From assembly GCA_016191165.1 (NCBI GenBank), contig JACPPF010000101.1, positions 1 to 64,000 on the forward strand: a stretch of DNA of 64,000 nucleotides. The letters run 5' to 3'. The stretch comes from Planctomycetota bacterium (GTDB lineage: Bacteria > Planctomycetota > Planctomycetia > Gemmatales > Gemmataceae). Positions 1 to 64,000 of the stretch are shown one piece after another. The first letter of the stretch is position 1. Each line of letters begins with the position of its first letter. The notes under the pieces were generated by a model, which saw only the letters and a list, made by a program, of their open reading frames with translations, was not told the DNA's origin and made no database searches. A program made the position numbers and the translations under genes.

Positions 1-291
1 GCAATTAATCCATCAAAACGCTGCTCCTTCTCGATTCAAAGACGTAAATTCACCTGTAGAATGGGCAGTTGCACCCAAAAGGAAATGGAGTGATACCATT
101 TTCGATCCCGCTATTTCAAGTGAATTGCCGCGATTCTTCTTGATTTTTTCCGAGATTTTCGAGCCATGTGCGCGGTCCTGGCATGGCGCTCTGGCCCCGG
201 CCCACCGCGCAATTCTGGCCCGCTTCAATTGCGCTGCTGACAAAAAAACCGCCTGGTGCGCCGTCTACGCTTGTTTTTCGAGTTGATTGTA

Positions 292-359
292 GGGGTCGAG
301 CGCAGCGAGGCCCACTACGCCCTTGCGTTTGCTCGGTGGGCCTCGCTTTGCTCGACCCC
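292..359. repeat. Imperfect palindrome, 24-bp arms
   Basis: The left arm (292-315) and right arm (336-359) are reverse complements except for two positions, with a 20-base loop. The arms begin with GGGGTCGAG and contain CGAGGCCCAC. It could fold as a long hairpin in RNA. It is of the same general kind as other short palindromes in this window, although the sequence differs, so it is probably one member of a dispersed genomic repeat family. A role as a terminator is possible but there is no T-tract. Confidence 0.7.
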
Positions 360-498
360 ATTGGCATCAAGTTAAGGAAATTGAGCCTGAAAGGTTCTTT
401 CTGCCAGCCCAGGCCGAAGGCCTGGGTATCATGGCAAGGAAGGAATTCGAGCCTGGTTCAAATCCATCGATTTTAGGTTAACAAACAATCGGCGAGAC

Positions 499-560
499 GC
501 CGGGCTTGTCCCGGCGGTGAACCAAGGCGAATCGGAATGCACCGCCGGGACAAGCCCGGC
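499..560. repeat. Perfect palindrome, 21-bp arms
   Basis: Positions 499-519 and 540-560 are exact reverse complements (core GGGCTTGTCCCGGCGG) separated by 20 bases. It is a strong hairpin upstream of the anti-sigma kinase gene and probably a dispersed genomic repeat, because similar palindromes of other sequence occur elsewhere in the window. Confidence 0.75.
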
Positions 561-711
561 GGCTCGCTGTGACCCTCACTTGGACCAGGCCAGGCGGTCC
601 GATTTGCCCTTGTCCGATTTCCGCTGCGCGGATAGGCTTGCAGAAGAAGACGTGCCGGTATTTGCCGGCGGTGAACTGTTGCTGAAGTCAAAAAGAAAAG
701 GCAGGACACGG

Positions 712-1185
712 ATGTCCGCGAACCCGACGGTTGGAGAAGCGTCCATGACGTGCGCGCCGATTTCGATCACGCTGCCAAGCGAACCGCGCATGTTGTCGGT
801 GGCACGCAGTTTCGTCGAAGCGGTATGCCAGGCCCACGAAATGGATCGCGCGACCACGCACGCCCTGGTCATCGTAACCGGTGAGGCGATCACCAATATC
901 GTTCGCCATGCGCACCAAAACCGGTCCCGGGCGCAGATGGAGATACAACTGGAATTCTCGCCGGAACTGGCGGTGCTGACCTTCCGCGACGAGGGAGAGC
1001 CTTTCGACCTGTCGTCGGTCCCAGCGCTGCCGCCTGGGGAGCTGCGTATCGGCGGCCGCGGCGTCTATCTTATGCGAACGCTGATGGATGAGCTAACGTG
1101 CCAGCCGCTGGGGCCAGAGCAATCGGGCAACGTTTTACGCATGGTCAAACGCCGCGCCAGCAAGGCGCAACGCGCCTGCGGGTAA
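712..1185 (+). CDS. Anti-sigma factor kinase-type ATP-binding protein (RsbW/SpoIIAB-like)
   Basis: A protein of 157 aa consisting essentially of one GHKL ATPase domain without a dimerisation or phosphoacceptor domain, as in serine kinases that bind sigma factors or phosphorylate anti-anti-sigma partners. Visible motifs are the N box GEAITNIVRHAH, the G1 box with DEGEPFD and the G2 box GGRGVYLMRTLMDE. The start is uncertain: ATG at 712 gives the longer form, while ATG at 745 has a better Shine-Dalgarno (GGAG about 8 bases upstream) and would remove 11 residues. No partner STAS-domain gene or sigma factor lies next to it, so its target is unknown. The family call is firm; the partner-switching role is inferred. 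Confidence 0.85.
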   Translation: MSANPTVGEASMTCAPISITLPSEPRMLSVARSFVEAVCQAHEMDRATTHALVIVTGEAITNIVRHAHQNRSRAQMEIQLEFSPELAVLTFRDEGEPFDLSSVPALPPGELRIGGRGVYLMRTLMDELTCQPLGPEQSGNVLRMVKRRASKAQRACG

Positions 1186-1664
1186 GCGCGCGGCAAAACC
1201 GCGGCTAAAATTCCTGCACGCGCGCGGGATTAGCCCAATTTCTACGAGCCGCGACCGTAAGGGAGCGGGAATAAGCCCAACGCTCCCTTATGGTCGCGGC
1301 TCGTTAATGATCACGTGACATTTCGTGGCGCCTGCGGCATAAGCGGATGGAGGTCGTCGCCTCGCACGACCCGTCTGTTCGCCTTTTTTGGCACGACAGG
1401 TTTCTTGAACGCCCGTGCCCGTTTTCAACGCGAATTCGGTGCGCTTTCATTTCAAAGTTTGCCGACGACACGCCGATACCCTTTCCACGGCAATGGTGTT
1501 TTCCTCGAAACACCTCTCTTGGCAACAAGTCCCGAGAAACTCCCGATCGCACGGACATTTCAAGCGACTAGTGGGTTGATTCTTCTGGACTGGAATCTTT
1601 AAGATATACCTGCGGCGCTTGCGGCACATCTTCCGCGAGCAGGCGCCTCAGGGGAGACTACGCG
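1186..1664. other. Intergenic region
   Basis: No supported gene in this stretch of about 480 bases. It holds one strong palindrome (1244-1304) directly after the anti-sigma kinase gene, then A/T-richer DNA leading to the small FlgM-like gene. The open frames here have no recognisable domain. Confidence 0.55.
1244..1304. repeat. Palindrome with 24-bp arms (ACGAGCCGCGACC type)
   Basis: Arms 1244-1267 and 1281-1304 are reverse complements with one mismatch, separated by 13 bases. The arm reads from ACGAGCCGCGACC into GGGAGCG. A related palindrome ending in CGCGGCTAA lies at 6148-6233, so this is a dispersed family. It could end transcription of the upstream gene. Confidence 0.7.
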
Positions 1665-1925
1665 ATGCACGAACACGGCCCCGACGAGTTGCTCGGTCCC
1701 GTCCGTGGGACCGCGGCCTGGTGGCGCGGCATGGCTGCTGAAGTGAATCAGGATGACGAAACAACGCCGGCTCACGAGGAGCCAACGAAAAAACACGAAG
1801 ATGCCAGACCCATGCGCACGGACCTCATCAACCGAATCCGCAAGGAAATCGCGGCGGGAACCTACGACAGCCCCGAACGCTGGGAGGCTGCCCTGGATTC
1901 CATGCTCGATACCTTCGGCGGGTAG
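1665..1925 (+). CDS. Small protein with FlgM-like C terminus
   Basis: A protein of 86 aa. The first 45 residues are low in recognisable features, with an acidic stretch. The C-terminal third (about 50-86) has the pattern RTDLINRIRKEIAAGTYDS followed by a short helix with EAALD, which resembles the C-terminal sigma-28 binding part of anti-sigma factor FlgM (helix, then AxGTY turn, then a helix). There are no flagellar genes nearby, so a role in binding a sigma factor is an inference. A second in-frame ATG lies at 1812, just before the FlgM-like part. Real coding is supported by the conserved-looking helix pattern; function is uncertain. Confidence 0.55.
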   Translation: MHEHGPDELLGPVRGTAAWWRGMAAEVNQDDETTPAHEEPTKKHEDARPMRTDLINRIRKEIAAGTYDSPERWEAALDSMLDTFGG

Positions 1926-2046
1926 CGACGCGGCGCGGTGAAGCGTCGCCAAACAATCGGCCGACCGTCAAAAAAAAGACGGCCGCCCGGTTCTTGGGTA
2001 CAATACACCCATTCCCTATTTGACGTCGCTTTCGAGAGACCGAATC

Positions 2047-2538
2047 GTGAACGCGCTCCCCGCGGTGGAAGTTTCCCAAACCCCGGAAGAAAAATTCCGC
2101 GAATACCTGGCCAGTCGGTCGCGCACCCAGCGCTACACCGCCCAGCAGCGCGACATGGTGAAGTACATCTTCAGCAAGCACAACCACTTCGATGCCGACG
2201 AACTCATCGACGAGATGAAACGCGAACGCCTGCGTGTCAGCCGGCCTACCGTTTACAGGACGCTGAAAAAGCTGGTTGACGCCGGTCTTTTGCGCCGCAT
2301 CAACCTCGGTTCCCGGACCGTCTACGAGCACGATTACGGCTACGCCCAGCACGACCACCTGCACTGCGAGCAATGCGGCGACATGCTCGAATTTCACGAC
2401 CCCAAGCTCGAACAGATGATCAACGACGTGTGCCGACAAAACCATTTCCAGTACGCGGGGCACGCCTTGATCATCCGCGGCGTTTGCGCCCGATGCAACC
2501 GCGCGCGCGTGATGAAACACCGGCTGGACCTGGTCTGA
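2047..2538 (+). CDS. Fur-family transcriptional regulator
   Basis: A protein of 163 aa, normal for Fur/PerR/Zur regulators, which are metal-sensing DNA-binding repressors. The N-terminal winged helix contains RPTVYRTLKKLVDAGLL. The C-terminal dimerisation domain has the regulatory metal histidines in HDHLHCEQCGD and a structural zinc site formed by CEQC and a later CARC pair. The GTG at 2047 is chosen because GAGAG lies just upstream; a TTG at 2020 is an alternative. The gene stands alone; whether it senses iron, zinc or peroxide cannot be decided from the sequence. Confidence 0.92.
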   Translation: MNALPAVEVSQTPEEKFREYLASRSRTQRYTAQQRDMVKYIFSKHNHFDADELIDEMKRERLRVSRPTVYRTLKKLVDAGLLRRINLGSRTVYEHDYGYAQHDHLHCEQCGDMLEFHDPKLEQMINDVCRQNHFQYAGHALIIRGVCARCNRARVMKHRLDLV

Positions 2539-2644
2539 TCCTGGCTTTGCTTTACCGGCATTACCCGGCGCTGTGCCGGCATTCGTGTGAATTCCATCCA
2601 ACCCACGGTGAGCGAGGCTCTTGAAATCTCCGCGCCGACCTTCG

Positions 2645-2878
2645 CTAGACCGTCGGTGCCTCGGCAGGCAAGCCAGCGTCCACCGACTCCGGAGCGCCTG
2701 GCTTGGATCGATAGGGCGGCGGCAGTTCGATGAGCCGCATCCAGGTCGGGCGATCCTTCCCCTGGCACACGCACGTGCGGTGCGCGACCCGCGCCGGCTC
2801 GAAGACGCGCCGCCGGCACCTCGGGCACTCCCAGATGCGCAGCACATTGAACCGATGACGCGAGCGCGGCCCCTTCAT
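2645..2878 (-). CDS. Small zinc-ribbon protein, unknown function
   Basis: A protein of 77 aa starting at an ATG preceded by AAGGAA. It has a CPRC pair near residue 17 and a second Cys pair (CVC) about 20 residues on, consistent with a single zinc ribbon; the rest is basic. It lies downstream of the cytochrome c-like gene on the same strand with a gap of 47 bases, so the two may be co-transcribed. No named family was recognised. Confidence 0.6.
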   Translation of the reverse strand: MKGPRSRHRFNVLRIWECPRCRRRVFEPARVAHRTCVCQGKDRPTWMRLIELPPPYRSKPGAPESVDAGLPAEAPTV

Positions 2879-2925
2879 ATGGGTTCCTTGTCTTGTTCGC
2901 CGCTGGCGGCTTGGCTGGCGGCCAA

Positions 2926-3363
2926 TCACTTGCGTTTCTTCTGCTGCTTCTTTTCCAGATCGACCACGAAGGCGTGCAGCACCTTCATCTCGGCCTTGGT
3001 CCACGGGTCGCCCCGGCCTGGCGGGGGCATTTTCTGTTTGCGATTGGTTGATTGAATCCGCGTCAACAGGCTGCCGGCGTCGTTCGGGATGAAGAAGCCA
3101 TCCTTGATCATCATGCGAAAATCTTTTTCCATGTTGCCCGACAACTTGAGCGCCGACACGATCTTGCCGTTATGGCAGCCGACGCAACCCTCCTTGCCCC
3201 CGCGCACCATGAGGGGCCAAACTTCCTTGGCGAATCGCTTTTGCATGACGGCGCGATCGGCGTCGGTAAGGAAGTCGAAGTTGAGCCCGCCTCCCGCCAG
3301 CGCGAAGCCAAAGCTGCATGCCGCGAACGTCAACAAACCGGCGAGAATCCAGCGCGATTTCAT
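2926..3363 (-). CDS. Secreted cytochrome c-like protein
   Basis: A protein of 145 aa. An N-terminal hydrophobic stretch (about residues 5-24) is a likely signal peptide or membrane anchor. A single haem-binding CVGCH motif lies at residues 60-64, followed by a region containing KMPPPGRGDPW, in which the Met could be the distal haem ligand. It resembles the short c-type domains common in planctomycetes. The start at 3363 has GGAGA six bases upstream; a longer in-frame start adds 16 residues. It would act in electron transfer outside the cytoplasm; the partner is unknown. Confidence 0.75.
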   Translation of the reverse strand: MKSRWILAGLLTFAACSFGFALAGGGLNFDFLTDADRAVMQKRFAKEVWPLMVRGGKEGCVGCHNGKIVSALKLSGNMEKDFRMMIKDGFFIPNDAGSLLTRIQSTNRKQKMPPPGRGDPWTKAEMKVLHAFVVDLEKKQQKKRK

Positions 3364-3472
3364 GGCCATTCTCCGAGCGGTCTTGCTCCCGGGCGACCCG
3401 CCCTTTAACATAGCGGTTTGCTGGCCGCTTGCAAGCGAACGTCACCCCATACGTCACCCACGGATCTCCGCC

Positions 3473-4312
3473 ATGACTGGCGTGCGCAAGGTTGCCCTGC
3501 TTCTTGTGTTTGTCGCGATCGGTCGCGCGCCGGCGCAGACGTCGCTGAATTGGAAATTCGAGCCGGGCCAGCGCTACGAAGCCGAACGAATCGCGACGCG
3601 GAAACAGTCGGTGAAGCTCAATGGCAAGACCTTCAATCAGGAACGCGCAAGCGTGTGGCGGGTTCGCCTCGAAGTGAAGGAGCGGAAGGGAGCCGCATTT
3701 CTGATCGACGCCATGCTGGCGAAGGTCGAGCACAAACTCACGGGCGTCCCCGCCGCCGAGATGCTCGATCCCAAGCTCGACTCGAAGATTCAGGGCGCCA
3801 GATTCCTGCTGACCGTCACACCCGCGGGGACGATCCAGCAGATGCAAGGGTACGAACAATTACTTAAACGGCTGGGCGATCCTGGCAAGGTGCGCGAGGC
3901 GATTGCCGAGGCGACCCTGCGAGACGGGTTCGCCGACCTGTTCGGCCCCCTTCCCGACACGCCCGTCAAGCCGGGCGCGACCTGGCAGCGCGAAAAAGTC
4001 GAACCCATCCCGCACTTCGGCGCCTTGCGCTCCACGACGCACTACCGCTGGGACGGCACGACGATTGCCTTCACGATTGCGACGAAATTCGAAAAGCCGG
4101 TTCCGGAAATGACGGCCGTCTTTCGGGTCGTGGATGGCAAGCTCGCCAGCGAAAAGGGTCGTGGCACGATCGCGTTCGACCACAAGGCCGGTCGCCTCGT
4201 CAGCCACGAACGGTCCATGGCGCTGCGCGGCGAATTGACGCTGGAGTCGATGAAGCGCCGGTATCCGGTCGAGTTCACAAGTGAGGAACAGGTCAAGATT
4301 CGCGTGAGGTAG
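3473..4312 (+). CDS. Secreted protein, DUF6263-like
   Basis: A protein of 279 aa with a signal peptide (MTGVRKVALLLVFVAIG, cleavage probably after APA). The mature part begins with LNWKFEPGQRY, a pattern I associate with the DUF6263 family of secreted planctomycete proteins of unknown function; it is mostly predicted beta structure. It is divergent from the cytochrome c-like gene with about 110 bases between the starts. The ribosome site before 3473 is weak; the start is chosen because it gives a clean signal peptide. Confidence 0.7.
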   Translation: MTGVRKVALLLVFVAIGRAPAQTSLNWKFEPGQRYEAERIATRKQSVKLNGKTFNQERASVWRVRLEVKERKGAAFLIDAMLAKVEHKLTGVPAAEMLDPKLDSKIQGARFLLTVTPAGTIQQMQGYEQLLKRLGDPGKVREAIAEATLRDGFADLFGPLPDTPVKPGATWQREKVEPIPHFGALRSTTHYRWDGTTIAFTIATKFEKPVPEMTAVFRVVDGKLASEKGRGTIAFDHKAGRLVSHERSMALRGELTLESMKRRYPVEFTSEEQVKIRVR

Positions 4313-4333
4313 TTTAGAGCGTCTAAAGAAAAG

Positions 4334-4386
4334 AAGTAGGTCAGGCTTTCCAGCCTGACCGTCAGGCTGGAAAGCCTGACCTACTT
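4334..4386. repeat. Perfect palindrome, 26-bp arms (GTAGGTCAGGCTTTCCAGCC family)
   Basis: Positions 4334-4359 and 4361-4386 are exact reverse complements with a single loop base. The same sequence starts the palindrome at 12583-12645, so it is a dispersed repeat. It follows a coding gene and would form a very stable hairpin. Confidence 0.9.
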
Positions 4387-4441
4387 TCATTGTTTTGGGC
4401 ACTCTTGGCCGCAATCCCGTTCGTCGAAGAGCACTGACCAG

Positions 4442-4500
4442 CCCCCAGCGAAAGCTGGGGGTTCTGGGAGGCTGACCACCCCCCACGCTTGCGCGTGGGG
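4442..4500. repeat. Two short GC-rich hairpins in tandem
   Basis: Two adjacent short palindromes, 4442-4461 (CCCCCAGCGAAAGCTGGGGG) and 4481-4500 (CCCCACGC then GCGTGGGG), lie between two convergent genes. They may act as a bidirectional terminator or belong to the dispersed palindromes of this genome. Confidence 0.7.
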
Positions 4501-4534
4501 CTGGTATCGCCCCGCTTTACAAACGGTATTGTGG

Positions 4535-5389
4535 CTAGGCACGCAGAAACGCCCGCACGTTCTCGGTGTAAATCGCTTGCAGACGCCGCGTCACGGGCCC
4601 GGGCTGACCGCCTTGCACGGGCTTACCGTCCACGCTGATGATCGGCAACACCTCGCATGTGGTGCCGACCAGGAACAACTCATCCGCGTCATCGAGTTCG
4701 CCGCGCTGCAAGTTGCGCTCGATCACGTCGATGTTGGCCTGACCGCACAGCTTGACCGTGTAGTTTCGCGTGATGCTCGGCAACACGTTGGCCTTGAGCG
4801 GCGTCGTGTGAAGCTGGCCGTGCTTGACGGCGAAGAAGCTCGAATGCGATGCCTCGGTCAGCGTCCCGTCGGGTAGATAGAGGATCGCCTCGGCGCAGCC
4901 CGCCTCGGTCGCGGCTTGATTGGCGATGACGTTGCCGAGCAGATTGGTCGATTTGATGTCGGCCCGATGCCAGCGCAAGTCGGGATGCGTTATGACGGCG
5001 CACCCGCTCTGACACAACGGGCGGTAGGTATCGTGATACTCCTGCACCCACAACAGTTCCAGCGGCGTCGCGTCCTTCGGGAAAGCGTGCTTGCGCGGGG
5101 CCGCCCCGCGCGTCACTTGCAGGTAGACCATCGACTCCGTGAATCCGCCCGCCTGAATCGTCTCGTGCATCCGCCGCCGCATGCGCGGCATATCCACACC
5201 CGTGATGCGCAGCTCGCTCAAGCCGCGCGTGAAACGATCGAAGTGCTCCTGTTCCAAGAACGGCTTGCCCGCATAGATGCGCAGCACCTCGTAGACGGCA
5301 TCGCCGAAGATGAAACCGCGATCCAGCGGCGAAATGGTGACTTCATCGAGCGGCATGATCTTGCCGTGCAGGTTGGCGAGGGGGTGCAT
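4535..5389 (-). CDS. dat: D-amino acid aminotransferase (class IV)
   Basis: A protein of 284 aa of the fold-type IV PLP aminotransferases. Residues 22-35 contain the DRGFIFGDAVYE motif; the PLP lysine is K146 in DIKSTNLLGN, a context typical of D-alanine aminotransferases rather than branched-chain enzymes. The later segment EAILYLPDGTLTEASHSSFF also fits. It interconverts D-alanine or D-glutamate and 2-oxo acids for peptidoglycan precursors. GGAG lies upstream of the ATG. It follows the DUF433/DUF5615 pair on the same strand with a 12-base gap, so it may be co-transcribed, although no functional link is evident. The gene symbol is given by family only. Confidence 0.85.
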   Translation of the reverse strand: MHPLANLHGKIMPLDEVTISPLDRGFIFGDAVYEVLRIYAGKPFLEQEHFDRFTRGLSELRITGVDMPRMRRRMHETIQAGGFTESMVYLQVTRGAAPRKHAFPKDATPLELLWVQEYHDTYRPLCQSGCAVITHPDLRWHRADIKSTNLLGNVIANQAATEAGCAEAILYLPDGTLTEASHSSFFAVKHGQLHTTPLKANVLPSITRNYTVKLCGQANIDVIERNLQRGELDDADELFLVGTTCEVLPIISVDGKPVQGGQPGPVTRRLQAIYTENVRAFLRA

Positions 5390-5401
5390 GGGATTACTCC
5401 G

Positions 5402-5752
5402 TTACGAGTACGGTAGGAACTCGATCCGGTTTTTCATGTCTGCCGGGTCAAACACTTTCGCAATCAACTCCAGGTCGCGAATGGCCTGCCCGATGGTGAT
5501 TCCCAGTTGTTCGGCGTAGATCACCCCTGCGAAATCGCGCCCGTCATCAAGCCACCTGTCCGCCAACACCAGAAAGTCGTCGTCTTGCGTAAAGACAACA
5601 CGTCCAAGCTGAGTTGCTCGATTCAGAATTTGATCGTCGTCCGCTTGGTTGGTTGCGTCCTCGGCGCAGGTGATTACATCCACTCCGCGCGTGCGAAGTC
5701 CTGTCGCGATGGCGGCCTTGACGTGATGGTCGAGGTAAAGGGGGACACTCAT
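5402..5752 (-). CDS. DUF5615 PIN-like protein (probable toxin-type nuclease partner)
   Basis: A protein of 116 aa. The N terminus LYLDHHVKAAIATGLRTRGVDV and the later TQDDDFLVLA match the DUF5615 PIN-like fold, with acidic residues (D8, D56-58 region) where PIN nucleases bind metal. Its start overlaps the stop of the upstream DUF433 gene by four bases, which is the usual arrangement of this putative toxin-antitoxin pair. RNase activity is inferred from the fold. Confidence 0.85.
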   Translation of the reverse strand: MSVPLYLDHHVKAAIATGLRTRGVDVITCAEDATNQADDDQILNRATQLGRVVFTQDDDFLVLADRWLDDGRDFAGVIYAEQLGITIGQAIRDLELIAKVFDPADMKNRIEFLPYS

Positions 5753-6060
5753 GGAAGTCGGCCCAGTTGCCGAAGCTTATCCTGGATTGGACTGTTGGCG
5801 TGTTTGGCCTTGATGTCCGCGACGCGCCGTCGTCGGCGATCGATTTCGTCCGCCATCTCCTGTTCGTGATCATAATAATACGTCAACGCGGCGTGAACCT
5901 GACCCAGGCCCAAGTACGGGTATTGCCGGCAAATATCCTCGGCGTGCCAGTGATGAGCGAGATGGTCCTGAACGATCTCGATCACCTTGGTGGTGGTCCC
6001 GGAAATGATCGCCGCACCGTCGGCATTGATTTCGATGTGAGGATAGGTGACAGTGCTCAT
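5749..6060 (-). CDS. DUF433 protein (probable antitoxin partner)
   Basis: A protein of 103 aa with the DUF433 pattern: a short beta start (PHIEINADGAAIISGT), then helices containing HAEDICRQYPYLGLGQVHAALTYYYDH, a winged-helix-like fold that may bind DNA. It is the first gene of the pair with the DUF5615 protein, translationally coupled through an ATGA overlap. Autoregulation of the pair is likely from family behaviour but no operator was identified. Confidence 0.85.
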   Translation of the reverse strand: MSTVTYPHIEINADGAAIISGTTTKVIEIVQDHLAHHWHAEDICRQYPYLGLGQVHAALTYYYDHEQEMADEIDRRRRRVADIKAKHANSPIQDKLRQLGRLP

Positions 6061-6147
6061 GATTCGCGGCTCGGGTGAAATAATTCGTCTTCAATCCCTA
6101 TTCTAACCTGCTTCGTGGCCATGAACAATAGATACCCCGGCTATCGA

Positions 6148-6233
6148 TTAGCGGCGTCGTGAAAGGGAGCGCCGCAAGGGTTTCGTGCAATTGCCAGGCG
6201 TTCAGCCCGCGCTCCCCTTCGGGTCGCGGCTAA
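6148..6233. repeat. Imperfect palindrome, 24-bp arms
   Basis: Arms 6148-6171 and 6210-6233 are reverse complements with a few mismatches, with outer ends TTAGC and GCTAA. It resembles the palindrome at 1244-1304. It lies just beyond the stop of the following minus-strand gene and could serve as its terminator. Confidence 0.6.
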
Positions 6234-6239
6234 ACGTTG

Positions 6240-7355
6240 TCATTTTTCCAGGTCGAGCAGTTCCTTCGTCTCCGCCACGAATTCGGCATCGCGGTTGCGT
6301 TCCATTTGCACGTAGGCCTTCGCCGACTGGCTCGGGCATTGGAGGGCATAGCGAAGGACGTTTTTGCGAACGATGGGCGAATTGTTTTTGTGCGGCAAAT
6401 GGAGAATTCTATCGCAAAACTCCCAGCGTCGCCATTTGCGCAGCTCCTCGACGGCGAAGTCAGCCATATCCGGAACGTCCAGAATGCGCGCCATCGTGAA
6501 CGCACATTTCTTGGCGTCAACGATGTCGGTGCGTTGTTCGCGAAAAAATCGAATTGTCGCGAACGCACCATATCGGGTCGAGAAGCCCTTCTTTTCTTGG
6601 ACGGCCAAATCGCTGACGAATTTCCAGCCCTCGGTGGGCTGCAATAGGACATACCCGACCATGAGACCGTACCCGCTGTCGCCGCTCGGTTTCCGGGCGG
6701 CAAGGCTTTTCTTCAACACCGCCGCGTGTTCCTTTTTTCCGCAATGTCCAAGTAGCACGGCGAGACTGCTCACGCGGGCCGGTGGCGTCTTGGGATCCTG
6801 GATTGCTTTCAGAAGCGGTGCGGGGCGCAGTTTCTCAGCCGCCTTGCGAAAGTCTGGGTAGCCGACCCGTGTAAACTCGCTATACGCCGCGTTGGCAACT
6901 TCTTGATTCTCACTGGCCAGGAAATCGGCCGAGTAGCGCAGGCGGCCCAGCGCCGTCTTGTCCTTGAGGCGAAGCCCGCCGCGAATGTAGCGTTCGATTT
7001 CTCCCTTTGCGTCGAGAATGACCCCGAAGTACGGTTCAACTTTTCCTTTGTATACGTCCATCGCGATCAAGTACCTTGCCTTGCCTTCTTTCAATTGGAG
7101 CGGCAGGGTTATCACTTTTTTTCCTTTAATCAACGCGTGTGGCAACAACACATCATCCAGAATTACTTCTGTTTGCCCGTTGGGCGAGGCGTTGTCCGGT
7201 GGGACAACGTGCTTGACGCGAGCGATAACCAAGATCTTTGCTTCACGGAACTGGTTCAACGATGAGATTTCCCCTAAACAGATGCAAACCTGGGCATGCA
7301 CCTGATCCGGCAAAGGCAAACAAAGCGCAAAAAGGAGCAAGAAGCCAACGCGCAT
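6240..7355 (-). CDS. Secreted hypothetical protein with HEAT-like helical repeats
   Basis: A protein of 371 aa. A signal peptide is visible (MRVGFLLLFALCLPLPDQVHA). The next part has a CIC pair and beta-strand pattern to about residue 130, loosely like a TIMP/netrin OB-fold, with the following two thirds helical and alanine-rich in 30-40 residue units, suggesting HEAT-like repeats. No catalytic motif was seen and no family was named with confidence. It is probably a periplasmic or surface binding protein. Confidence 0.65.
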   Translation of the reverse strand: MRVGFLLLFALCLPLPDQVHAQVCICLGEISSLNQFREAKILVIARVKHVVPPDNASPNGQTEVILDDVLLPHALIKGKKVITLPLQLKEGKARYLIAMDVYKGKVEPYFGVILDAKGEIERYIRGGLRLKDKTALGRLRYSADFLASENQEVANAAYSEFTRVGYPDFRKAAEKLRPAPLLKAIQDPKTPPARVSSLAVLLGHCGKKEHAAVLKKSLAARKPSGDSGYGLMVGYVLLQPTEGWKFVSDLAVQEKKGFSTRYGAFATIRFFREQRTDIVDAKKCAFTMARILDVPDMADFAVEELRKWRRWEFCDRILHLPHKNNSPIVRKNVLRYALQCPSQSAKAYVQMERNRDAEFVAETKELLDLEK

Positions 7356-7430
7356 GGGATTTCTCCCTTCGATGATAGGTCAAACCGTGCGTTCTACGAT
7401 AACATTCCGCCACGGTCCCCGCAATTGCAA

Positions 7431-8234
7431 TCACGCCTTCGCCACCGGCAACCGAATCGTGAACTTCGTCCCCTTGCCGACTTCGCTTTGTACCTCAATG
7501 GTGCCGTGGTGGGCTTCGATGATCTTTTTTGTCGTCGGCAAGCCCAACCCGCTGCCACCCGTTTTTGATTTGGTGGAGAAGAACGGGCGGAAGATTTTGG
7601 GGAGCACTTCCGGGGGGATGCCGGCGCCGGTGTCGATTAGGCTGAGGGCGACGTGCCCACCCCTCACCCCCGACCCCTCTCCCGCAAGGGGAGAGGGGGG
7701 AACGGACCCCCTCACACCCGACCCCTCTCCCGCACGGGGAGAGGGCGGGATGCTTGCGGCTTGCACGGTTAGCTCCCCGCCCTCGGGCATCGCTTGCACG
7801 GCGTTGAGCATCAGGTTGAGCATGGCTTGACGCATCATCTCCTGATTGAGCGGCAACGTCGGCAGGTCGGCGGGGAGGTACGTTTTGATGTCGATATTTG
7901 CGGAACGGGCCGTCGGCGTGAAGAAGTCGATCATCTCCTCCACCAGCACGCCCAGATCGCCCGGCTCCAGCGGAATATCCTTGATGTGGGCAAAGCGCAA
8001 GAAATCGTTGGATAGGTCCACGAGTCGCTGGCATTCGACTTGAAGTTTCTGCACGCGGGTCAAGGCGCGTCGTTCGCGCTGGGTCTCGGGCTTTTCGAAA
8101 TCCTCGCCGAGGAGTTGAAGGTTGAGGTTGAGCGTGTTGAGGTGATTTTTGATTTCGTGGATAAACCCGCCGGCCAATTCCGCGAGGGCGGCATAATCGT
8201 CGGTCGCTTTTTGTTGGTCCGACGCGGCGGCCAT
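7431..8234 (-). CDS. Sensor histidine kinase with repeat-derived insert
   Basis: A protein of 267 aa with no transmembrane segment. The H box FIHEIKNHLNTL carries the phosphoacceptor His, the N box is MLNLMLNAVQAM, G1 is DTGAGIP, the F box FRPFFSTK and G2 GSGLGLPTTKK, so it is a complete HisKA plus HATPase kinase. It lacks a sensor domain and probably signals from the cytoplasm. Residues about 163-192, between the N box and G1, are encoded by two tandem copies of a palindromic repeat (7659-7748), an in-frame insertion in a surface loop. The start chosen is the ATG at 8234; a TTG at 8252 is an alternative. No response regulator is adjacent. Confidence 0.88.
   Translation of the reverse strand: MAAASDQQKATDDYAALAELAGGFIHEIKNHLNTLNLNLQLLGEDFEKPETQRERRALTRVQKLQVECQRLVDLSNDFLRFAHIKDIPLEPGDLGVLVEEMIDFFTPTARSANIDIKTYLPADLPTLPLNQEMMRQAMLNLMLNAVQAMPEGGELTVQAASIPPSPRAGEGSGVRGSVPPSPLAGEGSGVRGGHVALSLIDTGAGIPPEVLPKIFRPFFSTKSKTGGSGLGLPTTKKIIEAHHGTIEVQSEVGKGTKFTIRLPVAKA
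7659..7748. repeat. Two tandem palindromic repeat copies inside a kinase gene
   Basis: Two copies (about 7659-7700 and 7707-7748) of a unit containing CCCCTCTCCCGC and its complement GGGGAGAGGG. On the minus strand they encode PPSP-AGEGSGVRG twice, in frame with the kinase. A third copy lies at 13226-13267 in a decayed restriction gene, so this is a dispersed element able to sit within coding DNA. Confidence 0.85.
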
Positions 8235-8283
8235 GACCTTCACCGAATACAAAAGAATACGTGATCCAAAAAAACAATTAGGA

Positions 8284-8366
8284 ATGAAGAACGAGGAATC
8301 AAGAATTAGGAAGCGAATGCGGCATGCAAACTTCCTAATTCCCTATTCTTCATTCTCCATTCCTCA
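8284..8366. repeat. A/T-rich inverted repeat between kinase and pnp genes
   Basis: A stretch with GAATGAAGAA-type sequence on one side and its approximate complement TTCTTCATTC on the other; the inner part ATTAGGAAG / CTTCCTAAT is exact. It lies directly downstream of the pnp stop, so a terminator role for the rpsO-pnp unit is plausible. The lower GC sets it apart from its surroundings. Confidence 0.5.
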
Positions 8367-8394
8367 CTGCAATTTGAACGCGATCCGGTAGCCG

Positions 8395-10551
8395 TTAGTC
8401 TCGGCGCGGCGGTCGATCGCCGCGCGGGGGCCGATCGCCTTGGGGCGGGGCAGGCGCTTCGCCGCGTTCCTCGCGCAGGACGGCCTTGCGCGACAGCTTG
8501 ACGCGGTCCTGATCGTCGATGGCGATGACCTTGACCTTCATCATGTCGCCGACCTTGCAGACGGCGTCCACGCGCTCGACGTACTTATCGTCCAGTTCAC
8601 TGATATGGCACAGGCCATCGCGGCCCGGCAGAATCTCGATGAAGGCGCCAAAATCCTTGACAGAGGCGACCCGGCCCTCATAGGTCTTGCCCACGCGAAC
8701 CTCTTCACAAAGGGCTTCGACGCGTGCCTTGGCGGCCTCGGCGCCTTCGGCACTGGCGTGGGCGATCTCGACGGTGCCGTCCTCCTGGATGTCGATCTTG
8801 GCGCCGGTCGATTCCTGAATGCCGCGGATGGTCTTGCCGCCCGGGCCGATCAAGAGGCCGATCTTTTCGGGGTGAATTTTGACGCTCAGCATGCGCGGCG
8901 CGTAGCGGCTGGTCTCGCCGCGCGGGTAGCGCAGCGCGGTGACGATGGCCTTGAGGATTTCCCGGCGGGCGTCCCGGCCTTGGTCGAGGGTTGCGCGAAT
9001 GATTTCCTCGCTAATGCCGGCGATCTTGAGGTCGAGCTGAATGCCGGTGATGCCGCGGATGGTGCCGGCGATCTTGAAGTCCATGTCGCCGAAATGATCT
9101 TCGTCGCCCATGATGTCGGTGAGAAGGGTCCAGCCGGACGGTTCCTTGACCAGGCCGATGGAGATTCCCGCGACCGGATCGGAGATCGGCACGCCCGCGT
9201 CCATGAGGGCCAGGGTGCCGCCGCATACGCTGGCCATGCTCGAGGAGCCGTTCGATTCCAGGATGTCCGACACCAGGCGAATCGTGTAGGGGAACTTTTC
9301 CTGCGGAGGGATGACCGGCTTCAGGCTGCGTTCGGCCAAGGCGCCGTGACCAATCTCGCGCCGGCCGGGGCCGCGAATCGGCTTGCACTCGCCGACGGAG
9401 AATGGGGGGAAGTTGTAATCGAGCATGAATTTTTTGGAGTATTCTTCGTTCAGGCCATCCACGCGCTGTTCGTCTGCGGACGTGCCGAGGACCGTGGTGA
9501 CGAGCGCTTGAGTCTCGCCGCGGGTGAAGAGGGCGGACCCATGCACGCGTGGCAGGATGCCGACTTCACACGCGAGGGCGCGAATATCCTTGGGCGAACG
9601 GCCGTCGATGCGCTTGCCTTCGAGGATGAGGCCGCGGACTGTGGTTTCTTCGAGCCACTCATACGCCTGGGCGACTTGTTCGGGAGAATAGGGCCCATCT
9701 CCCTCGGCGGGGATCATTTCATCGAAGACGCGATCGCGCAAGGCCCGGATCGCGTCGGCGCGGTTCTTCTTGCCCTTGGTTTGCTTCAATTCTCGCAGTT
9801 CGGCGCCGTACTTGAGCTTCAGGACTTCCTTGGCCGGGTTGGGGGCGGCGGGCTCGGGATAAACCTTCGCGTCGAGCCCGGCCTTGGTACGGAGTTCGCC
9901 AATGAGGGCGATGATCTTGCGGATTTGGTCGTGGGCGAAAAGGATCGCCTGGGCCATGTCGGCCTCGCTGATTTCGCGGGCGAAGCCCTCGATCATGGTG
10001 ATGGCGTCGTTGGTGCCGGCGACGATCAGATCGAGGTCGCTGTCTTCCATCTGGCTGATGGTCGGCATGGCGACAAATTCACCGCGGATGCGGGCAACGC
10101 GAACGGAACCGGTCACTTGCAGGAACGGGATGTGCGAGACGTGCAAGGCGGCGCTGGCGCCGATCATGCACAGGATATCCGGATCGTTCTCGCGGTCGAA
10201 GGACATCGCCGAGGTCAGGATCTGCACTTCGTTGATGTAGCCGGCGGGAAAGAGAGGACGGATCGGCCGGTCGATGAGACGCGAGGTCAGCGTCTCCTTC
10301 ATGGTAGGCCGGCCTTCGCGTTTGATGAACCCACCGGGGAATTTACCCGCGGCATACGTTTTCTCGCGGTAATCGACCATGAGTGGGAAGAAATCGCGCC
10401 CGGGGATGGGCGGGCCTTCGCACGCGGCGGTCAGGGTCAGCGTTTCACCAAGGGCGACGACGACGGAGCCGTGCGCTTGCTTGGCGAGTTTGCCGGTTTC
10501 AAGATAAAGGGTTTGACCGCCGATTTGAGTTTCTACGCGACAGAACTGCAC
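8395..10551 (-). CDS. pnp: Polyribonucleotide nucleotidyltransferase (PNPase)
   Basis: A protein of 718 aa, the usual length for PNPase, a phosphorolytic 3'-5' exoribonuclease of the RNA degradosome. Two RNase PH domains (about 5-220 and 310-550) flank a helical linker; the second carries the conserved TDIMGDEDHFGDMDFKIAG segment. The KH domain follows with GPGGKTIRGIQ and then an S1 domain (VKDFGAFIEILPGRDGL). The tail is Pro/Arg/Asp-rich. The GTG at 10551 is preceded by GAGGTG with ideal spacing; a GTG nine bases further upstream is possible. It lies just downstream of rpsO on the same strand, the standard bacterial order. Confidence 0.97.
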   Translation of the reverse strand: MQFCRVETQIGGQTLYLETGKLAKQAHGSVVVALGETLTLTAACEGPPIPGRDFFPLMVDYREKTYAAGKFPGGFIKREGRPTMKETLTSRLIDRPIRPLFPAGYINEVQILTSAMSFDRENDPDILCMIGASAALHVSHIPFLQVTGSVRVARIRGEFVAMPTISQMEDSDLDLIVAGTNDAITMIEGFAREISEADMAQAILFAHDQIRKIIALIGELRTKAGLDAKVYPEPAAPNPAKEVLKLKYGAELRELKQTKGKKNRADAIRALRDRVFDEMIPAEGDGPYSPEQVAQAYEWLEETTVRGLILEGKRIDGRSPKDIRALACEVGILPRVHGSALFTRGETQALVTTVLGTSADEQRVDGLNEEYSKKFMLDYNFPPFSVGECKPIRGPGRREIGHGALAERSLKPVIPPQEKFPYTIRLVSDILESNGSSSMASVCGGTLALMDAGVPISDPVAGISIGLVKEPSGWTLLTDIMGDEDHFGDMDFKIAGTIRGITGIQLDLKIAGISEEIIRATLDQGRDARREILKAIVTALRYPRGETSRYAPRMLSVKIHPEKIGLLIGPGGKTIRGIQESTGAKIDIQEDGTVEIAHASAEGAEAAKARVEALCEEVRVGKTYEGRVASVKDFGAFIEILPGRDGLCHISELDDKYVERVDAVCKVGDMMKVKVIAIDDQDRVKLSRKAVLREERGEAPAPPQGDRPPRGDRPPRRD

Positions 10552-10660
10552 GGAAAGCACCTCGCTGGCTGACGGCGAGAAAATGGTCGGAGCAGGGGCC
10601 AGCGCCGGATAACGAACGACGGGAAAGAGGGATTTGGCCGTTCACGCTCCACGCCGGAGA

Positions 10661-10930
10661 TTATTTGCGCAAACCCAGCTTCTGGATGACGGTGAGGTAA
10701 CGGGCGCGATCGATATCGCGCAGATACCCGAGCAAACCGGAGCGTTTGCTGACCATCATCAACAGGCCGCGCCGGCTGGCGTGATCTTTCTTGTGCGAGC
10801 GCAAGTGCTCGGTCAATTGCGTGATCCGCTCGGTGAGCAATGCGATTTGCACCTCCGGCGAGCCGGTATCGTCGGCCTTGCGACGATAGGTATCAATTAA
10901 CTCGGTCTTGCGGTCTTTTGTCATCGCCAT
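10661..10930 (-). CDS. rpsO: 30S ribosomal protein S15
   Basis: A protein of 89 aa matching S15 along its whole length: [23 protein letters not shown], then [18 protein letters not shown] and the end [20 protein letters not shown] (each a family signature). It binds 16S rRNA in the small subunit platform. GAGGT lies five bases before the ATG. It is followed by pnp, as in many bacteria; in E. coli both are controlled by their own products, which could hold here too. Confidence 0.97.
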
Positions 10931-11219
10931 GCCGACCTCACCACCTCCGCTGCCGACTACTTCTTCGCCTGGGACACACGTTTTTACACATTACGCATTT
11001 GTTGTATTCAACATACGAAATGTCGGCGAGAGTGCCAGGGGAGAAAAAAAAGATCGGTGGCTTGCTCCTCACTACCGTGCCCCGGGCAAGGTTCCCAGGC
11101 CTGGCGTCATGCGCAAGATTCGCCAGCGCACGACAACTTATTTTCATATCATGTCGAAAAGCCAAGTCTTCAAGATGCTCCCCAGCCAGCGTCTTCCTAA
11201 CATCAGGAAGGATGATTCC

Positions 11220-12404
11220 ATGAGCAGCGTTCGCGTCCTCGTCGGCACCAAGAAAGGCGCCTTCATCCTCACCTCCGATGGCAAACGCCAAAAGTGGGAC
11301 ATCACCGGCCCGCTGTTCGCCGGCTGGGAAATCTATCACCTGAAAGGCTCGCCTGTCGATCCGAATCGCATCTATGCCTCCCAGACCAGCGGCTGGTTCG
11401 GACAGGTCATCCAGCGTTCCGACGACGGCGGTAAGACCTGGACGCTGCCCGGCACCCCTTCAGGCGAACTGCCCAAGTCGCCCGAGGGTTTCCCGATGGG
11501 CGAAAGCAACAAGTTCGTCTACGACACCTCCGCCGAGACCGGCCAGCCGCTCACCACCCACCAACATTACGACGGCACGCAAAAGCCGTGGGTGTTCAAG
11601 CGCGTCTGGCACCTGGAGCCGGCCTTCACCGATCGCGACACCGTCTTCGCAGGCGTCGAGGACGCGGCCCTCTTCAAATCGACCAACGGCGGCACGACCT
11701 GGCACGAGCTGGCCGGCCTGCGCGCCGTCCAGGGCGAAGAATGGGCCCCCGGCGCCGGCGGCATGGGCTTGCACACCATCCTCCTCGATCCCGCCAACTC
11801 CAATCGCATCTACGTCGCCATCTCCTCCGCCGGCGCCTTTCGCACCGATGACGCCGGCAAAACCTGGAAAGTCATCACCAAGGGCCTCAAGTCCAACTAT
11901 ATGCCCGACCCCACCGCCGAAATCGGCTTCTGCGTCCATCGTATCGCCATGCACCCGAAACGCCCCAACACGCTCTTCATGCAACTGCACTGGGATGTCA
12001 TGCGCAGCGACAACGCCGGCGACCTCTGGACCGAAGTCAGCGGCAACCTGCCCACCGACTTCGGCTTCCCGATCGACGTTCACGCCCACGAGCCAGACAC
12101 CGTCTACGTCGTGCCAATCACCAGCGACTCGCTGCATTACGTAATGGATGGCCGGATGCGCGTCTACCGAAGCAAGACGGGAGGCAACGAGTGGGAGGCG
12201 CTCACGAACGGACTGCCTCAAGAAAACTGCTACGTCAACGTCCTGCGCGACGCCATGTGCGTTGACACGCTCGACAAGTGCGGCATCTACGTCGGCACGA
12301 CGGGCGGCCAGGTCTACTGCTCGCCCGACAGCGGCGACAACTGGGCCCCGATCGTCTCCCACCTTCCCGCAGTGCTGTCCGTGGAGGTGCAGACGCTGGA
12401 TTGA
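11220..12404 (+). CDS. BNR/Asp-box repeat beta-propeller protein
   Basis: A protein of 394 aa. At least five Asp-box motifs are visible: [32 protein letters not shown] and SPDSGDNW, spaced through the chain as in sialidase-like or VPS10-type propellers. No signal peptide is seen and sialidase catalytic residues were not identified, so it is more likely a propeller of unknown function, often annotated as exo-alpha-sialidase or glycosyl hydrolase. AGGAAGG lies just before the ATG. It stands alone; 290 bases upstream lack genes. Confidence 0.82.
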
Positions 12405-12582
12405 CCGGCCAGATAAGTGAAAAGTCGTAATCGCGTCGCAAGTCTTTGCGGGGTCGTTGGTCGCCACGATTTTCTTGAGGACTTCTCACCGGGCGCGGGG
12501 GGCATCCCTGACCCTGCCGATTTCCTGCACAACGACATCGCCGAACCGCGCCACGGCGTGTTACAATCGGAGTAGTTTTGCT

Positions 12583-12645
12583 GTAGGTCAGGCTTTCCAG
12601 CCTGACATTCTTGCGAAACGAGTCAGCCTGGAAAGGCTGACCTAC
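12583..12645. repeat. Palindrome of the GTAGGTCAGGCTTTCCAGCC family
   Basis: The left arm (12583-12606) is identical to the arm of the palindrome at 4336-4359; the right arm (12622-12645) is its complement with two exchanged bases, and the loop is 15 bases. It lies just upstream of the decayed type ISP gene. Confidence 0.9.
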
Positions 12646-12678
12646 GTTTTCGCCCGACGCCGACTCCGGAAGGAACCC

Positions 12679-13685
12679 CATGCCCAGGAAAACGGCGTTG
12701 GCGTCCGTCACGAAGGCGCCGTCGAAACCGCATTCCAGCGTTTGCTCGACCAGATCGCCAAGTTGCACCATTGCCAACTGATTCCCAAGCACAAGTTGAA
12801 AGTCGGGGGCCACACCATTTTTCCCGATGGCACGGTCTTCGAAAAGGAACTCGGCGACCTCGGCCTGCGCCTGGTGCCGGTAGTGCAGCCCAATGCTTTC
12901 CCTTCTACGTCAACGACGAAGACGGCAGCAATCGCCGCGAGAACATCACCGATTGGGCCCTGGAGCCGTTTCGGGCGCGCTTTGGTAATGCGAGCGCCGA
13001 CCGAGCGGCGGCCGTGAGGCCGCCGTGCCTCGCCGCGGGGGACGCGACGCCGACCGAAACGGCAGCGCAACCACGGCTGGCTTACGCCGCGCCGCTCGGC
13101 GACAAACGCGACATCACCAAGTGGGACATCTTCTACTACGTCTACGGCATCCTGCATCATCCCGGCTATCGCGCGAAGTTCGCGGATAATCTCAAGCGCG
13201 AGTTGCCGCGCATTCCGCTGGCGCCGCCCCTCACCCCCGACCCCGCTCCCGCAAGGGGAGAGGGGGGAAAAGCCAGCGGGTTTTGGGCGTTCGCCGACGC
13301 GGGGCGCGAACTGGCGAGGCTACATCTCGATTACGAGAAGCTGGAACCGTGGGACTTGCAATGGGTCGAAACCGCGGAAACGCCGCTTTCGTATCGCGTC
13401 GAGAAGATGAAACTGTCGCAGGACAAGGCGCGGCTACGCATCAACGACTCGCTCGCCCTGGAAAAAATTCCGCCGGAGGTGTTTCAATATCGGCTCGGCA
13501 ATCGCAGCGCCCTGGAATGGGTGATCGATCAATATCAAGTCAGCGAAGACAAACGCAGCGGCATCAAGTCCGATCCGAACCGGGCTGACGATCCGGAGTA
13601 CATCGTGCGCCTGGTCGGCCAGGTGGTGCGCGTCAGCGTGGAGACGGTGCGGATCGTAAATGCGTTGCCGGAGAAGTTTGCATGA
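12679..13685 (+). pseudogene. Remnant of a type ISP restriction-modification enzyme
   Basis: Both ends of a large type ISP (LlaGI-like) restriction-modification helicase survive, while the helicase and methyltransferase core is gone. The N-terminal remnant reads VRHEGAVETAFQRLLDQ and later LKVGGHTIFPDGT. A C-terminal remnant in a different frame includes NRRENITDWALEPFRARF, ITKWDIFYYVYGILHHPGYR and YRLGNRSALEWVIDQYQV, all signatures of the C-terminal part of this family. The two frames join at about 12,900 where adding one C would restore reading. A second shift probably lies near the ATG at 12679. A palindromic repeat (13226-13267) is also inserted in frame. An intact enzyme is over 1000 aa, so this cannot be functional. 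Confidence 0.8.
13226..13267. repeat. Palindromic repeat copy inside the type ISP remnant
   Basis: A third copy of the element found twice in the kinase gene at 7659-7748, here with GCTCCCGCAAGGGGAGAGGG. In the remnant frame it adds about 14 residues (PPLTPDPAPARGEGG) between two conserved segments. Confidence 0.85.
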
Positions 13686-13825
13686 TCGGCCGAAATTCGC
13701 TCGACATCGCGCGATCGGCTCGGCGCCGCCTCGTATCATCACGGGCAATGGCCGGGTAACTGGCTTCGCCATGGACGCCGAATACCAAGCCGTCCTGTGC
13801 ATCCTCCGCCCGGCTCACGCGCCGC

Positions 13826-14836
13826 CTATTTCAGGGCCCAGCCCTTGGCGTTAATCTCAATCCTGCGCGCGCCGCGGTGGCGATCGTAGGCCTTCTCCAT
13901 GGCCGGCACATCGTCGAAATAGCCAACCTGATACGCGGCGCCGAACGTCTCCCCCGCCTTCACCTTGCGGCCGTGCAATTCCTGGATGAAGCAGATGTAC
14001 CCGCGTTGATGGCACCAGGCCTCGACCGTGACGGCCGGGTCGAGGGTCATGCCGGCGATCCACGGGCCGGGCTTGCCTTCGTGCTTGATCTGGTAGGCGC
14101 GAATCATGCGCGCGGGCAGCTTGTTGTCCTTGCGCTGGTAGAGGAACTTGTCGTCGGGCGCGAAGTCCTTCAAAAACTCCTTGGCCGGGATTTGGCCGCG
14201 GTAGCTGAGGTAGACCTGTGCAAACGTATCGCCGTTCTTGTGTTTGACATGGCCGGGCATGTCGATGCGATAGAGGAGGTTCTCCACGTCGTTGACACTG
14301 GTGATCGATTCGCTGGACACGACATGGCGAACCTTCGGCTGAAACACAAGGGTCTGCTGCCAGAGCGAGCCGGCCTTGAAGCCGTTGTGCGGCTGGGTGA
14401 AGCGGAACTTGAGACGGATGGCGACGAAGTTGTCGCCCTTGATTATTTCCGGCGTGAGCTTGCGCGCCTGCGTGCAGATTTGCGGGCCTTCGACGTAATG
14501 TTTCGCCGGATCATAGAACCACAATTCAGTTTGACCGGGTACTTTCTTTTTGAAGCCCTTTCCGTGCAGGAGCGGGTCACGGGAATAGTCGTCATCTCGC
14601 CAGCCGGGGGCAAGAAGGAAGTCCATGATGTGCAGTCCAAATCCCAGGTCACGACCGCCTGTCTTCTTGTCCAGCAGGCTCCCGGCAGCAATGCCGGAGA
14701 CGTACCCCTTCTTGTTGATCTTCGCCTGGAGAGCGTCGGTTTCGATCAAGACGTAGTTTTCCGTCTCCTGTACCTTGATCGGGGCATCGGCCTGTCCGAC
14801 CGCAAGACAGGCGACGGCAATAAGGGCTGTATTCAT
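13826..14836 (-). CDS. Secreted hypothetical protein
   Basis: A protein of 336 aa with a short signal peptide (MNTALIAVACLAVGQADA). The mature part has alternating strands and many aromatic residues (DLGFGLHIMDFLLAPGW, KLKFRFTQPHNG region), suggesting a beta-sandwich, perhaps carbohydrate-related, but no family was recognised and no catalytic motif can be named. AGAGAA lies upstream of the ATG. It is followed on the same strand by no close gene and preceded by a cupin gene about 100 bases away, possibly in one unit. Confidence 0.65.
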   Translation of the reverse strand: MNTALIAVACLAVGQADAPIKVQETENYVLIETDALQAKINKKGYVSGIAAGSLLDKKTGGRDLGFGLHIMDFLLAPGWRDDDYSRDPLLHGKGFKKKVPGQTELWFYDPAKHYVEGPQICTQARKLTPEIIKGDNFVAIRLKFRFTQPHNGFKAGSLWQQTLVFQPKVRHVVSSESITSVNDVENLLYRIDMPGHVKHKNGDTFAQVYLSYRGQIPAKEFLKDFAPDDKFLYQRKDNKLPARMIRAYQIKHEGKPGPWIAGMTLDPAVTVEAWCHQRGYICFIQELHGRKVKAGETFGAAYQVGYFDDVPAMEKAYDRHRGARRIEINAKGWALK

Positions 14837-14939
14837 TGTGATTCTCTTTTGATTTTTGAGTGTACCGAGCATCAGCCAGTTTAGCGGGACAGGCCGGGGA
14901 AAGCGAGCAGGCCGGTGGATGGAAGATGGGCCAGCCTCA

Positions 14940-15419
14940 TCAATGCCCTGGCAGCCTGATCTCGACGCCGTACCTCGGTGCAATCGCCAGCAACTTCTCA
15001 ATCTCTTCCTTCGTCGGCGGCTGGGCGGTAGTCGCTCCCTCGGCCAGCGGCACGCCAACCTCGAAAAACATCTGCTCCAGGCCAGCCGGGGCGACCGAGA
15101 TGAGCATTTTCGCCGGTTTGCCACTTTCGTTCTTGAACGAGTGCGGCGTGCCGACCCGCATGTTGGCAAACATCCCGGCCTTGGCCACGACCCGCTCACC
15201 GTTGATGGTGAAGGTGATCTCGCCTTCGAGGATGTAGAAGCCTTCTTCTTCCCGACTGTGGATGTGCGGCGGGGGACCGCCGCCAGGAGGCACGATGGCC
15301 TCGAACAAGGCATATTTGCCGTTCGTGTCGTCGCCGGTCGCAAGGAAGCGGTACACGTCGCCGACAACGGCGATGGTGCGGCCTTCCGTGGTCGCTCTCA
15401 ACGTCGGTTGGTGGGTCAT
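14940..15419 (-). CDS. Cupin-domain protein
   Basis: A protein of 159 aa. A single cupin barrel is visible with the metal-binding first motif GGGPPPHIHSREEEGFYILEG and a second motif with GTPHSFKN, similar to quercetin dioxygenase-like small cupins. A metal-bound catalytic site is thus likely but the substrate is unknown. It could be a dioxygenase or isomerase, or merely a binding protein. The ATG has a GAGGAG sequence upstream. Confidence 0.88.
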   Translation of the reverse strand: MTHQPTLRATTEGRTIAVVGDVYRFLATGDDTNGKYALFEAIVPPGGGPPPHIHSREEEGFYILEGEITFTINGERVVAKAGMFANMRVGTPHSFKNESGKPAKMLISVAPAGLEQMFFEVGVPLAEGATTAQPPTKEEIEKLLAIAPRYGVEIRLPGH

Positions 15420-15469
15420 TCGTTTTTCTCCTCGGTTGCTCGGCCCTGATTCCTCGGTATTTTAGCTGG

Positions 15470-15769
15470 ATGGCGAAAAAGGACCGCAAGCCAAAGGCCA
15501 GATCGTCCGGTGAGAAATGGATCGTATACATCGTTCGGTGCGCCGATGACTCGCTCTACACCGGGATCACCAAGGACGTGAAACGCCGCTGCCAGCAGCA
15601 CAACGCTGGCACGGCTTCCAGGTACACTCGCAGCCGATGCCCTACCAAGCTGGTCTGGCAGGAGGCACAGCCGAGCCAGAGTGCCGCCTTGAAACGTGAG
15701 GCGGCGATCAAGGCGATGACTCGGAAAGAAAAGCTGGCGATAATCCGGGTGAGGAAGAAGGCAGGATGA
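15470..15769 (+). CDS. GIY-YIG nuclease-domain protein (YhbQ/UPF0213-like)
   Basis: A protein of 99 aa. The domain begins with VYIVRCADDSLYTGITKDV, the GIY-YIG core with the catalytic Tyr and Arg region (KRRCQQHNAG), and continues with YTRSRCPTKLVW; the Glu of AALKREAAIK is the expected metal ligand. These stand-alone proteins are small DNA-acting nucleases of unclear physiological role. Its stop overlaps the start of the next gene by four bases, so the two are probably translated together. Confidence 0.9.
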   Translation: MAKKDRKPKARSSGEKWIVYIVRCADDSLYTGITKDVKRRCQQHNAGTASRYTRSRCPTKLVWQEAQPSQSAALKREAAIKAMTRKEKLAIIRVRKKAG

Positions 15770-16470
15770 TTCCACTCCACGAAGACCCGCACTTTACGTT
15801 TCGTTTCGCCGATGACAGGATCATTCCTCGTTTCCATCTCGAAGGCGTGGAAGTCGGACAGCGAGTCTCAGTTTTCAAGATCGACCTGACCACCGGCGAG
15901 CGCCTGGGCCTGTTGGCGACGGCCATCGTCGGCGAAGGCGGTTGGGTTGATCTTCCGCAGCCAATCGTCGTAAAGGCTGGTGATGCGTTTATCGCCATGA
16001 CCATACATGAGAGTATTCGGCTGCGTCCGGTTCAGCCGAATGACTTGCCCCGCATGTATGACCTGCAACTCGACCCGGAATCGAACCGTATGGCGGTCAC
16101 AATCCCACGCACCCGTGAAGCATTCGACTCGCATTGGGCGAAGTTGCTGGCCGATCCAGGAATCACCGCCTGGGTGGTTCTTGTCGGCGATGAGTTGGTC
16201 GGGACCATTTCCTGCTTTCCAATGGACGGCCAAGATCACGTTGGGTACTGGATTGACCGGGCATATTGGGGAATGGGGATCGCCAGCAAAGCGCTCCACC
16301 TGTTGTTGCAAGAAGTCGCCAAACGTCCGCTGGTCGCCGCCGCCGCTACCAGCAACGGAGCTTCTCTCCGGGTACTCCAGAAGTGCGGCTTCGTCGTGGA
16401 GCGAGTTCGCCTCTCGCCTGCCAGCGACCGATTCCCGGAGTGCGAAGAAGCCATCCTCGTGCTGCGGTAA
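15766..16470 (+). CDS. GNAT acetyltransferase with extra N-terminal domain
   Basis: A protein of 234 aa. Residues 1-77 form an extra domain beginning MIPLHEDPHFTFRFADDR, which looks like a small stand-alone protein found in planctomycetes. From about residue 78 a GNAT domain follows: IRLRPVQPNDLPRMYDLQ, then YWIDRAYWGMGIASKALHL, which is the acetyl-CoA pyrophosphate loop, and ends with CGFVVE. It would transfer acetyl groups to an unknown amine. The GNAT domain has its own possible ATG at 15997, so a fusion of two formerly separate genes is possible. It overlaps the GIY-YIG gene. Confidence 0.85.
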   Translation: MIPLHEDPHFTFRFADDRIIPRFHLEGVEVGQRVSVFKIDLTTGERLGLLATAIVGEGGWVDLPQPIVVKAGDAFIAMTIHESIRLRPVQPNDLPRMYDLQLDPESNRMAVTIPRTREAFDSHWAKLLADPGITAWVVLVGDELVGTISCFPMDGQDHVGYWIDRAYWGMGIASKALHLLLQEVAKRPLVAAAATSNGASLRVLQKCGFVVERVRLSPASDRFPECEEAILVLR

Positions 16471-16534
16471 AGCCCGGAGTCGTCACGGCGGGATTCCCGC
16501 CGCTTGTTGGAAAGACACAACGAGGTAAGCGCAC

Positions 16535-16840
16535 ATGAAACGAAATGCAGCCAAGGGGCGGAACCAACTTTCTCGTCTCGAAGACATCCCGAACATCGGC
16601 CCCGCCGTCGCCGCCGATCTGCGCCAGTTAGGGATCAACGTGCCAGCGGACTTGCTTGGACTTGACCCGTATGCGATGTACGACGATCTGTGCCGAATCA
16701 CCGGCCAGCGTCACGATCCGTGCCTGCTCGACACGTTCATCGCCGCAGTTCGGTTCATGGAGGGAGCGCCGAAGAAGCCGTGGTGGAAGTACACGGCGGA
16801 ACGGAAGCGAGCGATGGCGGCACGAGAGTCAGCAAAATGA
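16535..16840 (+). CDS. Helix-hairpin-helix protein (Cdd1-like)
   Basis: A protein of 101 aa with LEDIPNIGPAVAADLRQLGI, a helix-hairpin-helix, followed by DPYAMYDDLCRITGQRHDPC and FMEGAPKKPWWKYTAERK, the pattern of the small Cdd1 (pathogenicity-locus) family related to TfoX C-terminal domains. The C terminus is basic. DNA binding is inferred. GAGGTAAG stands upstream of the ATG. Confidence 0.8.
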   Translation: MKRNAAKGRNQLSRLEDIPNIGPAVAADLRQLGINVPADLLGLDPYAMYDDLCRITGQRHDPCLLDTFIAAVRFMEGAPKKPWWKYTAERKRAMAARESAK

Positions 16841-16854
16841 CAACTCCAGGCGGC

Positions 16855-17106
16855 TTATTCCGGTTCGGGGCGCTCCCGGAATCCGAGGTCGATAAGCCCA
16901 TCTGACCGCTGTTGAGCTTCAGCCTCTCTGCGGCAACGGTCGCAGATGACCCGACCCTCAACGCCCGATGAATGCTCCTCACAGGCGGGTTTGAGGCACA
17001 CTTCGCACTCCCTGTAGAACCATGTATCCCGGTCCCTGGGGTCCACCTTCAAGATCGGCTGGAGTTTGCGGCTGCAACCAACGACGCTGCACTTCACAAA
17101 GGGCAT
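16855..17106 (-). CDS. Small Cys-rich zinc-binding protein
   Basis: A protein of 83 aa with C6 and C11 near the N terminus, then CEVC, C42 with EEHSS, and CDRC, consistent with a treble-clef or B-box-like site binding two zincs. The protein ends with a charged tail. No named family was recognised. It sits 12 bases beyond the thioesterase gene on the same strand, so it is probably the last gene of the MBL-thioesterase unit. Confidence 0.6.
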   Translation of the reverse strand: MPFVKCSVVGCSRKLQPILKVDPRDRDTWFYRECEVCLKPACEEHSSGVEGRVICDRCRREAEAQQRSDGLIDLGFRERPEPE

Positions 17107-17118
17107 GAAAACTCCCCC

Positions 17119-17505
17119 TTAATCCTTCGGCAGCTTCATGCAGGTGCTTGCCGCCTTTGCCACGAGCTTGCCGGTCTGGTCCTTGACCTCGCACTCGATG
17201 TACCCCACTGACTTCCCCGCCTTCACGACCCTGGCATCAGCAGTCAACGTCGCCTTCCGAACGGCTCGAAGGAAATTGATCTTCAACTCGACCGTCGTGA
17301 ATGTCTCGCCGTCGTTCAGCGTGCTGGCGTAGGCGAATCCCATCGCCGCATCAGCGATGTCGCAATAAATGCCGCCGTGCATCGTCCCCATCGGGTTGTG
17401 GTGGCGCTCATCGGCTTCCATCTCGAAGATCGCATGACCCGGTTCGAGGGACTTCATTGAGAAACCGATCAAACGGCTAACCGGAGGCGGGGACATTTGA
17501 TTCAT
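17119..17505 (-). CDS. PaaI-family hotdog-fold thioesterase
   Basis: A protein of 128 aa with the hotdog signature HHNPMGTMHGGIYCDIADAA, in which the HGG turn and the Asp are the catalytic region, followed by ELKINFLRAVRKATLTADAR. It probably hydrolyses acyl-CoA thioesters such as aryl or medium-chain acyl-CoA. Its ATG overlaps the stop of the upstream ferredoxin-MBL gene, so the two are translationally coupled. Confidence 0.88.
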   Translation of the reverse strand: MNQMSPPPVSRLIGFSMKSLEPGHAIFEMEADERHHNPMGTMHGGIYCDIADAAMGFAYASTLNDGETFTTVELKINFLRAVRKATLTADARVVKAGKSVGYIECEVKDQTGKLVAKAASTCMKLPKD

Positions 17506-18377
17506 ACATGGCTCCTTTGTCGCATCGACTCTGCCAACCCCAAGATTTCGCTTCGCATCTCAGCAGCGGGCAGATGAACTTTTTGTCCGTGGCCGGGCAA
17601 GACCCACTCGAAGCGATAGTCTGCCAGCCGCTCCATCGACTCGGCCTGCTGCGGCCACGAGTACCAACAGTAATCCTCGGAAGCCGCAAGACGGCGCTCG
17701 TCTCGGTCCCAATCCAGATGATCGCCCGTGAAAAGGAAACGATTCTGGAACAGCAGGACGCAATGACCCTTCGTGTGACCCGGCGTCGGGATGGCGAAGA
17801 AGCCTGGAGCTAACTCCCACGGCCCCAAACCTTCCAGGACGATTTCCGCACCGGGCTGCGACGACAACTCATCCCGATGAATGATGCGTCGGCTCTTGAA
17901 GTGTTCGGCGTACCGCTCGGCATCGGCCACGTCATCTCGATGGGTCAGAAAGATGTGGCTAATGCCGCCCAGCGCCTCCAACCGCTGCACCAGCGGCGTG
18001 ACGAACTTGGGTGAGTCTATCAACCAGTTGCCTGCGGGGTGTCGGATGAGGTAGCTGTTGCCGCCATACGACTTCGGGGAGTTATAGCCGCAATAGAAGA
18101 CCGGCTCCTCGATCACGAGCGGGAAGTCCTTCATTACGGCCTTCACGTCGTCGTCGCCGAGGCAGCCGATGGAGCCGGTGGGACAGGCCAGCAACGCCTG
18201 CAACGCAAGTCGTCGGTCGGCGCTGGAAACCGGCTGGGCCTTGACGAGCGACGTTTCAGCGGCTTCACCGAAGACGGAAGGAGCGATCTGCCGACAAGCA
18301 TCGCAGTCAATGCAGGTCGAATCGACGTAGAAATCGCCTGGGATGTTTTCCGGCACTCGTTTCTTGAGGTTTGCCAT
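17502..18377 (-). CDS. Ferredoxin domain fused to metallo-beta-lactamase-fold protein
   Basis: A protein of 291 aa. Residues 15-70 hold a ferredoxin-like segment with CIDCDAC and a later ACPTG, enough for one 4Fe-4S cluster. From about residue 85 a metallo-beta-lactamase fold follows: HLFLTHRDDVAD-type motif (seen as FLTHRDDVADAERY), PGHTKGH, FTGDHLDW and PGHG. The first metal motif deviates from HxHxDH, having Asp where the second His is expected, which implies altered metal use. A redox-linked hydrolase is the likely class. It is the first gene of a unit with the thioesterase; a thioredoxin gene lies divergent upstream. Confidence 0.85.
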   Translation of the reverse strand: MANLKKRVPENIPGDFYVDSTCIDCDACRQIAPSVFGEAAETSLVKAQPVSSADRRLALQALLACPTGSIGCLGDDDVKAVMKDFPLVIEEPVFYCGYNSPKSYGGNSYLIRHPAGNWLIDSPKFVTPLVQRLEALGGISHIFLTHRDDVADAERYAEHFKSRRIIHRDELSSQPGAEIVLEGLGPWELAPGFFAIPTPGHTKGHCVLLFQNRFLFTGDHLDWDRDERRLAASEDYCWYSWPQQAESMERLADYRFEWVLPGHGQKVHLPAAEMRSEILGLAESMRQRSHV

Positions 18378-18520
18378 GACCAGCCTCCCTTAGCTTCATT
18401 TTACCGCCAGCAGGGGAATCAGGGCTGAAGCAGACGTGTGGCGAGTGACGCCTTCAGCGAACGGGAGCGTAAAATGACAATAGAGAAAGTGAATAGTGCG
18501 TTGTCGGAGTGAGAACCGTC

Positions 18521-18826
18521 ATGCTGCTTCACGAATTCAACTGGAAGAAGGAAGTGATTCAATCCACCGACCCGGTGTTGGTCGATTTCTGGGCGTCGTG
18601 GTGTCCACCGTGTCGAGCGATGAACCCGACAATCGAGGCGCTGGCGAAGGATTTCAAGGTCTGCAAGGTGAACGTGGACAACAATCAGGAACTCGCCGCC
18701 CATTACAGCATCTCCTCGATCCCGGTGCTGCTGATCTTCAAGAGCGGGCAGATTGCCGCCCGTCACGTCGGCATGACACCGGAGGCAATCTTGCGAACCG
18801 AGATGCAGAAAATGAGTCAGTCGTGA
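18521..18826 (+). CDS. Thioredoxin
   Basis: A protein of 101 aa with the active site WASWCPPCRAMNP and the cis-Pro loop SISSIPVLLIFKSG, a typical cytoplasmic thioredoxin with Pro in the third position of the CPPC, a variant of the usual CGPC that can shift redox potential. ATG at 18521 is chosen; a GTG twelve bases upstream is possible. It is divergent from the ferredoxin-MBL gene. Confidence 0.92.
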   Translation: MLLHEFNWKKEVIQSTDPVLVDFWASWCPPCRAMNPTIEALAKDFKVCKVNVDNNQELAAHYSISSIPVLLIFKSGQIAARHVGMTPEAILRTEMQKMSQS

Positions 18827-18949
18827 GCGAGCATTCAAGCTCCGAGGACAGGCGGTCCTGGTGAAGCTGCATGTTTGTCTCGATGCGAAGCGGCAGGGTT
18901 CAGCGTGTGACAACTGAAGTAAGCCGGAACCGTCCGGGAAGGAACGATT

Positions 18950-19495
18950 ATGACCTCCGACGAAACTCCCCGCCCGATTGATCCCAGGGTCCGCATCGGC
19001 CACGTCCACCTGAAGGTCGCCGACCTGGAGCGGTCATTGACGTTCTACTGCGGCGTCCTCGGCTTCGAGCTTACGCAACGGTACGGCTCGCAAGCGGCGT
19101 TCGTCTCGGCGGGCGGCTACCACCACCACATCGGGCTGAACATCTGGGAAAGCCTGGGCGGATCGCCGCCGCCTCCGGGGACGACGGGACTGTATCACAC
19201 CGCCATCCTCTACCCGACCCGGCGTGCGCTGGCCGACGCCCTCCGGCGTGTTCTGGATGCGGGCATCCCGTTGGACGGGGCCAGCGATCACGGCGTCAGT
19301 GAGGCACTTTACCTGCGTGACCCCGACGACAATGGCGTGGAGTTGTATTGGGACCGCCCGCAAGACGCATGGCCTCGGACGCCGGAGGGTGAGTTGGCGA
19401 TGTTCACTCGGCGGCTCGACCTGAATGGCTTGCTTCGAGAAGTTGAGTCGGCATCCAATGCACCCAGGGTCGAAGGCGGGCCGAAGGACTTGTGA
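18950..19495 (+). CDS. VOC-family (glyoxalase/extradiol dioxygenase-type) protein
   Basis: A protein of 181 aa. It starts VRIGHVHLKVADLERSLTFY, the first metal His motif, and carries LYHTAILYPTRRALADALRR and VELYWDRP with the expected His and Glu ligands. The pattern is that of CatE-like catechol 2,3-dioxygenases or related VOC enzymes. AAGGAACG is upstream of the ATG. Its neighbours (nitroreductase, pirin) suggest a role with quinones or aromatic compounds. Confidence 0.88.
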   Translation: MTSDETPRPIDPRVRIGHVHLKVADLERSLTFYCGVLGFELTQRYGSQAAFVSAGGYHHHIGLNIWESLGGSPPPPGTTGLYHTAILYPTRRALADALRRVLDAGIPLDGASDHGVSEALYLRDPDDNGVELYWDRPQDAWPRTPEGELAMFTRRLDLNGLLREVESASNAPRVEGGPKDL

Positions 19496-19523
19496 GCCTT
19501 GATTGGGATGATGTCCCGGCGAC

Positions 19524-20132
19524 CTATTTCATGATCTTCGAGGCCACTCCCCACTCGCCATCGAAGACAAACTGGTTCAATGACTTCCGGTTCCTTGGCG
19601 AAAGATCACGTTCCCGGTACTTCTCTGGCAACGTGTTAGGATCGGCGGCATAGCCAATCGCCAATCCGGTCAGAGGTTGAACGCCCTCCGGGATGCGGTA
19701 GGTTTCACGGGCCTTGTCCGGCAGAATGCCGATCATCTGATGGACGAATAACCCACGGGAAGTGGCCTCCAGGGTTAGGGTGGCGCTTGCAAGGCCGAGG
19801 TCATGGACGGCGGCGGCGTTCGGCTTGCCGTTGAGGGCGAACTGGAGGCTCGTGCAGCCGAGGGCCAAGACCGGGGCGTCGGTCGCCCATGCTTGATTCC
19901 CCTCGACCAAGCAGGAGAGCAGACGCTCAAACGCATCCGGGTCCGCTTTCGTCGCCAGGATATAGCTCCACGGCTGCTCGTTGTAAGAGGATGCCGCCCA
20001 GCGTGCTGCCTCGAACAGCGAGCGGAGGTCGTCATCCGGCACAGGCCGGTCGGAGAAGGCATAAGGACTCCACCGTTTTGCGATCAGTTCGTGGATCATG
20101 TGGTCAGGACGGGCCTGCTTTTGCACGTTCAT
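19524..20132 (-). CDS. Nitroreductase-family protein
   Basis: A protein of 202 aa with the FMN-binding pattern AKRWSPYAFSDRPVPDDDL, then AARWAASSYNEQPWSYILA, and a C-terminal NKSLN-like segment (RNRKSLNQFV). These enzymes reduce nitro compounds, quinones or flavins with NAD(P)H. It is in line with a pirin and an MFS gene on the same strand, 44 bases beyond the pirin gene. Confidence 0.9.
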   Translation of the reverse strand: MNVQKQARPDHMIHELIAKRWSPYAFSDRPVPDDDLRSLFEAARWAASSYNEQPWSYILATKADPDAFERLLSCLVEGNQAWATDAPVLALGCTSLQFALNGKPNAAAVHDLGLASATLTLEATSRGLFVHQMIGILPDKARETYRIPEGVQPLTGLAIGYAADPNTLPEKYRERDLSPRNRKSLNQFVFDGEWGVASKIMK

Positions 20133-20176
20133 CTCTTGATTCTCCGATGGATGGGACTGGACTTGACCTCGTTCAT

Positions 20177-20875
20177 CTATGGAAGATCGAACAGCATGAC
20201 CTCGGACGGTTTCGTGGCACGCACCACAAGTGCGGCCTCCTCGGTTACGGCAGCCCCGTCACCGGCGACTAATTCCAGATCGTTGAGCAGGACTGCGCCC
20301 CGAAGCACTTGTAGCCAAGCGTAGCGGCCCGGCTTGAGTTCGTGGGCAACTTGCTGGCTGTCCCCAAGCGTCGAGAGAAAAACCTCAACATCCTGTTGGA
20401 CGGTCAGTGAACCGTCTCGGCCATCGGACGAAGCCACGAGCCGCAGTCGATTCGTCCTCTCCTCGACAGGAAAGGTACGTTGCTCATAGCTCGGAGGCAA
20501 TCCTCGTTGCCTGGGTATGATCCATATCTGGTAGAAGTGAACCGGCTCTGTCTTGGAAGCGTTAAATTCACTGTGCTGGATGCCGGTTCCAGCCGTCATG
20601 CGCTGGAATTCGCCGGGGCGCAGGACTTCACCAGTACCTAAGTTGTCCTGATGGGCTAATGCACCGTCCAGAACGTAAGTGATAATCTCCATGTCACGAT
20701 GGCCGTGCGTGCCGAAACCCTGTCCCGGTTGTACCCGGTCCTCATTCATCACCCGCAACACCCGGAACCCCATGTAGTCGGGATCGTGATAGTCGTTGAA
20801 GGAGAAGGTGTGGTATGTGTCGAGCCAGCCGTGCTGACCGTGACCTCGTTGATTCGCCGCTCGTTTTTTCAACAT
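20177..20875 (-). CDS. Pirin-family protein (YhhW-like)
   Basis: A protein of 232 aa. It has the pirin signature DTYHTFSFNDYHDPDYMGF and GFGTHGHRDMEIITYVLDG, with the metal-binding His residues HGH and the later H in GIQHSEFN plus Glu. Members with this arrangement show quercetin 2,3-dioxygenase activity in vitro. The gene is followed by the nitroreductase gene and preceded by an MFS exporter 12 bases upstream, so an operon is likely. Confidence 0.92.
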   Translation of the reverse strand: MLKKRAANQRGHGQHGWLDTYHTFSFNDYHDPDYMGFRVLRVMNEDRVQPGQGFGTHGHRDMEIITYVLDGALAHQDNLGTGEVLRPGEFQRMTAGTGIQHSEFNASKTEPVHFYQIWIIPRQRGLPPSYEQRTFPVEERTNRLRLVASSDGRDGSLTVQQDVEVFLSTLGDSQQVAHELKPGRYAWLQVLRGAVLLNDLELVAGDGAAVTEEAALVVRATKPSEVMLFDLP

Positions 20876-20887
20876 GAAAAGACTCCT

Positions 20888-22606
20888 TTATGTTTCGGAT
20901 GCCAAATCAGTTGGCATCGCTACTGGTGAATGACTCGTGGCGGATTGAGCTAACCCGGCGACAAGATGCGTCACTAACGGCGGGTCGTCTGCTACATGGA
21001 AAGCACGCAGTTGCTCTTGAACGATCCGGTCTGCCTCCGTGACCCGTTCATGCTGGCGAAGATGTTCCACGAGTGAGCCAACCATGAAGACCTCTACGAT
21101 GCGGCCTGGATCGGAAACATCATGAAATACATCCCACCACATCGCCCCGTCTCGGAGTCGGGCCATGCCAAGTGGCCTGATCGCAGCCATGAATCCCTGC
21201 ACTGATTGCGGGTCAATGCGGTATTCAACCGTCACCAGCACAGGGCCACGATCATTGCCCAGGCCGGGCATCGCAGGCATCTCCGGCCAGTGGCGGGAGG
21301 GTTCCAGGTCGGCGCTTTCGCTCTCCGATAGCTGGAACCAGACTGCCGCTATGAGTCCGGCAAACAAGCATGTCGCCGACGCCGTGAGCGCCAAAGACGG
21401 CCCCACTTGCTCTGCTGCGAGGCCCCAAACGACACTTCCCCCAGCCATTCCACCAAAGAAGACGAGCAGGTAAACCGCCAGCGCCCTTGCCCGCACCCAG
21501 CGAGGAACTGTTGCCTGGGCCGATGCGTTCAACCGTGTCAGGGCGGCGAGCCACGCCGCCCCGCCGAACACGAGAACACAGCACCAGAGCCAGTAGTACG
21601 GCAACCATGCGAGAGCGAGTATTACGGCGCATAGCGTCAACGTCGCAACGGTCACAGTGCGGTCGGCGTTGAGCGACCGAACCAGGACTGGCAACACCAA
21701 AACCGCAATCACCGCACCTGCACCGAAGCAACCGAGGAGAATGCCATAGTGTGCTGGACCCAGGCTGGCATCCTGTTTCATCAGGACCGGAAGGAGTGCC
21801 AGAAGGCTGCTGGCCCCCACGACGAATGCAGTCCCCCGAACTAGAACGGCTTGAAAGGGCGGCGCATGTAAGACGAATCGAACACCGGCTCTCATTGCAC
21901 CTGCAAACCGCTCGGCGGGCAACGTGCTTGCATCTTGAGGACGGTCCCATTGCGATAGGACGACCAGTAGCCCCACGAACGAAACGGCATTGAGCAGGAA
22001 CGTAGCTCCTGGACCGACTGCTCCAATGACCAGACCCCCTAACGCCGGGCCAATGGCTCTTGCCACGTTCATTGAAACGCCGCCGAGAGCGACTGCCGCA
22101 GGAATCTCTTCTCGTGGAACAAGCTCCGGCGTGCTTGCTTGCCAAGCAGGAGCGTTCAGTGCAGAGCCGAGGCCGAGCAGAAATGTCATCGTCAGCAGAA
22201 GCCACGGCGTCATCAATCCAGCAAACGTGAGGCCGGAAAGCACAACCGCTACTGCCAACATCCAACCCTGAGCCACGAGAAGGACACGTCGGCGATCTCC
22301 GATGTCTGCCAGCGCCCCTGCGGGAATGGCAAGGACGAAAAAGGGGAGGTTCGTTGCCGCCTGCACCAAGGCAACCATCAAGACCGAGGCCGAGAGTTCG
22401 GTCATCAACCATGCCGCCCCGACGTTCTGCATCCACGTTCCGACATTGGATGCTAAAGACGCAATCCAAAGCCATCTGAACAAAGGCCGACGCAAAGGCG
22501 CATAGGCCGACGACCGCACTACGTCTCTGGACGGCGACGACTTTGTTGATGGCGGGCCATCGTTCGTCCGTCCATTTCCAGCCTCCAGTGTGTCAATTTC
22601 GGACAT
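20888..22606 (-). CDS. MFS transporter (EntS/MFS_3-like) with C-terminal domain
   Basis: A protein of 572 aa. Residues about 40-430 have twelve hydrophobic segments; FRWLWIASLASNVGTWMQNV at the first is typical of the EntS-type major facilitator family. After a linker, residues 450-550 form a soluble domain (VEYRIDPQSVQGFMAAIRPL) of the antibiotic-monooxygenase-like fold common in this subfamily. It is probably an exporter of small organic molecules, located in the cytoplasmic membrane. It heads the row with pirin and nitroreductase. Confidence 0.9.
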   Translation of the reverse strand: MSEIDTLEAGNGRTNDGPPSTKSSPSRDVVRSSAYAPLRRPLFRWLWIASLASNVGTWMQNVGAAWLMTELSASVLMVALVQAATNLPFFVLAIPAGALADIGDRRRVLLVAQGWMLAVAVVLSGLTFAGLMTPWLLLTMTFLLGLGSALNAPAWQASTPELVPREEIPAAVALGGVSMNVARAIGPALGGLVIGAVGPGATFLLNAVSFVGLLVVLSQWDRPQDASTLPAERFAGAMRAGVRFVLHAPPFQAVLVRGTAFVVGASSLLALLPVLMKQDASLGPAHYGILLGCFGAGAVIAVLVLPVLVRSLNADRTVTVATLTLCAVILALAWLPYYWLWCCVLVFGGAAWLAALTRLNASAQATVPRWVRARALAVYLLVFFGGMAGGSVVWGLAAEQVGPSLALTASATCLFAGLIAAVWFQLSESESADLEPSRHWPEMPAMPGLGNDRGPVLVTVEYRIDPQSVQGFMAAIRPLGMARLRDGAMWWDVFHDVSDPGRIVEVFMVGSLVEHLRQHERVTEADRIVQEQLRAFHVADDPPLVTHLVAGLAQSATSHSPVAMPTDLASET

Positions 22607-22669
22607 AAGAATGCTGGCCTATTTGTTACTCACATAGGGAGTGGAGGGCCGCTTGGCTTTGACGCCCCA

Positions 22670-23110
22670 CTACCCCAAGCCCGATCCGAGTGGCTTGCGG
22701 AAGACAACGGCATCAAGCGAGAACCGGCCCGGTCCCAATAGGAGAAACAGGACAGCACAGGCGAGGTAAACGGCAGCAAGTTCAAAGGATGGGCCGGTCA
22801 TAGCCACGAACGGATGTCCTTGCGGTAAATGGTATGTGGCGAGTGCCACGAGCATGACCCCAGCAATGCCGAGGGAGGCAAGCCGGGTCAGCAGTCCAAG
22901 GATGAGAAGAAACCCGCCGCCAAACTCGGCAAGAGCGGCCAACATCTGCAAGACGCCGGGCATGGTGGCCTCTGGTCCCATCCATCCGAAGGGATGTTGA
23001 ATCTTCGGCCACCCGTGGAACAGGAAAGCTGCTCCCACTACCAGCCGCAGTAGGACGAGGCCCGCCGATTCGAGACGGCCTGCCGTATCGGTATAGAACC
23101 AGTGTCGCAT
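22670..23110 (-). CDS. DoxX-family membrane protein
   Basis: A protein of 146 aa with four hydrophobic segments and the DoxX signature RLVVGAAFLFHGWPKI near residue 25 and GGFLLILGLLTRLASLG in the second half. DoxX proteins are small quinone-linked membrane proteins, some tied to thiosulfate oxidation or oxidative stress. It lies in line with an amidohydrolase gene 12 bases upstream. Confidence 0.9.
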   Translation of the reverse strand: MRHWFYTDTAGRLESAGLVLLRLVVGAAFLFHGWPKIQHPFGWMGPEATMPGVLQMLAALAEFGGGFLLILGLLTRLASLGIAGVMLVALATYHLPQGHPFVAMTGPSFELAAVYLACAVLFLLLGPGRFSLDAVVFRKPLGSGLG

Positions 23111-23122
23111 GTTTTCGTCTCC

Positions 23123-24982
23123 TTAATATGCAAAGCATTCGCAACCAAGGCCCCACAACGGTTCCCGACTATCCCGCCGAGCCAAGCCGAGCAGACGGTG
23201 CAAAAGTCCATGCGAACCGTCGGCGCAGGCGTGAGCCTTTGTGACCCTATCCTGTAAGTGACCGGCCTGCTGGTAGCCTCCGTAGACTTTGATCGGCGAC
23301 CAGTCGGGCATCACAGACAGCGGCGGTGGACCGAGGTTGGTAAACTCGCCCGCCCCGTACACGACCTTGCCGCCCACCACGGTTAGCAGCGACTCGATCC
23401 CCTTGATCTCTTCCTCCGGCACTGAGAAATAGTCTGCCGACAGCACCGCAACGTCCGCTAAGTAGCCGGGGACAATCGCCCCTTTCTTGTCCTCCTCGCC
23501 GGAGAACCAAGCGCTGCCAACCGTATACCGGCGCAGGGCCTCCATACGGTCTAGCCGGTTCTCCTCCGCATAGAGCGCAGTGCCGCCAACAGTCTTACCT
23601 GCAACCATCCAGTACAGCGACACCCACGGGTTGTAGCTGGCGACACGAGTGGCATCCGTCCCAGCGCCCACCGGGATGCCGGTGGCCAGCATTTTCTTGA
23701 TCGGCGGCGTGTGACGAGCGGCGTCGGCTCCATAACGATCAATGAAATACTCGCCCTGGTACGCCATCCGGTGTTGGACGGCGATGCCGCCGCCCAGCGC
23801 TTTGACTCGCTCCAAATTCCGCTCCGTGATCGTCTCGGCGTGGTCGAAGAACCAGCGCAGTCCGTTGAACGGCACGTCCTTGTTGACCGCCTCGAAAACA
23901 TCGAGAAAGCGGCCAATGGACTCGTCGTAAGTTGCGTGAAGGCGGAACGGCCAACGGTGTTCGGCCAGCAGCCGCACCACCTGCGTCAACTCCTGATCCA
24001 TCGTTCCGGCAAGGTTAGGTCGGGGTTCGAGGAAGTCCTCGAAATCCGCCGCCGAAAAGACCAGCATCTCGCCCGCACCGTTCATGCGGTAGAAGTCGCT
24101 GCCCTCGCCGGGCCGGGTCATCTTCACCCACTTCGAGTAGTCATCGAGTTCCTGCTTCGGACGCTGGGTGAACAGGTTGTAGGCGATGCGGACGGTCATC
24201 TCACCCCGCTCGTGCAGTTCCTCGATCACCTTGTAGTCGTCGGGATAGTTCTGAAAGCCACCCCCGGCGTCGATGGCGCTGGTGAGGCCCAGGCGGTTCA
24301 TTTCCCGCATGAAATGCCGGGTCGAGTTCGCTTGCTGATCCAGGGGCAGCTTCGGCCCTTTGGCGAGCGTGGCATACAGGATCGTGGCGTTGGGCCGGGC
24401 GATGAGCAGGCCCGTGGGATTGCCCTGCTTGTCTCGCTGGATTTCTCCACCGGGCGGGTTAGGCGTGTCCTTTGTGTAGCCACACGCCCTCAGCGCCGCC
24501 CGATTGAGGATGGCTCGGTCGTATAGGTGCAGCACGAACACCGGCGTATCGGGAGAGACGGCATTGATCTCCTGCAAGGTGGGCATTCGGCGCTCGGCAA
24601 ACTGAAATTCAGTCCAGCCGCCGACGACCCGCACCCACTGCGGCGGCGGCGTGCGCCGGGCCTGCTCCTTGAGCATCCGCAGGGCGTCGGCCAGCGACGG
24701 CACGCCGTCCCAGCGCAGTTCCAGGTTATAGTTCAGCCCGCCCCGAATGATGTGCAGGTGAGAGTCGTTCAGGCCGGGGATCGCTGTGCGGCCCCGCAGG
24801 TCGATTTCCTGAGTCTGGTCGCTTCGCAGTTCGAACACGTCCTTGTCGCTGCCCACGGCGACGAACTTTCCGTCCTTGATGGCGACAGCCTGGGCGAAGG
24901 AGCGGCGCTCGTCCTGCGTGGCGATCCGCCCGTTGTGTAGGATTAGGTCTGCCATTTCTTGTTCTCGATGGCTGGCGGGCAT
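23123..24982 (-). CDS. Amidohydrolase-family protein (YtcJ-like)
   Basis: A protein of 619 aa of the amidohydrolase-3 type. The N-terminal beta-sandwich strand ADLILHNGRIATQDE is followed by the metal-binding motif NDSHLHIIRGG, a later DHAETIT and GAGTDATRVASYNPW, as in YtcJ. The C-terminal end (GLGCECFAY) contains a Cys-rich tail seen in some relatives. It hydrolyses an unknown amide or imide substrate. GGGAGAG lies just before the ATG. Confidence 0.9.
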   Translation of the reverse strand: MPASHREQEMADLILHNGRIATQDERRSFAQAVAIKDGKFVAVGSDKDVFELRSDQTQEIDLRGRTAIPGLNDSHLHIIRGGLNYNLELRWDGVPSLADALRMLKEQARRTPPPQWVRVVGGWTEFQFAERRMPTLQEINAVSPDTPVFVLHLYDRAILNRAALRACGYTKDTPNPPGGEIQRDKQGNPTGLLIARPNATILYATLAKGPKLPLDQQANSTRHFMREMNRLGLTSAIDAGGGFQNYPDDYKVIEELHERGEMTVRIAYNLFTQRPKQELDDYSKWVKMTRPGEGSDFYRMNGAGEMLVFSAADFEDFLEPRPNLAGTMDQELTQVVRLLAEHRWPFRLHATYDESIGRFLDVFEAVNKDVPFNGLRWFFDHAETITERNLERVKALGGGIAVQHRMAYQGEYFIDRYGADAARHTPPIKKMLATGIPVGAGTDATRVASYNPWVSLYWMVAGKTVGGTALYAEENRLDRMEALRRYTVGSAWFSGEEDKKGAIVPGYLADVAVLSADYFSVPEEEIKGIESLLTVVGGKVVYGAGEFTNLGPPPLSVMPDWSPIKVYGGYQQAGHLQDRVTKAHACADGSHGLLHRLLGLARRDSREPLWGLGCECFAY

Positions 24983-25003
24983 GATCGTCTCTCCCTTACC
25001 GAG

Positions 25004-25690
25004 TTAGTGAGACGGCTTGAGCAGCCGTTTGGGGAAAGGCGGCTGGCCGTGGACCATCGTGTAGGCGTACTCGACCCCTTGTCCGTAGGCCCCGGCGTGG
25101 GTCAGCACAATGTCCATCACGGCGTCGTACTTCTCCTTCCTGGCCCAATCTCGCTGGAACTCCAGTAGCACTTGCACCCACGTCACCGGCACGACGCCTG
25201 CCTGAATCATGCGCTGCATGGCGTTGCGATGGGTCGTCTCGCTGATGCCCCCGGAGGCATCTTCGACGGCGTAGACCTCATAGCCCGCTTCGAGCGCCTG
25301 GATCGCCGGGAAGCACAGACACACTTCGGTCCACAGGGCTGCGATCACGAGTTTCTTGCGCCCGATCCGTTCGACCTCGGCCACGAATTTTTTGTCCTCC
25401 CATGAGTTCATGCTGGAGCGCTCGATGGGGTTCTTATCGGGGAAGACTTCGAGAAGCTGCGGCCACATATAGCCGCTAAACGCCTTGGTTTCGACGGTCG
25501 TTAGGATCACCGGCACGTCGAAAATCTTGGCGGACTTAGCCAATCCGACCGTGTTGTTGATGAGCAACTGCCGGTCAATCGACGTGACGCCAAATGCCAT
25601 TTGCGGCTGGTGGTCGATGAAGATGACCGTGCAGTTCTGCGGTGTGAGTAGTCCGTGAACTCGGTTGGCGGGGCCGGATGCTTCAGCCAT
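25004..25690 (-). CDS. Isochorismatase-family hydrolase (YcaC-like)
   Basis: A protein of 228 aa with the triad context TVIFIDHQPQMAFG (catalytic Asp), a lysine-containing middle segment, and LVIAALWTEVCLCFPAIQAL, in which the Cys is the nucleophile. A cis-peptide before it matches the family. It resembles YcaC-type amidases or hydrolases of unknown substrate. The gene precedes the amidohydrolase by 21 bases on the same strand, so both probably act in one pathway. Confidence 0.9.
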   Translation of the reverse strand: MAEASGPANRVHGLLTPQNCTVIFIDHQPQMAFGVTSIDRQLLINNTVGLAKSAKIFDVPVILTTVETKAFSGYMWPQLLEVFPDKNPIERSSMNSWEDKKFVAEVERIGRKKLVIAALWTEVCLCFPAIQALEAGYEVYAVEDASGGISETTHRNAMQRMIQAGVVPVTWVQVLLEFQRDWARKEKYDAVMDIVLTHAGAYGQGVEYAYTMVHGQPPFPKRLLKPSH

Positions 25691-25843
25691 GAGCTTTCTC
25701 CTTCGCTGCGTGAGGGTGGGACTCGAAGTTCCACAATCATTGTTCGCCGCAGCGAAGGTGAAGACGATCCGGCAATGGGTTGACGTGGGCCTCTACCTTT
25801 CGATAGAGGGAAGGCACTTGCCCAATTAGTCCGACCCCAATCT

Positions 25844-26485
25844 CTAGGCATTGTCCATTCGGACAAGGCCCCGCTTCAAGGCTGTCGTGACGGCCTGCGT
25901 GCGGTCATGGACGCCGAGTTTTTCGAGGATGTGGTTGACGTGAGTTTTCACCGTCCCCTCGGTAATGTTGAAGTCGGTGGCGATTTCTTTATTGCTGCGC
26001 CCGGCGACGATTCGGCGCAGCACGTCTAGCTCTCGCTCGGTCAATTCCGGGCTGGCCGTTCGCTCTGCTAACTTGGCGGCGACGAGCGGCGGCACGCAGG
26101 TCTGGCCTTGGTGGACCTTCTCGATGCACTCCACCAACGCCTCCAACGTCACGTCTTTAAGCAGATATGCCTTGGCCCCTGCCTGGAGCGACTGGTAGAT
26201 TTCCTCGTCGCCGTCGTAGGTGGTTAGCACGATGATCCGTGCGATGAGGAACTGCTCTCGGATGGCTCGGATCACTTCTACTCCGCACACATCCGGGAAC
26301 CGCAGGTCGAGCAGCAGGATGTCAGGCCGATGTTGAGAATACTGTTCAATGGCCTCTTTGCCGGTGCTTGCCTCGGCTACGATCTCCATCGACGGCAGGC
26401 GTTCGAGCATCGACCGAAAGCCCTGTCGGACCAAGTGCTGATCGTCGGCAATGACAATGCGAATCGGGTTCTTGTTAGCGCCCAT
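25844..26485 (-). CDS. NarL/LuxR-family response regulator
   Basis: A protein of 213 aa. The receiver domain has IVIADDQHLVRQGF (acidic pocket), LLLDLRFPDVCGVEVI (phosphorylated Asp), LTTYDGDEEI and LLKDVT; the C-terminal LuxR-type helix-turn-helix has LTERELDVLRRIVAGRSNKEIA and TVKTHVNHILEKL. AAGGGAAAG lies before the chosen ATG at 26485, and the start overlaps the end of the kinase gene by 11 bases, so the two form a two-component pair. Confidence 0.95.
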   Translation of the reverse strand: MGANKNPIRIVIADDQHLVRQGFRSMLERLPSMEIVAEASTGKEAIEQYSQHRPDILLLDLRFPDVCGVEVIRAIREQFLIARIIVLTTYDGDEEIYQSLQAGAKAYLLKDVTLEALVECIEKVHQGQTCVPPLVAAKLAERTASPELTERELDVLRRIVAGRSNKEIATDFNITEGTVKTHVNHILEKLGVHDRTQAVTTALKRGLVRMDNA

Positions 26486-27536
26486 CGGCTTTCCCTTCGG
26501 CATCAGGCGGCACAGGGACCGCTACCGTGATTGACGTACCGATTCCTGGGGAGGACTGGATCACCAGCCGTACTCCCATTTGCTCGGCCCGCTCCTTCAT
26601 GCCGGTCAGCCCGATGCCTTCACCCTGGCCCGCTTCGAGGTCGAAGCCCTGCCCGTCGTCCTTGACATGCAAGCGCACATCGCAGTCGGTGTAATTGAGT
26701 TCCATCAGGACGTTCGATGCCCGTGCGTGTTTCAGTACGTTCGTCAGCGACTCCTGGCCGATCCGCAGCAGGTGTGCTTCCATTTCGGCGGGGAGCGGAC
26801 GGGGCCGACCATGCAAGCGAAAGTGAAACTTTTCCTGCCGACCCGCCGAACGGCAGCCAACAAGTTGCTGCAAGGCTTCGGCCAAATCGCCGCTCTCCAG
26901 CGCTGCTGGCCGTAACGCCCGCACGGAACGGCGGGCCTCCCGCAAACTCTCCCTTGCAAGCTGCAAGGCGTTGCCGATGTGGACGGCAACCTCATCCGGT
27001 TTGGTAGCGATGATGTGGCGGGCCGCTTCCAACTGTACAGCGATGGCGGTGAGGCCGTGGGCGAGGGTGTCGTGGATGTCACGGGCCATGCGGCTGCGCT
27101 CCTCGCTCCGCAAGGCATCTTCGGTCTTCCTTCGTGCAGAAATGTCTCGGCAGAAGGCGGCGATCCAAACTCTCTCGGCGTCCTCGAACCGGGCGAGCCG
27201 GACCTCGGCGGGAAGCATCCCGCCGTCTTTGCGACGGAACAGACCCTCGACCATGACCGGCACGCCAGGGGCCATTACCCGCCACAGGTTCAAGATTTGT
27301 TCCCGGTTGTCGTTGACCACGAAATCCCACGGGTACATGGAAAGCAGTTCGCCCCGACTGTAGCCGAGCATGGCGCAGGCGGCGTCGTTGACGTACACGA
27401 ACCTCCCATCCAGGCCGTGCAGGAAGATCGCATCCGGCGTCAAATCCCCCAAGCGTCGGAAGATTTGCTCGCTTAACTCGGCGATTTCCGAGTCATTGCT
27501 TTGTAATGATCCAGAGGTCGTGTCAGTCGGGGTCAT
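26475..27536 (-). CDS. PAS-domain sensor histidine kinase, NarX-type
   Basis: A protein of 353 aa without transmembrane segments. A PAS domain (about 30-140) has GLDGRFVYVNDAACAMLGYS, followed by a HisKA_3 domain with the phosphoacceptor in SRMARDIHDTLAHGLTAI and a HATPase with LRIGQESLTNVLKHARA, VKDDGQGFD and GIGLTGMKERAEQMG. It partners the response regulator directly downstream. Its start overlaps the upstream zinc-ribbon gene by 14 bases. The signal sensed through PAS is unknown, but the neighbouring detoxification genes suggest redox or small molecules. Confidence 0.94.
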   Translation of the reverse strand: MTPTDTTSGSLQSNDSEIAELSEQIFRRLGDLTPDAIFLHGLDGRFVYVNDAACAMLGYSRGELLSMYPWDFVVNDNREQILNLWRVMAPGVPVMVEGLFRRKDGGMLPAEVRLARFEDAERVWIAAFCRDISARRKTEDALRSEERSRMARDIHDTLAHGLTAIAVQLEAARHIIATKPDEVAVHIGNALQLARESLREARRSVRALRPAALESGDLAEALQQLVGCRSAGRQEKFHFRLHGRPRPLPAEMEAHLLRIGQESLTNVLKHARASNVLMELNYTDCDVRLHVKDDGQGFDLEAGQGEGIGLTGMKERAEQMGVRLVIQSSPGIGTSITVAVPVPPDAEGKADGR

Positions 27537-27720
27537 ATTGCACGTTCCCAACAGGGGCCGAGGAATCCCTTTCCTTCAAGCAGTTCGGGCAATACCACGG
27601 AGCGGGTGTCGTTACAGGCTTCGGGCTTCGCTTGCGACACTTGGCGCAGTGGTAGCGTTTGCCCTTCACGGCGGTTTTGGGCCGAGCCTGCTTACCGCTC
27701 CTGAAAATGTTCTTCGCCAT
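27523..27720 (-). CDS. Small zinc-ribbon protein
   Basis: A protein of 65 aa, basic, with CAKC and CPNC pairs set 20 residues apart, forming a likely zinc ribbon. A close paralogue of 56 aa occurs at 34754-34924. It overlaps the kinase gene start by 14 bases, so it is probably translated ahead of the two-component pair. The function is unknown. Confidence 0.7.
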   Translation of the reverse strand: MAKNIFRSGKQARPKTAVKGKRYHCAKCRKRSPKPVTTPAPWYCPNCLKERDSSAPVGNVQYDPD

Positions 27721-27821
27721 TACCCTTCCTGCATCGACTCCTCACCTTCTATTTTACGCCAGCGGGAGATACCGGCGTGACGCCCCACCAGTGGCGACGA
27801 TGTGCGGCGACCGCCCAATGC

Positions 27822-28313
27822 TCAACCGCTCCTAACATCTGGCTTTCCTGGCGTGCTTTCGCCGCCGACTCGTTTGCTGCACCAAGCTGCGATGAACCAC
27901 GAGAGCGGCACGAGAAGCATGAGTTGCATGAGAGGCCACAGCCCGATCCCCAAGATCGGCACGATGGGCATTCGCTCGTTGTACGACCAGCGACCGGAAC
28001 CCAGGAACTTCCATTCCAAGGCCGTTGCGAACAGCCCAGCCAGCAATGTGCCGGTAAGGTAAATGTTCCACGTTCTCTCGACTCCCCACCGCCAATTTCC
28101 AGCGGCGAGGCAACCGATGCCGTAGATGGCGAGGGTCATTGCCACGTCACTAAGGGCCGCAAAAGCGCAGGGCAGCGCTGTTTCTGCCCAAGAGCGCTCG
28201 GCCATCTCGGTGTAGGCTGGCATCTGGAACATCTCCCACAACCAGTTCAGGCCGAACGCAGAGAGAGTCAGTGCGAGCAGGAACATCCACAGTGAAGTGT
28301 CAGGAGATCGCAC
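27822..28313 (-). CDS. Hypothetical membrane protein
   Basis: A protein of 163 aa with about four hydrophobic segments (SLWMFLLALTLSAFGLNWLW first, last WPLMQLMLLVPLSWFIAAW). No family was recognised. The GTG start has GGAGGAAG upstream and lies 13 bases after the stop of the P-ATPase gene, so it is co-transcribed with it and may assist metal transport. Confidence 0.75.
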   Translation of the reverse strand: MRSPDTSLWMFLLALTLSAFGLNWLWEMFQMPAYTEMAERSWAETALPCAFAALSDVAMTLAIYGIGCLAAGNWRWGVERTWNIYLTGTLLAGLFATALEWKFLGSGRWSYNERMPIVPILGIGLWPLMQLMLLVPLSWFIAAWCSKRVGGESTPGKPDVRSG

Positions 28314-28326
28314 GGCTTCCTCCGAG

Positions 28327-30756
28327 TTACCTCAGCCGCATCGTCCTCAATCGCAGCGCATTGCTTACCACCGACACGGAACTGAAGCTCATGGCAGCGG
28401 CAGCGATCATCGGGTTGAGCAACAGGTGCGCCGAGATCGGGTACAGCACGCCCGCCGCAATTGGCACGCCCAGGGCGTTGTAGATCAGGGCGAAGAAGAG
28501 ATTCTGCCGAATGTTCCGCATCGTGTGGCGACTGAGATTCACGGCCTTCACAATGCCCCGCAGGTCGCCTTTGACCAGCGTGATCCCTGCGGACTCAATC
28601 GCCACGTCGGTCCCGGTCCCCATTGCGACCCCGACATCTGCTTCGGCCAGGGCGGGAGCATCGTTGATGCCGTCGCCCGCCATTGCCACTTTCCGGGCCT
28701 CGGCCCTCAGCGCCTTGATCCGCTCGTGCTTGTCTTCCGGTCGGACCCCGGCGTGGAACTCGTCAATCCCCAACTTCTCGGCCACTGTTTTGGCGGTCTT
28801 CTCGTTGTCGCCGGTGAGCATGATGATTCTCATCCCCAAGTCGTGCAGGGTTTTCACCGCTTCCAGCGTCGAAGACTTGATCGGATCGGAAACGGCGACC
28901 AGACCGGCGAGTTTTTGATCCACTGCGACGTACATCACCGTGCGACCTTGCTGTTGCAACTCGTCGGCACGGGCATCCAGGGCGGCAAGGTTCTGCACGT
29001 TTTCGCTGGCGAGCAGCGACCGCTTGCCGATGAGAACCTTCTTACCCTCAACGGTTCCGTGAACGCCGCCGCCAGTCACGGAGTTAAACTCTTCGACGGT
29101 CGGGACGGACAGGTTCCGGTCTTTGGCCCCAACTACGATGGCATGAGCCAACGGATGCTCGCTGTTTTGTTCGACACTGGCCGCATAGCGCAAAAGGACT
29201 TCCTCAGCGAAAGGGGAAGCGGCTATGCACTCCGTCAGCTTCGGTCGGCCCTCAGTCAGTGTCCCGGTCTTATCGACCACGACAGTATCGACCTTCTCCA
29301 GCGTTTCCAGCACTTCGGCGTTCTTGATGAGAACGCCTTCCTTCGCTCCTCGGCCAATGCCGACCATGATCGACATTGGCGTGGCGAGGCCCAGGGCGCA
29401 CGGACAGGCGATAATCAGCACGGCCACTGCATTCACGAAGGCCCAAGCCAGGGCGGGTTGCTCCGGCTGCACAACGGCCCACACGAGGAATGTGATGACG
29501 GCGCTTACCAGGACGGCAGGGACGAAGTATCCTGCCACGGTGTCGGCGACTTTCTGAATCGGCGCTCGGCTTCGCTGGGCGTTGGCGACCATGTTGACTA
29601 TCTGAGAAAGCACGGTGTCCTGGCCGACCTTTTCGGCAACCATCAGGAAGGAGCCGGTTTGATTGACCGTCCCGCCGATCACGGGATCGTCCATCTGCTT
29701 CTCAACCGGCATCGGTTCGCCGGAAATCATCGACTCATCGACCGCACTCTTGCCTTCCGTAAGTCGGCCATCCACGGGGATTTTTTCGCCAGGGCGCACA
29801 CGCAGAATGTCGCCGTGGTGGACCTCTTCCAGCGAGACTTCACGCTCTTGGCGGTCTTGCACGATGCGGGCCGTGGGTGGGGCCAGTGACAGTAACTCCC
29901 GGATGGCGGCTCCAGTGCGGCGTCTGGCACGAAGCTCAAGCACTTGTCCGAGCAGGACCAGCGTGACGATCACCCCCGCCGCCTCGAAGTAAACATGCAC
30001 CGCCCCATGATGCCGGAAGTCTTCAGGAATGAGCGAAGGGAGCAGCACGGCAACGAGGCTGTATAGAAATGCGGCTCCCGTGCCGATGGCGATAAGCGTG
30101 AACATATTGAGGTTCCAAGTGATAATGGACCTCCAACCACGCTCGAAAAAGGGCCAGCCGCCCCATAGAACCACCGGCGTACTGAGCAAGAGTTGTAGCC
30201 ACAAATGCAGCGTGCTTCCCAGCCATCGGTCCACCGGGACGCCGATCATGGGAAGCATCGACAGCAACAACACCGGCACGGTCAAGGCAGCAGCGACCCA
30301 GAACCGGAGAGTCATGCTCCGCAGTTCGGAGTCGTCTTCCTCGCCGTCTTGCTGGACGGTCTTCGGCTCCAGGGCCATGCCGCACTTCGGGCATGTTCCA
30401 GGTCCGTCCTGCTCGATCTCCGGGTGCATCGGGCAGGTATAGATGACCTTCTGCTTTTGAGCCGAAGAACGGGCCGGTTCCAGGGCCATGCCGCACTTCG
30501 GGCAGTTGCCCGGCTTGTCGCTCGTCACTTCCGGGTGCATCGGACAGACGTATTTTCCCGATGTCTGTTCCTCGGAAGCGGGCTTTTGATCGTGGCCCTT
30601 GTGGTCATGGGCGGTATGCGTTTTCGCTTGGGCGAGGCTGCCGAGGAATTTCTGGCGGCAATGCTCGCTACAAAAGTAGACAGTCTGGCCGTCACGCTCG
30701 GCACTTCGGGCGGTCGCTTCATCCACGGTCATGCCGCAGATCGGGTCAGTTGCCAT
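28327..30756 (-). CDS. Copper-type heavy-metal P1B ATPase with YHS and metal-binding domains
   Basis: A protein of 809 aa. An N-terminal YHS/TRASH-like domain ([20 protein letters not shown], residues 1-42) precedes two short heavy-metal-binding domains, each with CPMHPE and [10 protein letters not shown] (about 70-95 and 110-135). The P-type core has the ion-binding [11 protein letters not shown] in a membrane helix, the phosphorylated Asp in DKTGTLTEG, and EHPLAHA, with [16 protein letters not shown] near the end. The CPC motif points to Cu(I) or Ag(I) export. It is the first gene of a unit with the following membrane protein. Confidence 0.95.
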
Positions 30757-30880
30757 GATGATTCACCTTTACATTTACCGCACATGAACGAACCGCAAGG
30801 ACGTGGACTTGAAAACGATGACTCTCGGCGGAATTTGGCTGCCGCCGAGAATCGAAAACAACCGAGGACTTCAGCCGGTT

Positions 30881-31378
30881 TTACTTCATCTTACTGGCTG
30901 AACCGCAACAAGCCTTCGGTGCGACACTACCGTTGGCTCCCTCATTGCGACCTTTCTGCATCGCCGAGCAGCAGCCCGAATTGGCGTCAGCCACGCCGCT
31001 GGCAGATTTGTCCGCACAGCAAGCGACTCTTGGGGTGCAGCAGCTTGCCTTCTTCTCTACCGTTTTATCGGAGCAGCAACCTGCAACCTTTGCGACGGCC
31101 TTCGTGGGGCCGCAGCACGCCTTCGCCTCCTTGCAGCAGGCCAAGCCTTCCGTGCAGCACTTTTGAACAGCGGCACAACAGCCCTTGTTCTCGGCGCAGC
31201 ACTTCTGGCCCTTCTCACAGCAGCCGAGCCGAGCGTTTGCTTCGCAGCAGGCGCTCTTTCCTTTGCAGCAGGCGAGCTTGGCAGAACAGCAGTCCTTGGG
31301 CTTTTCGTCAGCGACGACCGCTCCGGTCAGCAGCAGGCCCAGGGCGAGGAACGAACCGGCAAACAGTTTCGTAAACAT
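30881..31378 (-). CDS. Secreted protein with 14 Cys-Cys pairs
   Basis: A protein of 165 aa. A signal peptide (MFTKLFAGSFLALGLLLTGAVVA) is followed by 14 CC pairs in about 135 residues, e.g. DCCSA, ACCKG, GCCEK and KCCAE, so all 28 cysteines are paired. There is no other recognisable domain. This is a likely metal sponge outside the cytoplasm, binding copper, mercury or similar thiophilic ions. GGAGA stands before the ATG at 31378. It lies between the P-ATPase gene and a second Cys-rich secreted protein, all on the minus strand. The metal role is inferred from composition and context. Confidence 0.8.
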   Translation of the reverse strand: MFTKLFAGSFLALGLLLTGAVVADEKPKDCCSAKLACCKGKSACCEANARLGCCEKGQKCCAENKGCCAAVQKCCTEGLACCKEAKACCGPTKAVAKVAGCCSDKTVEKKASCCTPRVACCADKSASGVADANSGCCSAMQKGRNEGANGSVAPKACCGSASKMK

Positions 31379-31500
31379 GGAATGATCTCCAGTGAATGTT
31401 GTGTAAAGAATCAACGATGACTGCGCAGACGTTGAGCGCAGCAACGGGGCCATCAGGGCGGAAGACGGTTGATTAGCGAGAAGGGAGCGCAGTCTGCCGA

Positions 31501-31887
31501 TTAGCAGCGCCACACGCAAAGGAGAATTTGCAGGCTGGGACCAGACCGGACGGGGGCGAACTCTGCATCGTCGCCAATAAGAGAGCCGACGTTCAGAGGG
31601 ACATGATCGGCAACGACGTTGAAGGCCAAGTCGTGAGTCTCAGCCGTTTGGACCGAGTTCTCAGGCAATGCCGCATCTCGTTCACAGCAGCACTTGACAC
31701 TTGGCTTGGCGGGGGATTTCCCGGAATCACACGGAGGCTTCGGGGCCGTCTTGTGGCAACACGACGCCTTCTTCACCGGGGTCGAATCTACCGGGCCGTT
31801 CTGCACGAAGACACAGCACGATCCTGGCGGGAGAGCCAAGATCAAGCTCGTGACGACGGCAATGAGTTGTTGAAGGATAGCGGTCAT
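31501..31887 (-). CDS. Small secreted Cys-rich protein
   Basis: A protein of 128 aa. It starts with a hydrophobic segment (MTAILQQLIAVVTSLILALP) and then has SCCVF, SCCHK, PPC and KCCCERD, later LLCVWRC at the C terminus. It shares the Cys-Cys style of the next gene downstream and probably binds metal outside the cytoplasm. The ATG at 31887 is chosen over an in-frame TTG three codons upstream. It is the first minus-strand gene of the metal island, divergent from the MerR gene. Confidence 0.65.
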   Translation of the reverse strand: MTAILQQLIAVVTSLILALPPGSCCVFVQNGPVDSTPVKKASCCHKTAPKPPCDSGKSPAKPSVKCCCERDAALPENSVQTAETHDLAFNVVADHVPLNVGSLIGDDAEFAPVRSGPSLQILLCVWRC

Positions 31888-31997
31888 GGCACTCAATTAT
31901 ACGCAGCACGGGTCGGAAAAGTTCTCTCGCCTTCACAACTCACGGCTGGTTTCGCCGCCGTTTGACTAACTCCCGTTGACATTCCCGGAAATCGCTC

Positions 31998-32029
31998 TTG
32001 ACCCCGTAGTATGGTACGGGGTGTATGAT
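31998..32029 (+). promoter_or_regulatory. MerR-type operator and promoter
   Basis: The -35 element TTGACC (31998-32003) and the -10 element TATGAT (32024-32029) are separated by 20 bases, the overlong spacing typical of MerR-controlled promoters. Between them lie exact inverted arms ACCCCGTA (32001-32008) and TACGGGGT (32015-32022), close to the mer operator consensus. It would drive the plus-strand mer genes with metal-bound regulator. Confidence 0.85.
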
Positions 32030-32056
32030 GTCCTTGACGAGCGAAAGGACCGAGCG

Positions 32057-32467
32057 ATGAAGACGTTGACCATCGGACAGCTTGCTGACCGGGCAGGAGT
32101 TGGGATCGAAACCGTCCGGTTTTACGAGCGGGAAGGACTGCTCGAAGAACCGGCCCGGAAAGACTCCGGCTATCGACAGTACGAAGAAAGCGTGGTTGCC
32201 CGGCTGCGGTTCATCAAGGGGGCCAAAGACCTTGGCTTCTCGCTGAAGGAGATCAAGGAACTCCTGGCCCTTCGGGTCGATCCGAACACGACCTGCGCCG
32301 AAGTCCGCAGCAAGGCTGAGGCAAAGATCGCCGACATCGAAGAGAAGATTCAGACGCTCCAGAGGATGCAGAAGGCGCTCGTGAAAGTCACGAAGCAGTG
32401 CGGCGGTCGTGGGCCGACGAGCGAATGCCCGATTCTGGAGGCGATGGAACCGCAGGAGGCCGACTGA
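32057..32467 (+). CDS. merR: MerR mercury-responsive regulator
   Basis: A protein of 136 aa. The N-terminal helix-turn-helix reads LTIGQLADRAGVGIETVRFYEREGLL. Cysteines C80, C115 and C124 are separated by 35 and 9 residues, exactly as C82, C117 and C126 of the Tn501 MerR that bind Hg(II); the last reads SECPILEAM, like the reference. It therefore should sense mercury and distort the operator upstream. Its stop overlaps the next gene start by one base. No merA (mercuric reductase) was found in the window. Confidence 0.93.
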   Translation: MKTLTIGQLADRAGVGIETVRFYEREGLLEEPARKDSGYRQYEESVVARLRFIKGAKDLGFSLKEIKELLALRVDPNTTCAEVRSKAEAKIADIEEKIQTLQRMQKALVKVTKQCGGRGPTSECPILEAMEPQEAD

Positions 32468-32907
32468 TGGCACAGGGAGATCGAAATGGCGTTTGGCGTC
32501 GATGGCTGGCGGTGCTGCCTGCCATCGGTGCAGCCCTGCTGCCGAGAATTACCTGACCATGCACCCTCCCGGCGTATGCGGGCCTCCTCGGTTCGATGGG
32601 GTTAGCGTTCTTGCTCCAGACGGCGTACTTGCTGCCGCTTATGGTCGTCACGCTGTTACTGGCGGTCAGCGCCCTTGGATTTCGGGCGAACAGGCGACGA
32701 GGATATGGGCCGCTGGCCGTTGGAATCGTGGCGGCGGTCCTCGTGATCGTCGCCAAATTCGCCTGGGAATCGGACTGGATGACTTACGGCGGGATCGTGT
32801 TGCTCGTCAGCGCCTCCGTCTGGAACTCCTGGCCGAAGAAGTCCGGCTATCAACTGATCGGGCTTGGATTAGGAACTGAGTTTTCGGAACAAGTAGGAGG
32901 ATCGAAC
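32467..32907 (+). pseudogene. Mercury-transporter-like membrane protein with in-frame TGA
   Basis: The ATG at 32467 starts in the MerR stop (TGATG). The frame reads WLAVLPAIGAALLPRIT, then TGA at 32554-32556 (codon 30), then PCTLPAYAGLLGSMG and three more hydrophobic segments, staying open in the same frame. Similar proteins near mer genes, as I recall them, have a Cys at the TGA position, in a Cys-Pro pair used for Hg(II) passage. The membrane part ends near WNSWPKK and no stop occurs before the next gene. Options are a nonsense mutation, a sequencing error, or selenocysteine insertion; a weak stem-loop (CCCG-7 bases-CGGG) sits 12 bases after the TGA. Confidence 0.6.
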
Positions 32908-33177
32908 ATGGCTACGAAACGTAAGGTCGAAATCTTCAGCGCCGGGTGTCCGGCTTGCAAAGACGCAATCGCTCTCGTCCAGCAGATCGCATGTCCATCA
33001 TGCGAAGTCAGCGTGCTGGACATGAACGATGCAAAAGTGGCGAGCAAGGCCAAGAGCCTCGGCGTTCGGTCTGTACCCGCCGTGGTGATCGACGGCAAGC
33101 TGGCCGATTGCTGCACGGGGCGGGGGCCGGACGAGGCCACGCTGCGTGCGGCGGGGCTGGGTCAGGCCATTGACTGA
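32908..33177 (+). CDS. Thioredoxin-like protein of the mer operon
   Basis: A protein of 89 aa with VEIFSAGCPACKDAI, a CPAC active site, a further CPSC, and LADCCTGRGPDEATL. The fold is that of small thioredoxin or glutaredoxin-like proteins in mer-type loci. It would pass or reduce metal-bound thiols in the cytoplasm. GGAGG lies seven bases before the ATG. The frame is continuous with the upstream membrane gene, so a fusion is possible if the upstream TGA is read through. Confidence 0.85.
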   Translation: MATKRKVEIFSAGCPACKDAIALVQQIACPSCEVSVLDMNDAKVASKAKSLGVRSVPAVVIDGKLADCCTGRGPDEATLRAAGLGQAID

Positions 33178-33243
33178 GTGGACGATCTCAAGTGAGCGGT
33201 CACGGTGACTGCTACGTTCGATGTTTTCTTCGAGGAGGTAATC

Positions 33244-33492
33244 ATGCGAAAGTGGATTTTGGCTGCCTTGGTCGCAGCGCCGTTGGCCGCAGCCGGTGGT
33301 TTCGGGCTGGTCTATGCGAACTCGCAGGCTCAGTCCTACACCTGTCCCATCACCGGAGAGGTTCTGCCCTGCGAGAAGTGCTGCCCGCTCAATGAGGGCA
33401 AGCAGCAGGCTCCGGAGCAGACCTTCACCTGTCCCATCACCGGAGAGGTTCTGCCCTGCGAGAAATGCTGCCCGCTCAACGAGAGCCAATGA
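33244..33492 (+). CDS. Small secreted protein with duplicated Cys motif
   Basis: A protein of 82 aa with a signal peptide (MRKWILAALVAAPLAAAGG). The mature part consists of two nearly identical repeats of TCPITGEVLPCEKCCPLN, each with four cysteines (eight in all), separated by 14 residues. It is probably a periplasmic metal-binding protein of the mer locus. GAGGAGG lies just before the ATG; a clear terminator follows. Confidence 0.8.
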   Translation: MRKWILAALVAAPLAAAGGFGLVYANSQAQSYTCPITGEVLPCEKCCPLNEGKQQAPEQTFTCPITGEVLPCEKCCPLNESQ

Positions 33493-33515
33493 CGCTCGGC
33501 AGGCAAATGGAAGAT

Positions 33516-33554
33516 GCAACACGCCTCTCGTCTTGATGAGGCGTGTTGCGTTTT
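33516..33554 (+). terminator. Rho-independent terminator of the mer-type operon
   Basis: A 12-bp perfect stem (33516-33527 and 33538-33549; GCAACACGCCTC and its complement) with a 10-base loop is followed by GTTTT. It lies 24 bases beyond the last mer-type gene and points along the plus strand. Confidence 0.88.
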
Positions 33555-33579
33555 CAGCGAGTGTTCGAGTTCCTGGTTT

Positions 33580-33909
33580 CTACTTCGCAGGCAGCGTCCC
33601 AACAAATCTCACCGCCCGCTGAATCCAGTCCTTCAACTGGTCATCGCCCTCGACGCCCTCCGGCTCGACCGCCACCCAATTCCGCATCGGCCTGCCGGTG
33701 ATGTCAAACGCCCGGACGTGCGGCTCTCGCAGAGCCGCTTCCCCCTCATCGGAGCCGAGACGGGCGATGAGCCGGTCCTTCCAGACCCCGGCCAGGGCGT
33801 TGCCGTTGAGCAGGAAGCATATGCAGCCGAACATCTTCCTCTCCTCGATGCCTTTCTTCCGAGACAGGGCGTCACGGATGCGGGCGGCGAGGGTTTCATC
33901 GAAAGCCAT
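33580..33909 (-). CDS. TfoX N-terminal domain protein
   Basis: A protein of 109 aa. It begins MAFDETLAARIRDALSRKKG and continues KMFGCICFLLNGNALAGVWKD, the signature of the TfoX/Sxy N-terminal domain. Such short stand-alone domains are common and of unknown function; they are not enough to predict competence. GGAGAAAAAG precedes the ATG at 33909. It ends convergent with the mer-type operon. Confidence 0.85.
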   Translation of the reverse strand: MAFDETLAARIRDALSRKKGIEERKMFGCICFLLNGNALAGVWKDRLIARLGSDEGEAALREPHVRAFDITGRPMRNWVAVEPEGVEGDDQLKDWIQRAVRFVGTLPAK

Positions 33910-33985
33910 CTTTTTCTCCGAGTAGCAAGTCAGTTGTCGGTCGTCGTGAGCCACCGGGCGAGAGCGCCGTGTCGTGTCGCCCTGG

Positions 33986-34229
33986 TCATTTCTGCGCCTT
34001 CAAGCGTTCATCAATGGCCTGCTTCCAGAGTGCGGGGTCGCCCAATTTCACGGCGGCGTCCATCACCGACGTTTTCCAAAAGCAGTGCCAGCATGTTGAG
34101 CCTCTGCTCGTCCGACCAGAACATCTTGCCTTCAATCAGTTCGATCTTCTCCGGGCAGAGGTCGTGGTATTTCTGCTCAATCTCGGCACGACTCCACTTG
34201 CGACCCTGACGCTGAATGTTGAATTCCAT
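33986..34229 (-). pseudogene. Small hypothetical protein with a frameshift
   Basis: The N-terminal part (MEFNIQRQGRKWSRAEIEQKYH to ALLLENVGDG) is well formed. In the frame as written it then becomes Arg-rich and ends after 72 residues. Dropping one base near 34061-34068 gives instead ENVGMDAAVKLGDPALWKQ and a natural stop at 33986, matching a pattern I know from similar planctomycete proteins. So either this is a frameshift mutation or an assembly error. The family function is unknown. Confidence 0.65.
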
Positions 34230-34313
34230 TTTTGGGCCTCCATTGGGTGATGGATTTTGCTCAATCGTCGCCTCAAATCGAACTTCGAGGGCCGCTGATT
34301 TCCCTAACAGCCG

Positions 34314-34757
34314 TTATCCGCACGCCTTCAGCATCGCCGCCAATGGCTCCGGGTCGGCTAGCCGGTGATCCGTGCCGACCTCGATCAACGTCGCACCTGA
34401 ATTCCGAGCTAACTCTTCGCTGTCGGCAAACGGAACCACGTCGTCGGCCCGACTGTGCAGGATCACCGTGACGGGCTTCACCGTCTTCGCCGTCCCGTAC
34501 TTCTTCCACGCCGGGCAAAGCATTACGAGCTTGGCAGCGCCGCTCTTGATGTTCATGGCGACGGCCCCGCCTCGGCTCGATCCCACGATGACCTGGGGTT
34601 GGTGTTTATCGAACTCGGCTTGGGCGGTCTTGATGGCCTGGGCGAAGTCGCCATCATCGAGCGCCGGGTTGATGACGGTGTGGCCGTGCTGGGCGAGGTA
34701 CGTCGGTTTGATGCCGCCAGGAACGCTATGCCAGCCGTGAAGGAAGAGAATCTTCAT
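34314..34757 (-). CDS. Alpha/beta hydrolase (RBBP9/YdeN-like)
   Basis: A protein of 147 aa. It begins MKILFLHGWHSVPGG (oxyanion loop) and has VIVGSSRGGAVA with the nucleophile Ser, ILHSRADDVVPF with the Asp, and GTDHRLADPEPL with the His. This is a compact serine hydrolase with unknown substrate. Its start overlaps the stop of the small zinc-ribbon gene by four bases. Confidence 0.88.
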   Translation of the reverse strand: MKILFLHGWHSVPGGIKPTYLAQHGHTVINPALDDGDFAQAIKTAQAEFDKHQPQVIVGSSRGGAVAMNIKSGAAKLVMLCPAWKKYGTAKTVKPVTVILHSRADDVVPFADSEELARNSGATLIEVGTDHRLADPEPLAAMLKACG

Positions 34758-34924
34758 GGGGTCAAAGCGGCCCTTTCCTTCAAGCAGTTCAGGCAATACC
34801 ACGGGGCGGGCGTCTTGACAGGCTTCGGGCTTCGTTTGCGGCACTTGGCGCAGAGGAAGCGCTTGCCCTTCACGGCAGTTTTCGGGCGAGTCTTCTTGCC
34901 GGTCCTGGGAAAGTTCTTCGGCAT
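34754..34924 (-). CDS. Small zinc-ribbon protein (paralogue)
   Basis: A protein of 56 aa, basic, nearly identical in its core to the product of 27523-27720: both contain KTAVKGKR, CAKCRKRSPKPV and TPAPWYC-NCLKER. CAKC and CLNC form a likely zinc ribbon. It is translationally coupled to the alpha/beta hydrolase gene. The function is unknown. Confidence 0.7.
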   Translation of the reverse strand: MPKNFPRTGKKTRPKTAVKGKRFLCAKCRKRSPKPVKTPAPWYCLNCLKERAALTP

Positions 34925-35046
34925 CGAAACCTCCACACGCATTTTATCGGGCGTGCTGCTCGGTGACGCACTGAGCCGTGACGCCTCCGGCAAGCAAATG
35001 CGTAAGATGACGGCAAAGAACACGCCGCAGCATTGAGGACTGTGCG

Positions 35047-35361
35047 ATGAACCTTTCCGCCGTGGAAGCCATCAACCGGGTCAACGAGTCCGTTTCCGTT
35101 GAAATGCTCGTTCAGAAGACGAAGAGTTGCACCGGCTCTTGCCAAGTCTTTCTCGACTCGGAGTCAAACCATCGTGACCCGAAAAACCTTGGCGTGGTCA
35201 TCACGGTAGAAGGACGACCGAAATTCACCGAAGCAGGCATTGACGACCCGACCGTTTACTTCAAAAGCAAGACCATTCGAGTTCGTGGCGTGGTGATCCG
35301 CAAGGAGAAGGGGCCTTACATCGAGGTAAGCGACCCCAGCCAGATCGAGTTGGTAACGTGA
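35047..35361 (+). CDS. Hypothetical protein, possible OB fold
   Basis: A protein of 104 aa with alternating strands (SVEMLVQKTKSCTGSCQVFLD, TIRVRGVVIRKEKGPYIEV) suggesting an OB-like beta-barrel that could bind nucleic acid. It has two cysteines close together. No named family; the SD-like sequence GAGGA lies 8 bases before the ATG. It stands alone. Confidence 0.65.
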   Translation: MNLSAVEAINRVNESVSVEMLVQKTKSCTGSCQVFLDSESNHRDPKNLGVVITVEGRPKFTEAGIDDPTVYFKSKTIRVRGVVIRKEKGPYIEVSDPSQIELVT

Positions 35362-35386
35362 GATCGGGCTGAAGCCTGCCGATCCG

Positions 35387-36025
35387 TCACGCATCGCCTT
35401 TTTCAAGAGCTTGAGCCGCCTCTAGCATCATTTTCTTTTCCTCCTCCGACATTTGTTCCACGTTGGCGATCAAGCTGTTCGCCAGCGCCAATCCATAATG
35501 CTCGAAAACTCCCTTGCGGAGCCTGAACAAGTCCGCTCGGTAGCCTTCGATGCGAAAGTAGTTCGCATACCAGTGGTTCCAACCATTTTCGAGCAGCCTG
35601 CTCTTGGCCCTCCTGTGCCAGCCGTCGCCCTGGAACTCCTCAAAGAACACGACCATCCCGTTGACCGGGTTGGCCTTCGCTTCCGAAGTCAGCAGGAACC
35701 GCCTGAACTCCGATTCGGCTTGAAGCGCCTTGCTCCAGTTCATGCGCAACTTGACCTCGACCGTCAGTCGCCTGCCGTCAGTCAGCAGGATTGCTCCATC
35801 CACGAACAGGTTCTTGAACCTGAAAACCGTCTCGATGCCAAGGGCATCCTTATTCGCCAGCAAGAAGTTGAAGACCTCGCACTCGAATTTGCGAGGCAGC
35901 TTGGTCGTCTCCGGTAAACAGAGTGGAGTGACGAGCGGCGTCACGACTGGCTTGCGGCGATTCCGATCCTCCGGCTTGAATTCCAAGCTGATTAGATCGG
36001 CAATCGTGGTTGGTTTTGGTTTCAA
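35387..36025 (-). CDS. Hypothetical protein, possible PD-(D/E)XK nuclease fold
   Basis: A protein of 212 aa. The middle part VDGAILLTDGRRLTVEVKLR carries D, then E-V-K at the spacing of the PD-(D/E)XK nuclease core, preceded by a helical segment. The last third is helical (SEEEKKMMLEAAQALEK). Nuclease function is a weak inference from this motif only. No family was named with confidence. Confidence 0.6.
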   Translation of the reverse strand: MKPKPTTIADLISLEFKPEDRNRRKPVVTPLVTPLCLPETTKLPRKFECEVFNFLLANKDALGIETVFRFKNLFVDGAILLTDGRRLTVEVKLRMNWSKALQAESEFRRFLLTSEAKANPVNGMVVFFEEFQGDGWHRRAKSRLLENGWNHWYANYFRIEGYRADLFRLRKGVFEHYGLALANSLIANVEQMSEEEKKMMLEAAQALEKGDA

Positions 36026-36078
36026 GGACTCTCCTCGATCTTGGCAGTCAGCAGGTGGGGTGCTTCGTCGTCATGCCG

Positions 36079-36999
36079 TCACTCTCCCAAAATCCCCGCC
36101 AGCGCCTTCTCCAGCATATCCATCCGTGCCAAGCCCGCCCTGAGCGATTTGGAAATGCCGGACTCACCCCAATACGCCCCGGCCAACTGCCCGCAGATCG
36201 CCCCGGTCGTGTCGGCATCATCGCCCAGGTTGACGGCACGCAAGACGGCCTCCTCGAAACTGTCGGCATCGTGGAAAGCCCACAACGACGCTTCCAGGCT
36301 CTTGACCACCCAACCCGATCCCTGGATGACGGGCGGCTGCTTTTGGCGAAAACTCCCCTGGGCAATTTCCTGAATCAAGCGGTGCAGAGGCTTGATGGCA
36401 TTGAGTTGCAGCAATGGCTTCCATTCCGGGGACAAAACCTTATCACGATCCTCCCCGTGGATCAGAGCGGCGAGAACGGTCGCCAGATACCGGCAAGCTG
36501 ATATGCACTGATTGCTGGCGTGCGTCGGCAAACTGGATTCCTCGGCGAGCCGTGAAAGTTCTTCGATCTTGCCGGGAAAAAGACCGGCATACCGGATCGG
36601 CACGGGAGCCAGACGCATGATCGAACCATTGCCACTTGCCTCGTCCGAACGGTCGCCGGAAGTCAGTGCATTTTTCTCGGCGACGTAGTTGCTCAACGCA
36701 TCACTGGTGGTGATCCCGATGTCGAAGCAGCGCCCGTTCACGGAATACTTGCCGGTCTTCCACCACTGAACGTATCGGTCGGCTTGGTCGTTCAAGTCCC
36801 AGCCCACGGCGATGCTGTCGGCCAGGGCGAGGGCCATACTGGTGTCGTCGGTCCATTCTCCGGCCTCTAGGCGGTGCGGCCCACCGCTTCGGTAGCCGGT
36901 GACAGGTGCGAAGCTGCCTGGAGATTTGAACTCGACAGCGGCTCCGAGCGCATCGCCCACTGCCAATCCGATCAAGGCTCCTCGGCGACGGTCCTTCAC
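36079..36999 (-). CDS. ADP-ribosylglycohydrolase family protein
   Basis: A protein of 306 aa. It has GALIGLAVGDALGAAVEF and GEWTDDTSMALALADSI near the N terminus and NLGDDADTTGAICGQLAGAYWG near the C terminus, which hold the paired metal-binding Asp residues. It removes ADP-ribose from proteins or breaks down ADP-ribose derivatives. The GTG at 36999 has GAGGGG nearby; a TTG seven codons upstream is an alternative. It could be linked to the TIR effector of the defence island through ADP-ribose turnover, but that is speculative. Confidence 0.93.
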   Translation of the reverse strand: MKDRRRGALIGLAVGDALGAAVEFKSPGSFAPVTGYRSGGPHRLEAGEWTDDTSMALALADSIAVGWDLNDQADRYVQWWKTGKYSVNGRCFDIGITTSDALSNYVAEKNALTSGDRSDEASGNGSIMRLAPVPIRYAGLFPGKIEELSRLAEESSLPTHASNQCISACRYLATVLAALIHGEDRDKVLSPEWKPLLQLNAIKPLHRLIQEIAQGSFRQKQPPVIQGSGWVVKSLEASLWAFHDADSFEEAVLRAVNLGDDADTTGAICGQLAGAYWGESGISKSLRAGLARMDMLEKALAGILGE

Positions 37000-37021
37000 G
37001 ATGTCCCCTCTGTCATTCAAG

Positions 37022-37234
37022 TCACGCCTTCTCGTGTTGCTTCAGGTAGATCGTGTGGCATTGACATTCAGCAATTCCGGTAGCCCCGCCCAAGAGGACT
37101 TCCTCGGCGATTTGCAACTTCTCCGCACTGGTCGTGGCGTTCCGCTCCAGGCACAAGCGGCGGTACTTGGTATGCTGCCCGAACTCGCCAGTGAGTTTGA
37201 GTTCGAGCCAGATCAGTTTGATGAAGGTCGGCAT
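37022..37234 (-). CDS. Small hypothetical protein
   Basis: A protein of 70 aa, start at 37234 with AAGGGG upstream. It begins MPTFIKLIWLELKLTGEFG and has two close cysteines (ECQCH) near its end. No family known. It lies just upstream of the ADP-ribosylglycohydrolase gene on the same strand, separated by about 22 bases from its start, so an operon is plausible. Confidence 0.5.
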   Translation of the reverse strand: MPTFIKLIWLELKLTGEFGQHTKYRRLCLERNATTSAEKLQIAEEVLLGGATGIAECQCHTIYLKQHEKA

Positions 37235-37292
37235 GGCGTCCCCTTGCGTTTGTCGCCCAGGAGTAAGACGGATTCGGCGGTGGCATGGTTCG

Positions 37293-38159
37293 TCATTGCC
37301 GCTTCGCCCGCTTGCCCCAGATCATCTCGTAGGCGGGCCGGACCTCGCCATCGAGATTCGCCGCCATCCACCCGGCCACGTCCTTGATCGAATCATCCAC
37401 GAAAGAACGACGGCACGCCCCGCAAACATGGACGAAATCCAGGCAGCGATTGAACATACCGACCGGACGAAGGCCGAAGTTGACCAGGATGGTCGGCGTG
37501 TCGCAATTCAAGCAAGTCCCAGGGGCCGCCCGCCTCCACGCCGACTTCATCGCCGCCCAGGGGATGCGGTTGTCTTCAGTGTTGGCCCAGCCGAAGCCGG
37601 ACCAAGTTCCAGGAGCGGCCTGCCAGTCGTCGGCTTCTATGGTGAAGCGGTTGGCCCATTTGCTCTGGAAGAGATCAACGGGGAAGTCGGGGGCGACCTT
37701 GGAGCCGAACAGGAAGTCGTCACCGTGCTGCGTGGTGACGGTTTCCCGCTTGCGGTCCCGCAGCACGACTTTGATTTCATTCGTGGCCAGCCGATGTGCC
37801 TTGAAGAATGGCCGAAGGTCGGCACGATGCGGCCCCCAATGGTGGACGACGACCTGTCCGTGGTAAAGCTCGATGAGGTTCAGGCGGCAGCGCCGGACGA
37901 CGAGCCGGATGATGCGGTCGGCGTCGTTGGGTGTGAGCTTGGCCAACCCCTCGGCGGCACGGGCCAGGATAGACTCGTCCTGGTTCTGCAACGCCCACGC
38001 CACGGGATCGGCGACCGGCCAAGAGTTCAGGGGATCGGCATGGATGACGAAGAAGTGGTCGGGGTTCCGGGCAAAGAGGCTGCGGGGGAGGATCAACGAT
38101 GCGATGGCGGCGGCGGTGGATTTGAGGAAGTGGCGGCGGGATGGATTATTGAAGAACAC
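37293..38159 (-). CDS. Exported hypothetical protein with twin-arginine-like signal
   Basis: A protein of 288 aa. It begins after a GTG start (38159, AGGAGG just upstream) and carries SRRHFLKSTAAAIASLILP, a twin-arginine export signal. The mature part has HHWGPHRADLRPFF, CLNC and CGAC, the last two suggesting a zinc site. No named family was recognised. Confidence 0.6.
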   Translation of the reverse strand: MFFNNPSRRHFLKSTAAAIASLILPRSLFARNPDHFFVIHADPLNSWPVADPVAWALQNQDESILARAAEGLAKLTPNDADRIIRLVVRRCRLNLIELYHGQVVVHHWGPHRADLRPFFKAHRLATNEIKVVLRDRKRETVTTQHGDDFLFGSKVAPDFPVDLFQSKWANRFTIEADDWQAAPGTWSGFGWANTEDNRIPWAAMKSAWRRAAPGTCLNCDTPTILVNFGLRPVGMFNRCLDFVHVCGACRRSFVDDSIKDVAGWMAANLDGEVRPAYEMIWGKRAKRQ

Positions 38160-38281
38160 GGTTCGCTTCCTCCTTTCGATTTCCCCAGCAGTCAAGACAC
38201 TTTCTCGTGCCTCCGAGTTCGCCGTTGACTGGTTCTGTAAAGCGGCCCGCCAAGCAGCATTCGATGAAGGTTTGGTGGACA

Positions 38282-39202
38282 TCAACGAGGACCGAGATTG
38301 TTGATGGCCGTCTTGATTTGAGTACAGACTGGACCAAGCGCAGCCGCCCAAAGGCTCGCATTCTTCGGGTCAGTTGGCGGAACGAAAGACAACGGGTTAA
38401 GGCCCAGCAGGTCGCTCGGCATTTTCAGCTTGATCCCTCGTGGGACTACCATGAAGGTGCGTTGCCGCCCGATTTGGCCCATGAATAGCCCCAACTCAAA
38501 AACCACATTGTCTCTGGGAGCAACGCTCTGCCGCTTCCTGCTTCGGATGACATCCTCTCCCATCACGACGGCGATAGCGAAGTCGGCGGTTGCGACTTCT
38601 CGTTCGAGGTCTTCCATCGTGTACTTCGTCGGGCCAAACACCTGATCGGTCCACACCTTTACGACGCTTGGGAGATGATCCAGCCCAACTTGAATTTGTT
38701 CAGCAACGGTGAGGCTTTCCGCAGACGAGCAGATAAAAATGTTCGGCAATTCATTTGGCCGACGAATCAGCCCGTTCCGATTGCGGAGACGACCGCACAG
38801 TTCCACGGCAATACGCCGCCAGAGGTCTGGGAATGCTGTTGCGATCCGACTGAACTCTGGCTCTGTGACTTTCGCCACAACGGATTTTTCCGCAGCTTTG
38901 ACTGTTGCGCAGCGGCGAGCCTTGGAATCAATCAACGACATCTCGCCGACGTGTGTGCGGGAGTGACGAACAGCGACCAAGCGGCCATTCGCTTCGACGT
39001 TGAAACTTCCAGAAATGATGAAGTAGATGTCGTTCTCTTCAGAGTCCTGTGAGATCAAGACATCGCCATCCTGAAGTTCCCGCATCTCGGATGCCCGGAG
39101 GAGTTCATCAGCGATGTCATGGTTGCCGTGGACAATCACTTGGTCGGCCAATTCATTGGCGAGCAAACGTCTTCCGGCGTCCCCCTCAAATCGCTCTTTC
39201 AT
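38282..39202 (-). CDS. Pycsar effector: cyclic-nucleotide-binding plus TIR-like domain
   Basis: A protein of 306 aa. Residues 30-145 are a cyclic-nucleotide-binding barrel, with the phosphate-binding cassette VGEMSLIDSKARRCATVKA. Residues 154-270 match the TIR-like (CAP12 type) NADase domain: IFICSSAES at the start and NVVFELGLFMGQIG, in which E236 is the expected catalytic Glu. This architecture is that of PycTIR effectors, which cleave NAD when a cyclic nucleotide binds. It is the last gene of a three-gene minus-strand unit after the E2-like gene (gap 29 bases). Family call is firm; activity is inferred. Confidence 0.9.
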   Translation of the reverse strand: MKERFEGDAGRRLLANELADQVIVHGNHDIADELLRASEMRELQDGDVLISQDSEENDIYFIISGSFNVEANGRLVAVRHSRTHVGEMSLIDSKARRCATVKAAEKSVVAKVTEPEFSRIATAFPDLWRRIAVELCGRLRNRNGLIRRPNELPNIFICSSAESLTVAEQIQVGLDHLPSVVKVWTDQVFGPTKYTMEDLEREVATADFAIAVVMGEDVIRSRKRQSVAPRDNVVFELGLFMGQIGRQRTFMVVPRGIKLKMPSDLLGLNPLSFVPPTDPKNASLWAAALGPVCTQIKTAINNLGPR

Positions 39203-39231
39203 CGCTCACCGTCTCCGATTGACAAGGGCCT

Positions 39232-39807
39232 TCATAGCCTTCCCAAGTGGCAGTGCTTGAATTTCCTTCCGCTTCCACACGGACACGGATCATTTCTTCC
39301 AATACCACCGGCGTCTCGAACTGCTTCCCGAATACCCTGAAGCCCATGCGAGCGATCTTCCCCCGGCCATTTGGCTTTTCTCCCATCAAGTCGAGAACGA
39401 ACAAGCCGACGCTGGAATATTCGCTGCTTGAAAAGAAACGTATGAGTCACAGCAAGAAGGTCATTGAGCGAAGTCGCCTCACCGAAGTCAATGCCCGATT
39501 CGCCTGGAACAAACAAGCAGAGCCGCCAATCGTCCTCAATATGACTGTCCCCGCCTTTTTCCCAGCTATCACGATGACTCTCCAGGTAGACAGACGGAGA
39601 TTGGTTTCTGGCGGGGAAGTTTGGCGGGTAAGTGATCCTCAGCTTGACTGTTTCGTAAACGTGGCCGTGTTCCGAAACAACGTGGAACAATCCACGAACA
39701 AAGGCACAGCCCGTTCCCTCGATACCAGCCTCGAAGTCTTCCAGCGATGCCGCAGCAATCGCCTGCTCCCGCTTCCACCGTTGCGGCATGGCCTCGTGCC
39801 ATTGCAT
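39232..39807 (-). CDS. E2-like (ubiquitin-conjugating-like) protein with SEC-C motif
   Basis: A protein of 191 aa. Residues 20-140 have the E2 pattern: a strand-rich start, LRITYPPNFPARNQSPSVYL, then HIEDDWRLCLFVPG, in which Cys97 sits where E2 enzymes have the catalytic Cys. Residues 166-190 carry GRNDPCPCGSGRKFKHCH, a SEC-C zinc site (C175, C177, C186, H187). No E1-like or ubiquitin-like gene is nearby. It starts four bases beyond the cyclase stop (GGAG upstream) and so is part of the Pycsar-like operon. By analogy with CBASS E2 proteins, it may act on the cyclase; this is inferred. Confidence 0.82.
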   Translation of the reverse strand: MQWHEAMPQRWKREQAIAAASLEDFEAGIEGTGCAFVRGLFHVVSEHGHVYETVKLRITYPPNFPARNQSPSVYLESHRDSWEKGGDSHIEDDWRLCLFVPGESGIDFGEATSLNDLLAVTHTFLFKQRIFQRRLVRSRLDGRKAKWPGEDRSHGLQGIREAVRDAGGIGRNDPCPCGSGRKFKHCHLGRL

Positions 39808-39811
39808 TGCA

Positions 39812-41374
39812 TTACTCCGACATCCACGGCTTGCTGTTGTGCCACGGCTTCGCTGCCGCTGTTGCAGTTGTCGAAACACGAACTTGGCCCTGGCTCACGG
39901 ATGCTCCCAGAGTTCCAGTTTCAGCAGCCTTTTCTTCCTTTTTCTCGTCCAGCTTTGAGAAGGTTAAGCCGGTTGCAACGTAAGCCGAACCTTGCTTCGT
40001 GAATTCTTCCTTGACCTCCTCATCATCAAGTTGGTCGTACATCTCGGACGAAATACGGATTTGCTTCGCCGCCGAAATGTACTGAAGCCGTTCGGCTTCC
40101 GTGACTTCTGGGCCGAAGCAGATTGTGATCCGCTCCCCCTTTTTGCCGAGTCGAGTCACGATCACCTTGCCAACGTCCAGACCGACCGCAACGTGAATGT
40201 CCTTTCGGTCGGTCAAATGCTCGTTGAGGACATGCTCCATCGAAGATTGCAGCCCAATTGCGAGATCGACGGCATCCTGGCATCGGTCGGCGTGACTCGA
40301 TTGGCCGCTCGGAAGGTGCAGGATTCCCAAGATGCAATCGCCACGATGTTGTAGCACCAGCCCTTCGTAGTCGGTTTCTGCGACCGAATGGAATTCCGAC
40401 CGGATCATGTGGAACTGGCGAATAAGGCTGACCACCTTTTCGTCGGTTTCAGCCTCCTGGACATAGCGGGTGAAGCCGTCGAGATCGGCGTAAAAGGCGA
40501 TTGCCTCAGTCCTCTTGCAGTTACGCTCGCTGAGACTCGACACATCAATCAGAACGGTCGCCTCTGAAATCTCGATTTCAGAGAGAGCCAAAGCATCTCG
40601 ATGCTCTTCGGTCTTTTTTCGCCAAGCAGCAGGCTTCCAGACCACGCCGAGTTTCTTCGCCAACTCTGGATGGGTGGTCCACCGCAAGCCAGTCGCTCGG
40701 TGGGTCTGGACGCCGGAAACTGCTTCATCCTTGACGAAGTATTCCTGGAGGAAGTCCGGCAGCACGTCGTACATTTCCGACGTGATCGTGATCGTGTCTC
40801 TGCCGCCTATGATCTTCGCAGCAAGATTGGCGCATGTGCCGAGCGAGATCAGTTCCCGCTTTCCGGTTTTCCCGACATTGGCGAGGTAGCTTGTACCACT
40901 CGACAAACCCACGGCGCTGTTGAAGTCACGAACGTCGTTGAAAACGTCGTTGAAGATTTCCAGGACGTAGGTGTTTTGCGTTATGGCATGGGTCACAGCG
41001 AGCTTGGCCCGGTTGCCATCCTTCGGGCTTTCGTCGCCGTCGTAGGGCCTGAAGACAAGGCCGTGCGCCCGCACGGTCTGACGCTGGATGTCACCAACGT
41101 CGTCCTGGTCCATGAGTTCGCCTTGGACTCGCCGAAGTACGCTGGAGGCCCGCAGAAGTTTTCGCTGCTTCTGCAAGTCGTTCCCGGCGTCTTGAACTGC
41201 CCGGTGGAAGTTGGGTACGTCAACGTAAAGGTGAACGCCTTTGGCACGTCGAACGTCCTTCTTTCCCAGGTTCGTGAAGTCCATTGTCCTGGCGAGGTCT
41301 TGGACATTCAGATCAAAATCGCTGAAGTCGTTTGCCCTGACCCGCTCCTTCGAGCGCTTCTCGTTCCAAGCCAT
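39812..41374 (-). CDS. Pycsar-type nucleotide cyclase with two tandem cyclase domains
   Basis: A protein of 520 aa. The C-terminal class III cyclase domain (about 288-450) has IAFYADLDGFTRY (metal Asp D297), QHRGDCILGILH (D346), and VAVGLDVGKVIVTRLG. A second, more diverged cyclase-like domain occupies about 44-225: HLYVDVPNFHRAV, then PYDGDESP, VGLSSGTSYLANVGKTG. The last 45 residues (from KKEEKAAETG to KPWMSE) look disordered. It resembles PycC cyclases, which make cCMP or cUMP in phage defence; product specificity cannot be read from the sequence. GGAG lies before the ATG. It is the first gene of the operon with the E2-like and TIR genes. Confidence 0.88.
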   Translation of the reverse strand: MAWNEKRSKERVRANDFSDFDLNVQDLARTMDFTNLGKKDVRRAKGVHLYVDVPNFHRAVQDAGNDLQKQRKLLRASSVLRRVQGELMDQDDVGDIQRQTVRAHGLVFRPYDGDESPKDGNRAKLAVTHAITQNTYVLEIFNDVFNDVRDFNSAVGLSSGTSYLANVGKTGKRELISLGTCANLAAKIIGGRDTITITSEMYDVLPDFLQEYFVKDEAVSGVQTHRATGLRWTTHPELAKKLGVVWKPAAWRKKTEEHRDALALSEIEISEATVLIDVSSLSERNCKRTEAIAFYADLDGFTRYVQEAETDEKVVSLIRQFHMIRSEFHSVAETDYEGLVLQHRGDCILGILHLPSGQSSHADRCQDAVDLAIGLQSSMEHVLNEHLTDRKDIHVAVGLDVGKVIVTRLGKKGERITICFGPEVTEAERLQYISAAKQIRISSEMYDQLDDEEVKEEFTKQGSAYVATGLTFSKLDEKKEEKAAETGTLGASVSQGQVRVSTTATAAAKPWHNSKPWMSE

Positions 41375-41446
41375 CTTGATTCTCCGTTTCAGAACGAGGG
41401 GTTGGCGAGCGGCAAGAATGCCGCAACCCACGACCAATCCCTTAGC

Positions 41447-41465
41447 TATCGGTATACACTATAGT
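41447..41465. promoter_or_regulatory. Putative operator between Pycsar operon and XRE gene
   Basis: CTATCGGTATACACTATAG (19 bases) is an imperfect palindrome centred on GTATAC. It lies in the short gap between the divergent cyclase and XRE genes, with AT-rich -10-like elements. It could be the site of the XRE repressor for both directions. Confidence 0.45.
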
Positions 41466-41580
41466 TCGCAAAACAGGAAGTCAAGACGGCAGGCGGTTGA
41501 AAAGCCACGAACGAAGCCGTAGACTGTCTGCCACGGATTTTTGCCGAGAGTGTGGGTTGCCCCCGGACAAGGAGCATCGA

Positions 41581-41991
41581 GTGACTGGCGTAGGCGAGCG
41601 GATAAAGGAGAGGCGTCTGGAAATCGGCTGGACGCAGGACCAACTCTGCACAAAAGCAGGTTTGTCCAAGAGCTTTTTGTCGGAATTGGAGAACGGCAAA
41701 CGCAGCGTAAGTGCCGCCAATCTTCTGGACATTGCCCGTGCGTTGAACGTCTCCCTGGATTACTTGATGACGGGCAAAGCCAGCAAGGAAACGCCGAGCG
41801 AAGTGGCGTTACCTTCTTCGCTGGCAAAGTTCGCAGCAGAAGAAGGACTATCGCTGCGACAGACGTTGATGTTGCTTGACATGCACAAGCAGATTTTGGC
41901 CCACCGCAGCGCCAAGAAAAAGGAAGGGCTTGAAGGGGTGGATTGGCAGAAGTTTTACGAAGGTGTGAAGGAATTTCTGGAAAACGAATGA
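41581..41991 (+). CDS. XRE-family repressor
   Basis: A protein of 136 aa when started at GTG 41581 (AAGGAG upstream). The helix-turn-helix reads WTQDQLCTKAGLSKSFLSELENGKRSVS with ARALNVSLDYLMTGKA after it; the second half is acidic-to-mixed helical. An upstream in-frame start (TTG at 41497) would add a CRECG segment and gives 164 aa. It is coupled by an ATGA overlap to an ImmA-like protease gene and stands divergent from the Pycsar-like genes. Confidence 0.88.
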   Translation: MTGVGERIKERRLEIGWTQDQLCTKAGLSKSFLSELENGKRSVSAANLLDIARALNVSLDYLMTGKASKETPSEVALPSSLAKFAAEEGLSLRQTLMLLDMHKQILAHRSAKKKEGLEGVDWQKFYEGVKEFLENE

Positions 41992-43079
41992 CCCGGTTGG
42001 ACGCTGCCACTGAAATTCTCGAACTCGCCAAAGAACTGGGCGTCGGCGCAGCTGCGCCTGTGGACGGCATCCTCGATTACTGCCGTCACCGCATCGACGG
42101 CTGGGTTGCTGAGGCTGGCGGCGTTACGGGCATCGACGCCCTGGAATCGCTCGTTACGAAGCGGCTTCAGATGGTCTTCGAGGAGATCAGGAGCGAAGAG
42201 GATTTCGACCGGCTCACCGAGGTTTATGCACGAGGCAAGAAGGAATTCGTCTTCGCCGGAATGCGGACGAAATTCGATGACGACGGCAACCCGACCTTCG
42301 GTGCGTTGGTGCTGAGGCGGAATGCGACGGCTGATTCGCCGGATCGGTTTGTCGCCGTGATCGACTGCCGTGGCAACAAGCTGGCCCGTCGCTTCTTCAC
42401 CCGCTGGCACGAGATCGCCCACCGACTGACAACCCACGCCGATGGCGGTGCAACGGAGCCGGGCTACCGTTCGGAACACGATCCCATCGAACGGATGATG
42501 GACGAAATCGCCGGTCACGTTGGTTTCTACGGCCCGATCTTCGACCCGGCGTACCAGCAGGCCAGCTTTGGGAAATCGCACCTGACCTTCAGCACGGTCG
42601 AGGCCATCATCAGCGAGGCGTTCCCCACCGCCAGCTTCCAGGCCACGCTGTTCGCCTGCGCTCGTCGCCTGACGACGCCGGTGGTCTACTTGGAAGCGGC
42701 CCTGGCCCACAAAAAAGAAGTGAAGCGAAAGCTGGCGACTCCAAGCATGTTCGGTGACGACCCGCCGCCCGGTGAACTGCGAGCCGTGAAGGTGATCCCG
42801 AACAAGGCGGCGCAGCAGGATGGGTTCACGATCCCGACCAACATGCGTGTGCCTGCGGCTTCGGTGCTTCATCGTCTCTTCGATGCCGAACCGTTGACCG
42901 ATGATGATGACAATGAAGACCTGAGCCAATGGGAATCGAGAGGCAAGACGCTCGAACGCCGGGCCGTGGTCGTGGAAGGCCGGAAGGTTGCCGACCGGGT
43001 GATTGCGATTGTGCAGCCGGTGGAAAAGAGGCGTGCTAGAGATCACTGCGCACAGCGCAACTCCTTGTTCACAACATAA
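41988..43079 (+). CDS. ImmA/IrrE-family metallopeptidase
   Basis: A protein of 363 aa. HEIAH at 141-145 is the zinc-binding motif, with a downstream DEIAGHVGF region supplying further residues. Family members cut their cognate XRE repressor when activated, e.g. by ssDNA in CapH/CapP pairs of CBASS loci. It is translated right after the XRE gene and is followed 91 bases later by the large ATPase gene, so the pair probably controls the island. Confidence 0.9.
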   Translation: MTRLDAATEILELAKELGVGAAAPVDGILDYCRHRIDGWVAEAGGVTGIDALESLVTKRLQMVFEEIRSEEDFDRLTEVYARGKKEFVFAGMRTKFDDDGNPTFGALVLRRNATADSPDRFVAVIDCRGNKLARRFFTRWHEIAHRLTTHADGGATEPGYRSEHDPIERMMDEIAGHVGFYGPIFDPAYQQASFGKSHLTFSTVEAIISEAFPTASFQATLFACARRLTTPVVYLEAALAHKKEVKRKLATPSMFGDDPPPGELRAVKVIPNKAAQQDGFTIPTNMRVPAASVLHRLFDAEPLTDDDDNEDLSQWESRGKTLERRAVVVEGRKVADRVIAIVQPVEKRRARDHCAQRNSLFTT

Positions 43080-43170
43080 GAGGGTAGGGTTTTCCTTCAT
43101 ACAGGAGCGAATCAGGAAGAGACAACAACAACCAAGGATGAAGGCTCGTGGAAACACTCAGGGCTGACCC

Positions 43171-46100
43171 ATGATTCCTGACACGAAAAACCAGTATCGC
43201 ACCATTCTGGAGAACGAGCCTCCGGCGTTCTTTGATCGTGTCAACACGCCTTGGGATCAGGTTCCCGACTTGGAGGACTACAACCGCCAAGCCTACTTGC
43301 GCATCGTTCGAGCGCTCAAAGACCTCACCCGCTTGTCACCGGGCCAAACCGGATCAAACACGCAAGGCGTGCTAATCCTCGGTGAAGCGGGAACTGGCAA
43401 GACGCATTTGTTGATGCGGGTCGCACGGAATTTGGCCGAGACGAACCACATCCTTTTCATTCGCAAGCCAAACAACGAGGAGGCTGTCGCACAGCATATC
43501 TGGGCTAACGTCGTCAGCAGTCTTGCGAGGACCATCCCAACCAAGACAAGTGTGCGAAGTCAGCTAGACGACTTGTTGGCACACGTTTTCTCCAGAGTGC
43601 TGATTCCCGAATTCGAGCAGGACATCCGTGACGACAAGGATGCCGATCAGAAGCGCCGTTGGGTCGCCCGGCTTCAAGAAGACCCGTACAACCTGTTCAA
43701 CATGCTGGGAGAGGGTGAGAAGCGACAGGACAATCTGGATCGAATCAGGAAGCGAACTCTCAAGTATCTCCAGTTCACTCATCCTGACGTGGACCAAACC
43801 ATCGCCCGTGTGCTTATCACCTACTGCTTCGTCGTCCGAGAGGATCGAAAGCGAGTTCTGCTGACGTGGCTTGCCGGACAGGACGTTGACGAAACTGAGG
43901 CCAAAGACTTGGGCCTACCGCCGTCCTGGGTCACTCTGAATGAAACGTCCGGCGATGCTTCAACCCAACAGCAGCGTGAAGATCAGGCGCTTCGGGCGAT
44001 TCGTACCGTTGGGATTCTCTCGACATACTATCAACCGCTCATTCTTGCATTCGACCAACTGGAGGGCCTACGGGATCAGCCACGCCTCACGCACAAATTG
44101 GGAGATGCCGTGCGTGAAATCTTCACGATGGCTCCGAATTTCCTCGTCATCACCTGCATTTTTCCATCGCTATGGGAGACGTGGTTTTCTCCGACGCTTG
44201 ACCAGAGTGTGAGCGAACGCATCGCCCAACAGGTCGTCAAACTCGATACTTTCGGGCCGCAGCATGGCCTCAATCTGCTGGCAACGCACCTGGAGCCATC
44301 GTTCATTAAGCATCGACTGCCGACGAACATTTTCCCGTTCACCCCGGAGGACGTGCAGCAATTATGCCGCAAGGCCACTTCGCCCCGCTCGTTCATTCAA
44401 GTGGCCCGTCACGAGTTTCAGTCTTGGCTCGATGGCAGCCTTTCTTCATCCGCAGGAGTTCCTGTCACTACCAGCAAGACGGTTTTTCAAGCGGAGATTG
44501 ATGACGTAATCAAGACCGCCCTTGCTCGTTTCGAGGAATCACTGCGGAAGTCGTTCGCATCGGAAATGGTGCTGGAACAGGACTTTTTCGGTCGAATCCG
44601 CACCCTCACGGAAACACTTCTGTTCTCGTCAGGAAATGGCGTCGAATTGGGCAAGGCAACTTGCCGCCATTTCGTGATGCCCCCGAATGTGATTATTCGC
44701 CATTCAGCGAGCCGAACCTCACTGTGCCTTGCGGTCATGAACAGCGAGGGGACATCCTTCGCTGCTCGTATGCGCAACCTCAATAAGTGCCTCAAGGACG
44801 GGGATCAGTTCACCCACCTATTGATGATCCGTGATCGGCGGTGCAAACGACTCGGTGCGAAGAGTCAAGAACACCTAGAAGATGCACAGTCCAAAGGGGC
44901 AACCTACGTTCAGGCCGGTCAGGATGAGATGACGTGCCTCAACGCTGTTTACGACACGCTTGTTGCAGTCGAAGAACACGATCTCACGGTCGGCGACCAC
45001 GAGATCGACAAGCGGCAAGTCGTCGGCTTTCTTCGGAATGAACGTGTCCTGAGCAAGACCGAGTTCTTCCGACATGCGGGACGGCACTGCCCGCCCTTGG
45101 CAGAGGTCGTTGGAGTGGAAGGGCCGCAGTCTAGCCATCTACCAAAGCCGACAACTGCACCACCAGTTCAACGACAGCCGACTGAACCACAGAAGGCTGT
45201 GGCGAGACCGCCATTGTCGCCGCACCCCAAGAATCCGCAACCGCCTGTTCAGAAGGCGATGGTGGAAATCGTCATTGGTGATGACGTGTTGGATAGTCCG
45301 CACGTTGGCATTTTGGGGGAACTTCGTGACGGGCGCAAGAGGCTGGGCATTTCATTGACCAAACCTCAGTGTTTGGTCTTGCTCGGATATATGGGGTCCG
45401 GGAAATCCTATGCTTTGGGCGTCCTGATCGAGAACGCTCTCCTGACGCAGCCAGGGCTGATCGAGCAGTCACGTCCGATGAGTGTCGTTGCCTTCAACTA
45501 TCGTCGCAATCCACAATCTCGCTTTGAACATGGCGGCTTCGCCATACCCAACAGCGAGCCGGGCGAAATCATGACCCTGGCTCAGAAGTACGGCGCACAG
45601 CCCAAGGCGGTCGAGACAGTTAATGTGTTCGGCTATCAGGAGGAATTGCCCCGACGTGCAGCGGAGTACGGCTCACTCAAGTCGTTTCCAATTCAGTTCC
45701 GGCCCGATGAACTCGGTGCGGAGCATTGGGAAATCCTGATGAAACCGCCGACTCGTGAAGCGGAGTACATGGACATCATCCGGGACATCATTCAGAAACT
45801 CTTTTATCAGGAACGACTCACCTTCAAGAACCTTGAGCGGGCCATCCAGACCGACGAACGGATGTCGAATACTCAGCGGCGTCGGGCGATGAATCGACTC
45901 AGCTTTGCGGAGCGCTGGATTTCAGACAATCGCCCCTACGAATGGGCCGATGTGCTTCAAGAAGGGTCGCTGAACATCTTCGACCTCCGAATGCAGGCGA
46001 TGGAAGCATCGGAAGCACTGAAACTCTGCCTCATCATCACTGATTTGGTTCGTCGGACGAAAAACGGTGTGAACAAGATGGTCGTTTTTGACGAGGCGCA

Positions 46101-46650
46101 CGAGTACGTCGATTGCAAGGAACTCGTCGGCGAGTTGGAGAATGCGATCACGCAGATTCGGCACGATGGCTTGTCTTTTGTTCTGGCCTCGCAGTTCCCG
46201 GAACGCATCCCGGAGAGAATCTTCAAGTACCTCCTCACACGCTTGATTTTCAAGCTGCCCAACGCCAAGGCAATCAACTACGTTCGACATGCCGCTCCCA
46301 ACTTGGAAAGCCTTTCGCCGCAGAAGGTTTCCAACCTGGACCTGGAGCAAGGCGTGTGCTTCGTACAGACGGATGACGACTGCACTGACATCTTGATGCG
46401 AGTACCGCAGGCTCTTGAAGTCCGGCCACGTTGCACCATGCACGGAGGAGCGACCATTCGTCAGACAGAAGTACCAGGAAGTGAAGTAACCTCGGAAGTT
46501 GCCGAGGGCGAAATCGAGCCGGAATTCGAGGAGTTGGAAGCCGAGCTTTGTCCGGCTTGCGGTGAGGAACTTGTCCTCAAGCGAAGCCGTTCGGGGCCGA
46601 TGATGGTGTGCAATACTTACCCCAAATGCAAATACGCTCGCAGAGCGTAG
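43171..46650 (+). CDS. Large double P-loop ATPase, HerA-like, with C-terminal zinc ribbon
   Basis: A protein of 1159 aa with two ATPase modules. The first P-loop is GEAGTGKT (71-78) with a Walker B-like LILAFDQLEG near 292. The second P-loop is GYMGSGKS (about 739-746) with VVFDEAHEYVD near 972, as in HerA/FtsK DNA translocases. The C terminus has CPACGEEL and a second Cys pair in CNTYPKCKYA, the zinc ribbon type of topoisomerase I tails. It would move along or remodel DNA. It opens the plus-strand series of large defence genes. Confidence 0.88.
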   Translation: MIPDTKNQYRTILENEPPAFFDRVNTPWDQVPDLEDYNRQAYLRIVRALKDLTRLSPGQTGSNTQGVLILGEAGTGKTHLLMRVARNLAETNHILFIRKPNNEEAVAQHIWANVVSSLARTIPTKTSVRSQLDDLLAHVFSRVLIPEFEQDIRDDKDADQKRRWVARLQEDPYNLFNMLGEGEKRQDNLDRIRKRTLKYLQFTHPDVDQTIARVLITYCFVVREDRKRVLLTWLAGQDVDETEAKDLGLPPSWVTLNETSGDASTQQQREDQALRAIRTVGILSTYYQPLILAFDQLEGLRDQPRLTHKLGDAVREIFTMAPNFLVITCIFPSLWETWFSPTLDQSVSERIAQQVVKLDTFGPQHGLNLLATHLEPSFIKHRLPTNIFPFTPEDVQQLCRKATSPRSFIQVARHEFQSWLDGSLSSSAGVPVTTSKTVFQAEIDDVIKTALARFEESLRKSFASEMVLEQDFFGRIRTLTETLLFSSGNGVELGKATCRHFVMPPNVIIRHSASRTSLCLAVMNSEGTSFAARMRNLNKCLKDGDQFTHLLMIRDRRCKRLGAKSQEHLEDAQSKGATYVQAGQDEMTCLNAVYDTLVAVEEHDLTVGDHEIDKRQVVGFLRNERVLSKTEFFRHAGRHCPPLAEVVGVEGPQSSHLPKPTTAPPVQRQPTEPQKAVARPPLSPHPKNPQPPVQKAMVEIVIGDDVLDSPHVGILGELRDGRKRLGISLTKPQCLVLLGYMGSGKSYALGVLIENALLTQPGLIEQSRPMSVVAFNYRRNPQSRFEHGGFAIPNSEPGEIMTLAQKYGAQPKAVETVNVFGYQEELPRRAAEYGSLKSFPIQFRPDELGAEHWEILMKPPTREAEYMDIIRDIIQKLFYQERLTFKNLERAIQTDERMSNTQRRRAMNRLSFAERWISDNRPYEWADVLQEGSLNIFDLRMQAMEASEALKLCLIITDLVRRTKNGVNKMVVFDEAHEYVDCKELVGELENAITQIRHDGLSFVLASQFPERIPERIFKYLLTRLIFKLPNAKAINYVRHAAPNLESLSPQKVSNLDLEQGVCFVQTDDDCTDILMRVPQALEVRPRCTMHGGATIRQTEVPGSEVTSEVAEGEIEPEFEELEAELCPACGEELVLKRSRSGPMMVCNTYPKCKYARRA

Positions 46651-46707
46651 GACGAGTGGCGACGTGGCAGAAACAATGCTGTGAATCGCAACAAGGCTTT
46701 TGGAACC

Positions 46708-49700
46708 ATGACAACAAAAGCGTTACCAATCCCCGAAGTCGGGCAAGCCGTGCGGGTGCGCAGCCGTCTGGCCACGGTCAGGGCGGTTGAACCCTACGAC
46801 AGCCGTACCGTGCAGGGGCGGCTCCACGTCGTTGATGTCGAATACCTCGATGATTTCCGCTACCCGGAAGCCGAACAACTCTTGTGGGAAGTCGAGGCCA
46901 CGGCGTCAATCCTCGGCAGCACGTCGCTCCCCGGTGTAGACGCCAACCGGCCAGACAGTCCCCAGGCCCTTCAAGCATTCGTCAACGCCCATCGGTGGAC
47001 CCGGCTGAACCGTCTTCGTGAGAAGGACGGTCTGGAGGACGAGCCGCTGCTCGGCGTCTGGAACTCGGCCATCCAGGTCCATCCGTACCAACTGGAGCCG
47101 GTCATCCGTGCGCTGTCGATGCCCCGTGTCAGCCTCCTTCTTGCCGATGGGGTGGGCCTGGGCAAAACGATCCAGTCGGGCCTTGTGCTGGAAGAGTTGC
47201 TTCTGCGGCGGCGCATCCGGCGCATTCTCGTTCTTTGCCCGGCGATGCTCCAGCGGCAGTGGAAGTACGAGCTTCGTCGCAAATTCAACCTCGATTTCGA
47301 GGTCATCGACTCCGACTCGACCTTCCAGCTTCGCCGCCGCCTGGGGATCGACACGAACCCGTGGAAGGCATTCCCTCGCATCATCACGTCGATGGACTAT
47401 CTGCGAATGCCCGACATTTTGCAGCAGTTCCTTCAGGCATCGGGGGCCGGACCTGACGCCGAGGCCAACGGCCATCGAACGATGCCGCACGCTCCGTGGG
47501 ATTTGCTGATCGTGGACGAGTGCCATCATTTTGCACCGCAGGCAGGCAACCGGGCCAGCCAGCGGACCCGGATGCTGCGGGAAGTGCGATTTCTCTTCGA
47601 GCATCGCATCTTCGCCTCAGCCACGCCGCACAACGGCAAGACGGTTTGCTTCACCGGCCTGCTGGAATTGCTCGATCCCATCCGATTTCAGATGACGGTC
47701 GAGATGGACGAGAAGGACAAGAGCCATCTCACCGAAGTCCGCATTCGCCGGTTGAAGGACGACATCAACAAGCAGTCGTTGCGCCCGCCTTTCGCCGAGC
47801 AGTTGCCGCCCGTGGAATTGCCGATCAGTATTACGGCAAAGGAATCGGCCCTGTACGAAGCCTTGCGGGAATACCGCAATAAGGGTCAAGCGGCCCTGGG
47901 CAGCGCATCGGCAGCCGAACGCTGGCTCAGTCAGTTCATCTACTCCTTGCTCACCAAGCGCCTGCTTTCCTGCCCCCTCGCTCTGGCCCGGACGTGGTGG
48001 AGGCACTTGGAGGACGATCCCGAAAACGACGTTGACGCACCAAGGCTGTTCGACATGGCCCGTGTCTCTGCGGAGCGTGCCGAAGAACAAACGAAAAGCG
48101 ACGACGAGAAGTCGATTCTCGAAGAAGATGCGGCCCGTTACAGCGGCGCATATTTTCGGAGCCAGAACCAAACCGTCGAACACCTTCAGAGCCGTGTGAA
48201 CAAGGCACTGGAGGCCCTCGGATATGACCGGCGAACCGTCGAAGACCCCGGCAAGCTCGCTGCGTTGGCCAAGAAGTCCGACTCAAAGACCGAGGCCCTC
48301 GTCGCCTGGATCAAGAAGAACCTGTTCGCTGGCGGCAAGCTGCGTGACGACGAACGCCTCATCGTCTTCACCGAGTACAAGGAGACTTTGTTCTTCCTCG
48401 AACAGCGGTTGCTTCAGGAGGGCTTCGACAAGAACACGCTCCGAATCCTCTGCGGCGGCATGAATCTCGATGAATTCGAGGCCGTGAAATCTGAGTTTGA
48501 AGACCCGACCGCCGCCGTGCGTCTGCTCCTGGCGACCGATGCCGCATCCGAAGGCATCAACATGCAGGAGTGCTGCCGCTGGGTCATCCATTACGACATC
48601 CCCTGGTCGCCCTCGAAGCTGCAACAACGAAACGGTCGTGTTTCCCGCCACGGGCAAGTCCGGGATGTCAGCGTCCATTATTTCCGCTGCAACGAAGAAG
48701 AGGACATGAACTTCCTTTTCCGTGTTGCTGAGAAGGTCGAGCAAGTGCGTCAAGACCTGGGCAGCGTGGAGCGCATCTTCGATGCCGCCATCCAGCGCCA
48801 CTTCCAAGGCAAGAAGACGAGCATCGAACAGGTCGGCCTGTTCGTCGGCCAGCAACTTGAAAACGATCCTGCCAGAGAACTCGACCACGAGTCGCCCGGC
48901 GAAATTGCCGACATCACCCGCCGTGCCAAGGAACTCCTCGAAAGCACCGATAACCGGCTTGGCATTTCTCCGCTGGCGCTCCACGACATCCTTCGGGCGG
49001 CGATCACGGTCGAGGGCAATGGCTCGATTGAGGAGATCGCCGGTCGCCCCGGCTTCTATCGACTCAAGCCGCCAGCACGATGGGAAGGACTCGCCCGCCA
49101 AACGCTGACCATTGGCTCTCGAACCGACCGCATGGAATTGGTGTTCGATGCCGCCCTGGTCGAAGAAGAAGTTTCCGGTCGCCGGGTCATGCGGATCAAG
49201 AAGCATCAGGTGTTGTTGCGGCTGGGGCATCCGATAATGCGGCAGGCGATGGCAACACTCAGCCGTCAGTTACATGATCCTGAAGGTCGCAATGCCGTCT
49301 TCCGCTGGTCCATTGCGGCGCTGCAACGCACCGGTTTTGAAGCCCTGCTCGTCTTCCATTACACGCTCACCGCCATCAACGAGTTGCGGGAACCGCTGCA
49401 CGATGAAGTCCTTTCGTCGGTGTTCCGCATCGAGGGGAACAAGATCGGGCTTGTCGAAGATCAGTTCAAGCAAACCGTGCTGCAAAGCCAGCTTCATGCG
49501 ATCAAGTCCTCGGTTCGGCTCGATGATTGGATGCGCACGCTCCGTGGCCACTGGTTCCAGCACAAGGCCGAACTGGAAAAGTATCTCGGTCGGAAGGAGG
49601 CCGAGATGGGGAAGGTCTTCGCTGGTCGTGCCAGCACCGCACTGAAGCGAGAACTGGATGCGGCCAAGGAGAGTTACCGCTACCGGCTCACAGAATTGAA

Positions 49701-50007
49701 GGAGCGAAGCCGGGAACAGGAACTTACCAAAGTGGCCAAGGAACTCTTGCGCCAGCAAGTCGAGGCCACGCAGCCGACACTGTTTGAAGAAATCCAGGAA
49801 GAAGCCAAGTTCCGGGTCCAGGAGCTTGAAGAACAGATGACCGTCTTGAGGCAAGACGTGGAGCGAACCCGTGACTTGCTGGAGAAGGAACGCAAACACC
49901 GTACCGAGATCGTGCTGCCCAAGCGGTTCCAGATTCGTGAAGTGCGTGTGCTGCCCTTGGCGCTCACCTACGTTGTCCCGGCGACTGCGGAGGACGTGCG
50001 CCCATGA
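46708..50007 (+). CDS. SNF2-family helicase (DrmD-like)
   Basis: A protein of about 1099 aa. Motif I is LADGVGLGKTIQSG (about 145-158), motif II LIVDECHHF (about 268-276). The helicase C domain has LIVFTEYKETLFFL, LLLATDAASEGINMQE and RNGRVSRHGQ, as in RapA/SNF2 translocases. A charged helical region forms the last 250 residues. DrmD of class 1 DISARM has this domain order. The start is uncertain between 46708 and GTG 46681. Its stop overlaps the next start by four bases. Confidence 0.9.
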   Translation: MTTKALPIPEVGQAVRVRSRLATVRAVEPYDSRTVQGRLHVVDVEYLDDFRYPEAEQLLWEVEATASILGSTSLPGVDANRPDSPQALQAFVNAHRWTRLNRLREKDGLEDEPLLGVWNSAIQVHPYQLEPVIRALSMPRVSLLLADGVGLGKTIQSGLVLEELLLRRRIRRILVLCPAMLQRQWKYELRRKFNLDFEVIDSDSTFQLRRRLGIDTNPWKAFPRIITSMDYLRMPDILQQFLQASGAGPDAEANGHRTMPHAPWDLLIVDECHHFAPQAGNRASQRTRMLREVRFLFEHRIFASATPHNGKTVCFTGLLELLDPIRFQMTVEMDEKDKSHLTEVRIRRLKDDINKQSLRPPFAEQLPPVELPISITAKESALYEALREYRNKGQAALGSASAAERWLSQFIYSLLTKRLLSCPLALARTWWRHLEDDPENDVDAPRLFDMARVSAERAEEQTKSDDEKSILEEDAARYSGAYFRSQNQTVEHLQSRVNKALEALGYDRRTVEDPGKLAALAKKSDSKTEALVAWIKKNLFAGGKLRDDERLIVFTEYKETLFFLEQRLLQEGFDKNTLRILCGGMNLDEFEAVKSEFEDPTAAVRLLLATDAASEGINMQECCRWVIHYDIPWSPSKLQQRNGRVSRHGQVRDVSVHYFRCNEEEDMNFLFRVAEKVEQVRQDLGSVERIFDAAIQRHFQGKKTSIEQVGLFVGQQLENDPARELDHESPGEIADITRRAKELLESTDNRLGISPLALHDILRAAITVEGNGSIEEIAGRPGFYRLKPPARWEGLARQTLTIGSRTDRMELVFDAALVEEEVSGRRVMRIKKHQVLLRLGHPIMRQAMATLSRQLHDPEGRNAVFRWSIAALQRTGFEALLVFHYTLTAINELREPLHDEVLSSVFRIEGNKIGLVEDQFKQTVLQSQLHAIKSSVRLDDWMRTLRGHWFQHKAELEKYLGRKEAEMGKVFAGRASTALKRELDAAKESYRYRLTELKERSREQELTKVAKELLRQQVEATQPTLFEEIQEEAKFRVQELEEQMTVLRQDVERTRDLLEKERKHRTEIVLPKRFQIREVRVLPLALTYVVPATAEDVRP

Positions 50008-53000
50008 GCCAGACCGACACGGCACACGCATGGTGGTCCCGATTGCGCCATCAAGGGTTGCTCCTCTCGCCCGTGGTGATGGTAGAGCGTTTTCCCACTG
50101 CGCCACCCGCAGCGAAGTTTCCGGCACTGCCGAAACTGCGAGACGCCCGAACCCGCTTTGAATCACATATCGACGCCGGAAAGCACGGCGCTGACCGGGA
50201 CCAAGCGGCGATTCTGGGCTTCACGGATGCGCTCCTGGAGAATTTCGTTGGCCACACGGGAAGCCGGTTGGCCAAGCAGCACAACATTCCAGAGAACCTC
50301 ACTGCCGTCGTGCGGATCGGCAGTCGCTCGGACACCATCCGTCCGCACCGGGTCGTCTTCGGTGACGAAGCCGGGACCACGCCTGCATTGCTCGTCATGG
50401 CCGACACTTCGCCGCAAGTGGGGCGAGGCCGGGGCCGCACCGTCTATTCCCGCTTCCTCGAACTTCTGCGAGGCACGGGCCATCGCCTCGGCCTGCTCAC
50501 CAACGGCCAGCAGTTCCGGCTTATTTATGCGGGCCTCGACTTCGAGTCGTGGTGCGAATGGGAAAGCGACCGCTGGTTCGATGAAGGCGAAGGGACCGAG
50601 GAACTCTGCGGCCTGCGCCAACTCTTGTCGCCTGAATCACTCAAGCCGATCAAGGAAGCCGTCTCCGGCCTGCTCGACGGCGTTGAAGAATCCCGCAAGC
50701 GCCAAGCTGATTTGTCGAGCGTGCTGCGGGAGAATGTCCGGCAAGCCGTCGAGCTTCTGCTGGAAGAAGTCTCCACCGCCAACCGGACCAAACCCGATCT
50801 CTTCGCCCTCCTGGTGGCGCACGGCGACGACCGCAAACTCACGGATGCCGAAGCTCACGAGGCGATGTTCCAGGCCACGGTGCGGGTGGTCATGCGTCTC
50901 GTGGTCTGCCTGTTCGCCGAGTCCCGGCAACTGCTGCCGGTCAACGATCCCATTTATGGGCAGTCCTACGGCGTGCGGTCGCTGTACGAACTGCTCGATG
51001 AAGTCACCCGCTACGAAGGCGGCACGCACGCCCTGTTCAACCGGCAAACGGCATGGCATCGGTTGATGGCCCTGTTCCGGCTGATCTACAGCGGCTCGGC
51101 CCACGGCGCATTTCCGATGCGGGCCTACGGCGGCGTCTTGTTCCGGCCCGGCGACGAGAACAGCACCGACGCCGTGGCTCGTGCCTTGCACATCCTCGAA
51201 CACAGCATCTCGGTTGGCGATGCCACGATCTACTACGTCCTGCGCAAACTATTGCGTGGCCCACTTCCGGTCATCAAGGGGAAGTCAAAGACGTTCGTGG
51301 ATGGGCCGGTCGATTACACCGATCTCCGCACCGAGTTCATCGGCCTCATTTACGAAGGTCTGCTCGACTATCGCCTCAAGAGGACGGACGAGCAGATCGG
51401 CCCGCAAATCTTCCTGAACCTTGGTCGTGAGCCGGTGCTGCCACTCGCCCGGCTCGAAGACATGCTGACCAACGACAAGAAGGGCCTCAAAGACCTGTTG
51501 ACCACGCTGCGAAAGGAAAAAGTCACGGCCACGGCAGCGGACGAAGAAGAGGAGGCTGAGGAAGATACCGACGACGCAGACGACGGTGACGAGGAAACGA
51601 CCGAGGAAATCGAAGTCGAAGCGGACGAAGCGGTGGTCGCCGTACAGCGCACCGGGGATTACCTCGATTCCGTGGAGGCGGCAAAAAGTTGGGCCAGGGA
51701 AGCCGTGGTTCTGGCGGCGCTGATCGGCAAGCAAAAGGCCAGAGAACCCGATAGCGAGTATCAGGCCCGTATCGAAGTCGAGGCGACCAAGCTCATCAAG
51801 AGGGTCGTGGCCACGGGCGAGTTCTATCTGGTCCGAGCGGGCAACACCCGCAAGGGAACCGGCACGTTCTACACCCGGCCTCAATTGGCCGTGCCGACCG
51901 TTCACCGCACGCTGGAGCCGCTCTGCTACGACAAGGCTGAGGATGGCACGGATGGCACGCTTATCCCAAAAAAGCCGGAAGTCATCCTCGGCTTGAAAGT
52001 CTGCGATTCATCCTGCGGCAGTGCGTCGTTTTTGGTCGCCGCTTTGCATTACATGACCGATGCCCTCTACAAATCGCTCTGCCATCACCGCAAACTGGAC
52101 GACCCGGTACAAACCAAGAAGATCACGCTCCCCTACGGTCGGCCACGCACGAACAAGGACGGCGAGGAACTTGTACCCTTCCCGCCCAATGATCCCCAGC
52201 GGGGCGATACGTTTGCCGAGCGGATCAAGGCGTTATTGCGGCGGCATGTGGTCGAGCGCTGCATTTACGGTGTGGACATCAACCCGCTGGCCGTGGAGTT
52301 TGCCCGTGTCTCGCTGTGGGTCGAGACGCTCGATCCCGAACTGCCGTTTTCGTTCCTCGATCACAAGATCAAGGTCGGCAACTCGCTGGTCGGTTGCTGG
52401 CTGGACCGGGTGGAAGACTATCCACTAAAAGCCTGGGAGCGGGAAGGCGGCGATGGCAAAGACGGTCCCCGCACGCTGCGAATCGAGGAGTTTCTGAAGG
52501 GTGAGAAGATCGGCAACCGGCGCAGCGGCGATGGCCGGATTAAGAAGGAGATGCGGCAAGTCATCGACAGCAAGTTCAGCCAGCAGGCCAGTCTTTTTCC
52601 TGGTGAAGCAACAACCACCGAAAGCGTCGTGGCGCTGGCCCGTACCGAATACGAGCAGTTGCACGATCTGCCGATTGGCGATCCCGACGAACGGGAGCGA
52701 TTCTACCGGGAACACATCGAACGAAGTCAGCCGCTATGCACCCTGACAGCGGCGATGGATGAATGGTGTGCCGTTTGGTATTGGCCGACTGACGAAGAAT
52801 CTCTTCGCCATGTCCCGACACCACTGACGTTTCACAAGCCATCCGTTGAGAAGGACGCCCTCGTGGAACGTCTGGCACAGGGCGTGAAGTTCTTCCATTG
52901 GGAACTGGAGTTCCCCGATGTCTTCACACCGGAACGGAGTGGGTTTGATGGGATGTTAGGAAACCCACCCTGGGACGTTATCGAACCAAAATCTCAAGAG

Positions 53001-55037
53001 TTCTTCACCGAGCTTGACCCACTATATCGTACTTACGACAACCAAGCTGCCCTACGCAAGCAAAAGGAATTCTTCGAGAGCATGAGCGGGGTCGCCGACC
53101 AGTGGCACGAGTATATCGGCCAATTCAAGTCGCTTGGCAATTGGGCAAGAAATGTGGCCGAGCCATTTGAGATGACATTAGCAAGGGGCAAGGATGGTGA
53201 CGGCCTTGCGAAGTTGTGGGCGACCCACCGCCGACAGCATGTGTGTTATTCAGACTCACACCATCCGTTTCGTCTGATGGGTTCAGGAAAGCAGAACGCC
53301 TATAAGCTATTCGCCGAGGCGTTTTGGATGCTCCTACGGTCGGACGGTCGCTTGGGAATTATATTGCCCGCAGGAATCTATTCCGACTTCGGAACAAAGG
53401 ACTTGCGTGAGGAATTCCTTCAACGGGGACGGCTCGACTTGGTGTACGCCTTTCAAAACGAAAAGCGAGTCTTCACCGCCGCCCACCATGCTGCAAAGCA
53501 AGTTGCTCTAATTGCGACAAAGGGTGGACACTCAACAGCCTTCCAAACTCGTTTTCGTATGGGTGTCGGAGACTCGCCGGAGGCACATGAGATTCCCGAC
53601 GATATTCTTGGTCGCCATTCTGCTGCGATGGTCTTCACTCCAGAGGACGTGCGAACGAATAGCCCTAAGACACTCAGCCTTGTCGAATTCAGGAGTCAGC
53701 GTGATCTGAGCATCTTCCGCAAGATTTATTCGCATTCGTTTCGCATCGGTGAGAAGCCCTTGGGATGGGAGATTGTGTACACCCAAGAACTGAACATGAC
53801 CAGCGACTCCAAACACTTTCCCCCAATTGACAAGTGGGAGGCGAACGGATTCAGCGCCGACGAGTATGGGCGTTGGATCGGGCCGAACGATGAAGTAGCA
53901 TTGCCTTTGAACGAAGGCCGGATGATTGGTCAATTTGACTTTTGCCAGAAAGGTTGGCTATCAGGAAAAGGACGGACTGCTATCTGGTCTTCAGTACCAT
54001 TCGACAACAAGCAATGGAGGCCACAGTTTCTCATCGCAGAAGCAACCTACAGACGCTTAGTTGAATCACCTGATCGACCGAAGATTGCCTTCATGGATGT
54101 AACCTCATCGACAAATACTCGCACTTTCGTAAGTGCTGCGATTCCTTGGATGCCCGCCAATCACAAGGTTCCCACCCTATCGCTTCTTGGCCAGAATTTG
54201 CTGAAAACGATTGGGCTGTTGGGTGTGTGCAATTCGTTTTGCTTCGATTTCATGCTGAGAAACCGTTTTGCCAGCACTTCTCTCGCTTGGTTTGTTTTGG
54301 AGGAACTACCGATTCCAAATCTGCTTGAGGCCGAAGAAGCACATTCGAGCGTGTTCCGGTTGATCTTGAACACAGTAGGGTTGTCTTTCATTCATCGACG
54401 CTTTGCTCCTGCGTGGCTGCGGTTGAAGCGCCAGTACGCTGAACTTGCAAAAAAGGAATGGAAGCATTGGTGGGCCGTGACCGAGGCCGAGCGGCTTCGG
54501 CGACGGGTGGAGATCGACGCCTTATCTGCTGACCTCTATGGCCTGGAACCGGATGATTTCGACTGGATCGTGCGGGACGACCCGAAAGACCCGAAGGGAT
54601 TTTACCGAGTTGATCGTGAGCTTCCCTTCCGAGAACGATTGACCGGCCTCGCCGCCGCTACGTTCCGGGCGCTCAAGGAAGGCAAGTGGTCCGCCGAATC
54701 CGCCGCCACGCTCTCGAACGACGAGTTCTTTGAGATCATCGGCATACCCGAACTGACAACCGGACCGGAGCCGCTGATTCGCAAGCGCACCGGCTGCCAC
54801 GTTTGGAAGCCCGAAGCGTTCGGCCCCGACGACCCCCGCCACGGCTGGACCTGGGGCCACTGCTGGCAAGACGCCGTGGCACTCCTCGGCAGCGAAGAAG
54901 CCGTGCAGAAGTACATCGAAGGCGACACCAAGCCTGCTGAAGATGGCGACGAAGAACCGAAGCGGGACGAAGACGGCCCCAAAGACCTGTTCGGGAACCC
55001 GATCCCGGTGAAGCCGAAGCAAAGGAAGATGTTCTAG
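50004..55037 (+). CDS. Large N6-adenine DNA methyltransferase (DrmMI-like)
   Basis: A protein of 1677 aa. A long N-terminal domain without named motif (1-510) is followed by an acidic segment (about 512-545). The methyltransferase has the SAM-binding region CDSSCGSASFLVAAL (about 668-682), YGVDINPLAVEFARVSLWVETL, and the catalytic NPPW (about 986-989). This matches the Eco57I-type N6-adenine methylases of DISARM and BREX. It is translationally coupled to the SNF2 gene, and its stop overlaps the convergent unknown gene. In DISARM the methylase marks self DNA. Nuclease activity in the N-terminal domain could not be read. Confidence 0.9.
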   Translation: MSQTDTAHAWWSRLRHQGLLLSPVVMVERFPTAPPAAKFPALPKLRDARTRFESHIDAGKHGADRDQAAILGFTDALLENFVGHTGSRLAKQHNIPENLTAVVRIGSRSDTIRPHRVVFGDEAGTTPALLVMADTSPQVGRGRGRTVYSRFLELLRGTGHRLGLLTNGQQFRLIYAGLDFESWCEWESDRWFDEGEGTEELCGLRQLLSPESLKPIKEAVSGLLDGVEESRKRQADLSSVLRENVRQAVELLLEEVSTANRTKPDLFALLVAHGDDRKLTDAEAHEAMFQATVRVVMRLVVCLFAESRQLLPVNDPIYGQSYGVRSLYELLDEVTRYEGGTHALFNRQTAWHRLMALFRLIYSGSAHGAFPMRAYGGVLFRPGDENSTDAVARALHILEHSISVGDATIYYVLRKLLRGPLPVIKGKSKTFVDGPVDYTDLRTEFIGLIYEGLLDYRLKRTDEQIGPQIFLNLGREPVLPLARLEDMLTNDKKGLKDLLTTLRKEKVTATAADEEEEAEEDTDDADDGDEETTEEIEVEADEAVVAVQRTGDYLDSVEAAKSWAREAVVLAALIGKQKAREPDSEYQARIEVEATKLIKRVVATGEFYLVRAGNTRKGTGTFYTRPQLAVPTVHRTLEPLCYDKAEDGTDGTLIPKKPEVILGLKVCDSSCGSASFLVAALHYMTDALYKSLCHHRKLDDPVQTKKITLPYGRPRTNKDGEELVPFPPNDPQRGDTFAERIKALLRRHVVERCIYGVDINPLAVEFARVSLWVETLDPELPFSFLDHKIKVGNSLVGCWLDRVEDYPLKAWEREGGDGKDGPRTLRIEEFLKGEKIGNRRSGDGRIKKEMRQVIDSKFSQQASLFPGEATTTESVVALARTEYEQLHDLPIGDPDERERFYREHIERSQPLCTLTAAMDEWCAVWYWPTDEESLRHVPTPLTFHKPSVEKDALVERLAQGVKFFHWELEFPDVFTPERSGFDGMLGNPPWDVIEPKSQEFFTELDPLYRTYDNQAALRKQKEFFESMSGVADQWHEYIGQFKSLGNWARNVAEPFEMTLARGKDGDGLAKLWATHRRQHVCYSDSHHPFRLMGSGKQNAYKLFAEAFWMLLRSDGRLGIILPAGIYSDFGTKDLREEFLQRGRLDLVYAFQNEKRVFTAAHHAAKQVALIATKGGHSTAFQTRFRMGVGDSPEAHEIPDDILGRHSAAMVFTPEDVRTNSPKTLSLVEFRSQRDLSIFRKIYSHSFRIGEKPLGWEIVYTQELNMTSDSKHFPPIDKWEANGFSADEYGRWIGPNDEVALPLNEGRMIGQFDFCQKGWLSGKGRTAIWSSVPFDNKQWRPQFLIAEATYRRLVESPDRPKIAFMDVTSSTNTRTFVSAAIPWMPANHKVPTLSLLGQNLLKTIGLLGVCNSFCFDFMLRNRFASTSLAWFVLEELPIPNLLEAEEAHSSVFRLILNTVGLSFIHRRFAPAWLRLKRQYAELAKKEWKHWWAVTEAERLRRRVEIDALSADLYGLEPDDFDWIVRDDPKDPKGFYRVDRELPFRERLTGLAAATFRALKEGKWSAESAATLSNDEFFEIIGIPELTTGPEPLIRKRTGCHVWKPEAFGPDDPRHGWTWGHCWQDAVALLGSEEAVQKYIEGDTKPAEDGDEEPKRDEDGPKDLFGNPIPVKPKQRKMF

Positions 55038-56323
55038 GCCGTGGTCAGTTGAGGCCCAGGCTTTCGGACGTTCTTCGGGACCGTGACTTTCGGTGGCTGC
55101 CGGTTGTCCCTGAAAAGCGCTCTGATGATGATGGTGTAAATATCGACCGGCATATCCCGGTGGCCTTTGAGGGATGCCATCAAGATAGCGTCCACAGCGA
55201 TGTCCAGTTCTGGGGCGGCATCGGGGCCAATGCGTTGGTCATCGAGGCAACCGAGGTTGATGCTCTTGTCATCCAGGCAGATTCGGCGCACATTCTTCAC
55301 CTTGAAACCCGTGATGGTTTCGGAGCCGAACTGCCGAAAAACCGTCAGGTCAGAATTATAGCGGTGAGCGAACGCAGGTTCGTCGCAGATGTAGCAGAAA
55401 ACGCAGTCGCCCCTTTCCGAGTAGGCGGCTTTGTTCTGGTCAAAGACTCCTGCTGTCACATTGGCTGGGACTTCGAGAGCAGCCTCTCGTGAGAGGTTGA
55501 CCGGATTGCCGAAACGCAACGGCCAGTCGATTGGATACCCAGGTTCCCCCGGATTCTCCTTCACCCAATCCCAATCGAAGACGAATCCTTCCTGGTCCAC
55601 ATAGACGACGTATACCATATCGGTCGGAGCGGGATGGCTCTGACCTCCACCATCGTAGGTCCGGCGAGGCTTGCCGCAAAAAATCAAGCCGTTGCGGAGC
55701 CGTTCAGGACTTCCCTCGCCCCGATTGAGTCCCTCGAAGACCACCGTGGGCGCAAGCACCGTTTTCGTGGCGCAATTCAAGAGGCCATGCCGAACGTAGG
55801 CAGGCAGGCTTTCCAGACTCTTCAAGTCTTGTGGATCAACCCGCAACACGAGTGGTTCTGCGCTGCGGCGAGCTTGCAAGCGCTGCCGGTCGGCGTCCCA
55901 GGTCGAGCGATCACCCAGCTTGAAACGAGCCTCGGCCTCGCTGATGGGAGTGCCGACGAAATCCTTCCCCTGGACCGTAGAGACGCCCTTGCCGTCAACT
56001 TCCAGCAAGAATCGCTTGATGTCCGGGACCATTTGAGCCGGAAGAGAAAGGTTATCTCCCGACCGACTGAGCAGGCACGCTTCCGATGTGGAACCGCCCG
56101 GCTCAATCTGGTAAGTGCTTCGGACCACGAAGCGAATTCGGTTGGCAAGATCGGCAAGCGCACGCAGATTCGCATCCGCCTCGTCGTTCACGCCGTCACA
56201 AGCCAGGAGATAGAACGCTTCACGGTCTGAGCGGTACAGCGCCATCAGCGCAGGCCAAGCTGAAAGGCTTGAGCTTCCGGTTTTTTCCAGGGCGCTGCGA
56301 ACCCGTATTTCAGTTGGATTCAT
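55034..56323 (-). CDS. Unknown protein of the defence island (428 aa)
   Basis: A protein of 429 aa at most, 428 from the ATG at 56323 with GGAG upstream. No known domain was recognised. It has two Cys pairs (CVFCYICDE and NCATK region) and several basic helices. It is the second gene of a minus-strand pair; its end overlaps the stop of the methyltransferase gene convergently and its start overlaps the first gene by 14 bases. Position inside a conserved-looking defence locus suggests an accessory or regulatory role. Confidence 0.6.
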   Translation of the reverse strand: MNPTEIRVRSALEKTGSSSLSAWPALMALYRSDREAFYLLACDGVNDEADANLRALADLANRIRFVVRSTYQIEPGGSTSEACLLSRSGDNLSLPAQMVPDIKRFLLEVDGKGVSTVQGKDFVGTPISEAEARFKLGDRSTWDADRQRLQARRSAEPLVLRVDPQDLKSLESLPAYVRHGLLNCATKTVLAPTVVFEGLNRGEGSPERLRNGLIFCGKPRRTYDGGGQSHPAPTDMVYVVYVDQEGFVFDWDWVKENPGEPGYPIDWPLRFGNPVNLSREAALEVPANVTAGVFDQNKAAYSERGDCVFCYICDEPAFAHRYNSDLTVFRQFGSETITGFKVKNVRRICLDDKSINLGCLDDQRIGPDAAPELDIAVDAILMASLKGHRDMPVDIYTIIIRALFRDNRQPPKVTVPKNVRKPGPQLTTA

Positions 56324-57407
56324 GACTCGCTCCTGTTTGTTCCCGGACTTCAACACGTCCTCCCTCTGTTTCGTCAATTTCAATGCCAATCCCCATGCTC
56401 ATGTAGTCTTCTTCGGTTTGCAGGTGCAAGTAATTGAAGTATAGGTCGTCCCTTTCAACCAAGTCTTCCTGTTTCCACAAGTTAGGATCGAAATACGGCG
56501 AAGGAATCGTCTCGTCCGTATGATAGTGGCCCTTGTAACGGTTTTCGCTGAATTGGGCAAGATCGCCAAAGACTCGTTGCCGCACGTCAAACGTGGGCGG
56601 TTCCTTGTCTTCTGGAAAAGACCCTCGCTCTGCAAGCCAGGTTCCACGAGTGCTGCCTTCCGTGAGAATGCCGATGGTCTTCATCGCCTTGGGCAACGCC
56701 CAAAAAACCAGCTTGTCACGAGGCATATCAGCTAGGCGCTTCGCAAGGTTGGGATCACGTCGCATGGCCCTCTCTACATGAGTACGAGCCATGTGTCCAA
56801 CAGAGTTCATCGAGTAGGCCATGCCGCCTGGGATGCGGTGATCTCGCCACCAACGTCCATCGCCTTGCGTCGAGAAGTAGTTCACTCCCACCTTCCAAGA
56901 ACGCCGCTCGGTCTGTCCTCCATCGGCAATTTCCAGCAGCAGTTCGTCGTGAATGATCGTGTCCTTTTCCGAAACTCCCAAGTAAAGCTCGCAAAACCGT
57001 TGCGCCAGATTCAACAGGGCTTCTCCAGGTCTGGCCCTGGCGATCCTTTCCGAAATCGCCACGATGATGAACGCATGGGTTTCTCCGGCAACGGCTTGTC
57101 GCTTCCAGTCCTGGCGATCTTCTTCGATCCGTTGCCGAATGCCTTCGTCGCTTCTTGCCAGATCGTTTTCGGTAAGCAAGCAAAAGGCCAGCCGCTTTTG
57201 CTTCGCTTCCATCTGCCCGAACAAGCACGGCTGAGACTCGGCCAGCCATCCGTTCAGGGCGTCAAGTTTCTCCTGCCGAGTTCGGCGAGGATCGAAAAGT
57301 AGCTGCTGGCACTGCTGCACGTCATCCGAGAACGGTTGCTGGTCACGCCAAGGGTCGGCTTGAAGCTGCTCGATCAGGTCGCTGACCAACCAAGTGCCAT
57401 CCGCCAT
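56310..57407 (-). CDS. Unknown protein of the defence island (365 aa)
   Basis: A protein of 365 aa with AAGGAA before the ATG. There are no clear domain motifs; a central part rich in His and aromatic residues (MAYSMNSVGHMARTH, GHYHTDETIPSPYF) may be an enzyme core. No signal peptide. It is first of a two-gene unit with the 428-aa protein and lies divergent from the DUF1998 helicase gene across 258 bases. Confidence 0.65.
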   Translation of the reverse strand: MADGTWLVSDLIEQLQADPWRDQQPFSDDVQQCQQLLFDPRRTRQEKLDALNGWLAESQPCLFGQMEAKQKRLAFCLLTENDLARSDEGIRQRIEEDRQDWKRQAVAGETHAFIIVAISERIARARPGEALLNLAQRFCELYLGVSEKDTIIHDELLLEIADGGQTERRSWKVGVNYFSTQGDGRWWRDHRIPGGMAYSMNSVGHMARTHVERAMRRDPNLAKRLADMPRDKLVFWALPKAMKTIGILTEGSTRGTWLAERGSFPEDKEPPTFDVRQRVFGDLAQFSENRYKGHYHTDETIPSPYFDPNLWKQEDLVERDDLYFNYLHLQTEEDYMSMGIGIEIDETEGGRVEVREQTGASHESN

Positions 57408-57665
57408 CCGCCGTTCCTTAAAGCTCGGTGCAGCCTTCTCGCCCGCCAGCCGGGTCCGGGTAGCCCGGCCAATTAGCTATTATCAGCACCCTCCCACCCA
57501 CCGTCAACGGCCCGGATCGAAAGGCAAGCCTGGATTCGCCGGATGGTGAATGCGCCGGTGAAGTCCTGCCAAGCTACCGCAACTCCCGCCCAGACCGTAA
57601 AATACGCCCACGCTTGAACAAGGAGGTCACGGTGTTTCTTTTGCTGATGGCCAGAGGCTCGACGT

Positions 57666-60600
57666 ATGCCCATCAACCCGGTCCAATTTGCTCACGGCGT
57701 CTGCGACGAGTTCCTCCGGTACTTGTTCTCGGCGTTTCCGTTGTCCGACCCGGAACTGGCCGACCAAGCCCGCAAGCTCCTGGAACGTCCGTCGTCGCTC
57801 GACATCCCGCTGGTCAAGGGGCCGTTCATCTCGCTCTCGGAATCGTTCGCCAAGGGGGAATCGGTTCAGAAGATGGCCAATGACGGCATCCTGCATTCCG
57901 TGATGCCAGGGCTGATCGGCTACCCGACGATGTATCTGCACCAGCAACAGGTGTTCGAGGCCGTCCGAAGCAAGCAGCATGTTCTGGTCGCTACCGGCAC
58001 GGGTTCGGGCAAGACGGAATCGTTCCTGTACCCGATCATTGACGACCTGTTGCGTCAGCGGGACCAGGGGACCACGACCGGCTTGACGGCGATCCTCGTC
58101 TACCCCATGAACGCCCTGGCCAACGACCAGTTGGACCGTCTTCGGGACATGCTCGGCGGCACGGGCATCACCTTCGGCCAATGGGTCGGCACGACTCCTC
58201 GCAACGAAAGCGATGTGCAGGTTGATCGCTTCGAGGGTTCTTCTCGGCAGGCATTCCTTGACGCCCGGCGTAAACGCCGAGAAGAAGCCCAGACCGAGGA
58301 TCGAGCCGTGCGCCCTCTGGCCCCGCTCGAAGAGTGCTGCTCCGAGGAAGACATCCAGACCCGGCAGCCTCGCATCCTGTTGACCAACTTCCGGCAACTC
58401 GAAGTCCTGACGACTCGCCTGCCCGACGTGCAGATGTTCGCCCAGGCCCCGCTCAAGTACCTCGTGTTTGACGAGGCACACACCTACGCCGGGGCGACGG
58501 GTGCGGAAGTAGCCTGCCTCGTGCGACGGCTGCGAGCCTTGGCTGGCAAAACGCCCGACCAGATCACTTGCATCGGCACGTCGGCCACACTCTCCGACCC
58601 CGCCAAGAAGGAGCAGGACAACGACGAAACGACCCGGCGCTTCGCCTCCCGTTTCTTCGGCGTCGATCCGAGCAAGGTGAAGCTGATTGGGGAATCGTAT
58701 GTCCCCCGTCAGTGGCCGGATCGTCGTTACAAGCCGGTCGCTCCCGCTGGCGACGGCATGGCCCGCATCGGTCGGGTTCTGAGCGCCGTGACCGAGCCGG
58801 TGAACGTCGCTGTCATCAAGGGCGTTGTGGAAGAATTGACCGGGCAATACTTCGAGCCGGGAGAAAGCTGGCGGGACTCGCTGTTCAATCATTTGGTCAC
58901 GAACGAATACGTTTTCCAGGCGACTCAAATCCTCAAGCAACCTAAGTGGCTCGACAAGGCGGCGTGGAATACCTCGCAGCGCCTGGCGCTAGGGCGCTTG
59001 CCCGAAGGGGACCGGGCCAGCGCCGAGCTTCTGGCATATCTGGTGCTGGGAGCCGCCGCTCAAAAGAGTGGTGACTCGTTGCTGCGCCCCAAGGTGCATT
59101 TCTTTATCCGGGGCCTGGATGAGATGGTCGTGGCGCTCGACGGAACCGAAGCTGCGCCAGCGATGAAACTGTTCCTGTCGCTGGCCGATGCGAAGGAGCA
59201 TCACGCCGGTCGGCATGACGATTCCTTCTTCCCGGTGCTGACGTGCCGAAGCTGCGGCCAGCACTTTTTCGAGAAGTGGTACAAAGACCTCGAATACTCC
59301 AGAGGGGCCAAGAACCAACTCAAGGACTTCGACCACGGCAACGCCACGCAGAACGACGACGGCAGCGACAATGCGTACTGGTCCACGTCGCCCTCGGAAA
59401 CCGGCACTCGGCTGATCGTCACCAACCGTCTGCTCGAAGAAGCTGATGGCGGTCCTTCAACGAAGTCCGGCAAATGGCCACGGGCATTCTTCTGTCGCCA
59501 GTGCGGGGCGATGCACCGTAGCCCTTCGCCACGCTGTTTGGCCGATGGCTGTGGCCACAAGGAGCCGGTTCTGCCGCTCATGGCGTTTGGTTCCGGCTTG
59601 TCGTCGTGTCCGTCTTGTAGTTCGACTTCGTTCCAGATCGGTGGTCGGAGCATCGAACCTGCCCGGAAGGTGCAGGCCGTGACGGTCGCCGACGTTCACA
59701 TCTTGGCCCAGGCCATGATTAACGCCGCCCCGGATGGCCACAAGAAGCTCATTATTTTCGCCGACAGCCGCCAGGATGCGGCGTTCCAGGCAGGCTGGAT
59801 GCAGGATCACGCCCGGCGTATTCGCCTCCGGCACATGATGTACTCCGTCATTGATGCCAGCGACAGCAGGCTGGCGCTCGATGGCGTCACTGACAAGCTG
59901 ATGGACTTGTTCCGCAAGGATCAAAACCTGATCGACGCCTTGCTGCCTGAACTGACCGGCGAGGAGGCCCCGGCGACCTTCGGCCACAACAAATGGGTTC
60001 CAGTCCACAAGGCGCTGCGGTACATGGTGCTGCGTGAGTTCACCACCGGCGTTCGCCGCACTGACTGCCTGGAGTCGATGGGGTTGGCACGCCTCGTCTA
60101 CGACGGCGTGACGGTGCAGAGCAAGGGAATAAAGCAGTTGGCCGAGACGCTGGGCGTGTCGCCGCAAGAAGTGGTGGAAGGGGTCTGCCTTATCCTCGAT
60201 AACTGGCGGCGGAATCGCATCCTCTTCTTCAGCGGCGACCCGATTTTCTCTCGCTACCATGCCAAGGATGATCCCTACATCCAGGCGGGTTTATTGCCCT
60301 TGCGGGACTTCCACCCCGAACGTCTGCTCCTGGAGCCAAACGACAAAGACAAACACGCCCGGAGCATCCTCGCCCGAAAGGGGGCGTCGGCGATCCAAGC
60401 GCTGTTGAAGAAATGGGCTTCTCGCCCACAGAGCTTGGATGTGGATGCCGCCGCAGTCCTCCTGTGGGAGTTTCTCACGGTTGAGACGCACATTCTTCGC
60501 CGATTGAAAATTCGGTCCCGCAACGACGAAGAAATCGGCATTGAAGTCTGGCAGATTGACGCCGCAAAAATGGTCGTGGAGAAGTGTCAGGAGCGCCATC

Positions 60601-63365
60601 GTTGCACAACATGCCAACGTCTCGCCACGAGGCCAGCGCCGAAGGCCGTCTGCACCCGGCACAACTGCCACGGCACGACCACGAACGAGCAGCCCAAGCA
60701 GGAAAACTACGATGTGTGGCTGATGGGGCGACCCTTCGTGATGGTCAGCGCCGAAGAACACACGGCCCAGGTTCCGGGCGAAATCCGCAACCGCATCGAG
60801 AACGATTTCAAATCCCGGAATGGCCGCACCAACTGCCTCGTGGCGACCCCGACCCTGGAGATGGGCGTGAACATCGGGGCGCTCGACATGGCCCTGATGC
60901 GGAACGTGCCGCCACGCCCGGCGAACTACTGGCAACGAGCCGGTCGAGCCGGACGTGAGGAACGCATGGCGGTGGTCGTGACGTACTGCCGCCGCTCGCC
61001 GCACGACCGCTACTTCTTCGATGACCCGCTGCGCATCCTGGGCGGGGCGATTGAGGCTCCGACCTTCAACCTGCGTAATCCGCTGATGGTCGCCAAGCAC
61101 ATCCGGTCGGCGATTCTGTCCGAGTTGTTGCTCCGATCTCAGCAAGGAAACGGCCAGACCGAACGAATCCATGCGATCATCAAGGGGCTGTTTCCCCTCT
61201 TCATCCGTAACTACCTGTTGGATGAAGAAAATCACTTTCGAGAAACGCCGACCAGCACGGCCCCGTTGGGCGAGTTGCTTCGTGAGATCAAGGATTCCTT
61301 GGCAGATCGGTTGGTTGTCCTATTCGCCCAACACTGGCCGGAAGAGGCGGCTGAACTCGGATCACGGTCGGCCATCGAATCGGCCATTGGCGAAACCGCC
61401 AACGAACTCGATGTCGTCATTCGGCGATTGCACCGCCGCCTGAGTTGGGCCAGATCAACACGCTCCGACTTGCACCGCAAGAAGGACACGGGCCTGATCG
61501 AACGAGAAGAAGAACAACTGCTGCGGCGGTGCGATGAGTTCATCAACTCCATCGTGACCTGCGACCGGGCCACCTACACGCTCATGGTCCTGGGGGCCGA
61601 AGGTTTCCTACCCGGCTACGGCGTGTACGAAGGCGGTGTGAAGGCGTCCGCTCGACGTGGCTTCGCTCGCCAATCTGGTCCTCGTGCCTTCGATCTTTCA
61701 CGCAACAACGTGGTTGCCTTGCGGGAGTTCGTTCCCGGCAACCGACTCTACGCCAATCGTGGCACGTTCTATGTGAGCCGGTATCACCTGGGGGCCGACG
61801 AGACGGCACGCATTCGCACGCTGCACGTCAACGTCGAGAAGAAGTACGTCACTGACCACGCTGGCGATGCGGCCTATGGGCAGTCAGGGGGCGTACCGAT
61901 TGACGCACTGCCGCTGACCGACCTGGACCTGGCGCACGAAAGCCGGATCACCGAGGACGAGAACCTGCGATTCTCGATGCCCGTCTCCGTGATGGGTAGG
62001 CTTCGCAAACGCAATCGTGGCGGCAAGGCGCTAAAGATCGGCGACCAGGAAGTTGGCCACGTTCGAGGCCAGGGAATCGAACTCGTGAATCTCGGCGAAG
62101 CTGGCCGGGTGAAACAGCGTGAACTCGGCCACTGGATTTGTTCGGTCTGCGGCGCTGCCAAGACCCCGTATGCCGTGCCTGCGGAGATTGCACATTTCTT
62201 GAAGATTCACAAGGAGCGCTGCGGAAAAGACGTGGCCCGCCTCGCACTTGCGGTGCAAGCCGACGTGGACATGCTCCAGTTTCACGCCGTTGCCGATGAA
62301 GCGGAAGGAATCAACATCGGTGAGGCGATCCGCACGGCGGCGACCCGCCTGCTCGACATGGGGACGGACGACGTGCAACTGCTGATCGTGCAGAAGTCGG
62401 ACGACAAGCTCGATCTGCTGATTTACGACCCGATGCCGGGCGGATCAGGGTTGCTCGAACAGATGCTCGCCCGCTGGCAGGAACTCATCGCCACGGCAAA
62501 GGAGTTGTTGGCCGGTTGCGTGCAAGGGTGCGAGACGGCGTGCTATTCATGCCTCAAGACGTTCCGCAACCAGTTTCATCACGAGATGCTGAATCGCCAC
62601 AAGGCTCTCGAATTGATGGAGCGGTTGAACTGTCCCCCGGAAGGGTATCGGGACATCGTGCCGCTGTTCGAGGAAGAACGCCTGGAAACCGGCACTCCAT
62701 CGAATAATCCAGAGGCTCGTCTGCTGCGGTTGCTCCACGATCATCATTTCCCATCGGGCGAATGCCGCAAACGGATCACAACATCGCTCGGCATCGCCAC
62801 GGAGCCGGATTGGGTTCACGAGCCGACGAAAGTAACGGTCTACCTCGACGGCATGAGCCGTGGGCTGCATGGCGATCCCAACGTCGCCCGTAAGGACCAG
62901 ATCATTCGACAAGCCGTGGAACTCGATGGCTACACGGTCATCGTCGTTCAAAGCCGTGACCTCGACGACCCGCAGGCGGTGCGGTTGCACTTGCGCAACA
63001 TCGCACAGGCGATGGGCGAGACGAATCTGCCGGTGTTTGGCGACGGGGAATTATCTTCCGCTTCGTCTATCGCCCTCTCTGTGGCCGATGAGCTTTTGGC
63101 ATATTGCGACGAACGCTGCAAGGACTTGATCCGGGCGTGCGGACAGAACGGGAAGTCGCTGCCGGAAGTCGGCTACGAGCTTCAAGACGATCAAGGCCGA
63201 GTTTGCGCCGAGGCCGAGCTTGCGTGGCCATCGAAGAAGCTGGCTGTTCTCGTCCCGGAACATTCGGACGCAGCAGCGGCATTCAAGAGCCAAGGCTGGA
63301 AGGTGTTTTCGGTCGATGACCTCGCCGCTCAGAGTCAACAACTGCTGGATTCTTTGTCGGAGTGA
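57666..63365 (+). CDS. Giant DEAD/DEAH helicase with DUF1998 and C-terminal nuclease-like domain
   Basis: A protein of 1899 aa. Motif I is ATGTGSGKTE (about 109-118), the DEAH box VFDEAHTY about 268. The second half of the helicase has TLEMGVNIGALDMAL and NYWQRAGRAGREER (about 1090). Several zinc pairs lie between the halves (CRSCGQHF, CRQCGAM). DUF1998 follows with DPMPGGSGLLEQML and CETACYSCLKTF. At about 1725-1765, VYLDGMSRGLHGDP then KDQIIRQAVELDGY resembles the VSR/DUF559-type nuclease fold. In DISARM the helicase and DUF1998 are DrmA and DrmB; here they are one chain. Confidence 0.88.
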   Translation: MPINPVQFAHGVCDEFLRYLFSAFPLSDPELADQARKLLERPSSLDIPLVKGPFISLSESFAKGESVQKMANDGILHSVMPGLIGYPTMYLHQQQVFEAVRSKQHVLVATGTGSGKTESFLYPIIDDLLRQRDQGTTTGLTAILVYPMNALANDQLDRLRDMLGGTGITFGQWVGTTPRNESDVQVDRFEGSSRQAFLDARRKRREEAQTEDRAVRPLAPLEECCSEEDIQTRQPRILLTNFRQLEVLTTRLPDVQMFAQAPLKYLVFDEAHTYAGATGAEVACLVRRLRALAGKTPDQITCIGTSATLSDPAKKEQDNDETTRRFASRFFGVDPSKVKLIGESYVPRQWPDRRYKPVAPAGDGMARIGRVLSAVTEPVNVAVIKGVVEELTGQYFEPGESWRDSLFNHLVTNEYVFQATQILKQPKWLDKAAWNTSQRLALGRLPEGDRASAELLAYLVLGAAAQKSGDSLLRPKVHFFIRGLDEMVVALDGTEAAPAMKLFLSLADAKEHHAGRHDDSFFPVLTCRSCGQHFFEKWYKDLEYSRGAKNQLKDFDHGNATQNDDGSDNAYWSTSPSETGTRLIVTNRLLEEADGGPSTKSGKWPRAFFCRQCGAMHRSPSPRCLADGCGHKEPVLPLMAFGSGLSSCPSCSSTSFQIGGRSIEPARKVQAVTVADVHILAQAMINAAPDGHKKLIIFADSRQDAAFQAGWMQDHARRIRLRHMMYSVIDASDSRLALDGVTDKLMDLFRKDQNLIDALLPELTGEEAPATFGHNKWVPVHKALRYMVLREFTTGVRRTDCLESMGLARLVYDGVTVQSKGIKQLAETLGVSPQEVVEGVCLILDNWRRNRILFFSGDPIFSRYHAKDDPYIQAGLLPLRDFHPERLLLEPNDKDKHARSILARKGASAIQALLKKWASRPQSLDVDAAAVLLWEFLTVETHILRRLKIRSRNDEEIGIEVWQIDAAKMVVEKCQERHRCTTCQRLATRPAPKAVCTRHNCHGTTTNEQPKQENYDVWLMGRPFVMVSAEEHTAQVPGEIRNRIENDFKSRNGRTNCLVATPTLEMGVNIGALDMALMRNVPPRPANYWQRAGRAGREERMAVVVTYCRRSPHDRYFFDDPLRILGGAIEAPTFNLRNPLMVAKHIRSAILSELLLRSQQGNGQTERIHAIIKGLFPLFIRNYLLDEENHFRETPTSTAPLGELLREIKDSLADRLVVLFAQHWPEEAAELGSRSAIESAIGETANELDVVIRRLHRRLSWARSTRSDLHRKKDTGLIEREEEQLLRRCDEFINSIVTCDRATYTLMVLGAEGFLPGYGVYEGGVKASARRGFARQSGPRAFDLSRNNVVALREFVPGNRLYANRGTFYVSRYHLGADETARIRTLHVNVEKKYVTDHAGDAAYGQSGGVPIDALPLTDLDLAHESRITEDENLRFSMPVSVMGRLRKRNRGGKALKIGDQEVGHVRGQGIELVNLGEAGRVKQRELGHWICSVCGAAKTPYAVPAEIAHFLKIHKERCGKDVARLALAVQADVDMLQFHAVADEAEGINIGEAIRTAATRLLDMGTDDVQLLIVQKSDDKLDLLIYDPMPGGSGLLEQMLARWQELIATAKELLAGCVQGCETACYSCLKTFRNQFHHEMLNRHKALELMERLNCPPEGYRDIVPLFEEERLETGTPSNNPEARLLRLLHDHHFPSGECRKRITTSLGIATEPDWVHEPTKVTVYLDGMSRGLHGDPNVARKDQIIRQAVELDGYTVIVVQSRDLDDPQAVRLHLRNIAQAMGETNLPVFGDGELSSASSIALSVADELLAYCDERCKDLIRACGQNGKSLPEVGYELQDDQGRVCAEAELAWPSKKLAVLVPEHSDAAAAFKSQGWKVFSVDDLAAQSQQLLDSLSE

Positions 63366-63371
63366 CCTGCG

Positions 63372-64000
63372 ATGCCCACCGTTGCCATCGCCAGCGATTT
63401 TCTCGAAGCCTACGCTCGGATTCCCCGTGCGCAGCAGAAGAAGGTCCGTGAATTCACCGAGAAGTTCCAGGCCAACCCCAAGGCCCCAAGCATCAATTAC
63501 GAGAAAATCCACGCCGTCAAGGACGACAGAGTGCGAACGGTCAGGATTGACCAGCAATATCGAGCCATCATCCTGCACCCCGGCAAAGCGGATGTGTTTG
63601 TTCTCGTCTGGGTGGACAACCACGACGAAGCGATGGATTGGGCCAAGAACCGCACCTTCGAGATCAACCCGGTCACGGGGTCATTGCAGGTCTTCAACGT
63701 CAGCGAGGCGGAACAAGCCGTCGTGCCTACGAAGAAGAAGTCGGTGGGCCTGCTCGACCATTTCGATGACGAGTTGCTGCTTTCCTTCGGCCTGCCCGTG
63801 GTGCTGCTGCCAGCGGTGCGTGGCGTTCGACAGCCGGACGATTTGCTCGCTCTCAACAAGCACCTGCCTGCGGAATGCGCCGAGGCTCTGATGTGGCTGG
63901 TTGAAGGATTGCCGCCCGAAGAAGTTCGAGAAGCGGTCGCCACTCAGAAGAAGAAACAGGTGGACACGACGGACTTGGCGAAGGCGTTGGAACACCCGGA
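63372..64000 (+). CDS. UvrD-type helicase N terminus with RelE-like domain (partial)
   Basis: The reading frame starts at ATG 63372 with GGAG upstream and is open to the window end (209 codons). Residues 1-105 resemble a RelE-like fold: FLEAYARIPRAQQKKVREF, then VRTVRIDQQYRAIILHPG and VDNHDEAMDWAKNR. This N-terminal domain is known to me from large UvrD/Rep-type helicases near defence loci; the helicase itself would lie beyond the end. It starts 7 bases after the DUF1998 gene, so it belongs to the same operon. Confidence 0.7.
   Translation, partial: MPTVAIASDFLEAYARIPRAQQKKVREFTEKFQANPKAPSINYEKIHAVKDDRVRTVRIDQQYRAIILHPGKADVFVLVWVDNHDEAMDWAKNRTFEINPVTGSLQVFNVSEAEQAVVPTKKKSVGLLDHFDDELLLSFGLPVVLLPAVRGVRQPDDLLALNKHLPAECAEALMWLVEGLPPEEVREAVATQKKKQVDTTDLAKALEHP

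Follow-up and report, generated by a model that had tools for sequence, protein, structure and literature searches.

Genes at the locus

The window, a stretch of 64,000 nucleotides from a planctomycete of the family Gemmataceae (contig JACPPF010000101.1), contains on its minus strand two adjacent small genes, designated A and B here, followed by a CopA-like ATPase gene (Table 1). Gene B starts at an ATG at 31378, and its stop codon ends at 30881; an in-frame TTG further upstream would extend the product to 212 residues, and we prefer the ATG because it has the support of the homologs. All 28 cysteines of the protein fall into exactly 14 CC pairs, which follow one another at intervals of 7, 7, 9, 7, 7, 7, 7, 7, 13, 12, 7, 16, and 21 residues (8 of 13 are exactly seven), and when the mature sequence was shuffled 200,000 times the number of CC pairs never exceeded 11, versus the 14 observed. 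The count agrees with an earlier note on this DNA, made from the letters alone, which had placed every cysteine in a vicinal pair; its spacing of 5-13 residues was too narrow, the actual number of intervening residues being 5-19. The export that it proposed is upheld on inspection: the N-terminus of B (MFTKLFAGSFLALGLLLTGAVVA/DE) is built like a Sec/SPase I signal peptide, and B and its aligned relatives alike have the hydrophobic N-terminus and an AxA-like site (the export of A, like that of B, was judged by eye). B is without a match in Pfam, NCBIfam, or the PDB (sequence search of the PDB at E up to 1), in keeping with the note's view of it as a family without a name. A structure model computed from the single sequence was uninformative (pLDDT 47).

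Table 1. Features of the A-B locus, with positions in the window
Feature	Position	Strand	Basis
Gene B, 165 aa, exported (by inspection), 14 CC pairs	30881..31378	-	Translation, Cys statistics, homologs
Putative Sec signal peptide of B, residues 1-23	31310..31378	-	Inspection
CC array of B, residues 30-158	30905..31291	-	Cys statistics
122-nt gap between A and B; GGAG, resembling a Shine-Dalgarno site, ahead of B	31379..31500	-	
Gene A, 128-aa putative metal-sensing leader	31501..31887	-	Conserved before B at most loci
CCC cluster of A, residues 66-68, 60 residues from the C-terminus	31684..31692	-	Sequence
Cys-poor spacer of constant length in A (60 residues, C-terminal motif included)	31504..31683	-	Length statistics
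C-terminal CVWRC motif of A and stop codon	31501..31518	-	Motif conservation
CopA-like P1B ATPase with YHS and two HMBD domains	28327..30756	-	Downstream of B, same strand

The CopA-like ATPase may or may not be co-transcribed with B; a weak terminator-like site lies between the two genes, at 30877-30859. The earlier note had drawn on the P-ATPase and mer-type genes for the function of B, and had suggested surveying planctomycetes for CC-repeat proteins beside P-ATPases. We dropped this neighborhood as evidence, because metal transport genes do not recur beside B: when neighborhoods were compared, neither P-ATPase nor mer genes were conserved neighbors, most A-B pairs stand without adjoining metal transport genes, and the recurrent partner of B is A. 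In the window the mer-type genes form a separate divergent unit that reads away from B and has its own MerR-type operator. This dyad (TTGACCCCGTAGTATGGTACGGGG, near 31997-32028) is situated within the merR promoter and oriented away from A, and MerR control of A-B is rejected on this ground. The divergent unit also contains a gene (32596-33177, plus strand) for a MerC-like membrane segment fused to a thioredoxin-like domain with a CPAC motif. Upstream of this fusion gene is one for a MerR that shows the three-cysteine pattern of Hg(II) regulators; a merA was not seen nearby. Its last gene (33205-33492, plus strand) encodes a small signal-sequence protein that contains two copies of CPITGEVLPCEKCCPLNE and has no family match.

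Relatives and distribution of gene B

Matches to B were found in 6 of 41 related genomes (the window's own genome being among the 41) and in 25 of 95 genomes of its family; a sample of 392 genomes from the phylum gave 15 matches, all within the class Planctomycetia, and a search of plasmids gave none. The window's own genome holds a second, shorter copy (L002/L009). Across the aligned relatives the CC pairs are retained and hardly anything else is, and it is this retention of the pairs while the residues between them change that identifies B as a real coding sequence. A scan of genomes and viral contigs with a DNA pattern for CC heptads was dominated by short tandem repeats and poly-Cys frames and is useless as a census. 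Three of its matches have the look of genuine proteins. L034, from a Phycisphaera MAG, is a long CC-repeat protein, L119 is an exported CC protein, and L124 combines a CC/CxxC array with a YHS-like region.

One genome (G440) encodes two CC-repeat proteins with a C-terminal heavy-metal domain, HMA (L271 1426-2139 and L290 1279-2064). These natural fusions are the best direct evidence on the function of B, and they support a role in metal handling, as does the type of leader that B shares with metal genes (see below); the metal role proposed in the earlier note is favored on these sequence grounds.

At five loci of genus g31 (L025, L027, L029, L356, and L358) most of the CC pairs of B have been lost. 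The same loci retain A and its spacing, with HxHC in place of the Cys cluster of A; the two differences together may reflect a change of metal.

Gene A and its position in front of metal genes

When all neighboring open reading frames were clustered, gene A, which the earlier note had passed over, emerged as the family that recurs beside B; the remaining recurrent clusters are confined to a few loci, mostly of a single genus, and their sequences do not mark them as metal genes. By hand count A stands in front of B at about 34 of about 39 evaluable B loci, a leading position that is partly built into the search, since A was always sought upstream of B; the loci that seem to be without A mostly have a second subclass of A instead. 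The homologs of A have a hydrophobic N-terminal segment ending in LPxGWCC, CC and CCC clusters, a variable stretch, and CVWxC directly before the stop codon, and members of the second subclass have a CPC cluster and end in xLRC before the stop. The A protein of the window has no Pfam match at E up to 1, nor do 20 A proteins at E up to 0.1. An alternative TTG start for A lies at 31896. A perfect TATAAT is present on the minus strand at 31896-31901, eight bases 5' of the ATG of A, close enough to suggest that the mRNA has little or no 5' leader.

A profile search found A in 68 of 397 genomes of the class, in 41 of 188 genera; A was not found in 44 genomes, mostly of other groups, that had been reached through chance matches of the CC-heptad pattern, in a search that had no positive control. 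Among 38 new loci with readable downstream sequence, 27 precede a CC-rich protein and 2 a degenerate one, and the other targets are an exported HMA protein, two YHS-like proteins (under the Pfam cut-off), a Csp-like protein (phmmer match to Csp3, 5fig, E 8.5e-5), a DUF6370 protein, three lipoproteins of the HGHK/HKPGSHGG type, and one unknown. In two genomes of genus g17, A is followed by CusB (HlyD_D23 with HMBD) and then by an open reading frame resembling an RND pump. A separate search placed subclass-2 leaders in 67 of 397 genomes, of which a single one may have as many as nine copies; several of 20 such loci precede genes for RND membrane-fusion and pump proteins, and one precedes an HMA protein. 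The window's own genome has subclass-2 loci of both kinds (L425, with a YHS protein, HlyD_D23, and ACR_tran, and L423, with HMA). A lipoprotein-like family with the motif HKPG(A/S)HGG is often the first gene after subclass-2 leaders (L385, L387, L389, L290, L427, L428, and L435); one member that was tested has no Pfam match.

A spacer of fixed length

The distance from the last Cys cluster of A to its C-terminus has a median of 60 residues with an SD of 1.9, compared with an SD of 9.6 for the length of the preceding segment (n = 50; Levene test, p = 3.5e-6). Subclass 2 behaves in the same way at another length, the cluster lying 71 residues from the end (SD 2.5, against 8.6 for the preceding segment; n = 31, Levene p = 1.6e-6), and an earlier count, whose sole condition was a distance of 25 residues or more between the cluster and the end, agreed on the mode. 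Cysteine makes up 0.7% of the spacer versus 12% of the sequence upstream of it, and pairwise identity within the spacer is below 25% in 2040 of 2346 pairs. Some A proteins of genus g31 carry their HxHC at the same distance from the end as the Cys cluster that it replaces. At the C-terminal motif both synonymous codons and stop codons vary among homologs, indicating that the motif is conserved as a peptide; its frequency is biased upward, since it formed part of the profiles used to search for A, and the length constraint is less exposed to this bias because the aligner allows gaps.

The RNA between the two genes showed no special structure. Folding of the A-B gap (mean z about -1.3) is comparable with that of other gene ends (-1.05 and -1.35), and the pairing signal at the stop codon of A is modest (combined Z 2.4). 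A conserved hairpin at this stop codon, which looked good by eye in genus g31, was discarded, since folding overall was no stronger than at control gene ends.

A model for the A-B pair

What the sequences themselves show is the CC array of B and its family, the conserved order A-B, the fusions of B to HMA, the occurrence of A-type genes before other metal genes, and, within A, the C-terminal motif, the spacer of fixed length, and the distribution of cysteines. We propose, with a confidence slightly better than even, that A and B form a two-gene metal-response cassette in which A is a nascent-chain metal sensor that controls B, and B is an extracytoplasmic trap for soft metals. The reading of B as a trap for Cu(I) or another soft metal outside the cytoplasm draws on the HMA fusions, the export signal, and the leader type common to metal genes. 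B would be secreted by the Sec pathway, and its array of vicinal thiols would trap soft metal ions outside the cytoplasm, most likely Cu(I), with Ag or Hg possible. As a leader acting in cis, A would be the first to be translated and would enter the Sec translocon. With the ribosome at CVWRC and the stop codon, some 60 residues of A would span the ribosome tunnel and the translocon, so that the Cys cluster would come to lie at or near the outer face, able to bind metal; metal at the cluster would alter the length of the ribosome pause at the C-terminal motif, and the length of the pause would set the expression of the downstream gene. Metal binding and the identity of the metal, the pausing of the ribosome, the direction of the effect, and the step that is controlled (transcription termination or translation) are the elements that we infer.

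Other accounts of the pair deal with parts of the same evidence. A and B might both be stable exported partners, B as a metal store and A as a membrane-anchored, non-regulatory protein for thiol or metal delivery whose CxWxC would be a metal site. This would fit two Cys-rich proteins that both have N-terminal hydrophobic segments, the frequent encoding of physical partners by gene pairs, and the usual role of CxxxC as a Cu-binding motif. We nevertheless regard it as unlikely: A-type genes precede unrelated targets (RND pumps, HMA proteins, and Csp-like proteins), a pattern more readily explained by a cis-acting leader than by a dedicated partner, and the spacer of A keeps its length without conserving its sequence. 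Cross-linked Cys-rich envelope proteins are known in Chlamydiae, and B, being both exported and Cys-rich, could be read as a structural protein of the cell envelope held together by disulfides, with no part in trapping metal. Its two natural fusions to HMA, the leader type that it has in common with metal genes, and a patchy distribution within the family (25 of 95 genomes) combined with a widely varying length, ill suited to a wall component, make this quite improbable.

The Cys clusters of A would also be compatible with a sensor of thiol-disulfide status instead of metal, B then serving as a periplasmic redox buffer, and leaders of the RAPP type do occur upstream of genes for DsbA and thioredoxin-domain proteins (PMC12992588). 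The targets of A speak against this account, which we consider very improbable: no disulfide-formation enzyme was identified among them, and those that belong to known families are metal proteins; the HxHC that stands for the Cys cluster in some A proteins of genus g31 likewise suits metal better.

Returning to the metal-sensing cassette and extending it to the class, we think it an evenly balanced proposition that Planctomycetia possess undescribed nascent-chain metal sensors, ending in CxWxC-stop with a ruler of 60 residues or in xLRC-stop with a ruler of 71, that control many metal operons, and that a common target of theirs is an undescribed family of secreted CC-repeat metal traps. If this is true, the class has another form of nascent-peptide metal control, with other end motifs and a measurable length rule that makes the idea of a ruler directly testable; the leader would be a sequence handle for unnamed metal-handling genes of planctomycetes, and B would be a candidate metal trap of a new type, secreted and rich in thiols.

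Comparison with known systems

Metal control by nascent exported peptides is known experimentally from CruR and CutF in Pseudomonadota (PMC9426467, PMC9973294). An open-literature search for metal leaders of planctomycetes returned general papers on CruR and on arrest peptides only, and the novelty claimed here is relative to the literature so covered. B can be compared with two groups of metal-binding proteins. Like Csp1 and Csp3 it may sequester metal with cysteines, as its sequence suggests, and Csp1 is exported too; B differs in that its CC pairs follow a seven-residue period and in matching no Csp sequence (PDB, E up to 1). With metallothioneins it shares small size, richness in cysteine, and an almost complete lack of aromatic residues, whereas it is exported, has its cysteines in CC pairs only, and matches no metallothionein profile in Pfam or NCBIfam.

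For A the closest parallel is CruR (DUF2946), the copper-responsive upstream open reading frame of Bordetella pertussis (PMC9426467). Both are small open reading frames with a hydrophobic N-terminal segment, a Cys motif, and a conserved C-terminal motif at a fixed distance, and both precede metal-related operons. A has no DUF2946 match, however, and a RAPP-like motif is found in the last 20 residues of 0 of 89 A proteins; its clusters are CC, CCC, or CPC rather than a single CXXC, and its last residues before the stop codon are CxWxC or xLRC, unlike those of CruR. The ruler is fixed in both, at 60 or 71 residues in A versus the 45 residues that hold the two motifs of CruR apart. In CutF, 45 residues are thought to place the metal motif in the SecY vestibule (PMC9973294); on the reasoning used for CruR and CutF, a distance of 60-71 residues would bring the cluster of A to the outer side of the translocon or past it while the ribosome is at the stop codon.

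CutF-like proteins (PMC9973294) and A are alike in being exported nascent proteins with a Cys motif, separated by a short intergenic region from downstream metal genes, among them HlyD_D23 and ACR_tran, and the A of the window has the size and context by which CutF-like proteins are recognized (less than 150 aa, an N-terminal signal by inspection, and a metal gene on the same strand within less than 1000 nt). The PP motif that CutF has in its last 15 residues is absent from the A protein of the window and is present in 22 of 63 subclass-1 and 0 of 26 subclass-2 proteins, and a stem-loop of the CutF type that masks the Shine-Dalgarno site finds no clear support in the folding of the A-B gap, which is no stronger than at control gene ends. 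A also has the sequence characteristics by which exported arrest peptides were sought among sec and yidC leaders (PMC10987492), namely a small uncharacterized upstream open reading frame with an N-terminal secretion signal or transmembrane segment, a conserved C-terminus, and a spacer of more than 30 residues. The best reading of these sequence comparisons is that A probably represents a family of nascent-chain sensors similar to CruR and CutF, without their motifs and set apart from them by the clusters, ends, and rulers described above.

What the first reader, a model, noticed from the sequence alone, without database searches (positions are those of the whole stretch)
38282..41374. Pycsar-like operon carrying an E2-like/SEC-C protein between cyclase and TIR effector
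The three minus-strand genes are a nucleotide cyclase, an E2-like protein with a candidate catalytic Cys97 and a SEC-C zinc site, and a cyclic-nucleotide-binding/TIR effector. Cyclase plus PycTIR is a known Pycsar layout; an E2-like partner recalls type II CBASS, in which E2 or E1-E2 proteins act on the nucleotidyltransferase. I do not know this combination as a described Pycsar type, so it may be a new variant with ubiquitin-like conjugation control.
Basis: partly seen in the sequence, partly recalled or inferred. Interest (0 to 1): 0.88.

Follow-up and report, generated by a model that had tools for sequence, protein, structure and literature searches.

The report
Pycsar phage defence with E2-like partner
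A bacterial anti-phage operon pairs a Pycsar signal-making enzyme with a ubiquitin-conjugation-like protein, and the enzyme's tail carries the same short end-tag that an unrelated immune enzyme carries beside that kind of protein, which suggests one portable way of controlling different immune signals.

Summary
The operon is real: tandem-domain PycC, 191-aa E2-like protein with SEC-C, PycTIR, all minus strand. The middle protein is E2-like by profile (Cys97 invariant); its fold could not be modelled. E2-like genes beside PycC are common: in 26 plasmid loci read, 20 have an E2 and 3 a ThiF/E1-type gene directly after the cyclase, and Pfam already names these E2s (E2-ntca, E2-Crich). So the combination is not new as such. 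This E2 is different: closer to CBASS type II-short E2s than to E2-ntca. It occurs in 6 of 297 genomes of the window's class, each time between PycC and an effector (PycTIR in five, one of them broken; PycTM in one). The main new point: all 6 of these PycCs, and all 6 CBASS CD-NTases read beside this E2 type, end in [KR]PW plus 2-4 residues; 0 of 36 comparison cyclases do. PycCs beside E2-ntca share another tail (17 of 17, motif defined after the fact). The tail follows E2 type, not cyclase fold. Best reading: the E2 acts on the cyclase C-terminus. Chemistry untested. New variant of a known kind.

The parts
39812..41374 (-). PycC, tandem-domain class III nucleotide cyclase, 520 aa
   Evidence: PADLOC PDLC02366 PycC E 5e-103; Pfam PF00211; 6yii E 6e-37
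39815..39850 (-). C-terminal tail of PycC, KPWHNSKPWMSE (two KPW copies), the proposed E2 target
   Evidence: terminal [KR]PW in 6 of 6 PycCs of this kind (the window's included) and 6 of 6 CBASS CD-NTases read beside this E2 type
39232..39807 (-). E2-like protein with C-terminal SEC-C motif, 191 aa
   Evidence: PADLOC E2 PDLC00865 E 6e-19; family profile against CBASS E2 profile, prob. 96.4, E 1.3e-9
39517..39519 (-). codon of Cys97, candidate catalytic cysteine
   Evidence: invariant in alignment A8, 12 of 12 rows
39244..39297 (-). SEC-C motif (residues 171-188), candidate zinc site
   Evidence: Pfam PF02810 E 7.5e-11
38282..39202 (-). PycTIR effector: cyclic-nucleotide-binding domain plus TIR, 306 aa
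   Evidence: PDLC02371 E 1e-103; 8jsj E 5e-45
41497..41991 (+). divergent XRE-type regulator (start uncertain)
   Evidence: PF01381 E 2e-17; conserved beside PycC in L134, L253, L254, L255
41991..43079 (+). HEXXH-bearing protein (HEIAH seen in the translation), ImmA/IrrE-like by recalled motif only; likely regulatory protease
   Evidence: no Pfam match; 42-47% identical partner beside XRE in L134, L253, L254, L255

Best explanation
A Pycsar abortive-infection operon whose cyclase is controlled by a CBASS-type E2. PycC makes a cyclic pyrimidine nucleotide on infection, which binds the cNMP domain of PycTIR and triggers NAD+ loss (inferred from the named families). The E2/SEC-C protein recognises the [KR]PW tail at the PycC C-terminus. 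Having no E1 partner in the operon, it probably uses Cys97 to attack the tail beside the Trp, release the last 2-4 residues and hold or pass on the cyclase C-terminus as a ubiquitin-like conjugate (to itself, another PycC or a target), priming or restraining the cyclase, as proposed for E2-only CBASS. Shown here: operon, E2-type profile, conserved Cys, tail, tail-E2 linkage. Inferred: recognition, cleavage, conjugation, effect on the cyclase.
For: Linkage: 6 of 297 genomes of the class (own included) have this E2, each directly after a PycC. Tail: [KR]PW in the last 12 residues in 12 of 12 cyclases beside this E2 type (6 PycC, 6 CD-NTase, unrelated folds) against 0 of 36 others. Seen first in 5 loci, then 7 of 7 further loci agreed (p 3e-8 against the 36, not corrected for relatedness). 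Pro and Lys/Arg codons of the tail vary while the residues stay; in the six PycCs the terminal 7 columns are better conserved than the 35 before them (0.83 against 0.65). E2 profile against CBASS E2s prob. 96.4, Cys aligned; the 60 of 64 PDB matches shown for the joint profile are ubiquitin-conjugating enzymes or variants except one GCN2 entry, best E 9e-5. E2 under purifying selection: window-L253 differences 24/21/58% at codon positions 1/2/3. Krueger 2024 (PMC11153139, passages): cyclase-cyclase conjugation proposed for an E2-only type II short CBASS. Jenson 2023 (PMC10097602, passages): Cap2 conjugates cGAS through its C-terminus.
Against: No biochemistry. The structure model failed (pLDDT 40.7), so the fold is not shown. 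Canonical E2 HPN is absent (only the His kept, by eye). The tail ends in Trp plus 2-4 residues, not Gly; in E1-E2 CBASS changing the last Gly to Trp abolished conjugation, so the chemistry must differ. Translation signals overlap the tail: in 4 of 12 (L114, L253, L135, L136) the Trp codon is part of a GGAG, and in the window and three relatives the final Ser-Glu codons hold GGAG. In the E2 tree the position of this E2 among the CBASS E2s is unresolved, the CBASS set is not one clade (L135 apart), and long branches meet. SEC-C of the CBASS E2s is weak: Pfam gives L137 20.1 bits under a cut-off of 20.4 and L150 no match.
Confidence: 0.58

Rival explanations
1. The E2-like protein is a non-catalytic partner: it binds the KPW tail as a sensor, chaperone or brake on PycC without covalent chemistry.
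For: No E1, JAB or Ub-like gene seen in the operon; no Gly at the tail end; tail-E2 linkage is equally expected for pure binding.
Against: Cys97 and His89 invariant in 12 of 12 rows; conjugation is proposed for E2-only CBASS.
Confidence: 0.25
2. The E2 conjugates or processes something else (a phage or host protein) and the cyclase tail is only a docking peptide.
For: Cap2 of CBASS targets host and phage proteins (Jenson 2023 passages).
Against: There the moiety joined is the cyclase itself through its C-terminus; the motif here sits at the extreme C-terminus (2-4 residues left) in 12 of 12.
Confidence: 0.1
3. The tail is a by-product of translation signals or shared ancestry and has no link to E2 function.
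For: PycC and E2 genes are close; GGAG overlaps the Trp codon in 4 of 12 and the Ser-Glu codons in the window and three relatives; the six PycCs are one clade.
Against: In 8 of 12 the Trp codon is in no GGAG. CD-NTases are a different fold, from three genomes of the window's phylum and from Vibrio, Cytobacillus and Aliarcobacter plasmids, and 6 of 6 have [KR]PW; CD-NTases with another E2 or none, 0 of 10. PycCs beside E2-ntca share another tail, the one short PycC with an E2 included, while 0 of 6 short PycCs without E2 have it.
Confidence: 0.07

Closest known systems
Pycsar with PycC followed by E2-ntca/E2-Crich (PF20298/PF20272), e.g. L119 Stutzerimonas, L125 P. aeruginosa
   Same: PycC family, E2-like gene directly 3' of it, PycTIR or PycTM effector nearby, short tail motif at the PycC C-terminus
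   Different: different E2 subtype (Cys-rich tail, not SEC-C; the window E2 has no Pfam E2 hit); tail [RKTQ][APS][HY] instead of [KR]PW
E2-only (type II-short) CBASS with this E2 type: L135-L137, L150-L152
   Same: E2 profile, invariant Cys, SEC-C-like tail, no E1 gene seen beside it by eye or in the gene tables, [KR]PW tail on the cyclase
   Different: cyclase is a CD-NTase, here a class III PycC; other effectors there (SAVED or patatin-type by eye or annotation), here PycTIR; SEC-C fails or just misses the Pfam cut-off in the two CBASS E2s scanned
Type II CBASS Cap2/Cap3 (E1-E2 plus JAB); Pycsar counterparts L124 and, by eye, L116
   Same: ubiquitin-like enzymes beside an immune cyclase; L124 E1-E2 matches PDLC00855 E 5e-183
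   Different: window operon has no E1 or JAB; the L116 and L124 PycCs end in GFS, not KPW

Membership tests
Pycsar | PycC-family cyclase | tested here: met
   PDLC02366 E 5e-103, residues 1-500
Pycsar | adjacent effector with cyclic-nucleotide-binding domain | tested here: met
   PycTIR, cNMP_binding plus TIR, 29 nt after the E2 gene
Pycsar | makes cCMP or cUMP and protects against phage | not testable with these tools
   no assay available
Type II-short CBASS | CD-NTase cyclase | tested here: not met
   the cyclase is Guanylate_cyc/PycC; not filed as CBASS
Type II-short CBASS | E2 without E1 or JAB in the operon | tested here: met
   PDLC00865 E 6e-19; no E1 or JAB seen by eye among ORFs of 35000-45000 or by Pfam in the 6 proteins
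E2 (ubiquitin-conjugating) superfamily | profile similarity with a conserved catalytic Cys | tested here: met
   His89 kept, canonical HPN absent by eye, as in the CBASS E2s of A2
E2 (ubiquitin-conjugating) superfamily | UBC fold | tested here: inconclusive
   single-sequence model pLDDT 40.7; no fold search run on it
Pfam E2-ntca (PF20298) | gathering-score match | tested here: not met
   window: no match; L114, L253, L254 E 0.14-0.18, below cut-off; L256 none; L255 not scanned

The most novel reading that the evidence does not exclude
E2 plus matching cyclase tail is a portable control cassette that moves between antiphage systems: each E2 type reads its own C-terminal tag ([KR]PW for E2/SEC-C, [RKTQ][APS][HY] for E2-ntca, other endings for other E2 or E1-E2 types), grafted on unrelated cyclase folds (CD-NTase and PycC). 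Cyclase C-terminal processing or conjugation would then be a general activation principle of cyclic-nucleotide immunity, and E2-bearing Pycsar operons would be its Pycsar form.
Probability: 0.5. Interest if true: 0.85.

Novelty: new variant of a known kind. Interest (0 to 1): 0.7.

Why it matters
How Pycsar cyclases are switched on is, as far as I recall, not settled, and activation of CBASS cyclases by conjugation is still discussed (PMC11153139 passages). A tail motif that follows the E2 type across two unrelated cyclase folds makes a direct prediction: the E2 acts on the cyclase C-terminus, at a defined residue. It also suggests that a solved PycC (6yii, 514 aa; I recall it as PaPycC, and it looks near-identical by eye to the 514-aa PycC of L119) comes from operons with an E2 gene next door that the gene tables shown leave out (L119, L125).

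Tried and rejected
Untrimmed E2 searches were swamped by SEC-C proteins and spent the one genome-contig scan. A profile of the E2 core found no further E2 in the loci they fetched (one search kept 80 of 559, 80 of 379, so E2s among those not kept are not excluded). Viral contigs gave no relative of the E2 or PycC queries. Phage records: none for the L137 E2 or the window PycC at E 1e-5. Plasmids: none for the window E2 core at E 0.01. AlphaFold of the E2 alone failed; I ran no fold search on it.

Considered and rejected: E2-ntca membership. A recent E2 swap inside Pycsar: the PycC tree puts the six on one side of the midpoint root, so direction and age of the exchange are open.

Counting notes. 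One search scored 11 of 12 because I gave L254 a start out of frame; (right frame) show the motif in L254 too, giving 12 of 12; the Fisher test had 12 written in. The 36 comparison cyclases: 17 PycC with E2-ntca (3 of 20 left out as near copies: L125, L138, L144; L141, close to L128, was kept), 3 with ThiF, 6 short PycC without E2 (copy in L144 left out), 10 CD-NTases (13 loci less L235 and L236, which are L136 and L137 again, and L242, truncated). Of those 10, three have another E2; L243 has stops inside and L245 is a second match on the contig of L242, so their ends are unsure. The ntca tail motif was defined on the 17 it was counted on. Background: 29 of 1890 ORFs of 250 codons or more have [KR]PW in the last 12 residues, antisense ORFs and copies of the positives included.

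Full report
What is there. The minus strand at 41374-38282 encodes a 520-aa cyclase, a 191-aa protein and a 306-aa effector, with gaps of 4 and 29 nt. The cyclase matches PADLOC PycC over residues 1-500 (E 5e-103); its second domain matches Guanylate_cyc, and two stretches align with 6yii, a 514-aa chain (E 6e-37), with YAD.DGFT and GDC in common. The effector is PycTIR.

The middle protein. Pfam sees only SEC-C. PADLOC sees a CBASS-type E2 (E 6e-19). Aligned with five relatives of its class and six CBASS E2s, Cys97, His89, His154 and Gly155 are invariant. Its family profile matches the CBASS E2 profile (prob. 96.4, E 1.3e-9, columns 25-161 of 166) better than the E2-ntca profile (prob. 87.2, E 4e-6, columns 87-162). 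The joint profile's PDB matches (60 of 64 shown) are ubiquitin-conjugating enzymes or variants except one GCN2 entry; best E 9e-5. In the E2 tree it falls with the CBASS E2s, apart from 16 E2-ntca (100/99); inside that group its place is unresolved, the CBASS SEC-C set is not one clade, and the tool warns of long branches. The fold itself was not shown: pLDDT 40.7 from a single sequence.

E2 beside PycC is common. tblastn with PycC found 30 plasmid records. I read 26 (not H9, H11, H25, H30). In 20 of 26 an E2-ntca-type ORF follows the cyclase at once, including L119, L125 and L138, whose gene tables list none there. In 3 of 26 a ThiF-type gene follows (L124 and L145 annotated so; L116 by eye); L124 also has an annotated JAB-type gene, and L116 one by eye. 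The other 3 are L142 (match cut by the record start) and L147 and L149 (weak matches, probably not PycC). From the other side, the L119 E2 finds 22 plasmid records, all but one (Phenylobacterium) among the 30. Pfam names these domains E2-ntca and E2-Crich.

The window's subtype. Searching 297 genomes of the class with the window/L114 E2 core gave 6, the own included, all with PycC directly before the E2. PycTIR follows in the window, L253, L254 and L256; in L134 (the L114 locus) it is interrupted by transposase-like genes; in L255 a PycTM gene follows instead (PF18967 E 7e-12). Of 59 genomes drawn as relatives, the own included, only the own has this PycC, so the operon is patchy and probably moves. 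A divergent XRE gene with an HEXXH protein sits upstream in the window, L134, L253, L254 and L255; L256 has another XRE-like gene there. Paired HTH-protease regulators of CBASS (CapH/CapP) are recalled, not tested.

The tail. In the window's phylum the E2 model PDLC00865 hit 4 of 294 genomes: the window's and three where the E2 follows a CD-NTase (reading frames; CD-NTase models). Those CD-NTases end in KPWSE, RPWRRNA and KPWGSGR, while the window and L114 PycCs end in KPWHNSKPWMSE and RPWHDSKPWRSE. After seeing this I looked at new loci: three plasmid operons (Vibrio, Cytobacillus, Aliarcobacter; 3 of the 11 records) end in KPWFKQ, KPWGDTY and KPWKNI, and four more PycCs end in SKPWRSE, SKPWLSE, SRPWRSH and SKPWSGK. 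That is 12 of 12, with 7 of 7 in the second set. Their E2s share the core profile; a C.CG..C tail is seen by eye in all, but Pfam SEC-C just misses its cut-off in L137 and does not match L150. Of 36 comparison cyclases (17 PycC with E2-ntca, 3 with ThiF, 6 short PycC without E2, 10 CD-NTases with another E2 or none) none has the tail. The p-values ignore relatedness.

Could it be a ribosome site? In 4 of 12 (L114, L253, L135, L136) the Trp codon is part of a GGAG; in the window, L114, L253 and L254 the Ser-Glu codons hold one. In 8 of 12 the Trp codon is in none, and Pro and Lys/Arg codons vary while the residues stay. So it may help shape the last residues but does not explain KPW.

PycCs beside E2-ntca have their own tail, [RKTQ][APS][HY] in the last 20 residues, 17 of 17, against 1 of 19 of the ThiF, short-PycC and CD-NTase rows and 1 of 12 of the [KR]PW set; the motif was drawn from those 17. 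The short PycC of L148, which has an E2, carries it. L116 and L124 end in GFS. Three CD-NTases with a short E2 lacking SEC-C end in PHTFYGDIHET, PHTFHGK and DNTFHSNG. So the tail follows the E2 type across cyclase folds.

How it may work. For E1-E2 CBASS, Cap2 joins the cGAS C-terminus to lysines and needs the last Gly (Jenson 2023, passages). [quoted passage not shown] I recall, from no call, a 2024 report of E2-driven trimming and chain formation of a Serratia cGAS. By analogy the window's E2 would trim or join PycC at its KPW tail. The invariant Cys and the tail at the extreme C-terminus fit; the chemistry is inferred.

What is known in print. Searches for Pycsar with ubiquitin (18 papers, 17 listed), E2-like (0), Cap2 (4), ancillary (10), for CBASS with SEC-C (0), and for CBASS/E2 terms (179, 20 listed) showed no paper on E2 in Pycsar in the titles and abstract openings listed. 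Passages were read in PMC10952713, PMC13424991, PMC10419184 and PMC7159879. Tal 2021, Burroughs and Aravind 2020 and the Serratia E2 paper are not held, so an earlier mention of the gene pair is possible, even likely given the Pfam names. I found no mention of the tail link in what was searched.

Verdict. Observation confirmed; interpretation partly right. Ordinary part: a Pycsar operon with an E2, a widespread layout. Less ordinary part: a CBASS-type E2/SEC-C in Pycsar with the matching CBASS-type tail on an unrelated cyclase.

Noticed in passing
window 43171-63365: A large neighbouring defence island: HerA/mad8-like ATPase (43171-46650), DrmD-type helicase (46681-50007, PDLC02621 E 8e-202) and Eco57I-type methylase (50004-55037), resembling DISARM/MADS; an MZB-domain helicase follows at 57666-63365.
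   Followed up: partly
L121, L122, L139, L140, L143, L144: A second, short PycC-type cyclase with a neighbouring candidate effector gene sits close to the long PycC-E2 system, in several loci on the other strand.
   Followed up: no
L119 5533-6306; L125 5533-6306; L138 4533-5306: An E2-type ORF directly after pycC is missing from the gene tables shown, although the cyclase and the effector are listed.
   Followed up: yes
L128, L141, L143, L144, L146: Rhodobacterales plasmid systems pair PycC-E2 with divergent WYL and cyclic-nucleotide-binding genes of unclear effector type.
   Followed up: no
L129 3039-4325; L148 7044-8315: A DUF2235 protein is encoded after the E2 gene in Bradyrhizobium plasmids (in L148 with one gene between), a possible hydrolase-type effector.
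   Followed up: no
L134 10878-13687: Two transposase-like genes (by eye) lie inside the PycTIR gene, separating its parts; the cyclase and E2 frames remain open.
   Followed up: partly
window 36079-37020 and 35387-36025: Downstream ORFs on the same strand; 36079-37020 looks like an ADP-ribosylglycohydrolase by eye (recalled); no PADLOC match for either.
   Followed up: no
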